From contig JAAOMT010000523.1 of NCBI GenBank assembly GCA_016748015.1, positions 1,004,423 to 1,068,422 of the forward strand: a stretch of DNA of 64,000 nucleotides. The letters are read 5' to 3'. The DNA is from Geosiphon pyriformis (taxonomy: Eukaryota > Glomeromycota > Glomeromycetes > Archaeosporales > Geosiphonaceae). Both the position numbers and the translations under genes were made by a program. Below the pieces are notes generated by a model. That model had not been told where the DNA came from and did no database searches. It saw only the letters and a list, made by a program, of their open reading frames with translations. Positions 1-64,000 of this stretch are shown here, in pieces. Position 1 is the first letter of the stretch; each line of letters starts with the position of its first letter.

Positions 1-444
1 GCCATCATACTGAAAAAAAAAATTCACAAAAAAAACTATTAATTGAAATTCTGTTTATTATATAAAAGACTCAACCAAAACCTTTAGAAATTATCAATAT
101 TATTATCTATTGAACACCAAATTACAGGTTTGTTATTTGTTTCAACATCTTAAATAATTATTTATAATAACATCAAAGATAGTCTGATAAAAAATCCAGA
201 AATAAAGATAAAAATTTAAGAATAACTTACCAAAAAAACATGACTGCTAGAATAAACTGGCCATTATGCTAAAAAAAAAAATTTATGAAAGAAACCATCA
301 ATTAAATTTCTGTTTATTATACAAAAGCCTCAATTAAATCTTTTAAACTCCAAAATTTTTAGAAATTACCAATATTATCAGCTATTAAACACCAAATTAC
401 AGATTTGTTATTTGTTCTAACATTCCAAATAATTATTTGTAATA
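1..444 (+). repeat. Decayed LTR 3' end, tandemly duplicated
   Basis: Two successive copies (to about 169, and 170-444) match the last 270 or so bases of the LTR at 60579-61459, including the landmarks ATAGTCTG, CTTACC, TTCTGTTTATTATA, CACCAAATTAC and the end TTGTAATA. The second copy abuts sequence matching the gag of family A, so this LTR interrupts or replaces the true 5' end of the A' remnant. The base changes against the better copy are mostly C-to-T and G-to-A. The upstream part of the LTR lies outside the window. Confidence 0.7.
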
Positions 445-1502
445 CTGTTAACTTCATACAAGCAAACATCTTGACTGTCTTTCAAGGTATACAAACTGTT
501 TTAGAATAAAAAAACAATACTTTATTACTCTTATTCAGAGGTAATGCACAAGATTTAATTAAATAGTTAAATGACTTTGAAAAAACAGCTACAGTTAATT
601 AATACAATACTAATTACAAGTTCCAAATTGTTGGTAGTTATCTTTAAGATTTTTTTGTTATCTGGTTTTTACAAGAAACTAATATTAATATCCAGTAAAG
701 AATTATTAAATAGATATCAACAAATGCCAAAAAAAATAATATCTTTTTTACAATTCAGTTTGAAAACAAATTCAAAACTCCTATTTTGATTTTTAAATGG
801 CACATGAAATTAGAAAAAAGAATCTAAGGCTCAGAAAAAGTAGTAACTGAATACACTAAAGCAATAAGAAAGCTAATTAAACAAATAAACACTAAAAAAA
901 ACTGGAGAGAAAAGCAAAAGATTAAAAACTGATTTTTTATATGCTTTTTGGCCTTTTTTAGCCCTAAAAAACAATTTCACAATAGATATAACCATTGAAC
1001 TTGTTCAAAGAATTAAAGATAACCAAAAAATGTACTTAGGATCCACTCTTTTAGTTTTTGCTCCAGTTTCTGTTATGGCTCTTACTCCTCAAATGGCTGT
1101 TATTTCTTTTGCTGCTTATACTTAAAATTCTAATGAACAATTAATAGACAGACTTACAGCCAATTTTGCTTGGCTATTAGAGCCCTTAGCTTAAGCAGTA
1201 AAAAAAACTTAACAATCACAAAAATCCAGATTTAAACCATGTTTTAATCAGCCTTAGCAATTATTATATCAAAAACAGCAAAATTATGGCTCTCTTGTGT
1301 GTTATTACTGTGAATTAATTAGACACTTTTTAAGAAATTACAACAATTTTCTATTGTCTCTTTTAGCTCCTAAAATTAATAACAATCAAAACAATAGACT
1401 CAATAACAATAATGCTCTCAATCAAAAAACTAATCATGTCAATATCAATTTTTTTTAAAAAAATTTCTTAGTTAAAACTATTGTTTATTAGCCTTTAAAC
1501 TA
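445..1502 (+). pseudogene. Gag remnant of gypsy family A'
   Basis: This is a decayed nucleocapsid/capsid gene, collinear with the family A gag at 16687-18240 (opposite strand). It starts at the counterpart of the family A stretch with a Gln-Ala-Asn-Ile run and covers the capsid part (for example KAIRKLIKQ near 860-885). It ends with a degenerate zinc knuckle near 1300-1345, where the pattern is C-x2-C-x4-H-x4-Y, the last Cys being lost. Many stops and at least one frame change make it non-functional. The gag stop TAG follows directly on a conserved TTTAAAC. Identity rests on the alignment to family A, which I made by eye. Confidence 0.8.
1494..1500 (+). promoter_or_regulatory. Relic -1 frameshift heptamer TTTAAAC
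   Basis: In the gag frame the codons read CCT TTA AAC TAG TAA, so the heptamer T-TTA-AAC sits exactly in the X-XXY-YYZ phase and the gag stop follows at once. The same heptamer, phase and double stop occur in family A at 16690-16696. Confidence 0.6.
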
Positions 1503-2790
1503 GTAAACACACTTCCAAAGAGTAAGAATACAAACCAACTAGAAAAAAACTTTTTTTATGCTTTTAATCTAACTAATAATGATTATAATATAGATAAACT
1601 GGCAATCAACCTTTCTGATTTAACAAAAAAAAAAAATAAAGGTTAATTTTACTCTGAATCTTAATAAAGCTTCTATATTAACTGCTAACAACAATAAGTC
1701 ACCAAAAGTAAAAATCTTTAAAAATTTTCTAAAGCTGAAATCTTCAGAAATTGTACAAAAATCTGGTCCCTATTTTGTTGTTAAAATTTTATAGAAACAC
1801 CAGCTCATATTACCTTTGGCCAATTAATGACTCATCCATAGTTTAAAAAAGATTTTTACAAATTCTTGATTTCAAAAAAAAAAACACCCAAAACCAACAA
1901 ATACTCTTACCAATCTGAATTTGCTAACAACAGCAATATTACTTCTTTGATTTACAAAACCCAAGTGGCTGAATACTTTATTAATTTGATTTTAGACAGT
2001 AGATTATCTGTTAGTATAATTGCCAAAAATTTTCTTAAAGCCATTGGTAGAAAAATTAATAAACTTTCAATCAAACCAATGACTAATATACACAATGACA
2101 AAAAGAAAAGACTTGGTATTGCCAAAGCTATTCTTGTTTACATTAATGATATTAGCATTGAAACCAACATAGAAGTATTTAAAACCAAAGAATACACCAT
2201 AATTTTTGGCAAAAAATAACTTAAAAAAGCAAAAGTCTTACTTAATTATAAACTTTGTAAGCTAGCCATTAGATATAATAAAAAATTTATTGTGGTTAAG
2301 TACTACCATTAGATAACTCTTTCAGCACCCAAGCAAAACCAAGAAGAAAAACAATCAGATAAATCAGATGATGAAAAAAGTAATAAAAAAAAAGAACAAA
2401 AAAAAACTGTTGAATTTATTTACACTATCTTTATCAACAATAACAAACTATTAAATAATATTAAAGCTAACAAAAAGAAATTATTGTAAATAGCAAGCTA
2501 ATCTGTTGGCCATATTATAACATACTCAAAAAAATCTTTGAAAAAAAGTCTGAGAAGAAAGCCAAATACAGTTATTGGTATTATGATTCTTGTGTCTGGT
2601 GCTAGTGCAATAAGCTATTGTATTCTTCCAGTAATAAATGCAAATTCTACCTAATCTATTACAAGAATTGGGAATCTATTAGCTTAATACCAAAAGAAAA
2701 AATACAAGAAGTACAAAAGTTCTTTAAAAATAGACCACCAGAAATACAATCATTAATAATAAAGCAAAAAAAATCCTTTTCAGAAGAAAA
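1503..2790 (+). pseudogene. Protease region remnant of gypsy family A'
   Basis: This is the decayed pro region of pol, homologous to 15424-16690 on the other strand. The clearest stretch is 1866-2219, with an aspartic-protease-like flap around LILDSRLSVSII and a downstream GDKKKRLGIAKA-like block. The active site should read Asp-Ser/Thr-Gly; here the Asp is kept but Gly is Arg, and family A shows the same Arg. An acidic spacer (2340-2470) and a Cys-containing segment near 2585-2660 follow, as in family A. Typical changes are Trp to stop, Glu to Lys, Asp to Asn, and Pro to Ser or Leu, all readable as C-to-T or G-to-A. Confidence 0.75.
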
Positions 2791-3486
2791 AAAGATAAAC
2801 ATTAAAAATCTATTGGCTAAAAACAGCTTAGTTATCTCAAAAGAAGATAATACTCCTGGATGTATTCATGTGATACAATATACTATCATCATTAGAAAAA
2901 CCTGCCTTATTTATTTGAAGTCTTATTAATTTAATTGTTACAATAACAAGTTCATTAAGAAAGAAATAAACCAGATAAAAAACCTTGAATTCATACAAGA
3001 AACCAAGAGTAAATAGGCTTTTTAAGTAGTAATGATATTCAAAAAAAGTAGACTTTTACACTTTTGTGTTGATTATTATCAATTAAATATCATTATTAAA
3101 AGAAATATGTATTTACTTCCCAAAATTGATATAATACTAGACAAATTCAATAGTGCTGTTTTCTTCTCAACTATTGACTTAACTGCTGAATTTTGACAAG
3201 TAGAAATAAATTCAGAAAGCAAAAAAAAAACTGTCTTTATAATATTTACGAATTTACAGTTATGTTTTTTGGTTTTACTAATGCTTTTTTTACTTTTTAA
3301 TACTTAATGAAAAAAGTATTTAAATCAGTAAAAAAAAACTTTGTTCTAGTTTATTTGAACAACATAATAGTATACTTAAAAACCTGGGATAAATATCTTG
3401 AACATTTACAAAAAGTTTTTAATCTTTTTAGAAATGCTGGCTTCAAAATCAATTCTATCAAATCTTTTTTTGAATGACAATTTATC
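2791..3486 (+). pseudogene. Reverse transcriptase remnant of gypsy family A'
   Basis: The N-terminal two thirds of a Ty3/gypsy reverse transcriptase are recognisable by collinearity with 14450-15364 of family A: HFCVDYYQLN (near 3060-3090), FFSTIDLT (3170) and the catalytic box at about 3350. There the family A YLDDIIVYS has become YLNNIIVY, so both metal-binding Asp residues are Asn. A short deletion near 3240 breaks the frame. The sequence stops abruptly at 3486, where LTR sequence begins, so RNase H and integrase of this copy are missing. Confidence 0.8.
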
Positions 3487-3888
3487 TTAACCACACTGAA
3501 CCAATAGCCTTTAATCACAACTATTAACAAAATACTAATTTTTTAATTTTTTTTTAATTTTTTTTAATTTTTTTTGTTTTGTTTCTTTGTTGTTTACTAA
3601 TTAATTAAAAAATTAAGTACTAAGTAATTAACATCAAAAATAGTCTAATAAAAAACCCAGAAACAAGAATAGAAATTTAAGAATAGCTTACCAAAAAAAT
3701 ACAACTGTTAGAATAAATTGGTCATTACATTAAAAAAAAAATTCATGAAAAAAACTTTCAATTAAATTTCTGTTTATTATACAAAAAACTTAATCAAAAC
3801 CTTCAGAAACTACTATTATTAATAACTATTAAGCACTAAATTATGGGTTTGTTATTTGTTTTAACATCCTAAATAAATATTTATAACA
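3487..3888 (+). repeat. Truncated LTR (3' part), same family as 1-444
   Basis: It is homologous to the 3' half of the LTR at 60579-61459, starting at the TTAACC...AACAATAGC landmark and ending in TTATAACA. A T-rich tract (3540-3600) corresponds to a TTTCTTT-rich stretch of the better copy. The upstream half with its repeat block is absent. Confidence 0.65.
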
Positions 3889-5760
3889 ATGAATATACAG
3901 CAATAAGCTTTTAAAATATTAAAACAAAAACTTATAAAAGCTTTAGTTCTAATATATTTAGATTATAATAAGAGATTTATAATTGTTACTAATGCTTTTA
4001 GATTAGTATTAAAAACAGTATTATAACCAAAAAAATTTAATAAAAAAAAACATTTAAAAACATATGCCAATAAAAATTTAAGTTTAGCAAAAAAAAACTA
4101 TAAAACTTTAACACTAAAATATTTAACAATATATTAGACTGTAATTAAATAGAAAAAATATTTACATCAAAAGTTTAATATCTATACCAATCATAAAAAA
4201 TTAATACTACTAGCCAAAAAAATTAGCTAATAATAAAATTACCAAATAGAAAACCATACTTTTACTCTTTAAATATAAAATACATTATAAAATGAAAAAA
4301 AATAAAAATAATAATAGCTTATTATAAATAAAACAACTATAAACAAAAAAAACAACAACAAAAGAACAAAATAAATAATACAAATTATTAATAATTAGCT
4401 TATTATATTATTACTAGATAGTTTAAGAAAAAATTATTTTAAAATAAACAAAATAAAATTTATCAACAAGCCAAATATTATATTAATCACCAAAATATAT
4501 TATATTAAAAAAACCAATAAGATTTAAACAGTTTATTAAGAGTAATAAAAGAATAAAATAAAACAATATTATTTAATATGTATTCAGACTTAATAACAGG
4601 ATATTTTAATTGAAAGTTAACATTAAAAAAAGCTAAGCAATTGTATTATTGGCTTAAACATAAAACAATATATACAAAACTGTAATGTTTGTCAAAGAAA
4701 AAGAGAATAAAATCAAGTAAACTACTAAAACCAATTAAAATTAGACAATTATTTGATAAAATTAGAATTGATTTAATAGAATTATTATTAATAACAACCA
4801 AAGCAATTAATATATTGCTGTTGTCATAAATTATTTTACCAAATAGCCAGAAACTAGAGTTATATAAAAAGCTAATACAGAATTAATAGTTAAATTTATT
4901 TATTAAAACTTAATATGTTAATATAAATATTTAAAAAAATTATTATTAGATCAAAAAACTCATTTTGTAAACAGAATATTGGCAGAATTAAGCCAAAAAT
5001 TTGAAGTTAAAAAATCATTGTTATTATTATATTATCTATAAACAAATAGCTTAATTAAAAGATTTAATATAATATTATATAAAACATTAGCTAAAATTAG
5101 TCAAAAAAACCAAAAAAATAAAATATATTTATATTATTAATATTATTTACTTATTAAACAATAAAGCAAAATATTGTTTAAATAATACTATTTAAATTAA
5201 TATATAACAAAAGAGCAATATTGCTAATAAAAAGAAAAATAATAACATATCTAACAAAACCAATAATAAAAAACACATTTTAGACAACACTATTAAGATA
5301 AATATATAACTTAATAAAAATCTTGGAAAACAAAAAAAACAATAGCTAATTATATTAAAAAAACAAAAAAAATATAATAGTTAATTGTTAAATAAATCAG
5401 CTAAATTCAAGATTAAAAACAAAATATTTTTATATTATATAAAAACAAAAAAACAATAAAATAGAAAATTTAATCTAAAATATAATAGATTATTCTATAT
5501 TAAAAAAATGCTTGAAAATAGATTATATAAACTGCAACTAAAGAACAAATTTTTAACCAAAGCAGCATATAAAAATTAATTAAAGTTATATTATAGTAAA
5601 ATATTAGTAAACTTTAGTATATTACAATTAGAAACACAAAAAATATTAATTAAATCAGATGAAATTTTACAAGATTTAAAACCAATTATTATAATTGAAG
5701 CCAACATATTACAAAACTAAAAATTGTTATAAATATAATTAAAATATATCAAAAAAAAGA
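3889..5760 (+). pseudogene. Family D gypsy remnant: RNase H and integrase
   Basis: This is an extremely AT-rich relic. From about 3930 to 4200 the translation resembles RNase H (IIVTNAF, then the tail of a TNHKKL box). From about 4560 it follows an integrase: a MYSDLITGYF-like HHCC start, IRIDLIELL for the first catalytic Asp region (near 4760), LLDQKTHFVN for the second (4945-4980), a decayed NSLIKRFN for the Glu motif (about 5045), and an SH3-like tail with FYIKKVLENRLYKLQL near 5480-5540. The tail resembles family B more than family A. Stops are frequent. The same family returns at 62724-64000 on the other strand, with LLDQETYFMN at the equivalent place. Confidence 0.65.
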
Positions 5761-6411
5761 AATAATAGATAAAATATATACAACAGTACAATAGTTGTTT
5801 TAAATATTGAAAAAAAAAACTTAAACATAAAAATAACAGTTAACAAACAAAAAACTTGTTATAAAAACACTCAGAAAAACAAAACAGTTAAAAAAACTTC
5901 ATATAACAAAATACAAAAACAAAAAAATAACTATATAAAATAATTTATTAAAAAAGTGAAAAAAACTTTCAAAAATCCAATAACAAATATTTAATTAGAA
6001 ATGCTAATAAAAAAAGACTGAAAGACTTAAAAAAAACAGTTTTCAATAGCATACTGCTATTACTATTTGAGACAATAGCTAAATACTTAAATACTATATA
6101 TTAACAACTTTAAATAAATATTTAACAAACAAATAATACAACAAATATAACACTTTATTAGAAAAACAACTTAATAATTTATATAAAAGCAATTTACTAA
6201 CTATATACAATTTTCTATAAATATAAAAAAATACTATTATATTTAGTCATAAAAAATATAACAGTAAACCAATTAGAAAAAATAACCAATTCATAATTTG
6301 AAAAATTAAGAACAAAAGTTTTTAAGATCATAATAGAAAAAAATAAACAAATTTATTTAAGAAAAAAATCTAGAAAATTTTAACAAAGCTCAATATTAAA
6401 AAAAGAAATAT
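5761..6411 (+). other. AT-rich tail of family D remnant
   Basis: No reading frame or domain can be recognised here. Position downstream of integrase suggests the 3' part of family D, perhaps its own ORF3 or LTR, but the sequence is too decayed to show it. It ends at the terminus of the B' LTR. Confidence 0.3.
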
Positions 6412-7273
6412 TGTTATTAGAGGTTTTCAGTCTCTTTTTTTGGATGTTTTTAATGTTTATTTGCTGTAAATTCACGTTTTTCAAAAGTAGTTGAACCTCT
6501 AATAACTGAATTTATCTTCAAATTATCTCTTATAATTTGAACTGCTGGGCTTATAAGTAGAATGGCCAGTTACTTTATATAGTTACATTATAGTAAATGT
6601 CAACTCTTTCCCAGGAATTGCTTGTCTGGAAGCTCACTAAAATGTGTAGTTACTTTGCTGTAAAAGTCAACTCTTCTACAGGAATCTTATCTGTAGGCTA
6701 TTCTAATAATTATAATAAGAAAAAAAAAAAAATATATATATAAAAAAAGTAGAGTTTTATTAAGGAAAACGTTTTCTATTCAGGCCTGGAGTCACTAACA
6801 GATTACTGAAATTGGTAGCTAATCAATTTTAAAATGTTATTGTGTTTAAAGGAATTTCAAGTATAATAATCAAAGAATTGGGTTTTCAAATATTTAATTT
6901 TTATTTGAGATGTATAAAAAGTAATTTGTTTTAATTAAGGTATCTAAAGTAAAATACTATGGTAAGATATATTTTTTTGAAAAGAAAAGCTCTTTTTTTA
7001 TACAACTTGCTATAATACTAGTCTTTGAACTTGCAGCAAACTACAAGTTATTTCTCTGAACTATTGATTATTTCGGTGAATTTTCATCAATTTCGGCGAA
7101 TTTTGACTATATTAAATGGTTCAGAGTATTGTGTAATTTGATCATCTTAATTTTTATGGTACAAATCGAATTATTAATTAAATGATGATATTTGATAATT
7201 GATTAAATAATAAGTAATAATTGAAATTATAATAATATATATTAATTAATAGCTAAAAATTCTACTGGTAACA
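6412..7273 (-). repeat. 3' LTR of element B' (862 bp)
   Basis: Its + strand ends are TGTTATTAGAGG and CTACTGGTAACA, which correspond to the inverted termini of the 986-bp family B LTRs (TGTTACCAGA and TCTGGTAACA), so the element points leftwards. Shared internal landmarks are the block around 6540-6720 (AAGTAACTG..., AAGTCAACTC) and the GAACTATTG/TTCGGCGAATTTT repeat block near 7020-7110. It is shorter than the B LTR by deletion. It lies inside family D sequence. Confidence 0.85.
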
Positions 7274-7857
7274 TAATTTTTTCCTCAAAACTGAGCTCCA
7301 TCAAAGTCCAAATACTATCTGTAATGTTAAAATAGTGGTCCAAAATAATTGAAGTGATTTGGCCTGAAAATTGTTAAAATTTCAGTTCTGTAAGCTTTCC
7401 AATGTACTGAATCTTTATTGGATGAAGTATTGAATTTTGTAGAACGTTTTCACAAGTATTGAATAGATCATAGAGTCTAAAAGCTGCTCTAAGTTTGTAG
7501 CGAATATTTGTTGGTCCAGCTGCTGTCTTGAATTCATTGTGAATTTGTTTTTGTATAGCTTCAGAAGTAAGATTTGTTGTTTTAAGTTCTAGTTTTTGTT
7601 CATAAAGTGTTTTTCCAATATAAAAGTATCTATAAATAAGGGTATGTTTATTGTTCTGGTAATTGATTCCCAGTGTAACTTTTTGTGTTTTTTCTATAAA
7701 AGTAATAATTCTGAGAATTGTTTACTACTGGGACTGTGGTTTCTTTTTGAATATAATTAATTTGACTTCTATTAATCGTTATAAATAAGTCAGGAAGTGT
7801 TTTCAAAGTTAACATTAATTTTTGGAATATTTGTTGAATATTTCGAGAAATAATCAT
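7242..7857 (-). pseudogene. ORF3 remnant of element B' (env position)
   Basis: A frame of about 205 codons follows integrase and runs to the LTR. Residues 1-70 start MIISRNIQQIFQKLML and contain a LPDLFITIN segment. After a one-base shift near 7650 a second long open stretch (to 7242) includes KTAAGPTNIRYKLRAAFRLY and, near the end, DHYFNITDSIWTLMELSFEE. It has one internal stop. It passes through the purine-rich tract before the LTR and ends 32 bases inside the LTR. Its last 25 residues match the frame after the N gap of element B (47458-47574), and its start matches B at 47181. There is no signal peptide or clear membrane segment, so it is not an ordinary envelope protein. I do not recognise a function. 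Confidence 0.65.
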
Positions 7858-7989
7858 TATAAAAATGACTAATTAAAAAAAAATAAAGAAAATTATTTTT
7901 GGGTATGGGATTTTTATTTGTTTTTGGGTTTGAATGTTTTTTTTTTGTAATTATTTACTATTTTTGTTTTACATTTTGTGTATTTTCAA

Positions 7990-9420
7990 AGAGATTATTG
8001 TAAAAATTAAATTAAGTATTCAAGTTTGGTTGTTGTTTTATTATAACTATTGGTTTTAAATTTCGAAGAATATTTTTAGAATTAACTAAAGGGGAATGTA
8101 TACCAATTTGTGGAATTAATGATTCAGGATTGTTTCTGGAATAATAGTGCTTCAATCAATTTCTATATGCAATTTTTGATAGTACTTTGTCATTAAGTCT
8201 TAACTTGTATGATCCATTGTCTAATATTTCATAAATATAAAATGATCTATCCTATTTATGTTCAGATTTTCCACTCTATTGTTTTCAGCCTTAGTTCTGT
8301 GTAAAAGAACTTTATTTCCAATTTTAAATTCATTAGTAATTGGTAGAAGTTTGTTGTCATGCCTTTTTTTTTGTTGAGCTTAAAAATATTCAATATGAGT
8401 GGCTGCTATTTGTCTTTTTTCTTCCAGTATACTAAAAAGAGTGTATGCTCTTTTTTGGAGTGTTTTTTGAAAGTTTTCTTCATTGATTAATTGCACTGAA
8501 TATGTTTCTACTGTGAAATTAATTGGTAATATTGCTGTTTTTCCATAAGTTAGATCAAATGATATGTGTTTTATAATATCTTGTTTTAGTGTTTTGTATG
8601 CTAGTAACACTAATAGAACAAAGATATCTCATTCCTGCTCAAAATCAGTTGAGACTTTGGCTAAGAATTTACACAAGATTCTATTAAAATGTTTTACAAA
8701 TATATTTGTTTGGAGGTAATAAGGTAATAACAGAGGTCTTTTAATATTGAATTGTTCACAAATTTCTTGTATCAAGTTGTTTACAAAATGTGTTTCTTGA
8801 TTAGATAAAAGTTCAATTGGGCATTTATGTCTACAAATAATGTCTTTATAGATAAAATTTGCTATTCATTTTGTATCTGATTTTTGGATAATTCTAGCTT
8901 CTGGTCATTTGGTAAAATAATCTACTGCAACTGCAATATAACAATTTATTTGGATTGTAATAAATAATAGTTCGACTAAATCAATTCCAATTCTGTTAAA
9001 AAGTTGTCCAACTTTAATTGGATTTAAAGGTTTTGTAAAGTGAGTTCCTCTTCTTTTCTGACAACTATCATAAGATTCTACATATTGTTAAATGTCTTTT
9101 TGCATATGGAGCCAAAAATAATGTTCAAGAGTTCTTTAAATTGTTTCATCTCTTCTCAAGTGTGTTGAAGATAGATCTGTGTGCATGTTGTATAGGATTG
9201 TTTTTTTTTTATTTTTCTGTACTAATCTGAGTGGTTGGTTTGGGTTTCTACGATTTTTATAATAGATTTTGTTGTAGTATATAAAATATTGTTTGGATTG
9301 GTGTTGTAATCGATGTTTTTTACTTGAAGACCAATTTTCTGGCATGGTAAGAGTCTTCAAATAGTTTTTGATGTTGTTGTAATTTCTGGTATCTATTGTT
9401 GTTTGTTTATTTTGGTAGGT
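7990..9420 (-). pseudogene. Integrase remnant of element B'
   Basis: It is collinear with the integrase of element B (45678-47055). The N-terminal zinc domain lies at 9060-9360, the DDE core at about 8620-9010, and the motif downstream of the catalytic Glu at 8380-8610 (LAYKTLKQD...FDLTYGK). The C-terminal SH3-like part lies at about 8060-8370. Numerous stops and Cys-to-Tyr or Glu-to-Lys type changes show it is dead. Confidence 0.8.
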
Positions 9421-11200
9421 TGGTAAGTTGTGATGTAGTTGCTGTTGGTGTTAATTTTGTTTTATTCTTGAAAGACTATTAATATTGGTGTGTAGTTTTC
9501 TTGGTTTGTAATGTACAATATATTTGTAATCTGCTAAAAAATCATTTCATCAAGACTATTTGGCACTTTGTTCTATTTTCTTTTTATTAAGCCATTTGGG
9601 GCCAATATTGTTAGTTATGATGTCAAATTTTTTTCGATTTTTTAAGTATTGTTGAAAATGTTTAAGAGCCCAAATAACTGTGACAGCTTCTAATTCAGTT
9701 GAGCCATATTTGAGTTCTGTTGGTTTAAGTGTCCTATTAGTATAGACAATGACTTGCTCCTGACCATTTTCATCTAATTGTGATAGAATGGCACCAAATG
9801 CTATATGTAAAGTATTAGTGGCTAGTTGGAACCATTTGTTAAGCAAAAACTGAAGCTGTTGTCAATTTTGTTTTAAGAGTTTCAAAGACTTTCTGTTATT
9901 CCTTAGTTCATTAATATAATACGTTTTTGTTGGTAAGATAATTAAGTGGTTTGGCAATTTCTGAGAATTTTTTGATAAATTTTTGATAGTAGAAGACTAA
10001 TTCTACAAATTCTCATAGCTCTGTGGTGTTTTTGAGAGTTTAAAAGTTTTTAATAATACTGATTGTTCCAGAGTTTGGTTTAACTCCATTTTTGCTAACA
10101 ATATGTCCAAGAAAGATTAAACTTGTTTTTTTAAAATGACATCTTTTAATATTCAACTTCAGTCTTGTTTTCTGTAATCATTGAAAAACTTCTTACAGGT
10201 AAAAAAGATGGACTTCAAAGCTTGGTGAATATACATTAGTGTTATTAAGATAAACAATTACTGATTGCCATAAAAATCTTTCATATATAACATCCATGAG
10301 TTGTTGGAATATTGCTGGTGTATTGTAAAGTCTAAAAAACATAACATTGAACTTATAGTTTCCTCTTTGGATAGTAAATGCTGTTTTGGATCGATCTTTT
10401 GGGTCTATTTCGATTTGTTAATATCCATTTTTCAAGTCTAAAATTGAAAAGAACTTGGCTTTTTTTAGAGCATCTAGTATGTCATTAATTCTTGAAAAAG
10501 AATAGGCATCTCTAATTATTACACTGTTCAGTTGGCAATAGTCAACACAAAATCTGATTTTTTCATTTTTTTTTTAACTAAAACTATTGATAAGGTCTAA
10601 GGACTTCTTGATGATTGAATCAATTTATTATTAAGCATTTTCTGTACTTTTTCTCTAATGAATTGGTGGCTGGCAGGTTGCACTCAATAAGTTTGTTAAA
10701 GTTTTGGTGGAGCATTTTTTGTGTGGATTTGATGTTAAAAAATATCAGTTTTTTTCAGGTTATTGTTGTCTTTTGCAAATATATCAGCGAATTCAGCTAT
10801 TAACTGTTTCAATTGTTTTTGCTGTTGAGGTTCCAAGAAACTCATGTTGATTTAAGAGAGTTTTTCTTCCAAAAGATAGTAATTTTCAGTAGTAAAGATG
10901 TTGTTTGAATTGGAAAGTAGAGTATGTCTTACAATTTCAATAAAATTAGAGACAATTTGAGGGTTTTCATTTTGGAAAATATTGCTATATATGATTCCAA
11001 TTTCTAATTGATTTAATAAAATGATGGGGTAGTTGTTGAAATTGTAGAAAGTAACTCGAAATTTCTTTATTTTTTTTGATATATAGACATTTAGAATTAA
11101 GATTTTATGTTTTAAACAAATTTGTTCATTAGATTCAAAGATTTGTTGAGTGGTAGTAGCTTTTGAGCAAGTATAGATTTCGTGATGTTCTCCAAAAGGT
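9421..11200 (-). pseudogene. Reverse transcriptase and RNase H remnant of element B'
   Basis: It is homologous to 44019-45600 of element B. RNase H spans about 9450-9860 (a AFGAILSQLDENGQEQ segment at 9740-9800). The RT fingers and palm span about 9860-10660. The catalytic YLDD of element B is YLNN here (10225-10260), which abolishes metal binding. The region 10660-11200 matches the N-terminal RT extension of B (KELIAKFADIF-like near 10780-10830). Trp codons have repeatedly become TAA or TAG. The aligned changes are overwhelmingly transitions. Confidence 0.8.
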
Positions 11201-11760
11201 GATATGGTAATTGGTTAAAGAAGTTGAAGAATCTGGTAAGATTCATTTTGTGTATTAAGAGCTATGTTTACTAGAACTGTAAATTATCCAGTTAAACCAA
11301 AATCTTTGGTTTTTTTTTTACTTTTTCCTAATTGTTTTCTGTTTTTAACTGATTGTAAACCCAAAATGTTGATTAAAAGTAAGTAAATAGCTTAAGCAAT
11401 TTTTTCTGCATGCTCAATTTTGAATAGTTTGTTGATTTCATTTTGTAGCATAATTGTAATGTCTCCAATATATTTTGCATCTATAATTTCTCTTCTAACA
11501 TTGATTTTTTTGCTTGTCAATGATGATCAAGAAGCAATTTGTACCATTGCTCTTGGTGAAATTTCAAGAACAATTTTGAAATTGATTTTGGTGAGAGATT
11601 TTGGTTGAAGGATCAAGATATCTTTGTCAAGATATCATAAATCATATTCTGCATCAATTTTATAAGCTTTTTCAGGCTTGATTCTTTGACCATTATTGTC
11701 AAAATATTTAATTTTTAGAGCTGGTTAATTTCAGTAAGATAAATTGGAGTTGTTGTAATT
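11201..11760 (-). pseudogene. dUTPase remnant of element B'
   Basis: This is a decayed copy of the dUTPase found intact at 43330-43800. Motif 1 reads as an AEYDL-type sequence near 11630-11665. Motif 3 (IIDAKYIGD, about 11490-11515) keeps the Asp and Tyr. Motif 4 has lost its Gln to a stop (KIA*). Motif 5 is KDFGLTG (near 11290-11315) in place of GFGSTG. Its value is that it shows the domain was present in the family's ancestor, at the same place between protease and RT. Confidence 0.75.
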
Positions 11761-12470
11761 TTTTCTTCTGGCTTAGATTCTCTAAACTCAATTTCTTCTT
11801 GGTAATTTTTACTGGGCAAAGAGGTGTTAAGAGCATAACATTCTAAACACCATTTGTTATCACAAGACATGATGCATTTTTTACATAGTTGAATATTTAT
11901 TTGCTCTAATTGTTGAATTTGAGCTTCTTAGATTGAATAAGTGTGATTTGCAATTTGGTAGTAAGTTTCAACTTCATCTTTATAGTTAAATCTAGCTAAT
12001 TCTATAGTGTATTCAATGTATTCAGTTTTTTTTATTTGGTAAATATTTTCTTGTGTGGCTCCATTGATTAAAGCCATTGCTAGATTAAAGATTATTTCAG
12101 CATTATGAGGATAGTGGTAAAGTTTGTTAAAAGCACTGTTGTATGTTGTATCAAAGGGTGTTTTTCTTCTGATTTTTTCTGAAATTGATAGGACATATTG
12201 GCAGGTTTGATTACATACTCTTTCTCTCATTGTAATATCAATTCAGTTGTATTCTTCTGGTAGCATATCTCTACATGTAAGACAAAAAGTGTTGTTCTAT
12301 TTTCTGCTTCTTTTTGGGAATCCAAATCATTCTTTATAGCATGTTTTATAAAAATAGCAGGTGCAAGCTTCATATTTTTTTTTTGGAGATATACAAGCTT
12401 TCATAGATAAAAGCTTTTTTTTGCAATCTTTACATTTCAGTAGAATGTATGGTGGTTTTTTTTATGATTC
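11761..12470 (-). pseudogene. Cys-rich zinc module remnant of element B'
   Basis: It is homologous to 42600-43230 of element B. The best stretch (11928-12230) contains VCNQTCQYVLSISEKI, followed by an FNKLYHYPHNAEIIFNLAMA helix region. Other CxxC pairs at 12270-12440 are partly lost. It continues into the dUTPase remnant. On the upstream side it joins family A sequence rather than the expected protease of family B. Confidence 0.75.
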
Positions 12471-12489
12471 TGGTGTAGAATACCAAATC

Positions 12490-12646
12490 TTTTTTCAGGT
12501 CTAATAACAGTATGTGTTCCACTGTTATCAGTTATGATAGTTTGTTTTCCAATGGTTAGAGTAGCATTTGGATAATTTTTGATCCAGTACTTATAGAGAG
12601 TGTAGAAAGCGTTTTGAATGTTTTGATCTAAGAAATAATTGTTCAT
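12490..12646 (-). pseudogene. 5' fragment of ORF3 in element A
   Basis: A short frame begins MNNYFLDQNIQNAFYTLYKY and continues with PNATLTIGKQTI. Spacing and pattern (amphipathic helix, Pro, then an alternating T-x-T-I segment) parallel the start of ORF3 in B (47181) and B' (7857), and it sits in the same place, about 110 bases after integrase. The frame continues across the junction into Cys-module sequence of B', so the rest of ORF3 and the 3' LTR of element A are missing. Confidence 0.5.
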
Positions 12647-12689
12647 GTCGATTGAAGATACCTCTGTTTTGGGAATGGTGCATTTATTT

Positions 12690-14085
12690 ATATCTTATTT
12701 TTGTTGATCATTTGGGTTGGTATTACCACAACAGGTAACCAATCAGGCCATTTGTGATATTTCTTGAGTCATGTGCCATGAACAGGGCGATCATTGAAGA
12801 TTGTTCTATATTAATCTTGTAAGATATAAGAACCATTGTTCAAAACTTTGTTGACTATAAAGAGTCCTTTCCACTGGCTAGAGAATTTATCACCATAGAC
12901 ATTGTTTCTGTCTGAATGGTATTCTAAAACTAAGTCACCAATACATAAGAAAAGTGTTTTATATGTTTTCTTTTTCTTAAGCTTTTTTTGGAATTGTTTT
13001 ATCTTTTCAAAAACAATTATCTGTGCTTCTACTAAAGAATCAAGAATAGTACCAAGTCTTCTTTGCAAAATGTCTTTGTAATTTTCTATTGTTATTTGTT
13101 CAAAGGATATTGTCTCAATGTCAGTTTTTATTGGTAAAGTTGCCATTTGTCCATAGAATAGATAAAAGGGTTCATAATTTGTTATGTCATGATTCACAGT
13201 TCTATAAGCAAACAAAGCTGAAGGCAGTACTTTGTCCCATAAGTTTGTTTCTTTGCTGGTTTTGGCTAGGGTTTCACATAGTGTTCTATTAAAACGTTCC
13301 ACTAGGCCATTTGTTTAGGAGTGATAAAGAGAGGAAAGTTTGTTACGTATTCCCATTTTTTTGCAAAGTTCTTCAACAAGTGTACTGAGAAAAGCTCTTC
13401 CTCTGTCAGATAAAAGTTTTTTGGGGCAGCCATGGCAACAAATGATATCTTCATAAATGAAATTGGCTATTAAGACTGCTGTTTGGTCTGGAGTGGCTCT
13501 TGCTTCTACCCACTTTGTAAGATAATTGGTAGCTGTGATAATATATCTGTTGTCATCAGGAGTTATTGTTAAAGGTCTAACAACATCTATACCAATTCTG
13601 TTAAAGGGTTGACCAACAGAGATTGGATGGATATCTTCTTTGTGATTGGGTTTTCTTTTTCTTTAACAGATATCACAGATTTTGATGTATTCAGCAATGT
13701 CTTTTCCCAAAATAGGCCAATAATAACGAGCTAAAGTTTTCTGAATTGTTTTTGTTTTTTCAAAGTGTCCAGCTAATGGATCAGTGTGCATATTGTAGAT
13801 CACAATTTCTCTTTCTTCAAATCTGATGACTCTCTGGGAACAGTCAGAATCTTTTCTATTTCTTTTATAAAGTTGGTTCTGGCAAATTAAATAGAAATTT
13901 AATTGTTTGCGCAAATGTTCTTTTTGTTGTCGTGTGTATTTCGGTGGGTATTGTCCTTTACCCAAAAATTCCATTAAGGCAGAGTAGTTGTCCAAATCCA
14001 TTATTGTGTTTGTCAAAAAGGGGGAATTACTAATAATTAAGTTGATTAGCTCCTTTGTGATGTTGAATATTATAGTCAAATTCAT
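12690..14085 (-). pseudogene. Integrase of gypsy element A, lightly broken
   Basis: Retroviral-type integrase that would insert the cDNA. The N-terminal HHCC finger is visible (HTDPLAGHF, then KICDIC, 13663-13800). The core has the three catalytic residues: Asp in GIDVVRPL (about 13580), Asp in LLSDRGRAF (about 13400) and Glu in LVERFNRTL (13270-13300). The C-terminal domain follows (QWKGLFIVNKVLNNGSYIL, 12815-12880). Only a few stops interrupt it (after ICDIC, in YHS*TNGL, and near the C-terminal LQD), consistent with Arg, Gln or Trp codons changed by single transitions. The reading frame differs from that of the RT upstream. Confidence 0.85.
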
Positions 14086-15423
14086 CCAAGTGGAGTATCC
14101 AGCAAGTTATCCATTTGTATTCTAGCCTCTTTTTGTTGCACAGCCAAACCAAAGCTAGGTGATCTGTTATCACCAAAAACTTCACACCAAGAAGATACTT
14201 ACTTCAGTAACTCGTAAACCATACTACTGTTAAGCATTCTTGTTCAGTGACTGAATAGTTCTGTTCTGCTGAGGAAAGGGTTCTACTGGTATAGGCTATG
14301 GCATATTTTTTGCCATTTTCATCTTTCTGGGAGAGAACAGCACCAAGTCCAAAGCCAGATGCATCAGTGTAGAGAATAAAGAGTTGATCTAGATCAGGTT
14401 GCTTGAGAATGGGTTTTGTAACCAGTTTTTCCTTTAAAGTTTTAAAGGCTTTTTGCTGATGTGTTCCCCAATGGTAATTGACATTTTTCTTGAGTAGCTG
14501 ATTGAGAAAAGAGACAATTTTAGAGAAATTCTTGACAAATTTGCAATAATAAGAGGCCAAAACAAGAAAAAAGCATAGTTCATGAATGTTTATTGGTTGT
14601 TTGATGTTTTGGACTTTTTCAACTTTGGCTGGGTCAGGAAAGATTCCATCTTTTGTAATAAGATGACCAAGGAACTGGGTAGATTGTCTTCCAAAAAAAA
14701 ATTTGATTGAGTTGATCTTAAGGCCAGCATTTCTGAGGAGGTCAAAAACCTTTTGCAAATGTTCCAGGTGTTCATCCCAGGTTTTTGAGTATACTATTAT
14801 GTCGTCCAAATAGACTAGAACAAAGTTTTTCTTGACTGATTCAAATACTTTATCCATTAAGTGTTGAAAGATGGGAGGGGTGTTGGTGAGACCAAAAGGC
14901 ATGACTGTGAATTTATAGGTGCCATACTTGGTGATGAAGGCAGTTTTCTTTCTGCTTTCTGGATCCATCTCTACTTGCCAGAATCCAACAGTTAAGTCAA
15001 TGGTTGAAAAGAAAGCAGCATCTTTGAATTGGTCTAATATTACATCAATCTTGGAAAATAGGTACATGTCTCTTTCAGTGATGGCATTTAATTGGTGGTA
15101 GTCAACACAAAAGTGTAGTGTTCCGCCTTTCTTGAATGCCACTACAACTGGGAAAGCCCATTCACTCTTGGTTTTTTGTATGAATCCAAGTTCTTTCATC
15201 TGGTTTATCTTTTTCTTGATAAACTCATCATTGTGCCGATTGGATTGATAAGGCTTCAAATGGATGGGTCGAGTTTCTCTGGTGGAGATGGTGTATTGTA
15301 TCACATGAGTACGTCCAGGGGTATCACTTTCTTTGGAGATAACTGAGCTATTTTTAGCCAGCAAATTTTCAATGTTTATTTTTCTTTCTTCTGGGAAGAG
15401 TTCTTTTTGTTCTACAACCAGTA
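14086..15423 (-). pseudogene. Reverse transcriptase and RNase H of gypsy element A
   Basis: A 386-codon open stretch (14204-15364) holds nearly the whole polymerase: LHFCVDYHQLN, FFSTIDLTVGFWQVEM, FGLTNTPPIFQHLMD, and the catalytic VLVYLDDIIVYS with both Asp residues intact. The RT connection and the RNase H start follow (ILYTDASGFGLGAVLSQ, with the first catalytic Asp). The frame breaks at about 14205, right after ECLTVVW; the rest of RNase H (VITDHLALVWL, KGANQL) continues in another frame to about 14086. This is the best preserved RT palm in the window. It matches Ty3/gypsy RT in order and spacing, and no dUTPase lies upstream in this family. Confidence 0.88.
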
Positions 15424-16692
15424 ATTAGATCTTAGGTGGTTCATTCTTAAAAGACTTCTGTACTTCTTTCAATTCTTCTCTGGGTATTAAACTGATTGGT
15501 TCCCAATCTTTGTAATAGATCAGGCATGATTTGCATTCATCACTTGAAAAATACAAGGGTTTGTTGCACCAACACTGGGCACAAGAACCATGCCACCAAA
15601 AACTGTATTTGGCTTTCTTGCCAGGTTTTTTTTCAAAGATTCTTCTAAGAATATCATAATAAGGCCAGCAGATTAGCTTGCTATTTACAATGATTTCTTC
15701 TTTGTCTGCTTTAATATTGTCCAGTGGTTTGCCATTGCTGGTGAAGATGGTATAGGCGAGTTCAGCAGTTTCTTCTTGCTCTTCTTGTTTTTCTTCTTTA
15801 TTGCTCTCTTCATCATCTGATTCATCTGATTGTTCTTCTTCTTGGTTTAGTTTGGGTACTGGGGAAGTTGTCCAATGGCAACACTTAACCACAATGGATT
15901 TCTCACCACATCTGATGGTTAATTCACAAAGTTCATAATCAAGCAAAGCTTTTGCTTTCTTGAGCCATTTATTGCCAACAATAATGGTGTATTCCTTGGC
16001 TTCAAAAACTTCCATGTCAGTTTCAATGCTGATTTCATTAATGCAGACAGGAACAGCTTTGGCAATACCCAGTCTTTTCTTTTTGTCACCATGTACATTG
16101 GTCATTGGTCTGGTGGAAGGTTCATCAATCTTTTTACTAATTGCTTCCAAGAAGTGTTTGGCAATGACACTAACAGATGATCTACTGTTTAGAATTAAGT
16201 CAATGAAGTATCCAGCCACTTGAGCTTTACAAATCAGAGGGGTGACATTGTTGTTGTTAGCAAGTTCAGCTTGGCGAGGGTGCTTGTTGGTTTTTGGTGT
16301 CTTCTTTTTTGGAATCAAGGATTTGCAAAGATTCTTTCTGAACTGTGGGTGGGTCATTAACTGGCCAAAGATAATATGTGCTGGGGTTTCTATGAGATCT
16401 TTAACAATGGAATAGGATCCAGATTTTTGTACAATTTTTGGAAGTTCCAACTTTAGAGGATTCTTAAAAACTTTAGCCTTTGGTGGCTCATTGTTATCAG
16501 CAGCAGAAGTTGAGACTTTGTTGGGGTCTAGAATGAAATCAACCTTGGCTTTCTTCTTCTTTTTGGTTGGTTCTGAGGTGTTGATTGCTAGTTCATCCAT
16601 GTCATAGTCATTATCAGTTAAGTTAAAAGCGTAAAAAGAGTTTTCTTCTGGTTGGCTTGCACTCTCACCCTTTGGAGATACACTTACTAGTT
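15424..16692 (-). pseudogene. Protease and linker of gypsy element A pol
   Basis: The frame opens at the TTTAAAC site and runs to a TAG at 15425 in the same frame as RT, so pro-RT was one polyprotein. It has a Lys-rich start, then a retropepsin-like segment (LILNSRSSVSVIAKHFLEAI, about 16155-16215). The active-site Asp-Ser-Gly reads Asn-Ser-Arg, so this copy is probably inactive. After it come a GDKKKRLGIAKAV block and an acidic Glu/Ser-rich spacer (15770-15860). A small Cys cluster (CAQCWCNKP...CKSC, 15510-15600) could bind zinc. Confidence 0.8.
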
Positions 16693-18240
16693 TAAAGGCT
16701 AATAAACAGTGGCTTTAACTAGGGGATCCTCTCCAAAGAAATTGATGTTGGCATGATTAGGTCTTTGATTGGGGACATTGTTGTTGTTGTTGGGTCTGTT
16801 GTTTTGGTTGTCATTGTTTCTGGAAGCTGGAGGAGACAGTGAAGGATTGTTACAATCTCTTGAATAATGTTCAGTTAATCCACAATGATAGCACACAGGT
16901 GGGCCATGATTTTGCTGTCTTTGATAGGGAGATTGCTAGGACTGGTTAAAATAAGGTTCATATCTAGGTTTTGGTGGTTGCTGGTTATCTCTGACTGCTT
17001 GTGCCAACAGTTCTAATAACTGGACAAGGTTAGCTGTGAGTCTATTTATCAATTGTTCATTTGGGTCTTGGGTTTGGGCAGCAAAAGAAGTAGCAGCTAC
17101 TTGAGAAGCAGGGGCCATAACAGGAGTAGAAGCAAAAACTGGAAGTGTGGATCCCAGATGCATCCTTTGGTTATCTTCAATTTTTTGGGCGAGTTTAATA
17201 GCCATACCTATTGTAGGGTTGTTTTTCAGAACCAAGAGAGGCCAAAAAGCATAAGATAAGTCAGTTCTCAATCCTTTTGTAAAGGAGTGAATCTTTTGTT
17301 CTTCTGTCCAGTTCCTTCCAGAGTTTACTTGCTTAATTAACTTTCTGATTGCTTTGGCATATTTGGTTACAACTTCACCAGGACCTTGGGTTCTTCTTTC
17401 CAGTTCCATGTGCCATTTAGATATTAAGATTGGGGTTCTGAACTTGTTTTCAAACTGGGTAGTGAAAGAGGTATTGTTTTTTTCTGCATCTGCTAGTGTC
17501 CATCTGATAATTCTGTGCTAGACATTGGCATTGGTTTCTTGTGAAAACCATGTGGCAGAAGAGCCTTAAAAGTAGCCACCAATGATTTGGAACTTGTACT
17601 CATCATCATATTGGTTGGCAGTGGCTGCTCTTTCAAAATTGTCCAACCATTCAATTGGATCTTGTGCATCACCTCTGAATAATGGTAATGGGGTGTTGTT
17701 TCTTCACCCCAAAGCAGTTTGTATGCCTTGGAGGGTGGCTAAGATGTTTGCTTGCATTGAATTTTGGGCCATTGGTTCAGGAGTTACTGTTTGAGTGAAA
17801 TAATCTGAATCACTTGGAAAAAAATCAAAAATAAGAGCAGTTTGGTAACTTTCTTCTTTTGTTTCAAAAGAGGTTTCAGCTGATTGATGGGCAGCAATCC
17901 AGATGTGAATTTGGTGATTTAAATATTCGAATTCAGAAGGTTGTTGTTTAAAGATTGCTGAGTATAAGAGCTGATTGATATTGTTGTTTCTTTCTTCAAA
18001 GTTGTTTTTAAAGTAAGCTTGGTCAAAGTAATAGATTGTGTAGGCTGTGTAGGTTTTAGCTGAATGCTCATTCAGGAACCAGTTCCAAAAGTCTTGAAAT
18101 TGTCTACTAGATTGTTTTTCAAGAAGGAAGCAAATCAAGCAGGATGGCAAAAAATTGAGTTCAATAAAGTCTAGATCGTTTTTGTTGTGTGCTTCAAAGT
18201 GTTCTGCTGATTGTTATGGTAGGTATGAATAATCACCCAT
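16687..18240 (-). pseudogene. Gag of gypsy element A
   Basis: Structural protein of the virus-like particle. From an ATG at 18240 to the TAG at 16687 the frame is exactly 518 codons with no indel, interrupted only by stops at positions readable as Gln, Arg or Trp (for example the eighth codon, and several around 17500-17700 and 16930). The N-terminal part is helical and Tyr/Phe-rich (17704-18150). The capsid-like part includes YAKAIRKLIKQ (17330-17370). The nucleocapsid has one CCHC knuckle, CYHCGLTEHYSRDC (16850-16893), and an Asn-rich tail. The start was chosen because it is the first ATG after the primer-binding site. Pro follows in the -1 frame. Confidence 0.85.
16690..16696 (-). promoter_or_regulatory. 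Candidate -1 ribosomal frameshift site TTTAAAC
   Basis: On the - strand the gag frame reads CCT TTA AAC TAG TAA. A -1 slip on T-TTA-AAC gives TTT AAA CTA GTA AGT, which is exactly the open protease frame. The gag stop is the next codon. A weak hairpin is possible downstream (CTCC...GGTGAG, starting about 10 bases after the heptamer). The heptamer, phase and stop are retained in the A' copy (1494-1500). Confidence 0.7.
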
Positions 18241-18270
18241 ACAATAAGGAAACAAGTGGATTTTAACAAC

Positions 18271-18286
18271 CTCACAGGGAGCACCA
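18271..18286 (-). promoter_or_regulatory. Primer-binding site of element A
   Basis: Six bases inside the LTR boundary the - strand reads TGGTGCTCCCTGTGAG. The leading TGG matches the CCA end of a tRNA. Family B has TGGTGCTC at the same place (39977, 58383), so the two families probably use a related primer. I cannot name the tRNA. Confidence 0.6.
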
Positions 18287-18292
18287 CTTTTA

Positions 18293-19030
18293 TGTTACAG
18301 ATTGAAATAATAAGCTAATGGATAGTAAGAGAGAACAAGATTGTAAGGTGATGGAAATAATCAAAGGGGATTTAACTTCAATGAGCAAATTGAATGAGTA
18401 TGGATTCAATGTGCGAGATCAGTCTCATAAAATATCTCAGTTGCTATTCTTTTCAAAGGTAACTGGGGAATCTGAAGGTAGAGAGATAGTTTGTACTATC
18501 AACAATTGATCACCACTGGTATAATTCTATGCCTCACATCGGTGCTCTTAGAATTCAATATCAGGTATCAACTTGTGCTTTTCAGTTATATTTATTCAAA
18601 TAATCTTCAAATGCTACAATTATATACATTAGGAAAAGGCCAACAAGTAATCTTTTATCCTAAGATGTTCAGATACTTGAAGGTAGAGAAAGAAAAATTA
18701 GCAATAAGAGAGTAATTGAGATAAAAGTTGTTATTTTTATTTATTTGATTCTTGTTTGAGAGATGATTTTTTACAGCTAAGAGACTCATTGCTTATATAG
18801 CTATTGAAAGTAGTCAATGACCAGGTCAATGACTAGGTCAATGATCAGGTCAATGATCAAGTCAATGATCAGGTCATTGATCAGGTCAATAATTAGGTCA
18901 ATGATCAGGTCAATGGTCAGGTCATTGATCAGGTCAATAATTATTATCTAAAAATAGAGTGGCTAATTATATAACATCAGTAACTAATACATGTGATAAC
19001 TAATAAAAATTATGAGTTTCAACCATAACA
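18293..19030 (-). repeat. 5' LTR of element A (about 738 bp)
   Basis: The inner end is fixed by the primer-binding site (- strand ...CTGTAACA). The outer end is placed at 19030, where the - strand begins TGTTATGG, giving TGTTA/TAACA termini; an alternative start at 18976 is possible. The layout resembles the LTRs at 30432 and 60579: a TTAGCCA block near the start, a tandem repeat block, a TATATAAG box (about 18790-18802), then an AAATAAATAA...CTCAATTACTCT block. No matching 3' LTR exists, because the element is fused to B'. Confidence 0.7.
18810..18945 (-). repeat. 12-bp tandem repeat block in LTR
   Basis: About eleven degenerate copies of AATGAtCAGGTC lie head to tail, several alternating with ATTGATCAGGTC so that short palindromes (GACCTGATCATTGACC type) form. 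It lies upstream of the TATA box, in the U3 region, where other LTRs of the window have unrelated repeat blocks. Confidence 0.85.
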
Positions 19031-19159
19031 ATATAAAGTCTAATTTAATAAATTACACCATAATTGGCTTTTATATATATTTAATAAAAACACTTTACAA
19101 ATAATTTTTAATAATTTTGTACAAATAACTTTATGATTCAAATTATTTTAGTATTTTTT

Positions 19160-20700
19160 ATTATTATTATTTAATAAATGCAGCCCAATTATTAATTATT
19201 AATATACAGTCAAATAAGACTTTAAAATAAGTGTGACTCATGCTTTTTTTATATATGACCAGTCATTTAAACCATTATATATTTATATTGTAGGTAGTAC
19301 AAACATTATAATCAAAATTAGCCAATATTATTATAATTATTACAAAATCTTACTATGTAAGGATTCAAATTAAAGCTATTAAAAAACAAATCTACAACAA
19401 AATACATTAGTAAACTATCTTTAACTAATAAGTCATAAAATTCATAAAATGCACATAAATTTATAATTGATAGCCAAAAATTCAACCTGTAATAAGCAAC
19501 TACTTTACACATAAACAAAACAATACATATACCACTATCTTTAAGATTACCAAACACTTTTACTGTTTCAGAAAACCAACTATTTAACACAAAATTTTTG
19601 GTCACTGTTATATAAAGTTGGCTATTGATAATCATATTGTGTAATAATTAGATAACCAGAAAGTTTGCAGCCAAATAATCAGTAATACATACTCATTCAG
19701 TAATGGCACAAAAAACAATGTTTTTCCTAATAGCCAGATCAACATTATACAAAAAAATATGGTCTAAATCTTTAACCAACTTATAATACAAACAAGTGAC
19801 ATTTGAATATGAAGAATTATACACTCTTTTTCTTGTTACAATTAGTAAATGCTCATATAAAGCTTTTATAAAATAGGAATAAAAGACAACAGATACCAAG
19901 TTCATTAAGTCATCATACATATGTTTATTTAAATGCCATACTGATATTGTTCTTACCAGATTAAAATTTCAAACTAAAGACTTTTCCAAAAATCTGTTAG
20001 CACAATGAAATTTTCAACCAGCATAACTAATAGCATCAAACAGTCTCCTAACTATATAACACCTATTCTCAGAAACCAGCCTAATCTTTGTCATCCAATA
20101 GCATTTATGAACATTATAATATAGAATATAAAAAGAATTTGTAGCAACTTTAGTAAAAAAATTGGCATTTACATTGCCAACCACTTCAGAATAATTTTTA
20201 ATCTTATTTCAATATACTAAAAGAGTCTTGTTTTTAATTATATTGTGAATATGACTACATTCAATTCAGCAACTGTTGTAAAAATTAAGACTTAAGACAT
20301 CTATTCCAAAACTATATATATTTAGAAAATTTTGACTGTCTAAATACAATACTATTAAATTCAATAGTAAAACACAATTCAAAGCAAGAGCTATAGCTTG
20401 CAACTTAGCCAAAATATATAAAAGCATATTATGTATACCAATTTTTATACCAAGATTCAAATCTAAAAAATAGACAACAACACCAGTAACAGCACCATAA
20501 AAGCCAAGATTTTTAACTAAACTCTCTGTATAAACATTAATAATATTCAACCTAACTTCTATCAGACACTTTTTAACAATATTATAATCATTTAAATTAC
20601 ACTATTGTAGATAAAGACAACCAGAAATGTTTTAAACACATTGGTTTATAAGACTTTTACTCTTAATAAATACGAATAACAAAGCTAAATCAAGCAGATT
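19160..20700 (-). pseudogene. 3' end of a LINE (RNase H, zinc tail, 3' UTR)
   Basis: It is collinear with 49590-51018 of the better LINE copy. RNase H is seen at 20266-20550 (VYTESLVKNLG where the family has VYTDGSL, and LAKLQAIALALNCVL). The C-terminal domain lies at 19693-19920, where SNVTCLYYKLVKDLDHIF matches the family's SVTCLFCSDVEVSDHVF with the second Cys lost. The extreme C-terminus is at 19318-19635. The 3' UTR keeps GCATGAGTCACAC and ends in a TTGGGCTGCATTTATTAAATAATAATAATAAAAAA-type tail, as in the other copy (the family ends TTGGACTTCGCTCATTAAAT). Heavy Gly/Asp/Cys loss shows it is dead. The 5' part is not recognisable beyond about 20700. Confidence 0.75.
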
Positions 20701-23183
20701 ACTCTATTGGTAAAAAAGTTCAAAAAATAGTATTTTGCATCTTATATAATTTATATAACTTTTTTTGTCAATTTTAAAAAGATTTTCTTAGCTGTAGTAT
20801 CTATATGTATAATGATTATTATCAAAAGCATTACAGAGAAAGTTTTATTTTTTACATGTTTTACATATTTTTTTTTCTATATTATTTCTATTTTTAACTG
20901 CTATTATTATAATGAATACTTAAAACAAGCTAATGACTTAATTTTTATATAAAAAAATTAATTTAATATCATAAGATTTTAGAGAATTTTATTAATTGAT
21001 CTTAGTCAAAAAGCTTAAAAGAATTAAAGAAAGCTTTTTTAGAAAGTTTAAATCTAAATATTTTATTTTAAAAAGAAATTAACTAATTCAATTAAATATA
21101 TTGAATCTTTTTTTTAAATTAAATTAAACATATTTAACAATTATTTGAAAATCCAAATGGTTTTAATTATAATTTAAAATTAATAAAATATAATATTTTA
21201 ATAAAAAAATTGAAAATTAAACATTTTTTTCATTTTAAAAACAATTATATTATAATAAAAACAAAAGAAAAATTAAAAAAACATGTAAATAAAATTATTA
21301 ATAATGTTACAATATTAAAAAATTTTTAGATAAAATAAAATATAAATAACTAGTAAAAATTGATTATTAGATTAATTATTAGCTGAAAAACAAATTAAAT
21401 TAGATATTAATAAATATTTTTTTTAAAAATTAATTTTTTGTTTTGATTACAAAAAACCCAAAATAATAATAATAATAATAATCTTTTTTTGGTTAATTAA
21501 AAATTTTATTTAAAAAAAAACAAGATTTATTAAAATTATAGTGTTTAAAGATTTCTAAATAAATAAAATTAATTAAGTTGAAAAAAATCAAATCGGTTCA
21601 ATTTATACATATTAAAATGAAAAAACAATTGAAAATTTATAATTATGCAAATTTTCACAATTTTTTATTGATTTAATTAATTATTAAAAACATTACATTA
21701 AAGATTTAATCAAATATTTTTGAAATAAAAGATTAAATAATATTTAAAGTTTGAATTTAAACACCAAATAAAGTTTAATTCTTCCATATATTTTTTTTAT
21801 CAAAATTAAGAGCAAAAAATTTTTAGACTTTTGTATGGTTTAAAATTTTTAATTTTTATAAAAAATTGTTCTAAATCAAGTTTCATTTAAAAATATATGA
21901 AAAATAATCAAAGTTTCTACATAAAAATATTATAAGTTTAATAGATTATTTGATAAAATTGATATTAATATCTAAAAATTTTTGATTTTAATTTCATATA
22001 GAATTAATGCTTAACTTTTAATTAATCAAATCAAATATACAAATAACAAAATTTATTGGTATTTATTATATAACTTTGGTATTTAACAATAGCAAAATCA
22101 TTATGTTAATTCAAGTTTAATATTAAAATTAATAAACATAATATTTTTAAGATTAAAAAAATTAATGAATATTTAAAATAGTAATAATACAAGTATATTG
22201 CTTATCCTAAAGATGACAATAATACTAACAATCTTAAAATTACACCTGATTATTTTTAATAATAAAAGATATTTTGTCTTGGTTTAATTTAATTTTTAAT
22301 TGAAAATTCGAAATATATGTACAAATAGGTTGCCAAAAAAAATTGGTGAAAACAAATTTTAACTAATAAAAATGCCCAAGAAAAAGAATATGTTTGTTAA
22401 GTATTTGTATTAAAAATTGTTTTAAGTAATTAGAATTAATAATTATTTAAGAAGAAGTATTCAACCAAAAAGAATTAAAAACATGTTATTTAGACAAAAA
22501 TCTTGTCTAAGTAATAATTCATAAAGAAAATTTTATATATAATATCATAAAAGTGGGCTTTACAATTCTGATCATATATAAACAAATATTAAAAGTGGAT
22601 GCAAATAGACATGTACTTTTTACTTTAGTATCATAAGTGAAACATATAGAAACCAATAATTATGACCACCAAAGAAGAATATTTCAAAAAATAATGTCTC
22701 AATTCACAAGTATAAGCTTGTAAAACTCCAAAATAACCTTAAAATTGTAACTTTAGAATGAATTACTATAGTTTTTATCTCATGAGATAACTACTAGATT
22801 TCGTAAATATACTGTTTTTCTATTTGGTATTTTATATTTATCTTAATAAAGATAATCCTAGAGGTGATTATGTATTGTTTAATCAAGTATCAAGTTATAT
22901 GTATAGTTATATATCAAAAAATTATTAGTAAAACTGGCATAGCCAATCTTGATTGGATAATTATTATTTATATACTTCTTTTACTAATTATTAATAATTA
23001 CTTATCTTCTTTTCTACACTTTTTTTTTTCTTCTAAAAATAATAACAGTTTATTAAATAGAGTTGTTTTTGTTCTTTGTCTAAAACAATATATTAAATAC
23101 ATTTTTTCTTATTTCATGTTTTTTTCACTATTAGAATTACCATATATTCTAGATTTTTATAAAAAAAAATTAAGCAAGCAATA
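20701..23183. other. AT desert without recognisable gene
   Basis: This is about 2.5 kb of extremely AT-rich sequence with homopolymer A and T runs. A frame at 22864-23184 is a string of Ile, Leu, Phe and Tyr, as AT-rich DNA gives by chance. Decayed transposon sequence is likely, but I could not align any part. Confidence 0.5.
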
Positions 23184-24864
23184 AACATATCAAGTAGTAA
23201 GCAAAATGAACCAATCTATTTAAAACAGAACATGTGAAAGAAGTTATAATAACATGCCAAGAAGATGAAAATCGAGATTTTTTACAATTTAGTTAAAGTA
23301 AGTTAAATTATATAATTAGTATTTTTTAGTGAGTTCAAGATATATTGTATATATTATTCAACAGTTAAACTTGAAGTATAAAAACAATCATTTGTCTTAT
23401 GAGACAAAGTCTAGGGCTTATTGAACTCTCTCTTGTAAAGTTTTACTTTATATATTTTATATTCAAAAATGAGTTACCAAATTATTATTGCCCTTTAGTA
23501 AAAAAAAAAATCCAATACACTTTCTAAAACCTTTAAGTTATCTATAGAATAATAATTTTTTTGCATATATTCTTTTTATTCTACTTAAAATCTATAATTT
23601 CTTAAAATTTATTATCTTTCTAATATTTACATATTTTCATATCTATTATATATTTTTTTTTTAGCACAGAACACAAGTGGAGATTTGCAAACTTACAAAA
23701 GAAAAAATCTGTAATTATATTCAGTCATGTTGGGTTTCTGAAAACTTTGACTCTAATAATCTTAAATTAGCCAATATATTATAATTATTCACATTATATA
23801 TTTCAAGGTCTACATTTATTAAAAAACTTTTAGAAAATAAATTTCAAAAACATATTACTAAAATAAATTCAATTGATTTAATTTACTATGACAATAAAGA
23901 ATTCTCAGTCTTTACTTAATATTTAAAGCTGTTAGAGTGTAAAATTTTATATATTAAAAACTCTTTAGATCAAACTTCTTTAGAACTGTAAAAAAAGTTT
24001 GAACAATGAGCAGATTTTGAAAAAACTAAAAAATTTCAATATGATTGCTATTACTTATGGAAAAAAACAAAGCACACATATAAACTATATATAAAAGTCC
24101 AAAAAAATCTTACAGAGCTTTATAATATTCTAAATGTATTTCTATGTCATTTAAACAATAAACTTTTTATAGCAAATAAAACAACTAAAAAAGTTGTGAA
24201 TAATGTTTATTTAGATAGTTACAAGTATGTTTCTAAACTTAAGTGTCTTAAAAATGCAATTGGTGAAATGATAATAGATTTTTTTGATCTCAACAACCAC
24301 TTGACCATAAAAACTGCACAAGTGATAGTATATCAATATTATAAACACAATTTTATTGAGTTTTTTCATTAATTAAACCAATTTATTAAGAATTTAATAG
24401 AACATTTTAGTTGTTTTACTAATAATAACAATATACTATATGTTACTTTAAATACTGCTTTTACACATTTCCAGAAGTATTATAAGTGTGTTCAGAATTT
24501 GATTCAAGAACTTCAGCCACTTTTTGATACAGTAAATAATTATCTTAACAATATATATCTGGTATTATATGCTAAAATGAAAAAATTTAACTTAGATTCT
24601 AACACTCCTAAATTTTTTGGTATCTGCCAATTTTATCAAGATTTAAAAGATTATTGTAATATACTTTGTATTATTTGCCCTTTTAGAACATTTAAGAGTA
24701 AATATCTAGCATTTTTTGAATTAAAATTGGCAGTTATAGTGAAACAAGAACAGACAATCACTTTTTGGTCATGTTATTTAGTTTATGAAAACTTTCTAAT
24801 AATAGCTAGATTAAGACATAATATTGTCTTTTATATTTATAATACTATTATAAAACAAAAATAA
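23184..24864 (+). pseudogene. Decayed two-exon cellular gene, unknown function
   Basis: Two exons keep one phase across a candidate intron. Exon 1 (23184-23297) ends ...FYNLVK before GTAAGT. The intron would be 23298-23664, ending in a T-run and TTTAG. Exon 2 (23665-24864) starts HRTQVEICKLTKEKICNYIQ and stays in a single frame for 400 codons to a TAA, with five internal stops and no frameshift. The protein is helical, rich in Asn, Lys, Leu and Tyr, with several Cys (YIQSCW, LCHLNN, ILCIICPF). Exon 1 has three stops where Trp is plausible. I recognise no domain. Frame conservation over this length in AT-rich DNA is the evidence that it was a gene; the upstream limit is unknown. Confidence 0.55.
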
Positions 24865-25739
24865 AAATTTGGCTTTTTTTTTGATAATAGAAATTTAGAT
24901 ATATTAGAGATTCTAGATAATAATTACTTGATTGTGAATAATATTAAAAAGCACAACAGTAAACTGCTAAATATTTTCCTTTTAAGTTGGGTTTTCAAAA
25001 ATCTACAATGAAATTAAAAACCATAGGTAAAATTATTTTGGTAAGTATAATAAATTAGTTTATTGAAATATTATAATAAAATACATAGTATTAATCTATA
25101 TTTTTTATTAAAAATCTGAAACCAGTAAGGCAAAAATTATCAATGCAATATAAAAATAATGTTTTTATAATAAGAAGTTATTGCTGTATAGACTTAAGAT
25201 AACTATATAAATGCATTTTAATCTGAAATTTAAATCAATTGCTATATCTAAAAAAATCAATTAACTATATTTCAAATATCTGAAACAAAATATATAGATT
25301 TTCTCAAATTTATAAACATTAATTGTTTTAAAACAAAACTATATTTCTAAATACTATTAAAATCAATTATTTTTTTTATTAATTTTTATTTGAAATCTTT
25401 ATATGTAAATTAATAAGTTATTTTATAAATGCCAATTAATTGTAAATTCATAATATTGCTTTGGGTTTTATTTTTTGTTTAATGTATTTAAGTAACAGTG
25501 ATTAAGTTTTAATTCACAGATTTGTTAGAACTATTTGTTTAAGCAAAAAAATAATATAAAATTTATTTAATATCTTTGAGTATTAAAACAACTTAGATTA
25601 TTTATAGTTAAACAACAATAGTTCAAGAAAAAAAAAATATGAAAGAAAAAACTGATTATTGTGATTTACATTTGGAAATCTTAAAATTTTTAATCTAATA
25701 AAGATTATCTAGAATATACTATATAAATATAATTTTATT
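24865..25739. other. AT-rich stretch, nothing recognised
   Basis: No reading frame with recognisable content on either strand. It includes the direct 3' flank of the decayed gene ending at 24864. Confidence 0.5.
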
Positions 25740-26420
25740 GTAAGTTTTAAAAAATTATAATGTCCAATAACATATCTATAAAGTTATTTAAATTTTTGTT
25801 TTTATCTTTATAAAGTTCAATATAAACATATGTGCACAGATTTAATAGTATTATTTACAATTAAAATATTTTTTTTGGCCAAACTTGCAATAGTAATTTT
25901 ATTACTTTTTTTAAAAATGTAATGTCTCTCACAAAATCTTAAACAAAATTGAAATTTTTTATTTTAATATCTTTTTCATAAATTAAATGTTATAAAATTA
26001 ATATTCAAAGCAAAAAATTTCTAACACTAATATTAAATAAATTCTTTAAATAAGAGACAGCAATAAAAATATAGCTATTTACAAAAAAATATATTGTTTT
26101 CTTTAAGTTTTGAATCTTGATTAATAAAATTTTTTTTTCAAATTATTTTGCTAAGTTTTTAACAAGTATTTCAAACTTTTTAATTTTGCCAGCTGTCTTT
26201 TTCAAACTGCTTTTTTTTAATATACTTTATTAAACATTGCTTTACTATTCAATATTGCAATTTTTTTCTTGCTACTACCAGAATTTTGAACATATTTAGC
26301 ATTCTTTGACTTTCTATACTTATTTAAATTATTTAATAAAACTGGTTTTTGGCTTTTTTTTGCCATTTTTTTACTATTACTATTACTGCTACTAACAAAA
26401 AATTCTTAAACAAAAAAGTC
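25740..26420 (-). pseudogene. LINE ORF1 remnant (N-terminal part)
   Basis: The - strand contains MAKKSQKPVLLNNLNKYRK near 26230-26370, comparable with the MARKKVHKG start of the LINE ORF1 at 34833. About 250 bases further on is FFALNINF, matching FYALNINLSAVE of ORF1. Then comes NKITIASLAKKNI, comparable with the ORF1 segment ...KAALLAEEKGI. Order and spacing agree with ORF1, but the sequence between is full of stops. The short matches make this tentative. Confidence 0.45.
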
Positions 26421-27099
26421 AAAAATATTTAATTTAAACAATATTGAGAAACAAAATTATAAGTTTACTTATAAATTAGAGAACTTTAACCAATAGTATA
26501 AAATTTAGTAACTTCTTGGATTTTGGTAATTCAGGAATTAATAAAAAAAACAAGTGATATTTTTAATAATTTATATAAATTTAAAAATTAATAATTTGAT
26601 TTATTATAACAACCAAATGTATTCCAAGTTCAATTTAAACATTAAAATTATTGCTAGAAAGACCATTAAATCAGTTTCTTAATTTTAGTTTCTTTAAATA
26701 TATTTTAAAACTTAATCTTAAAAAAAATTATTATTTAATATTCATTTTTTTGTTTTCTAAATCAATCTTTTTTAAGGTTGGCAAAAAACCTAATGGTTAG
26801 CCAAAATTATATTTAAAGATAAATTATTATTTATATTTTTATAAAATCAGAAAAATGATTAATAAATTTTAATATAAACTTTTTCAGAATTATATAGCCA
26901 AAACTTATTATTCTAAAAATTTGAATTGAACCAAATTTTCAGAAACAAATACATTTACTTATTATTGGCCCAATAGTTTATTTATTATTTGTAATTATCT
27001 TATAATGCTATTTAGAAATATTATCAAGTGTAAAATAGTTTTTCAAAATAACATAGAAGTAAAGTTTTTAATGTACAGTTTCATTTAAAATTTTTAATA
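26421..27099. other. AT-rich stretch, nothing recognised
   Basis: No frame or repeat that I could assign. It forms the left flank of the mariner relic. Confidence 0.5.
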
Positions 27100-28025
27100 T
27101 ACAGTGTAAAACAAAAAAACTAATTTGATTTAACCAATTTTAGTTAAATTGTAGCAAAACTTGGAAAAATAAATGGAAAAAAAAATGGCCAAATAATGAA
27201 TTTTTTGTGCATTTACTAATTATTTTGTTTTAAAATTCTTTTACAAAATGCTTCCATCCAAGCAAAAAATATGGCAACAAACTTTATTATATTTCTGAAA
27301 TAACAACATATAAAATACAAATAGAATACAACAGAAAACAAAAACTTTAACAACAAATTTGTCAAAAATTGATATAAATATATTTTACAAAACAACAAAA
27401 AAATATTTAAAATTTCTTAAAAATTAAAAAAAAACTTTATTTTAATAATCACAATGCTTATAAATAAGCATAAAAAAAACTGTATAGAATATGCTTACTA
27501 ATATTTAAATAACAATAAAAACTGAAATGTTTTTACAAATAAAATAGTATTTTGTTTGTTTAAGAACACATTAAAACATTAATATAAAAGTTTGTAACCA
27601 ATTTGGCTATATCAAAAGACTGAAGAAAACCTAATTTATTTTGTTTACTGGTATAATAAATGGTGAATTTTATATTGAAATTTTCACATCAATTTTTCTA
27701 AAATTAAAAAAAATACTAGAATATAAATAGAGGTTTTAGCAAAATAATAATTCAAAGCACAAATGTAAATTGCTCAGACATTTATTGCTGAAAATATCTA
27801 CAATGTTATTGATTAGCTTGCCAATTTACCTAACTTAAATTCAATTGAAAACTTATGGGCTATTGTTAAAAAAAAAGATACCATAAGATCTAAACTAGTT
27901 AATGCTATTTATAGAAATAACATTGTGTGAGATAATAATCGTGAATAATAGTGTACTAATTATTTTTTATTAGTTAAAATGTAATAACCATTTTTCTAAA
28001 TAAGGTTTTTTTGTCTCACATTGTA
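27100..28025 (+). mobile_element. Tc1/mariner DNA transposon relic
   Basis: Imperfect terminal inverted repeats begin TACAGTGTAAAACAAAAAAA on the left (27100) and, read from the right end at 28025, TACAATGTGAGACAAAAAAA. Both start at a TA, the family's target dinucleotide. At 27775-27900 the translation QTFIAENIYNVIDWLANL continues PNLNSIENLWAIVKKK, the conserved segment before and around the last catalytic acidic residue of Tc1/mariner transposases (family form SPDLNPIENLW). Upstream, GIINGEFYIEIFTSIFLKL (27645-27705) fits the middle of the catalytic domain. Stops and frame changes make it inactive. Its length of about 925 bp is short for a complete element, so an internal deletion is likely. 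Confidence 0.75.
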
Positions 28026-28690
28026 TTTTAAATTACATTCTGAAATTGCAACATTAAGATTCCCTTTTGAGTTCTGTTTTTTTTAACAATTTGAAGGTTG
28101 TTATTTATCCTAAACAAAAAATAATAAAATTTTAACAAAAAAGAAAAAGATTAAAAGCTTCTTTTTCTTTTGTTTTTAAAAGATATACAAATAGTTTAGA
28201 AATAATTAAACAGGATGACCAAAAATTATGATGGTGATGTTATTTTTTTAAAATTTAGTGTTATATAAGAGAGTAATGAAAAACTAGAAGTTTCCCAAAT
28301 TTAATGAATTATAAAACTCTTAGTTATGACCACTAGTGACAATGATTAATCATATTATGTTTTATATTGTTAAAATTAAAAGCTCTTTGGCAAAATAAAT
28401 AAAATAATACAAATTCCTATAAATTTTTATTGAAATCTTTTTTTAAATGAATATTAAAAACTAATTTTATTTTATGAAATAATGTTATGCATTTTTTTCT
28501 AACCCATTTAATTAACATATTCATTGCTGACTATAAAAAATCTTCTAATTCCAGGCTCAAATATAATTTTATTTCTCAAACAGTAAAGAGTCCGATTGAG
28601 AAAAAAGGTGATTGAACATAAAATAAATAATTAAAGAAGATTACATAAGTACATTTCAGATTAAATGTTACTTGGTGTGAATAATGGTTT
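28026..28690. other. AT-rich stretch, nothing recognised
   Basis: No assignable gene or repeat was found between the mariner relic and the Asn-rich remnant. Confidence 0.5.
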
Positions 28691-28925
28691 TTTAGGACTT
28701 TTTGTGAATTTTATTATGATAATTATTCCCAATCATATTATCATTTTTGCTTCAAACTGTATCATCATTATTATTTCCAATCCTACTGTCATTATTGTTC
28801 CCAATGTCACTTTAAACATTGTTGCCAAATCTGTTCTCATTCTCATCACTTTTATTTGTAATGACAGTAGGATTTGAAATAACTGAAATTGGAGAGTCTT
28901 TTGATAGGCTTAATAGAAATGAGAA
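28691..28925 (-). pseudogene. Asn-rich repeat coding remnant
   Basis: On the - strand one frame reads SKDSPISVISNPTVITNKSD followed by repeats of the form RIGNNND with Asp, Ser and Asn. Two internal stops (TAA, TGA) lie where Gln or Arg could have been. The repeats IGNNND recur three times at a spacing of 10 to 20 codons. It lies just downstream of the gene ending at 29091, on the same strand, and could be another exon, a separate gene or chance low complexity. Confidence 0.35.
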
Positions 28926-29090
28926 AACAAAAGAAAGGAGGACTAAAATAGGTCTGTATACTTTGTGTTTGAGTATTGATGTTGATGTAAAAATTTTTGA
29001 TTTTTAAAAAAAATCAATATCAAAATAATAGAAATCTTCAAAATAAACACATATATTTCACAACAGAACACTAAAATATTTATTAAACAT

Positions 29091-29770
29091 TTAATTATCA
29101 AGCCAACTTTCTGATTCTATAAGTTGTGTCAATTTTTTAGTAATTCGCATTTCAGAATAATGTGTCATACACCTTTTTTTTCTATTAGCAATCAAACCAG
29201 TTTTTGTTAAGCAGATACACAACTGTTAGCAAAATATTTTGTGATTAAATTGATGTAAATATTATTATTCAGCAATAAATATATAAAAATATATACTTAT
29301 TACCTTATTTATAACTGCCTTATACATATACACAAATTTAGGCATATCTGACCAGTCTTTCAGCAGAGAATAGTGATAAACTTTGAATAATCTATATGCA
29401 TCTAAAAAAAATATTCAAATATTTTAAAAGATTATCCCCACACTTAGTTTAAAACATTATATTACAATTTATATCATGAAAGTCAAGCATTGTTAATGAT
29501 ACTTTAATTTTCTAGGCTGTTAATTCATAAATTCACAAATCAGCAAACAATTGATGTTGAACATTTGCTTTTCCAATAATAAATAATATTGTAAAAACAG
29601 ACCATACTGATGGCATTCTTTATATCATCTTCATCTTGCTTTTTTCTAGAAGCACCACAAATAAGAGAATAATTGATAATATTGTTCATATAACCTATTC
29701 TATCTGCATGAATGCATGATTTTTCTGTTTGTAAATGAATTTCACTGCTATAGAAATCATATAAATGCAT
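29091..29770 (-). CDS. 3' exons of an intron-bearing cellular gene, unknown function
   Basis: Three exon candidates on the - strand contain no stop. The most upstream (within 29540-29770) includes RIGYMNNIINYSLICGASRK and DEDDIKNAISMVCFYNIIYY. The next (29304-29401) follows an acceptor T-run-AG and encodes AYRLFKVYHYSLLKDWSDMP plus 12 residues, ending exactly in phase before GTAATA. The last (29091-29222) follows TTTGCTAACAG in phase 0 and encodes 43 residues ending SESWLDN and TAA. The 81-base intron 29223-29303 has good borders and an in-phase join. The donor of the first exon and everything upstream are uncertain. Unlike the surroundings, no Trp codon has become a stop, so it may be a living gene or a young fragment. 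I recognise no domain. Confidence 0.5.
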
Positions 29771-29849
29771 TGATTAGTATGAACAGAAATGCTTTTTACA
29801 ATTAAAAATTAAATCAGGAAAACTACTAAATATAGTTTTTTCTCCCAAA

Positions 29850-30180
29850 TATCCAAAGTGCTGCATCAATTATTTGATGCTCAAATTAATTTAGATAAGG
29901 TTTTTCTAATGTTTCAAGGTTGCACAAAAAATTAAGAACATCTAATGAAAATGCTTTGAAACTATATACAATTAATAAGTACTTAATGTACTGTTATTTA
30001 TATCTTTTTCAGTCAAAAAACTTTCAAAAAATTCAAATAGTACTGGTTTTTATGTAAATATTATTGAAGAATTGCTTGAAGAGTCAAAAAAAACATATGA
30101 GCTATGAAGAACTGGAAAAAACGTTATGAGATATTTAAGTCCCAATACTCAAGTCCCAATACTGAATTAATTGAGCTTAA
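29850..30180 (+). pseudogene. Decayed exon pair of an unknown gene
   Basis: One frame reads VLHQLFDAQINLDKVFLMFQ, then EHLMKML and NYIQLI with stops between. Joining at GTACTT...TTTTTCAG (30 to 40 bases, short for an intron) leads in phase to KKLSKNSNSTGFYVNIIEEL and LLEESKKTYEL. Stops fall where Gln or Trp would fit. The evidence is frame continuity and amino acid content only, so chance is possible. Confidence 0.3.
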
Positions 30181-30431
30181 TATACATTTAAAAAAACAAA
30201 AATAGATTAACTAAAACTTGGTATCTTCCCAAAGATTCTCTCTATCCCATATTTAGCTTCTTTTTTTTTTCTACAAAACTGTTCGAGTTTAGCATGGAAG
30301 TTATCATCTCTCTCTTTTATTGAATAATTAATTGAGCTGGTCTAATTAATAATATTGAGTAAGTCAGATATTCAAATAGATTTGGTTTTCAAATTTCTTC
30401 TCTGATGGTTGATTTAAACCATTATTTTTGG

Positions 30432-31273
30432 TGTTATAGATGATTATTTGGAGTCTCAAATCAAATAACAAATTCATAACTTGGTGCTTGGTTGGTATTC
30501 TGGAGTTGATATCTGAAGGTTTTGTTGTGGAGTTCTTTGTATAATGAACAGAGAGTTAATTGATGGTTTTATCCATAGCTTCCTGAAACTGTAGTTTTAT
30601 CAAATTTTTTTCTCAGTGTAGTAGCCAGTAATCCTCCTGATAAGCTATCTTCAAATCTATGAGTGTTCTACCCTTGTTTCACAGATCTTTTACCAGTTAC
30701 TATAACGTCTGTGTCTTAGCACTTTAATTCTCAATTAATTAGTATACAACAATAAAATCAAAGAAAATAAAGAAATAAGCCAAGGCAATGCACAAGTTAG
30801 TATTCTGTCAATAGCTGTGATCAAGAGCTATTGTTCCAGTGGGGTTAAATATTAATTACTATTAATATGAAGTGTTAATAATGGAGAGTGAATTGAGATA
30901 ATAAATAATTATTTATTTGATATTTGTGATGTGGAAGGTTTTTAACTGATAGATTCTTCTTCTTTTTACTTCTAACACTATTGCTATATATACATAATTT
31001 GGGTTCTATGAGATCACTCACATTCTCAAATAATGTGCTATAATTTCTTAAGCAATGCTCATATTGTTTAACAATGTGTTATATCTTCTTAACATTGCTC
31101 CATATTGCTAAGCAATGTGCCATGATTTTTGACATTGCTCCATATTGTTGAGCAATATGCCATAATTTCTGACATTGCTCCACATTGCTAAACAATGTAC
31201 TCACATGCTAACTACTACTACTTGCTTATTGGTCTACTATTTTTCTATATCTGTTTTCTTTTTATGAGTAACA
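30432..31273 (-). repeat. Solo LTR (842 bp) with palindromic repeats
   Basis: Read on the - strand it begins TGTTACTCATAAAAAG and ends ...CATCTATAACA. Much of its length aligns with the LTR at 60579-61459: TATATATAGCAATAGTGTTAG, the AATAAATAATTATTTATTATCTCAATTCACTC block, the GGAACAATAGCTCTTGATCACAGCTATTGACAG block, and TTCTGTTCATTATACAAAG-type sequence. No internal retroelement sequence flanks it on either side, hence solo. The 4-bp flanks (TTGG, TCAG) are only loosely similar. Confidence 0.75.
31015..31205 (-). repeat. About 39-bp tandem repeats built on AGCAATGT/ACATTGCT
   Basis: Four to five degenerate units carry inverted pairs such as ACATTGCTCC...GAGCAATATG, so each can form a small hairpin. 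The block lies upstream of the TATA-like box of the solo LTR, the same location as the 12-bp repeats of the element A LTR and the GGAATTCC repeats of the LTR at 60579. Confidence 0.75.
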
Positions 31274-31628
31274 TCAGACATAGGCATTATTTGTTATTTG
31301 TGCAAGAGTAATTCTTGTTCCAGATTTTATATATTTAATAAGTTGAAATATAATATCTATTGACTATTGTTATAGTCACATTTTTAAGTATTTTTCAGGA
31401 TTCTATGATTTCTTCAAATGCTTTTAAAGATAAATAAGATGTATTTCATTCTTTTTTGTAATTATATAAAATTCTCAAAAATTATTGAAAATTATTGAAA
31501 ATGATTGGTAATTATAGTTAATTATATATAATATCTAATATTAATAATTTTGTTATTTATTTTATATTTTTTAAATATATCAATAAGTATGTTACTGTTT
31601 TTTCTCATAATATTTATTATTATTTATT
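31274..31628. other. AT-rich stretch, nothing recognised
   Basis: It lies between the solo LTR and the coiled-coil gene. It might hold that gene's promoter; no specific element can be supported. Confidence 0.4.
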
Positions 31629-32546
31629 ATGAATAATGTAAAAAATCTTAAGAAAGAATTATATAACATCCTCCAAGATTCTTTAGAGATACTTAGTTAT
31701 AATAGAAAATTGTGGGATAAGTATGAGGAGTGAAAAAAACATTTTAATCAGGAGTAAGATTAAGAGAGAAAAAAATGGTACCAGAATCTAGTGTGTGCCA
31801 ATATTAAGATTCAAAAATTATGCATTCATAATTCAGAACTTGTTGATGAGATTAAGTGCCTCCAGACTGGAAATTCTCAGAACAATATTTCTCTTGCAGA
31901 CTCTAAGACTAAGAATAAACCACTCCAGATTAAGATAAATTTATTGAAAAATAAGTTAGCTTCGGCCCAGAAGGATGTATCTTCAGCCCAAAAAATCTCA
32001 TCAAAAAAAATAGCTGAATTAAAATACATAAAGAATGAATTGACATCAAAAGTCAATGAGTTAGAGCTATTGAAATTGGAATCTGTAATTGGAAGAGGTA
32101 ATGAGAAGCAGAGGAAGCAGAGCTTTGAGTTCTTGATTCACCTTATTATGTCTACAATAAAAAATATAATAGATTCCAAAGAACAGAGATTAAAGTTTTC
32201 AATTCATAATATTCCAACAATTAGCAAACCTAGAAAGAATTTTCATGAATTTTTTCACAAAGATTTTTTATACCAGATCTAGAGTAATGTTTCTTCTGAT
32301 GTAGCATCTTAGAATATATAGATAAAGTCTAATCTATTTCAAAATATAATCTCATATCTTGTACAACAGAGAACTCACACTCACTGTCTAATCGACTTAT
32401 CACATTCACAGATTCCAGTAGTAAGTAAAAAAGCAGTTCCTATTATAGCAAGTATTTTTATGTCACCACTATTTTTTATTTTATTGGTAATTACAGGTGT
32501 GTGTTTTATGATACTAAAACATATTTGGAATGAAAAGAAAAGTTGA
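31629..32546 (+). pseudogene. Coiled-coil protein with C-terminal membrane anchor, broken
   Basis: From ATG 31629 to TGA 32546 the frame is 305 codons plus the stop, with no indel. Six internal stops fall where Trp or Arg is plausible (after KYEE, QE, D, YQI, VAS and NI). The start is acidic and helical (MNNVKNLKKELYNILQDSLE). Residues about 55-160 are Leu/Lys/Glu-rich with heptad character (LKYIKNELTSKVNELELLKL). The C-terminus has a single hydrophobic span of about 22 residues (ending LLVITGVCFMILKHIW) followed by NEKKS, which suggests a tail-anchored protein with the coil facing the cytosol. No retroelement motif is present. Function unknown; I vaguely recall similar proteins in arbuscular mycorrhizal fungi. 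Confidence 0.6.
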
Positions 32547-32699
32547 GCAATGTGGGAAGCAGAGCATTATTTCTCCAGAAATAGCTTTGAGGCTCTGCCT
32601 CTCAGCATATAAATCTATATTAAATATATAAAATCTATTTCAAAATGGATTGATATAAATAAAATATGAAAATAGATAAAAAATACAAATGATCAAAGA

Positions 32700-33271
32700 T
32701 TAATAGTATATTGATGAAGAAATTATGAGACTTGAATTGATATTTCGAAATGGATGTATGTTAGCTTGCTTTAATACTTGCATTAATAAGCTCTTGTTTA
32801 TAATTGTAATAGATGAATAAAAGGCTTCACATGTCTTTGTAAAAGGTATTTTGGCTTAGTTAAGATGAAAATATCTTGGTATTATATTCAAGTCTCTCAC
32901 TAAAATGTTCAGATATAAATCCTTATGAGTGACCTGAATTCCAACTATGCCAAATTAATTGCTTATTGGTTTATATATAGTACCAATAATACTTATTTTA
33001 TCTAAGGTTTCCCTCCACAATTTTATAGAATCATCCTCTTTTTTTGAATTAATGCAAACAATCTATGAAGATTCCATATAAACAAGTTCATATATTTTAC
33101 CTTTACATTTTTTTATTATTATAGCATCAAGTTTTTTTCTTATTGATACTTTGAAAGAGTGTGAACTCCTTTTTTTATTCATTCCATGAAGTTTTTGGAT
33201 CTCACTTGCTATACTCTGATATTCTGCAATGCTTATACAAATACTACCATTTGAAAATCATCCAAACTGGC
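32700..33271 (-). pseudogene. Terminal exon of a decayed orphan-family gene
   Basis: After an acceptor TTTATTTTAG the - strand stays in one frame for 190 codons to a TAA. It contains GQFG(stop)FSNGSICISIAEYQ, then KKLDAIIIKKCKGKIYELVY, KLWRETLDKISI and FGIVGIQVTHKDLYLNILVR. It ends DLNIIPRYFHLN(stop)AKIPF and a helical tail. Four internal stops fit Trp, Arg or Gln. I recall the combination K-L-W-R-E, F-G-I-x-G-I-Q-V and R-Y-Y-H-L from many uncharacterised proteins of arbuscular mycorrhizal fungi; this is memory, not a search. Upstream exons were not found. Function unknown. Confidence 0.6.
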
Positions 33272-33739
33272 CTAAAATAAAGGTACAATAACATTTGTAA
33301 TATAAGTTTCTTTACTTTGAGAACTACATATTTTTTTAGTTGCAAATGCTAAATTGTTCTATACACCCTCTCTATATTAAAATCAATTAAAAAGTTATCT
33401 TAAAAATCAAATACAAAGATAAAAAAAATACCTACAGAATGCTTAATATACAATTTATTTGTTTTATTAGTTTAATTTCTTCCTTTTTTTATTCTTTGTT
33501 ATGTACAATGTTCTTTTTTTTGTTAGATAAATAACAGTAGCAGAACATATAGCATCAAAAAAGCCTTCGAAAAAAAGAGCTTTGATTTTAAAAACAAAGT
33601 TTAACATATTAACAATAAATAGTTTGTCAAAATAATGCAAGTAAAAATAAAGTAATAAATATATAAAATATAGATATTTAATCTTACTAAACTCAAATAA
33701 GTTAAGATAATTACTTCCTTAAAAGCATTTTTGTTTCTT
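33272..33739. other. AT-rich stretch, nothing recognised
   Basis: No gene can be supported. It may hold earlier exons of the - strand gene ending at 32700, or 3' parts of the LINE scrap that follows. Confidence 0.4.
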
Positions 33740-33965
33740 TACCAAGATGGTTTTATTTACAGCCAATAATAATCTCTTGAAATTTTGAGAAATGGCTCTT
33801 CTAAAACTATACACAGTTAAAAATAACTTTCTGATCATCTATAACATTTTTTCTTTTAATAGCTGAGAGATTAATATTTAAAGCAAAGAATTTCTTCTAA
33901 TTTTTTTATTTACTTTAAGAACAGACCAACTAAATTTTAAAACAAAGTAAAAATAAAATAAAAAA
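33740..33965 (-). pseudogene. LINE ORF1 scrap
   Basis: The - strand reads KKFFALNINLSAIKRKNVID near 33850-33910 and FSKFQEIIIG near 33765-33795. These match the LINE ORF1 segments FYALNINLSAVEKKSTTAK and PSKFEGIIRS in order and at nearly the right spacing. Two stops lie between. Nothing clear continues on either side. Confidence 0.6.
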
Positions 33966-34681
33966 AACATTTTTTATTATTAAAACCATATTTAATTATA
34001 TTAATAAAAAAGTTATTAACTTGCAAATATTTACTTTTTTTGTTTTTAAAATATTTATTTGAAAATTCAAAAAAGTTTTGTTTTTATTATTATTAAATTT
34101 TTTATTAATTATTATAGATTTTTTATCATATATTTTATATCTGTTTTTATGTTTTTATTTTATTTTTTATTTAACAAATATAATCTATTTGTTATTTAAT
34201 ACAATATAATAAATTAAATATAAATTACATATTTACTACATATGATTAATTATTCAGATCAATTAAAATTATATTATTATTTAAATAAAAAACAAAAATA
34301 GCATATATAAATTAAAATTTATATTATATTATCAAACAAAACTGATAGAAAACTATGAACTAACAAATAAACAAAGCTATTTTATTAACCAAATTATATT
34401 TAAACAAATTAATTTTATATTTAAATTTATATAATTATAGAAAATTACTAATTCGACTTATTTTTTTGTTAAATCAATCTATTTACAATATATAATATAA
34501 ATATATATAGAATTTTTATTAATAATTCTAATAAATATTGGTTTAATTAAAATAAAAAATAATTTTTTATTATATAAAATTAAATATAAATTATATATTT
34601 AATTTTTTATTATGTTTTAAATAATTTATAGTGTTTTATAATTAAAAAACACTTTATTATAGACAATTATTATATTTAAAA
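33966..34681. other. AT desert, 5' flank of LINE copy 1
   Basis: It is almost only A and T, with no frame of interest. The last bases contain ATTATATTTA (34669-34678), which recurs just after the LINE tail at 51022-51031. Confidence 0.6.
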
Positions 34682-34748
34682 ACTTCTTTTTCTCCTGCAC
34701 CCAAAATTCCCCAAAGAGCCTGTTTTTGAAAGTGAAGTTTTTTGTTTT

Positions 34749-36692
34749 TTGTTTTTTCTGCTATATTGTTTCAACATTTCTTTACACGATAACCCTTTTG
34801 TTGTGGATTTGGAGGCTGCTGCTAGTGGTAGTATGGCTAGAAAAAAGGTACATAAGGGAGTCTTTCATGGTCCTGCTGATGATTCATTTGCTCAGAAAAA
34901 GAAAGTGGTTGTTGGCAATGTTAAGCACTCTGATGATGAAAAAGATGTTTCTTTGGACAAACCTGTCACTGGTGGTAATACGTTCTCTAATGTGGATGGT
35001 GAGTCTAGTGATAGTAAAAGCAGTGTCTTGATGGCTGGTGTTAGTGCTGGTTCTTTGCTTGGCTCAGCTGTCAATACTCCCAAAGCCAAAAATGTGATAT
35101 CTGGTGTTGTTGATGGCTCTTCTCTCGGCTCAATTAACTATGATATAGACGAAGATGTCGAGAACCTCCCTTCTCCTCTCAATCTCCCTCTCAGCAAAAG
35201 GTGGATTGATCCCAAAGTGGTGAAGACTCCTGTGGAAGTGGCGGTTAAGAAGTTTTATGCTTTAAATATTAATCTGTCAGCAGTAGAAAAGAAATCAACT
35301 ACGGCCAAAACTCAAGCAATCAGGAAGATTTTTTCAGTTGTCAATGGTTTTAGGGGGGCCATTACTCCCTCAAAATTTGAAGGGATCATCAGATCCACAT
35401 TTACATCTGAGGAGAGCATAAACAAAGCCGCGTTATTGGCTGAAGAGAAAGGAATCAAGGTAAATGGTGATCTTAAAAGACAAGAGATTAGGTCAGATTG
35501 GGCTGTGGTGATCAAAGAAATTTCCATGGACACACCAAAGGATATGATCGTCACTGCAGTGTTCAAATTTGGGGAAATTAAATCAATCAAGATTCAGCTG
35601 ATCGGAATGTGGCAGAAGGCTGTAGTGGAATTCACTGAATTGGGACAGGCAGAGCAATTGGCTTCAAAATGGTCCTTCTTAATTGGGAAGGATTCTGTGC
35701 ATGTGACGAAAGCCATGGGAGATCGTGATGTCTGGGCCTCTAGGAATCGTTTTAGGGCACTTCTGTTTACATTGCCAGTGGGAACAACTGCACATGATCT
35801 TAGTAATCTTTTGAATAGGACTGGTGGCAAAACTTGCATCATTAATTGTTCATTGGACACTGGCAATAGAGTTTATTGTGCTGTGGTTGGCTTCGAATCC
35901 AAAAATGATCTGAATTCTGCTTTTCTCACTGAGCCTGTTTTTGGTGGTGTTTGTCTCTCGTGGGCTAGATTGGATTTGGTTTGGTGTGGAAAGTATGGAC
36001 GTCTTGGTCATTCGGCTCTAGAGTGTGATGCACCAGATATGTCATCTCCTGATCTCTTGAGTTTTTCTAATAAAAAACATGCTCTTGGTGTTGATTGTCT
36101 CCAGTTGGCTAAGTTATATGCAAAGAAGAATGTTCCCATATCTCGCTCTGCTGCCTTTGGTGGCAAATCATGGGCTCAGGTAGTCTCTCTGGCTTCCCCT
36201 TCTGGTGGCTCTCTTTCTGATTCTGGTCTTGGTGTTGGCTTCTCTCCCCCTACGACTTCAGTTCTGAGTGGTGGTTTTCCCTCTTTTATGATTCTCGATT
36301 CTTCTTTGGATGTTCGATTGGCGTCTTTGGAATGCTCTCTTGAGTTGTTGGCTGACCAAGTGTCTAGTATTTTGAGGAAACTGAGTTGTGTTGAATTGGT
36401 GCACATGGTTTCATCTTTTGGTGCCCCTCTTTTGGTTGGCTCTGTGCCTTTGGCCTCTGTTTTGGACTCTGATATGGCTTTGGATGGCGAATTGGCATCA
36501 TTTGCTCTCCATTCTTCAAGTGCTGATTTGGGTGCTGGTTTTAATTCGAGTAGCTCGAAGGTTCTAACTAACAAGGTGGGTGGTTTGGAGTCTAAAATGT
36601 CAGCTCTGGAGGCTTTTGTCAGTTCTGTTTTGGCTAGGTTAGATCTTTTGTGTTCGGATTTGGGTTCATTGGCTCTCCCTTTTTCCCAATGA
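34749..36692 (+). CDS. LINE copy 1 ORF1, RNA-binding Gag-like protein
   Basis: An uninterrupted frame of 647 codons; the true start may be the ATG at 34833 (MARKKVHKG). It would bind the element's RNA and accompany it to the nucleus. Residues about 1-170 are polar and low in complexity. Residues about 245-305 (SDWAVVIKEI ... EFGEIKSIKIQL type) and 330-390 (RFRALLFTLPVGTTAHDL) look like two RRM-like folds. A zinc knuckle follows near residue 412, but it reads C-x2-Y-x4-H-x4-C; the second Cys is Tyr, a single G-to-A change, so zinc binding is doubtful. The C-terminus is Ser-rich with short Leu-rich coils (SKMSALEAFVSSVLARLDLL). The last codons overlap the ORF2 start as ATGA. Confidence 0.88.
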   Translation: MFFLLYCFNISLHDNPFVVDLEAAASGSMARKKVHKGVFHGPADDSFAQKKKVVVGNVKHSDDEKDVSLDKPVTGGNTFSNVDGESSDSKSSVLMAGVSAGSLLGSAVNTPKAKNVISGVVDGSSLGSINYDIDEDVENLPSPLNLPLSKRWIDPKVVKTPVEVAVKKFYALNINLSAVEKKSTTAKTQAIRKIFSVVNGFRGAITPSKFEGIIRSTFTSEESINKAALLAEEKGIKVNGDLKRQEIRSDWAVVIKEISMDTPKDMIVTAVFKFGEIKSIKIQLIGMWQKAVVEFTELGQAEQLASKWSFLIGKDSVHVTKAMGDRDVWASRNRFRALLFTLPVGTTAHDLSNLLNRTGGKTCIINCSLDTGNRVYCAVVGFESKNDLNSAFLTEPVFGGVCLSWARLDLVWCGKYGRLGHSALECDAPDMSSPDLLSFSNKKHALGVDCLQLAKLYAKKNVPISRSAAFGGKSWAQVVSLASPSGGSLSDSGLGVGFSPPTTSVLSGGFPSFMILDSSLDVRLASLECSLELLADQVSSILRKLSCVELVHMVSSFGAPLLVGSVPLASVLDSDMALDGELASFALHSSSADLGAGFNSSSSKVLTNKVGGLESKMSALEAFVSSVLARLDLLCSDLGSLALPFSQ

Positions 36693-38988
36693 GTCAGTTG
36701 GTGTGGAAGTTTGCTACTTGTAATGTTCGGGGCCTGAATAACTCTGCTAAGCAGGCAGATGTTATTCGCTGGCACTTTGATATGGGTAACTTGGTTTCGA
36801 TTTTCACAGAATCTAAGCTTAAGAACAAGGTTTGACCATGAATTGCTGGCAAGTTTGATGGTGTTCAGGTCTTTACTTCTGGTTTGGATTCTGGTTATCT
36901 TGGTTCTGGTGTAGCAATTGTCATAAACAATTCTTTGGCAAGGCATATTTTCAAAGTTTCTGAGGTGCCCAGCCAGCTCCTCTCCGTCAGACTTCTCTTC
37001 AAAAATAAACTTTCAGTTTCTATTTTGGGTCTTTACACTGGTGCCTCTTCAAGTGTCTGATTCTCACAGACTGGTGACATCAATTCTTTGATTGCTAAGG
37101 CAATAAATGAATCATCTTTTGTGGTCTTGGGTGGCAACTTTAATGAGGATAGCGTTCGTAAGAGTGCCAGTTTCAAAAAGTGCTTTGATCTGGGTCTGGT
37201 TAATGTCTTGGGTAGAAGTGTGCTTGCAAAGACGCTGACATGGGGTAACTCTCATGGTGTTGTCAAGACCATTGACTATATGTTCATCTCTTCAAGCTTG
37301 ATCAATGCTGTGGTGGATTGTGGTATGACTGGAGTCAAGAACTTTTTTGATACTGATCATAAAGCTGTTTCTGTTTCTGTGGATTTGGGTGGCTTGCTTG
37401 ACTTTCAGCTGAATTTGATGTGCAAGCAGGCTAATAAAAATTGTTGGAAGTTCGATTTTGGAAATGCTGGTGAGAAAGAGTAGAACAATTTTAAGGATGC
37501 TACATTGGCCAATGGCCTAATGTTCTCGAATGATTTCGCTGTTTCTGCGGAATCTTCAGATTTGGATGCTATGTGGGACATTGTACGCAAAGTAATGGTT
37601 CTCTCAGCAGTTGGAACATTCAAAAAGAAATGGTTTAAGGGTTATGATGAGGTTTTTACCAAAAGTTCTTCTAGGTTTCACAAGCTTGAGTTGCTGGTAT
37701 CCAAGCTGGTTAAGGCGTCTCATTTGTTGTCTAGTGTGGAATTTGTGTCGTTGTTGAATATGTGGGAGAAGCTCGATGCCAATGGTGCTTCGGTGGTAAA
37801 GTCTTTATTTCTTTTAAGTTCCAGTTTTGACAGGATTTGCTCGGCTCTGGCTAAGGCAAGGAAGTCTTTACCACTTTGCTAAGTTGCTAGAATCCAAATG
37901 TGCTAAGAAATCCCATATCAGGGTGGCTATTAATAAAAAGATGGAAAGTTTTGAATCAGACAAGGGTCACACTATTAGGAGTGTTTTGGAGCATCCCTTT
38001 CACAGAGTAGTACTGGATCATCTGGTTGTAGGTAATAAGTTGATTTTGGAGCCTAGCCTAATTAAGGCTAGGGTGAATGGGATCATGGAAGGCTGGACCA
38101 GGAAGTACAAGGTGGTGTCAGATATCTCTGATATTTGGTCTCGCCAGTACAGACCTTTGGAGCATGTTTTCAATAGTGCATTTTCTGGTGTAATGAGTCC
38201 TATTAGTTTCAATGAGTTGTTCAGTGTGGTTTTTGGTCTGCCTGAGGACAAGGCTGCTGGTCTCTCTGGGATTTTAAACGAGCTCTTGAAACACTATAAC
38301 AGATCAATTTTGAACATGTTTTTGGTGCTTTTAAATTCTTGTTTGATTCGTGAATTAATACCTAGTGCTTGAAAGGAAGCCTGGGTTTCAATGATCTTTA
38401 AGCTGTATGAGTGGGAAGGAGTTCTTACAAACACCCAACCTATTGCCTTGATTGAGACTGCCTGCAAGATTCTTTCTAAGATTCTTTCAGATAGGATCTC
38501 ATTGGCTTGTAGTACTTTTGATGTTCTGCATGGGGACAATTTTTCGGTTTTAAAGGGTACGACAACACAGTCTCCCATTTTTGCCATTGGCTCAGTTATT
38601 GAGAATGCTTTGGAGAAGAATCGTGAACTTTGGTTGGTCTTGTAAGACATGCGGAAGGCTTATGATTCTGTTGGGTGGGAACACCTTCAGGACAATTTGG
38701 TTAGGATAAAGATGTGTAGTAGGTTCATTAGATTCTTTGGCAGCATCCACAGTGGTCGCGTTAACAGAGTTATGACGGATTTTGGTTTGACGGACAGGTA
38801 CGAGATGCATGATGGCTTGGACCAAGGGGAGGTGTTCTCACTGCTCTTTTGGCGCATATTTTATAATCCCCTTTTGTGTGAAATTAAGAGACAGATGGAT
38901 GGGTGTGATTATAGATTGAATTTTTATTTTATTTCTGGATGTGGTCATGCTGAGTCTCGGACTGGTGTAACCTCATTTTTTGCAGTGG
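36689..38988 (+). pseudogene. LINE copy 1 ORF2, 5' part: endonuclease and RT start
   Basis: ATG 36689 overlaps the ORF1 stop. The APE-type endonuclease spans about 36700-37420: ATCNVRGLNN, TESKL (catalytic Glu), GGNFNED in place of the usual GGDFN, IDYMFIS, and FDTDHKAV with the final Asp-His. The Asp-to-Asn change at the third motif probably kills it. RT begins near 38200 and includes TQPIALIETACKILSKILSD, DMRKAYDSVGWEH and LDQGEVFS. It stops at 38988, just before the catalytic FVDD box. Stops occur at Arg, Trp and Gln codons (36834, 36840, 37060, 37481, 38370, 38643), and there is one extra T near 37867 that shifts the frame. Confidence 0.85.
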
Positions 38989-39974
38989 TGTTACCAGACA
39001 AAATTAGAAATATCATTTAGCATGAAATTATCTCATAATTCCTATCATTAATTAGCATATATTATCATTTCAAATTATCACTTATTACATTAGCAAAGAA
39101 TGTCCGAAATTATCATTTAATTAATAACCCAAATTGTACACAACACAAATGTAACCTAATTGCGATGATCAATCATGCAATACCCCGAACTATGTAATAT
39201 TCAAAAGTTTGCTGAAATTTATAGAAATTTGCCGAAATAATTGATAGTTCACTGAAATATCTAATAGTTCGCAGAAATGACTTATAGTTCACCAAAATAT
39301 ATCTTTAGTTCAGCAAAATTGTAGAAAATAGCAAAGTTCAAGTTCATAGAATAGTGTTATGACAAGTTGTATAAAAGATGAGCTTCTCTCTTCGAGAAAA
39401 TGTATCTTACTTTAGATTTATTACTTAGAACCATTCTTACATACACAAAAAGAAATAAAAATCAAATAATTTGAAAAAACCAAATTTTTTAATTATTACA
39501 CTTGGAAAATCCTCAAAACCCAACTAACGTTTTGAAATTGATTAGCTACCAATTTCAGTAAACTGTTAGTAACTCTAGGCCTGGATAGAAAATGTTTCTC
39601 TTGACAAAATTCTATTTCTTTTTACATTTCTTTTATTTTCTTTTATTTTCTTTTATTATTATAATCATTAGGGTAGCCTACAAACAAAATTCTTGTAGAA
39701 GAGTTGACTTTCACAGCAAAGTAACTACACATTTTTAGTGAGCTTCCAAATGAGCAATTTCTGGGAAAGAGTTGACGTTTACTACAATGTAACTACATAA
39801 AGTAACTGGCAAGGAATTGGCCATTCCACTTATAAGCCCAGCAGTTCAAATTATAGGAGATAATTTGAAGATAAATTCAGTTATTGGAGGTTCAACCATG
39901 TCCAAAAAATGTGAATTCACAGCAAATAAGTATCAACAACATTACAGAAAAGAGACCAAAAACCTCTGGTAACA
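38989..39974 (+). repeat. 5' LTR of element B (986 bp)
   Basis: It begins TGTTACCAGA and ends TCTGGTAACA, a perfect 10-bp inverted repeat. Against the 3' LTR I count by eye about 42 differences, about 40 of them transitions, and no indel. The U3 region holds a block of degenerate repeats of about 20 bp (GTTCRCNGAAAT type, about 39205-39325). A TATAAAAG box lies at 39370-39377, followed by a small inverted repeat TTCTCTCTTCGAGAA. Confidence 0.95.
39370..39377 (+). promoter_or_regulatory. TATA box of the family B LTR
   Basis: TATAAAAG is conserved at the same place in the 3' LTR (47934-47941) and in the LTR of element C (57777-57784), just upstream of the hairpin TTCTCTCTTCGAGAA. It is likely to set the transcription start at the U3/R border. 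Confidence 0.6.
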
Positions 39975-39976
39975 TT

Positions 39977-39990
39977 TGGTGCTCTCCCAC
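39977..39990 (+). promoter_or_regulatory. Primer-binding site of element B
   Basis: TGGTGCTCTCCCAC begins two bases after the LTR. TGG pairs with a tRNA CCA end. Element C has TGGTGCTCTCCTAC and element A TGGTGCTCCCTG at the same place. The tRNA was not identified. Confidence 0.65.
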
Positions 39991-40016
39991 AGAAATAACA
40001 CAGCAACAAATTCAAA

Positions 40017-41501
40017 GTGGTGACTGCCTCAGACATCACAACCTTAGAGTACTATCAATTGATTTACACACATTGCAAACAACAATTTGAAATACATGAT
40101 GGAATCATAGCTTTCAAGAAAACACTTTTTCAATACATCGAAAATTGAATCAATGACTACCTCTTTGGGAACTATAACATTACAACAGTTAAAAGAGATC
40201 TTCTTGAGAACATACTACACTATTCCAACACTGAATCAGAAAACATTAGTGCTGAAGCTTGCACTACTTATTTTGAGGAACTTGATTATAATATCATTCA
40301 ATTCTGTGAAGAAAAATATCCTGCAAATGCACAATTTGCCTTTGAACTCGAATCTGAACCTGAAACCAGTAACAACAAAAGACATAAAGATAACCAACCT
40401 GTTCACACAACACCCAATACTTCCAAAATATCATTCAAACATCTACAAACACCTGAACAAAGAACCAGCTCAAAACTTTCACTTATTATCACACCTTTTC
40501 CAGCTTCACTTGCATAAGCACAAACACCTAATTCACCCTTGAATTGATTTGCAAGACCAGAAGATTTTACATTACTCAGAAGTCCCACCAGACAACAAGA
40601 ACCTCTTCAAACTAGTTCCAATCTCCTTGATTTTCTAGCTGAAAATCAAAGTGAACACTCTGAGACAGCAGCAAACGAAGAAAACAACTCTGAAATAACT
40701 GAAGAAAAATCAATAGACAGTGAAAACAAAGAAGACGAAATGACAACATACATCGCAAAAATCCCTGACTTTAATGGAGAAGACATTGAGACCAGTTCTT
40801 AAGAATGGCTCGACCAATTTACTAAAGCTGGAGATGCAAATGGATGGAATGCCACCAGAATGTTAAGAACAATTCCATACTTTCTCAAAGGAACAGCAGA
40901 AGAATGGTTTGAAAACCTGGCCACCCCATTCAATGATTGGAATGCTTTCAAAGCAGCCTTCCTTGAACAGTTCACCAACAATAATACCTCTATCACTCTT
41001 CACAATCGTTTTCGAAATATCAAACAAGAACTCTCCGAATCCATTATGACTTATATTGAGAAATTCAACAAACTTCTCAGACGGATTCGCCAACTCGAGA
41101 CAAACAATTATTATTCTAATGCTCAAATTTTGGATCAATTTATTGCTGGTCTAAAAGATAAACCAATTAAAAAAATTCGCCCACATGCGCCAGAAGATTT
41201 AAACTTTGCCATATAGCATGCGAAAAGATACAAAATGGCCATGGAAGAAGCCAATCGTACAAAACTTGTAAATTTGGCAATTGGAGAAACCAGCTCAGTA
41301 GCTGAGGAAAAAATTGACCAACTCACAAAGAAAGTCGAAAACTATTTTACCAACCAACAACAACAACAATCCCAAAGATATCAACCACCCCAAAGACGAA
41401 ATCAAAATAACTTTGCACCACTTTCCAATAACCAGCCCCAAAATTGCCATTACTGTGGAATCTTTGGCCACTGGAAAAGAGATTGCAGAAAGCTGCAATG
41501 A
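40017..41501 (+). pseudogene. Gag of element B
   Basis: One frame without indels, in the same frame as protease and dUTPase. The start codon is unclear: no ATG lies between the primer-binding site and the first homologous residues, and the frame opens at GTG GTG (element C has GTG GCG), so a non-AUG start or an upstream ATG lost to mutation is possible. The N-terminal region TTLEYYQLIYTHCKQQF is shared with C. The capsid (retrotransposon gag family) spans about 40790-41120, with AEEWFENLATPFNDWNAFKA and IMTYIEKFNKLLRRIRQLE. Then a Gln-rich stretch and a CCHC knuckle CHYCGIFGHWKRDC (41448-41490) follow. Stops at Gln, Arg and Trp positions (for example 40165, 40516, 40543, 40800, 41214, 41499) break it. 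Confidence 0.85.
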
Positions 41502-42395
41502 GACCAACAAAATAGGGGTAATCAACATTACTCTCCATCACAGCAATTTTATTATCAACTATCACCACCAGCTTACTATCCACAAAAACCCCAATACCAA
41601 AATAACTATTATCAGCCCACCCCACAACCAATCCAACAGCAATACCAACAACCACCCACACAACATTATCAAGTACCTGCTCGAAGACTGATTACACAAA
41701 ATCAATTCATACCACAAAACCAATACCAAGTAAACAACAGTAGAATCAGTTCGAACAACCAATTGGTTCCCCAAAATACCACTCAACCAAGACCCAACCA
41801 TTACCACACTCAACCCAATTATTTAACAATGCCAGAAGAATAGGATTTTCACCATACTGCATTCTCAGAAGGTAGAGCTGCAACACAACAACAACGAAAC
41901 TCTTCTCATAACCACACCACTATTCCACCAGCCTGAATTGCTGAAAACGCCAATCCCTCTGATATCTTTCCTTTTGAATTTGAAGCAAATGAATCACCAT
42001 TCTTGCTTAGCAATGTAGTGGCTAATGAGCAAAAAGCTATTACTGCAATGTACACAGAAGCTGAAGTAGAAGGAAAGCCAATTCGCTTGATCCTAAACAG
42101 TGGATCCGCTGGAAGCATTATTACCTACCAGTTAATGCAACAGTTGAAAAAAAATGTCGACCAACCAGCTCAAACAGTAATCATCACTGCCGATGACATA
42201 AAAAAGACCCCGGTAGGAGAAATTGACAATTTTCCGTTCACTCTTGATGGAATCACCATTCCAGTCAAAGTTCTTGTAATGGATGCATCCCAGTACCAAG
42301 CTCTCGTCAGAAATGATTGGCTTCAAAAAGCCAATACTAATCTGAATTGGGAAACACAAGAATTAACAATCTCCTACCAAGGACAACATGCCTGA
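41502..42395 (+). pseudogene. Protease region of element B
   Basis: After a Tyr/Gln/Pro-rich linker the retropepsin core appears at 42003-42395: AITAMYTEAEVEGKPIRLIL, then NSGSAGSIITYQLMQQL. The active-site Asp is Asn here but Asp in element C (LILDSGSA), so this copy lost it by one G-to-A change. A VLVMDASQYQALVRNDWLQ block follows and ends at a TGA (42393). It is in the same frame as gag, so no frameshift signal is needed in this family, unlike family A. Confidence 0.8.
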
Positions 42396-44018
42396 GTACC
42401 TGCCATTTGTGATACATTCAACAAATGCTCTGAAAAAGCCCCGGCTTTTAAATTTGAACTAGAAGAAAAAAAACCAATAATCAAAACATTCATGGCTTTT
42501 GGATCAACGTCCAACTTGGCTGATAAAATAGAACAAGAACATTTTATCCCACACACTAAACCCGAAACCTTTGGATGGAATATACCTTACTCAAAACCCA
42601 AACCAAGGAAACAATGCCCCTATATTCCCCTTAAATGTAAGGACTGCCACAAGAAACTATTGTCAATAGGAGCCTGCATTTCACCTGAAGAAGAATATGA
42701 AAATCATACTTGTTATTACTGCAAGGCTTGTCACAGAGAGCGATGGGGCCATCTAATAAAAAGGAGTGGAAAATGGGACAACATCTCTTGTTTGACTTGT
42801 GGAGATATGCTACCAGAAGAATGCAATTGGATTGATGTAGCAATGAGAGGAGGCGTCTGTGATCAGACCTGCCAATATGCTTTATCAATTTCAGAAAAAG
42901 TAAAAAGAGGAACACCCTTTAATGCAGCATATAATAGTGCTCTCAACAAACTTTATCACTACTCTTATGATGCTGAGATGATTTTCGACTTAGCAATGGC
43001 ATTAATTAATAGAGCTACCAAAAAAGATGTTCGTCAAATGAAGGAAGCAGAATATATTGAATACACTATGGAATTAGCTGGATTTGATTACGAAAATGAA
43101 GTAGAAGTCTACCACCAAATTGCGAGTCACACTTACCCGACCCAAGAAGCTCAAATTCAACAATTAGAGCAAATGAACATTAGGCTATGTGAAAAATGCA
43201 TTATGCCTTGCGATGAACAATGGTGTTCTAAATGCTATGCTCTTAGTATCCCCTTGCCCAGCGAAAATGATGAGAATGAAATTGAATTCGGAGAACCTGA
43301 AGAAATGGAAGAAATTGAAACAACACCCATCTACCTTATCAAAAATCAGTCTGCTTTACAACTTAAATACTTCAACAACAATGGACAAAGAATAAAACCC
43401 AAAAAAGCACACGAAATTGATGCTGGATATGACCTAAGATATCCAGGCAAGGATACTCTTGTTTTCAAACCCAAATCTCTCACAAAAATCAACCTCAAAA
43501 TTGCACTCGGAATCCCGCCAGGAGCAATAGTTCAAATCGCCTCCCGGTCCTCTCTGGCAAGCAAAGGAATCAATGTCAGAGGAGGAATAATCGATGCTGG
43601 ATATACTGGAGACATAACAGTGATGCTTCAAAATGAAACTGACAAACCATTCAAGATCGAACATGCTGAAAAAATTGCCCAAGCTATTTACCTACTCTTA
43701 ATCAATATTTTGGGTTTGCAACTAGTCAATCAAAGAGAACAATTAGGAAAAAGCGATAGAGGAACCCAAGGTTTTGGTTCAACTGGACGATTCACAGTTC
43801 CAGTTAATATAGCTCTTAACACACAGAATGAATCCCACCAGATTCTCAGACTTCCACAACCAATTACTATCTCACCCTTTGGAGAACATCCGGAAATCTA
43901 CACCTGCCTAAAGTCAACAACTACACAACAAATTTTTGAGTCCAATGAACAAGTCTGCTTGAAACATAATATTTTGATTCCAAACATTTATATTCCAGAA
44001 GGAACAAAGAAAGTCTGA
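42396..44018 (+). CDS. Cys-rich zinc module fused to dUTPase (element B)
   Basis: The frame is open without a stop for 508 codons from 42492, the longest open stretch of the element. First part (42595-43230): at least five CxxC pairs (KCKDCHKK, TCYYCKACH, SCLTCGD, VCDQTC, LCEKC...WCSKC), probably zinc ribbons. Second part (43330-43800): a trimeric dUTPase, which would hydrolyse dUTP and keep uracil out of the cDNA. Motif 1 is DAGYDLR, motif 2 SRSSLASKGI, motif 3 GGIIDAGYTGDITV with the catalytic Asp and base-stacking Tyr, motif 4 KIAQ, motif 5 RGTQGFGSTG. All key residues are present. A tail (43800-44018) leads towards RT. dUTPase is known from betaretroviruses and non-primate lentiviruses, but there at other places in the genome. 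Confidence 0.88.
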   Translation, partial: VPAICDTFNKCSEKAPAFKFELEEKKPIIKTFMAFGSTSNLADKIEQEHFIPHTKPETFGWNIPYSKPKPRKQCPYIPLKCKDCHKKLLSIGACISPEEEYENHTCYYCKACHRERWGHLIKRSGKWDNISCLTCGDMLPEECNWIDVAMRGGVCDQTCQYALSISEKVKRGTPFNAAYNSALNKLYHYSYDAEMIFDLAMALINRATKKDVRQMKEAEYIEYTMELAGFDYENEVEVYHQIASHTYPTQEAQIQQLEQMNIRLCEKCIMPCDEQWCSKCYALSIPLPSENDENEIEFGEPEEMEEIETTPIYLIKNQSALQLKYFNNNGQRIKPKKAHEIDAGYDLRYPGKDTLVFKPKSLTKINLKIALGIPPGAIVQIASRSSLASKGINVRGGIIDAGYTGDITVMLQNETDKPFKIEHAEKIAQAIYLLLINILGLQLVNQREQLGKSDRGTQGFGSTGRFTVPVNIALNTQNESHQILRLPQPITISPFGEHPEIYTCLKSTTTQQIFESNEQVCLKHNILIPNIYIPEGTKKV

Positions 44019-45612
44019 GTTACTTTTTACAATCCCAATAATTACCCCATAATTTTATTAAATAATTTAGAAATTGGAGTTATTCACAGTAATATATTTT
44101 AACAAGAATTACCCCAAATAGTTCCCGATTTCTCTGAAATTATTGGACATTCAATACCAAAAACCAACCCAAACCCCAGCTCCGAAAACTACCATGTTGT
44201 CATGAAAAAACTATCTCGAATCAACATAGGACAACTTGAACCACAACAACAGACCCAGCTCAAAGAGCTAATTGCAAAATTTGCTGACATCTTCACCGAA
44301 AACAACAATGACTTAGGAAGAACTGATTTGGTTCAACACCAAATCTATACAGGAGATGCCAAACCAAGGTGACAACAAGCCTACCGAGTTGTCCCAGAAA
44401 GTCACCAATTTATCCAAGAAGAAGTACAACAGATGCTTAACAATGGGCTTATTCAACTATTAATGAGCCCATGGGCCTCACCTGTGGTCCTAGTTAAAAA
44501 AAAAATGGAAAGATACGATTTTGTGTTGATTACCGACAACTCAATAGTGTCACCATTGGGGATGCTTACCCTCTTCCCCGAATTGATGACATGTTGGATG
44601 CCCTTGGAAAGTCCAAATACTTTTCACCATTAGATTTAGAGAGTGGATACTGGCAAGTTGCTATGGATCCCAAAGACTGCCCCAAAACAGCATTCACCAC
44701 TCAAGGAGGAAATTACGAGTTCAATGTAATGCCTTTTGGATTATGCAATGCACCAGCAACATTCCAAAGACTCATGGATGTTGTTTACAAAGGCCTCCTT
44801 TGGAAATCAGTAGTAGTTTATCTCGATGACACTGATGTTTATTCATCATCTTTCGAGCTACATTTAATTCACCTGCGAGAAGTTTTTCAACGATTACAGA
44901 AAGCAGGATTGAAACTGAACATTGAAAAATACTACTTCGGAAAAACAAGTTTAGCTTTTCTTGGTCACATTGTTAGCAAAAATGGAATTAAACCAGACTC
45001 CGGAAAAATCAGTACTGTCAAAAACTTCAAGACTCCACGAAATACCACAAAATTAAGAGGATTTATTGAATTAGCATCCTATTACCGAAAATTCATCAAA
45101 GGATTCTCAGAAATTGCAAAACCCCTCAACCAGCTCATTACTAAAAATGTCGAATACAAATGGACAGAAGAACACCAAAATGCCTTCGAGATACTTAAGG
45201 AAAAACTCACAACAGCTCCAATCCTCACCTACCCAGATTTCAGCAACCAATTCTGGTTAGCAACTGATGCCTCTTATACTGCTTTTGGTGCCATTCTATC
45301 ACAGTTAGATGACAATGGAAATGAGCGAGTAATTGCTTATGCTAGTAGAATATTAAAGCCAGCCGAAAAAAACTACCCTACAACAGAATTAGAAACCGCA
45401 GCAGTAATCTGGGCTCTACATCACTTCAACCTTTACCTCAGACCCAAAGAATTTGATATTATCACTGATAATATTGGACTTAAATGGCTTCAAAACAAAA
45501 ACACCCAGCTGAACGCAAAACAAACCCAATAGACAAAATTTTTAGCTAATTACCAATACATTGTACACCACAAACCAGGAAAACTCCACACCAACATTGA
45601 TTGTCTCTCAAG
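44019..45612 (+). pseudogene. Reverse transcriptase and RNase H of element B
   Basis: The N-terminal RT part continues the gag-pro-dUTPase frame (QLKELIAKFADIFTENNNDL, MSPWASPVVLVKKK). A run of ten A at 44496-44505 then shifts the frame; one A too many explains it. The rest (44500-45530) holds RFCVDYRQLNSV, YFSPLDLESGYWQVAMD, MPFGLCNAPATFQRLMD and the catalytic VVYLDDTDVYS, both Asp intact. RNase H follows: WLATDASYTAFGAILSQ, TTELETAAVIWAL, and FDIITDNIGLKWL. A TAG replaces Trp at 45530, and the tether ends near GKLHTNIDCLSRMRQN. Confidence 0.88.
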
Positions 45613-47061
45613 AATGAGACAAAATTAGAAAACAAAACCAACACCCATTTGAATTAACAGCATCAAAACAACAAACAATGAACCCCGAAAACTACAACAA
45701 TCTCAAACAATATTTGGAGACATTAACAATCCCAACAGATTGGTCTCCAGACAAAAAACATCAGTTACAACAACAAGCCAAACAATATTTTCTACACAAC
45801 AACATTATCTATCATCAAAATTTCAAAAACCCAACCAAACCACTCAAATTAATACAAGAACAAGAAAAAGAGATTATTTTATACAATATGCACTCAGATC
45901 CTTCATCAGCACACTTCGGAAAAGATAGTACCACCCAAAGAACACTAGAATACTACTTTTGGCCTTGAATGAGAAAAGACATTCACAAATATGTCGAATC
46001 TTGTGATAATTGTCAAAGAAGAGGAGAAATTTGCCCTACAGAACCTTTAAATTCAATCAAAGTTGGACAGCCTTTTGACAGAGTTGGTATCGATTTAGTC
46101 AGACCACTATCTATTACCACTCAAGGAAACCGTTATATTGCAGTAGCTGTAGATTATCTTACTAAATGGTCTGAAGCCAGAGCCATTCAACAAGCAGATG
46201 CAAAATCAGGAGCAAATTTCATCTACGAAGACATCATTTGTAGACATGGATGTCCAATTGAACTTTTATCTGATTAGGGAACACACTTTGTGAACAACCT
46301 GATACAAGAAATTTGTGAACAATTTAATATCAAAAGACCTCTGTCTTCGCCCTACCATCCACAAACAAATGGACTTGTGGAACGTTTTAACAGAACATTG
46401 TGTGAGTTATTAGCCAAAGTCTCAACCGATTTTGAACAAGAATGGGATTTCTTTATTCCATCAGTGTTACTAGCATATAAGACATTAAAACAAGATACCA
46501 TGAAACACACACCATTTGATTTAACTTATGGAAGGATGGCAACATTACCAATCAGTTTCACAGTGGAAACATATCCAGCACAACTAATCGATGAAAACAA
46601 TTTCCAAGAAACACTTCAGTGAAGAGCCTATACTCTGCTTAGCACATTGGAAGGAAAATGACAAATAGCAGCCAACCATATTGAACACTCCCAAGCTCAA
46701 CAAAAAGAATGGCATGATAACAAATTGTCTTCAGTCACCAATAAATTCAAAATTGGAAACAAAGTTCTCTTACACAGAACTAAAGCTGAAAAACAATGGA
46801 GTGGAAAATTTGAAAATAAATGGGATAGACCATTCTTTATCCATGAAGTCTTAGACAATAGATCATACAAGCTAAGACTTGATGACAAAATTCTAGCAAA
46901 AGTTGCACATGGAGATTGTTTAAAACACTATCATTCCAGAAACAATCCTGAACCATTAATTCCACAAATTGGTACACATTCTTCTTTGGTCAGTCCCGAA
47001 GATATTCCCTGAAACTTAGAACCAATAGTTGTTATTGAACAACCTTCCAACCTGAACACTT
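45613..47061 (+). pseudogene. Integrase of element B
   Basis: Frame changes near 45615, then the domain is complete: HHCC finger (MHSDPSSAHFG ... YVESCDNCQRRG), core with Asp in VGIDLVRPL (46085), Asp in LLSD followed by a TAG in place of Gln (46274), and Glu in LVERFNRTL (46375). A long LAYKTLKQDTMKHTPFDLTY segment and a C-terminal SH3-like part (WSGKFENKWD, FIHEVLDNRSYKLRL) follow, then a Pro-rich tail to the stop near 47060. No chromodomain is seen. Stops at Trp, Gln and Arg positions (45966, 46276, 46621, 46660) inactivate it. Confidence 0.87.
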
Positions 47062-47279
47062 AATTTAATTTTACTAGTTATTCTCTTATAATTTAGAAAC
47101 AATCTCACAAAAACAAAACAAAAATAACATAAAAACCCATACACCAAAAATAATTTTTTATTTTTTTTCAATTGCTTATAATGACTATTCCTTAAAACAT
47201 TCAACAATTATCCCAAAAACTAATGTTAGCTTTAAAAACAATACCCGAATTATCCATTACTGTTACTGGAAACCACATA

Positions 47280-47456
47280 NNNNNNNNNNNNNNNNNNNNN
47301 NNNNNNNNNNNNNNNNNNNNNNNNNNNNNNNNNNNNNNNNNNNNNNNNNNNNNNNNNNNNNNNNNNNNNNNNNNNNNNNNNNNNNNNNNNNNNNNNNNNN
47401 NNNNNNNNNNNNNNNNNNNNNNNNNNNNNNNNNNNNNNNNNNNNNNNNNNNNNNNN
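47280..47456. other. Assembly gap (177 N)
   Basis: The run of N falls inside ORF3 of element B. Comparison with B' suggests that more than twice this length is missing. Confidence 0.95.
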
Positions 47457-47529
47457 AATTTCTTCAATAATTTTGGATTATTATCTGGAAATAACAGACA
47501 GTACTTGGACTTTGACGGAGCTCAGTCTT

Positions 47530-47539
47530 GAGGAGGAGG
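47530..47539 (+). promoter_or_regulatory. Polypurine tract of element B
   Basis: GAGGAGGAGG precedes the 3' LTR by three bases (TTA) and would prime plus-strand DNA. In B' the equivalent is GAGGAAAAAA. It is also coding: it encodes Glu-Glu-Glu of ORF3. Confidence 0.8.
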
Positions 47540-47542
47540 TTA

Positions 47543-48528
47543 TGTTACCAGATGAAATTAGAGATATCATTTAGCATGAAATTATCTCATAATTCCTATT
47601 ATTAATTAGCATATATTATCGTTTCAAATTATCACTTATTACATTAGCAAAGAATGTCCGAAATTATTATTTAATTAATAACCCAAATTGTACACAACAC
47701 AAATGTAACCTAATTGCGATGATCAATCATGCAATACTCTGAACTATGTAATATTTAAAAGTTTGCCGAAATTTATAGAAATTCACCGAAATAATTGATA
47801 GTTTACCGAAATATTTAATAGTTCGCAGAAATGACTTGTAGTTTGCCGAAATGTATCTTTAGTTCAGCAAAATTGTAGAAAATAGCAAAGTTCAAGTTCA
47901 TAGAATAGTGTTATGACAAGTTGTATAAAAGAAGAGCTTCTCTCTTCGAGAAAATGTATCTTACTTTAGATTTATCACTTAGAACCATTCTTACATACAC
48001 AAAAAGAAATAAAAATCAAATAATTTGAAAAAACCAAATTTTTTAATTATTACACTTGGAAAATCCTCAAAACCCAATTAACGTTTTGAAATTGATTAGC
48101 TACCAATTTCAGTAAACTGTTAGTAACTCCAGGCCTGGATAGAAAATGTTTTTCTTGACAAAATTCTATTTTTTTTTACATTTCTTTTATTTTCTTTTTT
48201 TTTCTTTTATTATTATAATCATTAGAGTAGCCTACAAACAAGATTCCTGTAGAAGAGTTGACTTTCACAGCAAAGTAACTACACATTTTTAGTGAGCTTC
48301 CAGATGAGCAATTCCTGAGAAAGAGTTGACGTTTACTACAACGTAACTACATAAAGTAACTGGCAAGGAATTGGCCATTCCACTTATAAGCCCAGCAGTT
48401 CAAATTATAAGAGATAATTTGAAGATAAATTCAGTTACTGGAGATTCAACCACATCCAGAAAACGTGAATTCACAGCAAATAAGTATCAACAACATTACA
48501 AAAAAGAGACCAAAAACCTCTGGTAACA
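47543..48528 (+). repeat. 3' LTR of element B (986 bp)
   Basis: Exactly as long as the 5' LTR, with the same 10-bp inverted ends. It is followed by GCGGATGCC, where the LINE resumes. Confidence 0.95.
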
Positions 48529-50889
48529 GCGGATGCCTTTGTTGATGATACTATTTGGGTTGGCAGCAGTCAAAGTGCTACACAACACATTCTTAACATT
48601 GCTAGTGAATTTTTCAGTATCAATGACATCTCAATTAATAATGATAAGTCTGTTGCCATTCCCATTAATTGTGATAGTACGGCTTCCTCTTTGCTGATCA
48701 GTGGGTCACCTATTTCTATCGCCAAGAAGGAGAAATCGCATCACTATTTGGGGATCTATTTGTCAACTGAGGGTCTTTCGAAGCCTAGCTTGGCTAAGGT
48801 GCATTCTGATGTCTGGTTTTTTTCTAATTTAGTCCTGAGAAAGACAGTGGTCCTCTTTCCTATTATTGAATATAGAACACAGTTCAGTTACGTTCCTATT
48901 AATGCTTGTGGAAAGTGGGACACTTTGATTCATAAGGGCTTGAAATTTAAGTCTGGTTTGCCACGTGATTTTCACAATAATGCGATTCATTATCTCTCTC
49001 TGTATAGTTTGAAGACTTTTGAACAGGTTCAAGCTAAGAGCAAGATGGCTTTGGTCATTTCCTTCGCGAACTCTGTTGGGATTTTGGAGCATCTATTTTC
49101 TCACTGGTCACATGATCTTCAGGTCCTCTGCTGGCGCCCGCTACATCTTTTGCAGTGTCCAGTTCGTGTCAAAGTCAATTCTCTAAACAATTTTCTGGTG
49201 GGTGTGGTGCATATTTTCTCTGGGTGTGATTTGTCATTGGGTGGCTTTCTGACTAGTGCTTTTCGTCGTCGGGGTGAAACTCCTATGTCTTTTGTTCTTG
49301 GTGAATCAAATTATGTCAAGAGTGTCTTGTCACTTCGACATTATGAGATTGCTTTTGTAGACCAGCTATGAAACCGAAATGGGGCTGTTTTTGAGTGGAA
49401 GACCTTCAAACAATGGAAGTGGTTAGACTCACATAGTCCGGTTCCTGTCTGGTTTGAGCTGTTGGTTCATTTTCTTGGTGGCATGTTTTCTCTTCCTGTC
49501 TACTCCACGCTTTTGGCTGATTGTGGCTCTTCGGATGTTCTTCAGTCTCATGAGTTTGGCATTATTGGCGCCGGTTTATTCAATTCTAATGTTGGTCATC
49601 TTTCTGTTTACACAAATGGATCTCTAAGTAATTTAGGGACTGTTGATATGAAAGCTGGGGCTGCTGTTTTCTTTGAGAACATTGGTATGGGTTTGGGTGT
49701 GGGGGTATCTGGTTTAATGTTTTTTATCTTGACGGAACTGCAGACTATTGCTTTGGCACTTGAGTGCGTCCTTTTTTCTCGCTCAGTCGACTTGTTCTCA
49801 GACAGTCAGGCTGCTTTGAATGCTTGCAAGTTGGAAATGGAATTGGTTTGCCCAGATTTTAGGAATTGGTGTTGGATTGAATGCCACCATATTGTTAATG
49901 TCATTCATCGTAAGAATTTAAAAGTTAATTGGTGTAAGGTAAAAGGACACTCAGGGATTTTAGGCAATGAACAAGCTGATAAATTGGCCAGGGCTGCAGC
50001 TCTCTCTGGTTGGCATCTGCCTCATTCTGTTGATAAACACTATCTTAGAGGTGGGGGAGCAGCCATTTCTGGTAATTTTAGACATTTTGTTCGGGATATT
50101 TTTCGGTCAGTTTATCGTGCACATTGGAAAATCAGTTGTGGTATAAGGGTGATGGCAGATAGTCTGCACACAGATATTGATTGGTTTAGGTCGTCACTGG
50201 TTTGGCATCCGGATTCTCACATGGCTGCTGGCTTCATTAGTAAGTGGACTGCTGGCTTCCAGACTTACTTTATGAAGGCATTGCACCATTGGCTTCCTGT
50301 TGCTGTGCATAAGCGGCTTTATGATAAGCAATATCCCAGTGTGACGTGTTTGTTTTGCAGTGATGTCGAGGTCTCAGACCATGTGTTTTCTTGTTCATTT
50401 GATGCCAATGATCGTGCTCAGTTGTTGGACACTTATGCAGCAGTTTGGGGTGTGCGCTCCAGTTTGGCTCATTCTTTCTCAGGTGTCTCGCAGCTAATAT
50501 CTACTTGTGTATTTGACATTTTAGTTAGTACTGCTCTATGCAAAGGTTTTGTTTTCAAGGATTGGTTTCGTGAGTCTGTTTCTGTCTTTAAGGATTCCAG
50601 GATAGTGGATCAGACCATTGTGGCCTTTGTGTGTGAGTTTAGCTTGGCTTTTTGGAAAGACATTTGGTTGGTTTGTGCCAAGTACTGTGCTTTTATGGAA
50701 AAAAATAGGCTTATTCCGTGCAATGGGTCAGTTTCTGTCTCAATTTCTGGGCTTTCTTTAGGGCTGTCATCTGATGTGACTCGGCTGCTGGGTGTTGCTG
50801 AGACGATTGGTGTTGGTTTTGGATTCCATAAGTCTTGTTTGTTTTTTTCAGGCATAGGGAATAAGGTTTCTGTTCATATAGGTGCTTAG
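48529..50889 (+). pseudogene. LINE copy 1 ORF2, 3' part: RT catalytic box, RNase H, zinc tail
   Basis: It resumes at the RT catalytic motif AFVDDTIW, both Asp intact. Near 48850 about 15 codons found in copy 2 are missing in frame. A TGA at 49369 replaces Arg or similar. From 49462 to 50889 the frame is open for 475 codons: RNase H (LSVYTNGSLSNLG, where the first catalytic Asp is Asn; LTELQTIALALECV; DLFSDSQAALNACK; VKGHSGILGNEQADKLA), then a C-terminal Cys motif CLFCSDVEVSDHVFSC (C-x2-C-x7-H-x3-C) and the end SGIGNKVSVHIGA. The 129-base 3' UTR follows. Confidence 0.87.
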
Positions 50890-51018
50890 TGTTGTTCTGA
50901 TTGGTCCGAGTGGCTGGTCACGTGTAGATAATGCATGATTCACACCTAGTTTAGATCATTTATATGATGTATTGCACTAGGCAGTATTTGGACTTCGCTC
51001 ATTAAATGTTAATAAAAA

Positions 51019-51428
51019 AAAATTATATTTATTAATATGTTTTTATATATAATTAAATATGAAATTATAATATAAATAATATTATATGTAATAAATAGAT
51101 TAATTTAGCAATTTCTTAATTATATTATATTATAATAATTAATAATCAAATTATGTATAAAATTAATTGGTTTAAATATTACAGATTTGATATTATTAAA
51201 AACAATATATATCTTTTTATATTAATTTTTAAAAACAATTTTTTGCTTAATATTATAAATAAATTATTATTAAAAGCTTTAGACAGCAATATTTAAAGAA
51301 CTAAAAAAAATATAATATAATAGCCAATTAAAAAAATTTATATATTTATTTAAATACTAAATAATTTTAATTAAATATTTGTATTATTAATATATATAAA
51401 CACATAATTTAAAAAAAAAAAAAAAAAA
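51019..51428. other. AT-rich spacer between two LINE copies
   Basis: Almost only A and T, with no gene. A run of 19 A or so ends at the 5' end of LINE copy 2. Confidence 0.6.
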
Positions 51429-51439
51429 CTTCTTTTCTT

Positions 51440-53359
51440 TTGTTTATCCCAAATTCCCAAAAAAGAGCTGAAAAAAAGTTGTTTACTATTCAGCATGCTA
51501 AATTCAAACCATCTTTGCTTGATTACAAAACCACCATTGGTTTTAGTATTGCTGTTCTAAATAAGTCTATTATGGAACCTGGTTTTAACATTAGTGTTAA
51601 GTCTGCTGAACCTAAAAAAAAGAAAAGAAGTGGTGCTTTGGAAGATAACATTAATAATCAGAAATTTGCTACTGTTAAGATGTCAAATAGTCATTCTTGG
51701 AATTCTGAAACTGGTGATACTATTGAATCTAAAAGTGTGAACATAAAAGAAGAGTGTTTGGTTAAGGAAACCAGCTTTGATTATAAAGATAATAGAGCTT
51801 TCACTAGAAAAAACTTAAAACATACACCTAAGAGTTCAAAAAAAACTATTACCAAAAGAGTGCTAGAAAAACTGCTAAGAAAAATTAGCTTTTTGAATAA
51901 TAATAATAATGACATACTGTTAGACAAACCTGTGGTTTTTCTTCCCCTTTTGAAAAATTTGGTCAATGTTTCTGTTAGGAAATCTTTCACTCTGGACATC
52001 AGTTTGAACAATATTGTTAGGAAGTCTGCTCAGAAAAAACTTGTGGTTGTTAGGAAGTTATTTTCAAAAATCAATAGTTTTGAGAAGGCTTCTATTCCCT
52101 CAAAATTTGCTGGAATCATTAGAACAATGTTCACTTCCAAATCAAGTTTGGCACAGGCTTCCAAAAAGACTGAAGAAATGAAAATCCTGGTAAACACCAA
52201 TCTTAAGAAGTCTTCTGGGCACTCAGATTGGACTGTGGTAGTAAAAAAAATTCTTGTTAGAATTTTGGCTAAGACAGTACACACTGTGCTATCCGAGTTT
52301 GGCATAATTAGGTCAATTAAAATGCAATTGGTGGGACTGTGACAAAAAGCAGTGGTTGAGTTTGAACAGGTTGATCATGTTGATTTGGTTACAGCAAAAT
52401 AATCTATTCTAATTGGGAAAAATGTAATGCATGTTGCTAGATCTAATATGAACAAAGAAACCTGGGACATAAAAGATATTTACAGGGCTCTTTTGTACAC
52501 TTTACCAATGGGAACCAATGTGCATAATATTTGGAATTATGTTAATTTAGTGGATGGAAAAACATGCACAATCAATCATCATTCTGTTACCTATGCCTGA
52601 GCCAGATGTGCTGTTGTTTGTTTCGAATCAGCTGAATTCTTGGATGCTGTCATGGACACTACTCTAGTTTTGAAAGGTGTAAATCTGCGTTGGTTTCATT
52701 TGGGTTTTTCTAAATGTGCTGAGTATGAGAAAATAAGTCATATGTCTTTGAGTTGTTCTGTGGGTGGGAATTTTTCTTTCAGAAAATCTCCTCATAAATT
52801 ACTTTCAGATGTGAATAAAAGCAGATTGGCAACCATCTATGCTAAACATTTGGCTCCTGTTGCTCATTCTATTGCTTTTGGTGAAGTTTTTTGGGCAAAA
52901 ATTGCTGGCAGTTCTTTTTTCTCTCCTCTTCCTGTGTGAAATGTGTCAGTCAATTCTGGCTTTTCTTTGGAGATGAAGTCTATCTTCCCTGTTATAAGTG
53001 ATGTAGAAAAAAAGTTTGCTGTTTTGGAGAGCAGTTTTGCCAGCCTCGTGGGACAAATTGGTGAGTTGGCTAAGAGGTTGGACTTATTTGTGCCAGCAGT
53101 TTTCCAGCCTAGCCCTGGATGTCAGCTGCTAGTAACTCTTTTATCACAGAATCAGGTGGGTGGTGTAGTGATGGAAGAGGATTTAGGTAAGGCCACAAGT
53201 AATGAGACTGTTGTGATTTTGGATTTTTCTGCTTCTCCTGAGGTAAAAAGATTAGAAAACATGTTGGAAGGACTTTCTACTTCAGTTCTAAGTCTAACAG
53301 TAAGATTTGATGGTTCTATTTTGGCTGGTGGTGCATTTCCCAAACCTCTTTCTCAATGA
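51440..53359 (+). pseudogene. LINE copy 2 ORF1
   Basis: One frame of 640 codons with four or five stops. It aligns with copy 1 from a Lys-rich N-terminal region (51440-51900), through RKLFSKINSFEKASIPSKFA and SGHSDWTVVVKKI, to the RRM-like parts. Stops stand where copy 1 has Trp (copy 1 GMWQKAVVEF, here GL-stop-QKAVVEF; copy 1 ASKWSFLIGK, here AK-stop-SILIGK). The zinc knuckle reads KCAEYEKISHMSLSC, again with the second Cys as Tyr, as in copy 1. The N-terminal 150 residues are much more diverged than the rest. Confidence 0.82.
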
Positions 53360-56300
53360 CCAGTCTAGTATGAAAGATTGCCACATGCAATATTAGAGAT
53401 ATGAATAATTCTGCAAAACAAGATGACATAATTTGTTGGCATAAAGAAATGAACAATTTGATTTCTGTTGTTACTAAGACTAAGTTGAAGGGCAAAATTC
53501 ACTCATAGATCATGAATAAATTTGATGGTGTTTGGGTTTTCACTTCTGGTTTGGACTCTGGTTATTTGGATTCTGGTGTTGCAATTATTATGGACAATTC
53601 TTTGGCAAGACATATGTGTTAAGTTTCCAAAGTTTTTAGTCGACTCCTCTCTCTCAAATTACTCTTCAAAAATAATCTTTTTGTGTCAATTTTGGGACTT
53701 TATGCTGGTGCTTCATCAGTGGTTTGGTTCTTTCAAGCTGGTAAAATCAACTCTTTCATTGCAAAAGTGGTAAATGAATCCTCTTTTGTTATTCTGAGTG
53801 GTGATTTCAATAAAGACAGTGCCCAAAAGTGTGCTAGCTTCAAAAAATGCTTTGATTTAGGTTTAGTTGATTCTCTAAGAGGAAGTTCATTCATTAAGAT
53901 GTTTACATGGACCAATTCTCATGGTGTTGCTAAAGCTCTTAATTATATTCTCATTTCTTCAAGTTTGGTCAATGCTGTAATAGATGGTAGTGTAACTGAT
54001 GTTGTGAACTATTTTAATACTGATCACAGAACTGTTGCTGTCTCTGTGGGTCTAGGTGGTTTGTTGGATGTGCAATTGCTTTTACTTAGAAAACAAGCTA
54101 ATAAGGATTGTTGGAAGTTTGATGTCAAAAATGCCAATATTGCAAAATGGTGCAAGTTCAAAGATGCCATGGCAGCTAATGTCATTATGTTTTTGGATGA
54201 ATTTGCTAGAGCTGTAATATTATTGGATTTGGATGCAATGTGGACTGTTGTTTGCAAAATATTGGTTTTTTCTGCTGATAGTACTTTCAGAAAAAAATGG
54301 TTCAAGGGTTTTAATAGTGTTTTTATCAAAGAGTCTTCTAAGTTTCATAAACTTGAGTTGTTGGTATCAAAGTTAATAAAGGCTTCTCGTTCAGCTTCTA
54401 GTAAGGATTTTGCTTTATTATTAGAGACTTAGAATAGACTTGATAATAGTGGTACGGTAGAAGTGAAATCTCTTTTTATTTCTGGTTTTAGTTTTGATGC
54501 TGTTCATTCTAAGCTGGCTAAGGCAAGAAAATCTTATTGATCTTCCAAATTGTTAGAATCAAAATGTGCTAAGGAGTTTCACATCAAACAGGCAATTTGT
54601 ATGAAAATAGAAAATTTTGAGTTGGACAAGAGTTATACCATTAGGAGTGTGTTGGAGTGTCCCTTTTGTAAGGTGGTATTGGATCATTTAGTTGTAGATA
54701 AGGAGTTGGTCTTGAAGTCTGAGTTGGTCAAATTTAAGATAGATACAATTATGAAAAGCTAGACTAGAAGATGTCAGAAGGTCAATGATATTGCCAATAA
54801 TTGGAGCCATTAATATCAACCTTTGGAGTATGTTTTTAATGAAGCTTTTTTTGGTGTGATGTGTTCAATTGGATTTGATGAATTATATGAGGTGGTTTCT
54901 AATTTGCCTAATGGCAAAACTGCTGGCTTTTTAGATATCTCGAATGAACTATGAAAGCATTGTGATAAATCAGTTCTTAATCTGCTTTTGGTGCTTTTGA
55001 ACTCTTGTTTAGCTTGTAAATTTGTACTTGGTTCTTAGAAAAAAGCTTGGGTCTTAATAATTCCTAAGCCTTATGAATAAGAGGGTGTTCTGATGAATAC
55101 CTGTCTTATTGTTTTAATTGAGACAGCTTATAAAGTTCTTTTTAAAATTCTCTCTGATAGAATTTTTTCAGCATGCAGTGCTTTCAATGTTTTTTGTGGT
55201 GACAACTTTTCAGTTTTAAAGAACACATTAACTCAGTCTCTCATTTTTGCAATTAGTTCAGTTATTAAGGATGCTTTGGAAAAGAATAGGGAGCTTTGGT
55301 TGGTTTTGCAGGACATGCAGAAAGCATATGATTCAGTTGGTTGGGAACATCTTGAGAAGAACTTGGTTAGGATTAAGATGTACAGAAAATTCATTCAATT
55401 CTTTGGTAGTATTCATAAAGGTCATATTAATAAGGTTATGACAGATTTTGGTTTGACAAATAGTTATCGTGTGCATAATGGTTTGGATCAAGGAGAAGTT
55501 TTTTCCCCTCTTCTATGGTGCATATTTTATGATCCTCTGTTATGTAAAGTTAAGTGTCAAAAAAGTGTGTGTGGATATAGGCTGATTTCCCATTCTGTTT
55601 TCAAGAGTGGTTGTGCTGAATCTCAGGTTGGGCTTTCTTCTTTTTTTGCTACTGGCGCATTCATTAACAATACAATTTGGATTGGTAGCAGTTAGAGTGC
55701 TACTCAGCATATTCTTAATTTTGTTAGTGATTTCTTTCAAATTAATGACATTTCAATCAACAGTAACAAAACAGTGGTCATTTCTATTAATAGCAGAGTT
55801 AGTACTCTCTCTCTTTCTATTAGTGGCATTTCCATTTCTATAACTAAAAAGAGTAAATCTCATCAGTATCTGGGTATTTTTCTTTTGACTGAAGGTTTTT
55901 CAAAGCCTAGTTTGGCTAAAACACATTCAGATGTTCACTTCTTTATCAATTTGGTTTTAAGAAAGGCAGTTTCAAATAAGCAGTTTTTATATTTGGTGTT
56001 GGCAATGTTTTATTCTATAGTCAGTTATAGGATGCAGTTTAGTTTTGTTCTGGTTGGTGTGTGCAACAAGTGGGATGCTCTGGTTTGTAAAGAGCTAAAG
56101 ATCAAGTCTGGTCTGCCTCTGGACTTTCCAAATAACACTATTTACTACCCCTTTTTTTATGATTTGAAATTTTTTGTGCAGATTCAGTCTGAGAGTAAGA
56201 TTGCTTTTCTTGTTAGCTTTGCAAACTCTGGTGGGATTTTAGGTCATTTGTTTTTTCACAAATCTCATGATTTGCAAGTTCTTTGTTGGCATTCTGTTCA

Positions 56301-57394
56301 TCTTTTGTGTTGGTGCTTCTAATAATTTCTTAGTGGGCATGGTTCGTATTCTTTATGATTGTAGTTTGTTTATTGGTGGCTCTTTGGCCAATCTTTTTCA
56401 TGGTTGTAGTGGAGTTTCTATGTCTGTTGCTCTTGGCAAGTTGATATTTTCAAGTTTTTTTTTTCTCTTTGATATTATAGTATTGCATTTGTGGATCAAC
56501 TTTGTGATCATCATGGCACTGTTTTTGATTGGTACACATTTAAGTGATAGAAGAGACTGGATCTCTGTGAGCCTGTTCCTGAATGGTTTAGACTCTCCAC
56601 TGCATTTCTCAATAATATGGATTTGTCTTCAACTCTTCTTTCAGCATCAAGTAGTGTTGGTTCTCTAAACGTTCTTGGCTCTGGTGGTTTTATGTCTGTA
56701 TGTGATCATCTGTCTTGGGTTGGTACTAATAGTTTATCTGTATACACGGATGGGTTTCTAAGAGGTTTGGGCACCATTAGCTGTAGGGCTGGTGCTGCTG
56801 TTTTTTTTGAAGACATTGATTTGGGTTTGAGCATTAATGTATCAGATTTGATGTTATCTACTTTGGCTGAAATGCATGCTATTGCATTGGCTTTGGAGTG
56901 TGTTTTTTTGGCTAGCTCTGTTTGCATGTTTTCAGATAGTCAATTTGCTTTGGATGCTTGCAAATCAGAATTGGTTTTGGCACATCCCAATTTTTGTAAT
57001 CAGTGTTGGGTCAAGCATCACCACATAGTTAATATTATTTACAGTAAAAATTTAATTGTTAGTTGGCACAAGGTAAAAGTTCACTCTGACATTCCGAAAA
57101 ATAACTGTGCTGATTCACTTGCTGGTGATGTGTTTATTTCTGAGTGGTTTCTTTTACCTCATCTGGATGAACATTTTTTGGTGGCTAATGATGGTATTGT
57201 TTTTGGTAACTCTAGGCATTTTGTTCATAATGTTTATTGATCTGTCTGTTATGTGCACTGAGAGATTGGTTTCGGCTCAAAGTTTTTGCCTTATGATTTG
57301 TTTTCTGAGGTTGATTGGCATCAGTTCTTGCTGGTATAACATCCTGATTTGCACATTGCTGCTAATTATACCAGCAAAGCCTTGGCTAATGCAC
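53356..57394 (+). pseudogene. LINE copy 2 ORF2 (endonuclease, RT, RNase H), 3' truncated
   Basis: The endonuclease keeps GDFNKDS, better than copy 1, and FNTDHRTV. RT spans about 54900-55700: DMQKAYDSVGWEH, GLDQGEVFSPLLW, and the catalytic box AFINNTIW in place of AFVDDTIW, so both metal-binding Asp are Asn. The finger-thumb region LVLRKAVSNKQFLYL shows the codons deleted in copy 1. RNase H lies at 56617-57240 (LSVYTDGFLRGLG, AEMHAIALALECV, MFSDSQFALDACK). More than ten stops, mostly Trp codons changed to TAG, TGA or TAA, and one frame change near 56320. It ends at LTR position 57395. Confidence 0.85.
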
Positions 57395-58380
57395 TGTTAC
57401 CAAATGAAATTAGAGATATTGTTTAGCATGAAATTACCTTTATAAATCTTATCATTAATTAGCATATATTATCATTTTAAATTATCACTTATTACATTAG
57501 CAAAATATCTGAAATTATCATTTAATTAATAACCCAATTTGTACATAACACAAATGTAACCTAATTGTAATAATCAATCATGCAATACCCCGAACTATGT
57601 AACATGCAAAAAGTTTGTTGAAATTTGTAAGAAATTTGCCAAAATAATTGATAGTTCACCAAAATATCTAATAGTTTGCAGAAATAACTTGTAGTTCGCC
57701 GAAATGCATCTTTAGTTCAACAAAATTATAGAAAATAGTAAAGTTCAAGTTCATAGAATAGTGTTACGACAAGTTGTATAAAAGAAGAGCTTCTCTCTTC
57801 AAGAAAATATATCTTACTTTAGATTTTATTACTTAGAACCATTCCTACATACACAAAAAAAAGAAATAAATATCAAATAATTCAAAAAAACCAAATTCTT
57901 TAATTATTGCACTTGGAAAATCCCCAAAACCCAACTAACGTTTTGAAATTGATTAGCTACCAATTTCAGTAAACTGTTAATGACTCCAGGCCTGAATAGA
58001 AAAACGTTTCTCTTAATAAAATTCTATTTCTTTTACATTTCTTTTATTTTTCTTTTCTTTTCTTATTACAATCATTAGAGTAGTCTATAGACGAGATTCC
58101 TATAGAAGAGTTGACTTTCACAGCAAAGTAACTACACATTTTAGTGAGCTTCTAGACAAGCAATTCCTGGGAAAGAGTTGATGTTTACTACAACATAACT
58201 ATACAAAGTAACTGGCACAGAATTGGCCATTCCACTTATAAGCCCAGCAGCTAAAATTATAGGAGATAATTTGAGGATAGATTCAGTTATCAGAGGTTCA
58301 AACACTTTCCATAGTCATGAATTAACAGCATTACAACAAACATATAAAAGCTAAAAGGAGACCAAAAACCTCTGGTAACA
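57395..58380 (+). repeat. 5' LTR of element C (986 bp)
   Basis: It begins TGTTACCAAA and ends TCTGGTAACA. It has the same length as the LTRs of B and shares the U3 repeat block (about 57600-57730) and the TATAAAAG box (57777-57784). The primer-binding site TGGTGCTCTCCTAC follows at 58383. Confidence 0.92.
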
Positions 58381-58425
58381 TTTGGTGCTCTCCTACAGAA
58401 ACAACACAACAAAAACAACTTTAAA

Positions 58426-59918
58426 GTGGCGACCACACCAGACGCAACAACTCTAGAGTATTACCAATTGATTTACACCCACTGCAAGCAAAGATTCAAC
58501 ATTCCAGATGGAATTGAAGTTGTCAAAAAATCAGTATACCAATACATTAAAAACTGCATTAACAATTATCTTCTTAGAAATTACAATATCTTAGAAGTTA
58601 GAAGCAACCTTTATAATAATTTAGTACACTATTCACAGTTGGAACTGAAGACCTTAACAGTGAAATACTTGCCACTTACTTTTAAGAACTTAATTTTAAC
58701 ATTATCAAGTACTGTAAAGAAATATATCCAATGCAGTCTCAATACTCTATTGATTTTGAATTAGAGACAGAAACAAGCAACAAAGACAAACAAAAATTGA
58801 AGCAATACTCAAAAACCACTCCAAATACTCCAATACTACCAAAAACAACTGCCAAACACTTACAAACATCTGAACAAAGAACCAGTTCAAAACTTCTACT
58901 TACAATCACACCTTTCCCAGTTTCACTTGCACAAGCACAAACACCTAATTCACCCTTAAATTGATTTGCAAGACTAGAAGATTTTACATCATTCAGAAGT
59001 CCCACCAGACAACAAGAACCCTTTCAAACTAGTTCCAATCTCCTTGACTTTCTAGCTAAAAATTGAAGTGAACACTCTGAGACAGCAGTAAACAAAGAAA
59101 ATGACTCTGAAATATCTGAAGAAGAATTAACAGACAGTGAAAACAAAGAAAACAAAATGACAGCATACATCACAAAAATTTCTGAATTCAATAGAGAAGA
59201 CATTGAGACCAGTCCCCAAGAATGGCTTGACCAAGTTACTAAAGCTGGAGATGCAAATGGATGGAATGCTGCCAGAATGTTAAGAACAATTCCCTACTTT
59301 CTCAAAAGAACAACAGGCGAATGGTTCAAAAACTTGACCACCCTTTTTAATGACTGGACAGCTTTCAAAACTGCCTTTTTAGAACAATTTACCAATAACA
59401 ACACTTCAATCACACTTTGAAATCGTTTTCGCAATATCAAACAAGAACCCTCTAAATCTGTCATGACTTATATTGGGAAATTCAATAAACTTCTCAGACA
59501 AATTTGCCAACTTGAAACTAATGATTATTATTCCAATGCTCAAATCTTGGATCAATTTATTGCTGGTTTAAAGGATAAACTGATTAAGAAAGTTTGCTTA
59601 CATGCCTCAGAAGATTTAAACTCTGCCATTCAGCATGCAAAAAGATATAAAATGGCCATGGAAGAAGCCAATTGTACAAAGCTTGTAAACTTAGCCATTG
59701 GAGAGATTAGCTCAGCAGCTGAAAAGAAAATTGACCAACTCACAAAAAAAATCAAAAACTATTTCACCAACCAACAACAACAGCAATCCCAAAGATATCA
59801 ACCACCCCAAAGACAGAATCAAAACAACTTCACATCATCCTCTAATAACCAGCCTCAGAGTTGTCATTACTGTGAAATTCCTGGCCACTGGAAAAAAGAT
59901 TGCAGAAAGCTACAATAA
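58426..59918 (+). pseudogene. Gag of element C
   Basis: It opens at GTG GCG like element B and, unlike B, the frame is open back to the LTR, without ATG. TTLEYYQLIYTHCKQRFNIP is the shared start. A frame change near 58740 leads to the second part. The capsid has SPQEWLDQVTKAGDANGWNA and FNDWTAFKTAFLEQFTNNNT (59200-59420). The knuckle is CHYCEIPGHWKKDC (59860-59905). A few stops at Gln, Arg or His positions (58963, 59065, 59418, 59916). Confidence 0.85.
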
Positions 59919-60578
59919 GACCAACAAAATAGAAGTAATCAATGTTACCTTCTACCACAGCAATCTTATTATCAACCACTACCACCAGCTTACTATCCAC
60001 CAAGACTTCAATACCAAAGTAACTATTATCAGCCTGCCCCATAGCCAATCTAACAGCAATACTAACAACCACCCACACAATATTATCAAGTACCTGCTCG
60101 AAGATTGATTCCGCAAAATCAATTCACACCACAAAACTGATACCAAGTAAACAACAATAGAATCAATTCGAACAACCAATTGGTTCTCTGAAATTCAGCT
60201 CAACCAAGACCCAACCACTATCATACTCAAACTAGTTATCTTATGATGTCAGAAGAACAGGATTTTCATCATACTACACTCTCAGAAGGTAGAGATATAG
60301 CACAACAACAAAACTCTTTCTATACTCCTATCACAATCCCACTAGCCAGAATTGCTGAAAATGCCAACCTTTCAGATATATTTCCTTTTGAATTTGAAGC
60401 AAATAAATCACCATTTTTGCTTAGCAATGCAGCAGCTAATAAGCAAAAAGCCATCACTGCAATGTACACAGAAGCTGAAGTAGAAAAAAAACCAATTTGC
60501 TTGATCCTAGACAGTGGATCCGCCAGAAGCATCATCACATATCAATTGATGCAACAGCTAAAGAGAAACGTTAACCAA
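59919..60578 (+). pseudogene. Protease region of element C, split by an LTR
   Basis: It has a Tyr/Gln-rich linker, then AITAMYTEAEVEKKPICLIL and DSGSARSIITYQLMQQL. The active-site Asp is intact here, showing that the Asn of element B is derived. The frame is cut at 60578 by the inserted LTR and resumes at 61460. Confidence 0.82.
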
Positions 60579-61459
60579 TGTTACTTATAGAAATATAGAA
60601 AATATATTAGCATACTTATTAGCCAATCAGAAGTAAGTGTAGTAAATGTGGAATTCCAGGATTCCTTCCAGGAATTGCAGAATTCCAGGAATTTCAGGAT
60701 TCCCCGATGAGGAATTGCAGAATTCCAGAATTCCTCTCAAAAAAATCGCAGAATTCCAGGAATTCCAGAATTCCTGTCGTGAAGAATCAAGAAATTGAGG
60801 AATTTCAATTATGTATATATAGTGGTAGTGTTAGAAACAGAAAAGACAGAATCGATATGACAGAATTCTTAGCCTAAAAACAAAATCATCAAATAAATAA
60901 TTATTTCATATCTCAATTCACTCTTTACTATTAACACTTTATGTTGATAGTAATTGATACTTAACCATGCTGGAACAATAGCTTTTGATCACGGCTATTA
61001 ATGAGATACTAACGTACCAAATTGTCTTGGCTTATTTCCTCTATTTTCTTACTTTATTTTCTTTATTTTATTTTTTTTCTTTCTTTAATTTTGTTGTATA
61101 CTAATTGAGTAAAAGAATTAAGTGCTGAGTTATTGACATCAAGGATAGCCTGGTAAAAGACCCAGAAATAAGGGTAAGATTTTATATATTATTGGATAGC
61201 TTACCAGAAGGGCATGACTGCCAGACTAAATCCAGTCACCACACTGAGAAAAAAATTGGGAAAACTCATGGAAAGATTACATCTACTATTGACACTATTG
61301 AATCTCTGTTCATTATACAAAGGACTCCACAACAAAACCTTCAGATCCATTAAAACCTTCAGATACTACACCTTCAGAACATCATCAACAGAAGTAGCTT
61401 TTGAGCACCAAGTTACGGGTTGTTATTTACTTCAACAGCAGAAATAATCCCTTGTAATA
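60579..61459 (+). repeat. Solo LTR (881 bp) inserted in element C protease
   Basis: It begins TGTTACTTATAG and ends CTTGTAATA (TGTTAC/GTAAtA inverted ends, one transition). Flanks CCAA and CTGA fit a 4-bp duplication with two transitions; removing the insert rejoins the protease codons with those of element B (…DQPAQTVIIT). It is the best preserved copy of the LTR type seen at 1-444, 3487-3888 and 30432-31273. A TATATATAG box lies at about 60818. A block of GGAATTCC/CAGGAATTGCAGAATTCC repeats fills 60640-60785. Confidence 0.85.
60640..60785 (+). repeat. GAATTC-centred palindromic repeats in LTR
   Basis: Six or more GAATTCC/GGAATTC cores within about 145 bases, in units like GAATTGCAGAATTCCAGGAA. 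Each core is palindromic. The position is U3, upstream of the TATA box, where sister LTRs carry other repeats. Confidence 0.85.
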
Positions 61460-62723
61460 CTGACCAGCTCAGACAATCATTGTCACTGCTGATGGCATGA
61501 AAAAGACTCCAGTAGGAGAGATTGACAACTTCTTATTCACAATTGACGGAATCACCATTCCAGTTAAAGTTCTGGTCATGGATGCTCTCCAATATCAAGC
61601 TTTTGTTGAAAACAATTGGCTCCAAAAAGCCAATGCTAATCTAAATTAGAAAACACAAGAGTTAACAATCTCCTACTAAGGACAACATGCCCAAGTACCT
61701 GCCACTTGTGGTACATTCAACAAACACTCTGAAAAAGCTCTGGCTTTTGAATTCGAACCAGAAGAAAAGAAACCCATCATTGAAACATTTATGGCACTTG
61801 GATCAACCTCCAATTGGGCTGATGAAACTGAACAACAGTATTTTTCAACATATGATTCTCTTGAAACAAAAGAACCAGTAACATTCGGATGGAATGTCCC
61901 CTATTTAAAACCAGAACCACAAAAACAATGCCCTTACCTTCCACTTAAATGCAAAGATTGTCACAAAAAACTTTTATCAATGGGAGCCTGTATTTCACCT
62001 GAAGAAGAATATGAAAATCATACTTGTTATTACTGCAAGGCTTGCCACAGAAAATGATGGGGCCACCTAATAAAAAGAAGTGGAAAATGTGACAACACCC
62101 CTTGTTTGACTTGTGGAGATATGCTACCAGAAGAATACAATTGGATTGATATAACAATGAAAGGAGGAGTCTGCGATCAAACCTGCCAATATGCTTTATC
62201 AATTTCAGAAAAAGTCAAAAGAGGAACACTTTTTGATGCTGCTTACAATAGCATCCTCAACAAACTGTACTACTACCTTCACGATGCCGAAATGATTTTC
62301 AATTTAGCAATGGCTTTAATCAATAGAGCCACTCAAGAAAATGTTCATCAAATAAAAGAATCAAAATACATTGCATACACCTTTGAAATCACTGAATACA
62401 ACTACAAAGATGAAGTAGAAGTATATCACCAAATTGCCAGTCACATCTACCTAACCAAAGAAGTTCAAGCTCAACGGCTAGAGCAAATGAACATTAAATT
62501 ATGTGAAGAGTGTATAATACCATGTGACGAACAATGGTGTCCTGAATGCTATGCCCTTAGCATTCCATTACCCAACAAAAGTAATGAATATGAAATCAAT
62601 TTTGGTGAATCTGAAGCAACAGAATAAATTGAAACAACACTCATCTATCTCATTAAAAATCAGCCTGCTTTACAACTCAAATACTTCAACGACAACAGAC
62701 AAGAAATAAAATCTGAAAAAGCA
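61460..62723 (+). pseudogene. Protease end and Cys-rich module of element C
   Basis: The remainder of the protease (61460-61690) is followed by the Cys-rich module (61791-62627), collinear with element B: KCKDCHKKLLSMGACISPEE, TCYYCKACH, MTCGDMLPEE, VCDQTCQYALSISEKVK, LCEECIIPCDEQWCPECYA. All CxxC pairs are retained, so these cysteines are the conserved core of the module. Stops at Trp or Gln positions (61648, 61677, 62056, 62625) break it. dUTPase is missing because of the truncation at 62723. Confidence 0.82.
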
Positions 62724-64000
62724 GTGTTGTTTGTGTTGTATCTTGTTTTATTGTTTAATAAGTAAATAGTACTAATGATATAAATAAATTCTATTTGTTC
62801 TGAGTTTTTTGACTGATTTTGGCTATTGTTTTGCATAATGTTTTATTAAACCTTTCAACTAAATTATTTGTTTGTAAATAATATGAAAATAATAATGATT
62901 GTTTAATTCCAAATCTTTGACTTAATTTTGTCAATTTTTTGTTCATAAAATAAGTTTCTTGGTCTAATAACAATTTTTTTGGACATTTATATTGACAAAT
63001 TAAATCATAATATATAAATTTTGCATCTGTTTTTTGAATGATTTTAGCTTTTGGCCATTTTGTAAAATATTTTATAACTACTACTATGTATTAATTGCCT
63101 CTATTGATTATGATTAATGATTTTACTAAGTCAATTCTAATTTAATTAAATAATTGTTTTATTTTAATTGGTTTTAATGATTTGCTAAGTTTTGTTCTTC
63201 CTTTTTTTTAATAAATATTATAATTCAAACATATTAAATAATGTCTAAATATATTAATAATTAATAGTATCTTTTTTTGGTTCTTTCTATGATTGATTTT
63301 TTATGAAAATATTCTGTAATTAGATTTAAATAGATGTTAAACAATATTGTTTTTTTTTTAATTCTGTAAATACTCTAAGTAACTGGTCTGAATTTTTTCT
63401 GTTTTTTTAATATAGTATATTTTGGTAAATAATAAAATATTTTAATTGTTGTTTTATGTTGGTTTGTTTTTTTTGAAATATTTTTTCTTAAACTATTAAG
63501 TATTAATTTAATGTTAGAATTTTTGATATTTTTGTGTATTTATTTTTTGTTATATTTTTGGGTTAAAATATTTTTAAATTTGTTTTATTTGTGACAAATC
63601 ATCAATATTTCTGTTTTTTTTCTCTTTTTATAATATACTGTATAATTAAATAGTAATAGTTTTATTTTCTATTTTGTATAGCAATTGTCTCCAAATTTTT
63701 GCTTTTAAATAAATATTAATTCTTTGTAATTAATATATACATCAAACTTTTGACTCAAGTATTTTTTTCATTTAATGATAATTCAATAAATAGCTAAATG
63801 TTTCAATACTAAGATGTTATAGTTTTTTTCAGCTGGACTCAAACTTTAGCTAACATATGCTACTGAATATTTTTGTTTATTTAATTTTCTTTGTAATAAT
63901 ACTGTTCTTAATTTTTGGTCTAATACATTTGTTGTAATAATAAATAGTTTATTATAATTCAAATAGATTAATATTAAAGCTTAAATAAGCTTTTTTTAAT
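62724..64000 (-). pseudogene. Family D gypsy remnant: integrase and RNase H
   Basis: On the - strand the most readable part (62791-62973) has LLDQETYFMNKKLTKLSQRF and LVERFNKTLCKTIAKISQ, that is the second catalytic Asp and the Glu of a gypsy integrase. Further upstream (63000-63330) lie a KWPKAKIIQKTDAKF-like stretch and the first Asp region. From about 63600 RNase H sequence decays into AT-rich DNA. The same family is at 3889-5760. The integrase C-terminus is cut at the junction with element C. Confidence 0.7.

What the first reader, a model, noticed from the sequence alone, without database searches (positions are those of the whole stretch)
42396..44018. Gypsy retrotransposon carrying a zinc-ribbon module plus a complete dUTPase between protease and RT
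Seen: one open frame of 508 codons joins at least five CxxC pairs to a dUTPase with all five motifs, including the catalytic Asp and the Tyr of motif 3. The same order is found in the decayed B' copy (11201-12470) and, as far as it goes, in C. Known: dUTPases occur in betaretroviruses (beside protease) and non-primate lentiviruses (between RNase H and integrase), and have been reported in some LTR retrotransposons. Inference: this fungal family recruited its own dUTPase at a different site, perhaps to limit uracil in cDNA. That is notable in a genome whose transposons decay by C-to-T change. The Cys module fused in front has no function I can name.
Basis: partly seen in the sequence, partly recalled or inferred. 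Interest (0 to 1): 0.82.

Follow-up and report, generated by a model that had tools for sequence, protein, structure and literature searches.

The report
Fungal jumping gene with built-in dUTPase
A very common, now decaying jumping gene of the soil fungus Geosiphon pyriformis carries its own dUTP-destroying enzyme joined to a cysteine-rich, probably zinc-binding module; jumping genes with a dUTPase in this place were known before, but the module matched nothing in the family and structure libraries searched.

Summary
Window 42396-44018 encodes a cysteine module followed by a five-motif dUTPase, between protease and RT of an LTR-bounded Ty3/gypsy element of Geosiphon pyriformis. The 508-codon frame is not a gene of its own: a related protein reads on through its bounding stops.

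It is no one-off. The 30 top-scoring loci fetched all carry module and dUTPase in the same order, in two families (50-57% identical in the dUTPase). An unbroken protein from an unnamed ENA contig has the same order. Element dUTPases group together (94/97), 21-33% identical to Geosiphon's own five-exon dUTPase gene: best read as one old acquisition, not a recent capture from that gene. In family II, transversions show strong purifying selection on the dUTPase; the first Cys part compares with protease.

The site between protease and RT was published earlier for fungal and rotifer elements. The link to C-to-T decay is not supported: decay is strand-symmetric. The cysteine module (13 conserved Cys in three clusters) has no significant match in Pfam or PDB. 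I propose that it tethers dUTPase to the reverse-transcription complex; structure models were too poor to test that.

The parts
38989..39974 (+). 5' LTR (986 bp), TGTTACCAGA...TCTGGTAACA
   Evidence: 42 differences from the 3' LTR, 40 of them transitions
41440..41500 (+). gag CCHC zinc knuckle (nucleocapsid), distinct from the Cys module
   Evidence: read by eye from the sequence; the same stretch of copy C scores PF00098 19.8 bits, just under its cut-off of 20.8
42003..42395 (+). retroviral-type aspartic protease, same frame as the Cys-dUTPase frame
   Evidence: PF13650 6e-8, PF08284 1e-6
42636..42731 (+). Cys cluster A: C81, C84, C109, C112 of P0001 (plus less conserved C94, C106)
42789..42872 (+). 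Cys cluster B: C132, C135, C155, C159 (plus less conserved C143)
42873..43187 (+). middle part of the module, predicted mostly helical
   Evidence: block means of pLDDT 81-94 for model residues 101-140 only, lower elsewhere
43188..43235 (+). Cys cluster C: C265, C268, C272, C277, C280
43398..43787 (+). dUTPase domain; motifs 1-5 at 43419-43436, 43539-43559, 43581-43610, 43668-43682, 43758-43787
   Evidence: PF00692 3e-22; motif positions; solved dUTPases down to 4e-16
43806..44018 (+). tail between dUTPase and RT, cut short in this copy by a stop
44591..45532 (+). reverse transcriptase - RNase H
   Evidence: PF17919 7e-36, PF00078 2.5e-28
45666..47072 (+). integrase region, with stops in this copy
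   Evidence: pairs with copy B; integrase domains in the open frame of related copy L032
47543..48528 (+). 3' LTR
11062..12461 (-). copy B: the same Cys-dUTPase-tail order, several stops
61695..62723 (+). copy C: linker, Cys module and first 30 residues of dUTPase, then cut off

Best explanation
This is the PR-RT spacer of an old, highly amplified Ty3/gypsy lineage. The Pol precursor carries PR, then a cysteine-rich, probably zinc-binding module, then dUTPase, then RT-RH-IN. Shown: domain order, motif conservation, purifying selection in family II, element dUTPases grouping apart from the host gene. Inferred: the released or still-fused Cys-dUTPase removes dUTP near the reverse-transcribing complex while the element copies itself in hyphae with little host dUTPase, and the Cys module holds the enzyme on nucleic acid, much as betaretroviral NC is fused to dUTPase.
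For: dUTPase with all five motifs. 30 of 30 fetched top loci have Cys part, middle part and dUTPase in order. Unbroken PR-Cys-dUTPase-RT protein P0286. In family II (15-16 copies) columns with a transversion at codon positions 1/2/3: dUTPase 9/3/38 (p 7e-10), first Cys part 6/7/27 (p 3e-5), PR 9/4/30, start of RT 12/7/21. The 13 Cys of clusters A, B and C are all present in P0286. Element dUTPases on one side of a 94/97 branch. Review PMC4531489 (passages): retroviral dUTPase matters in non-dividing cells and is fused to NC in betaretroviruses.
Against: No activity, zinc or nucleic-acid binding is shown. Only 15 of 30 rows (29 distinct places) keep all nine key residues checked, and the loci were picked by dUTPase score. 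The stretch of residues 186-285, which holds cluster C, shows no significant constraint (8/7/16, p 0.095). Family I has almost no transversions; the few in its first Cys part do not favour position 3. No slid-frame control of the selection count was run, and copies are related. AlphaFold models were poor (mean pLDDT 57.7 and 45.5). The host has its own dUTPase gene, so the need for a second one, and low host dUTPase in hyphae, are assumptions.
Confidence: 0.68

Rival explanations
1. The domain is a dUTPase fold kept for structure or binding (for example trimer assembly of Pol, or a scaffold), not for catalysis.
For: Bovine immunodeficiency virus has a dUTPase-related gene critical for replication without activity (PMC4261571, title and start of abstract in a search listing).
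Against: Catalytic-motif residues are shared by two families 50-57% identical and by P0286. At the nine key residues checked, the departures seen (D to N, R to Q or K, S to L, one stop) are amino-acid changes that a C-to-T or G-to-A change gives (judged from residues, not codons).
Confidence: 0.12
2. The Cys module does not bind nucleic acid but docks a protein partner (RT, integrase or a host factor such as uracil-repair or chromatin proteins), for targeting or assembly.
For: The element already has a CCHC knuckle in gag, so a second nucleic-acid binder is not obviously needed; the middle part is predicted helical.
Against: No fold match found; no partner tested.
Confidence: 0.3
3. The dUTPase is a recent hitch-hiker captured from the host gene in one copy.
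For: None found.
Against: The host gene is 21-33% identical to the nine element rows, has five exons and groups with four other cellular enzymes (97/98), away from the elements (94/97); two families and P0286 share the dUTPase.
Confidence: 0.02

Closest known systems
PosPlaTy3-5 of Postia placenta and other fungal dUTPase-bearing Ty3/gypsy elements (PMC2864245; P. chrysosporium and Tuber melanosporum elements cited there)
   Same: Ty3/gypsy element of a fungus with dUTPase between PR and RT
   Different: No Cys module mentioned in the passages seen; that paper suggests independent acquisitions.
Bdelloid rotifer Juno, Vesta and TelKA elements (PMC5408684, passages)
   Same: dUTPase between PR and RT; in Juno an extra Zn knuckle follows the dUTPase
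   Different: Here the Cys part precedes the dUTPase, spans about 200 residues and has 13 conserved Cys in three clusters, not a CCHC knuckle
Betaretroviral NC-dUTPase (PMC4531489, passages; MMTV p30 and M-PMV)
   Same: zinc-binding protein part (NC; its zinc knuckles are recalled) fused N-terminally to dUTPase
   Different: There NC is joined by frameshift and dUTPase lies before PR; here the module is separate from gag NC and lies after PR
Lentiviral dUTPases (PDB 1duc, 1f7d; lentiviral origin recalled)
   Same: 33-36% identical to the window dUTPase; motif 3 reads GG.IDEGY against GGIIDAGY here
   Different: Lie between RNase H and integrase (recalled; also in the finding); no Cys module known to me

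Membership tests
Ty3/gypsy LTR retrotransposon | paired LTRs with inverted ends | tested here: met
   986-bp LTRs, 42 differences, TGTTACC...GGTAACA ends
Ty3/gypsy LTR retrotransposon | order gag-PR-RT-RNaseH-integrase | tested here: met
   integrase core and zinc domain in the open frame of related copy L032
Ty3/gypsy LTR retrotransposon | short target-site duplication | tested here: inconclusive
   flanks GTGG and GCGG, 3 of 4 bases alike, within what looks like a LINE reading frame (read by eye)
trimeric dUTPase (PF00692) | profile match and five motifs | tested here: met
   (79.2 bits, cut-off 22), motifs
trimeric dUTPase (PF00692) | dUTP hydrolysis, trimer | not testable with these tools
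   no wet work; model mef2e7981f6d1 too poor
fungal PR-dUTPase-RT elements (PosPlaTy3-5 kind) | dUTPase between PR and RT | tested here: met
fungal PR-dUTPase-RT elements (PosPlaTy3-5 kind) | common descent of the dUTPase | not tested
   their sequences are not in the collections reached
fungal PR-dUTPase-RT elements (PosPlaTy3-5 kind) | chromodomain (the paper's supplementary dUTPase tree is titled as of chromodomain-containing elements; whether PosPlaTy3-5 has one was not seen) | tested here: inconclusive
   no chromodomain hit at E up to 0.1 in the one open integrase frame scanned, L032
betaretroviral NC-dUTPase | NC knuckles fused to dUTPase, before PR | tested here: not met
   module lies after PR, is not CCHC, and gag has its own knuckle
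zinc ribbon / zinc finger family | conserved CxxC pairs of the kind that hold zinc | tested here: met
   three clusters conserved in families I and II and in P0286
zinc ribbon / zinc finger family | zinc actually bound | not testable with these tools
   no wet work
zinc ribbon / zinc finger family | match to a described family or fold | tested here: not met
   best E 0.066 in Pfam, 0.1 and 0.46 in PDB sequences, 0.32 in Foldseek PDB with a poor model

The most novel reading that the evidence does not exclude
The Cys module is a previously undescribed zinc domain that, fused to dUTPase, keeps the enzyme on the reverse-transcribing cDNA: an independent retrotransposon answer to the betaretroviral NC-dUTPase. 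It is ancient and spread beyond Geosiphon, and helped this lineage amplify to very high copy number in a fungus with long non-dividing hyphae.
Probability: 0.3. Interest if true: 0.6.

Novelty: new variant of a known kind. Interest (0 to 1): 0.42.

Why it matters
It would show that pairing a zinc module with dUTPase arose separately in fungal retrotransposons and betaretroviruses, and that uracil control mattered for a retrotransposon that reached a very high copy number in a fungal genome. It also points to a conserved protein domain that no Pfam model picked up here.

Tried and rejected
Recent capture from the host gene: rejected. No host dUTPase at all: the 150 scored hits were all at 32-42% identity, none host-like, but a shorter query found the intron-split host gene. 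Source in viral contigs: two scans gave no relative. Fold of the Cys module: models too poor, Foldseek best E 0.32, none of 97 matches at E 0.001 or better. Pfam zinc and other families on the module: weak hits at E 0.066 to 4.9, taken as chance. Link of dUTPase with C-to-T decay: rejected as the cause. Whether P0286 is foreign to Geosiphon, by whole-genome search: not answered four times; it rests on its ENA source without a Geosiphon name and its 51-64% dUTPase identity to the eight Geosiphon element rows in the tree. The organism of P0286 is unknown. The long open frames were first taken for intact polyproteins; L031 showed that its 1847 comes largely from a run of N; the others were not checked.

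Rows dropped: one search kept 65 rows (the window, 30 locus rows, 34 of 119 protein hits) whose aligned stretch spanned nearly all of the 440-residue query; L004, L026 and window copies B and C fell out as split or short. L016 and L031 are the same place and both counted. One search left out copy B. The three protein searches list only the best 120 of 515, 276 and 193 hits, nearly all Geosiphon, so absence elsewhere is not shown.

Full report
What is there. The frame 42396-44018 is open for 540 codons. It starts directly after the stop that ends the protease frame 42003-42395 and is in the same frame. Residues 335-464 match the dUTPase profile at E 3e-22 and solved dUTPases at E down to 4e-16. 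Motifs 1-5 are all present, with Asp400 and Tyr403 in motif 3. In front lie 16 cysteines (residues 81-280) in three clusters around a middle part predicted helical. Downstream is a tail, then RT-RNase H (44591-45532), then integrase sequence. LTRs of 986 bp lie at 38989-39974 and 47543-48528, with 42 differences, 40 of them transitions. By eye the element sits in an older LINE reading frame. The predicted protein P0242 reads through the stops that bound the frame, so the ORF is a stretch of a decayed Pol, not a gene.

Where it is. Annotated proteins at up to 90% identity are named Geosiphon pyriformis. The window lies in a 124.7-Mb assembly of 406 contigs. The dUTPase profile gave 3181 first-look candidates in that assembly; 150 were scored and all 150 passed the cut-off, the weakest at 76 bits, so the true number is at least 150 and very likely well above it. 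Of the 30 best loci, 30 have Cys part, middle part and dUTPase in the same order; these were picked by dUTPase score, so they are the better-kept copies. They fall into family II (window type) and family I (dUTPase 50-57% identical to family II, first Cys part 42-50%).

Beyond Geosiphon. Its 1064 residues hold PR, Cys module, dUTPase and the start of RT in one frame, 42% identical to the window over 505 columns and 78% over 90 residues of RT. Its organism is unknown, so spread beyond Geosiphon is likely but not proven.

The Cys module. Across eight rows from both families and P0286 the invariant Cys are 81, 84, 112 (cluster A), 132, 135, 155, 159 (B) and 265, 268, 272, 277 (C); 109 is lost in one row and 280 is not covered in two. 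P0286 has all 13 cluster Cys, 109 and 280 included, but not 94, 106 and 143. In the wider alignment (18 family I rows from 17 places, 47 family II rows) other letters at these places are mostly Tyr, which a single G-to-A change gives, though up to 17 of 47 family II rows have gaps at cluster A-C positions, the predicted proteins being cut up. Pfam, PDB sequences by single sequence and by profile and Foldseek gave nothing significant. Two AlphaFold jobs had mean pLDDT 57.7 and 45.5, so no fold is claimed.

Origin of the dUTPase. Geosiphon has its own dUTPase gene, found in L038 with five exons. It is 70% identical to PDB 4oop (a plant enzyme, recalled) and 61% to 3so2, but 30-33% to element dUTPases and 21% to decayed copy B. 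In a 16-row tree the nine element rows are one side of a branch (94/97, just short of the program's star) and the five cellular rows another (97/98, starred). A single side of a branch does not prove a single origin. With 151 columns the place of the two lentiviral rows is unsure. Basidiomycete and rotifer element dUTPases could not be included.

Selection. In family II, columns with a transversion at codon positions 1/2/3 are dUTPase 9/3/38, first Cys part 6/7/27, PR 9/4/30, start of RT 12/7/21, tail 3/4/13, middle part with cluster C 8/7/16. Equal numbers would be expected without constraint. The bias is strongest in the dUTPase; the first Cys part is about like PR; the middle part is not significant (p 0.095). 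The pairwise ratios agree: dUTPase 0.11, Cys 0.20, PR 0.20, tail 0.21, RT 0.36, middle 0.45. Family I has too few transversions to judge, and the few in its Cys part do not favour position 3. No slid-frame control was run and the copies are related, so the p-values are rough. Of 30 rows (29 places) 15 keep all nine key residues checked.

Decay. In 17 family I copies 188 of 198 private changes are C>T or G>A, in every neighbour context, more often at CpG (16 of 19 and 16 of 24 sites). In 15 family II copies it is 139 of 225; this older family also shows T>C, A>G and transversions, some of which may be wrongly polarised. Rates on the two strands are alike (family I p 0.93, family II p 0.42). The review PMC4531489 (passages) reports excess G-to-A in retroviral DNA made without dUTPase; such a plus-strand bias is not seen here. 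The decay is best read as cytosine deamination in integrated DNA and says nothing for or against dUTPase function.

Mechanism. Shown: order, conservation, selection in family II, grouping apart from the host gene. Inferred: the enzyme lowers dUTP where the element's cDNA is made, useful where host dUTPase is low; the Cys module places it on nucleic acid or on the complex. The nearest functional parallel is NC-dUTPase of betaretroviruses, by analogy and not by descent.

Novelty. dUTPase between PR and RT is in print for PosPlaTy3-5 (PMC2864245, passages) and rotifer elements (PMC5408684, passages); Entomophthora muscae shows enrichment of dUTPase among TE-related domains (PMC11105155, passage). 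No paper in the held library joins Geosiphon with dUTPase or Rhizophagus with dUTPase and retrotransposon. Wider searches listed 10 of 12, 15 of 702, 15 of 186 and 8 of 29 papers; no title or abstract start shown there describes this module. The library lacks most subscription journals; the Geosiphon genome paper (cited) was not read. The Cys module fused to dUTPase and the copy number are the new parts.

Noticed in passing
L001-L030, 17 family I copies: 188 of 198 private changes are C>T or G>A in all contexts, with CpG raised and both strands alike: RIP-like in purity without a RIP context. PMC8647823 (passage) says RIP signatures were not detected in Gigaspora margarita or Mucoromycotina.
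   Followed up: partly
12811-18150, minus strand (and a copy near 456-3240): A second Ty3/gypsy family (RT 50% identical) in which no dUTPase was found; after its protease it has a short Cys run that may be a lesser zinc knuckle (by eye).
   Followed up: partly
34749-39020, 48531-57240: LINE-type reading frames (recognised by eye, no profile run) flank and underlie the element; the element appears inserted in one of them with flanks GTGG and GCGG.
   Followed up: partly
43806-44080 and P0286 about 812-840: The tail between dUTPase and RT has a stretch resembling the surroundings of dUTPase motif 4 (37% over 30 residues, E 0.24); possibly a second, degenerate dUTPase-like unit, possibly chance.
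   Followed up: no
L038 1163-1919: Geosiphon's own dUTPase gene, five exons; the same frame runs on upstream into a Ser/Pro-rich stretch.
   Followed up: yes
47280-47456: A run of N inside the element, near the 3' LTR.
   Followed up: no
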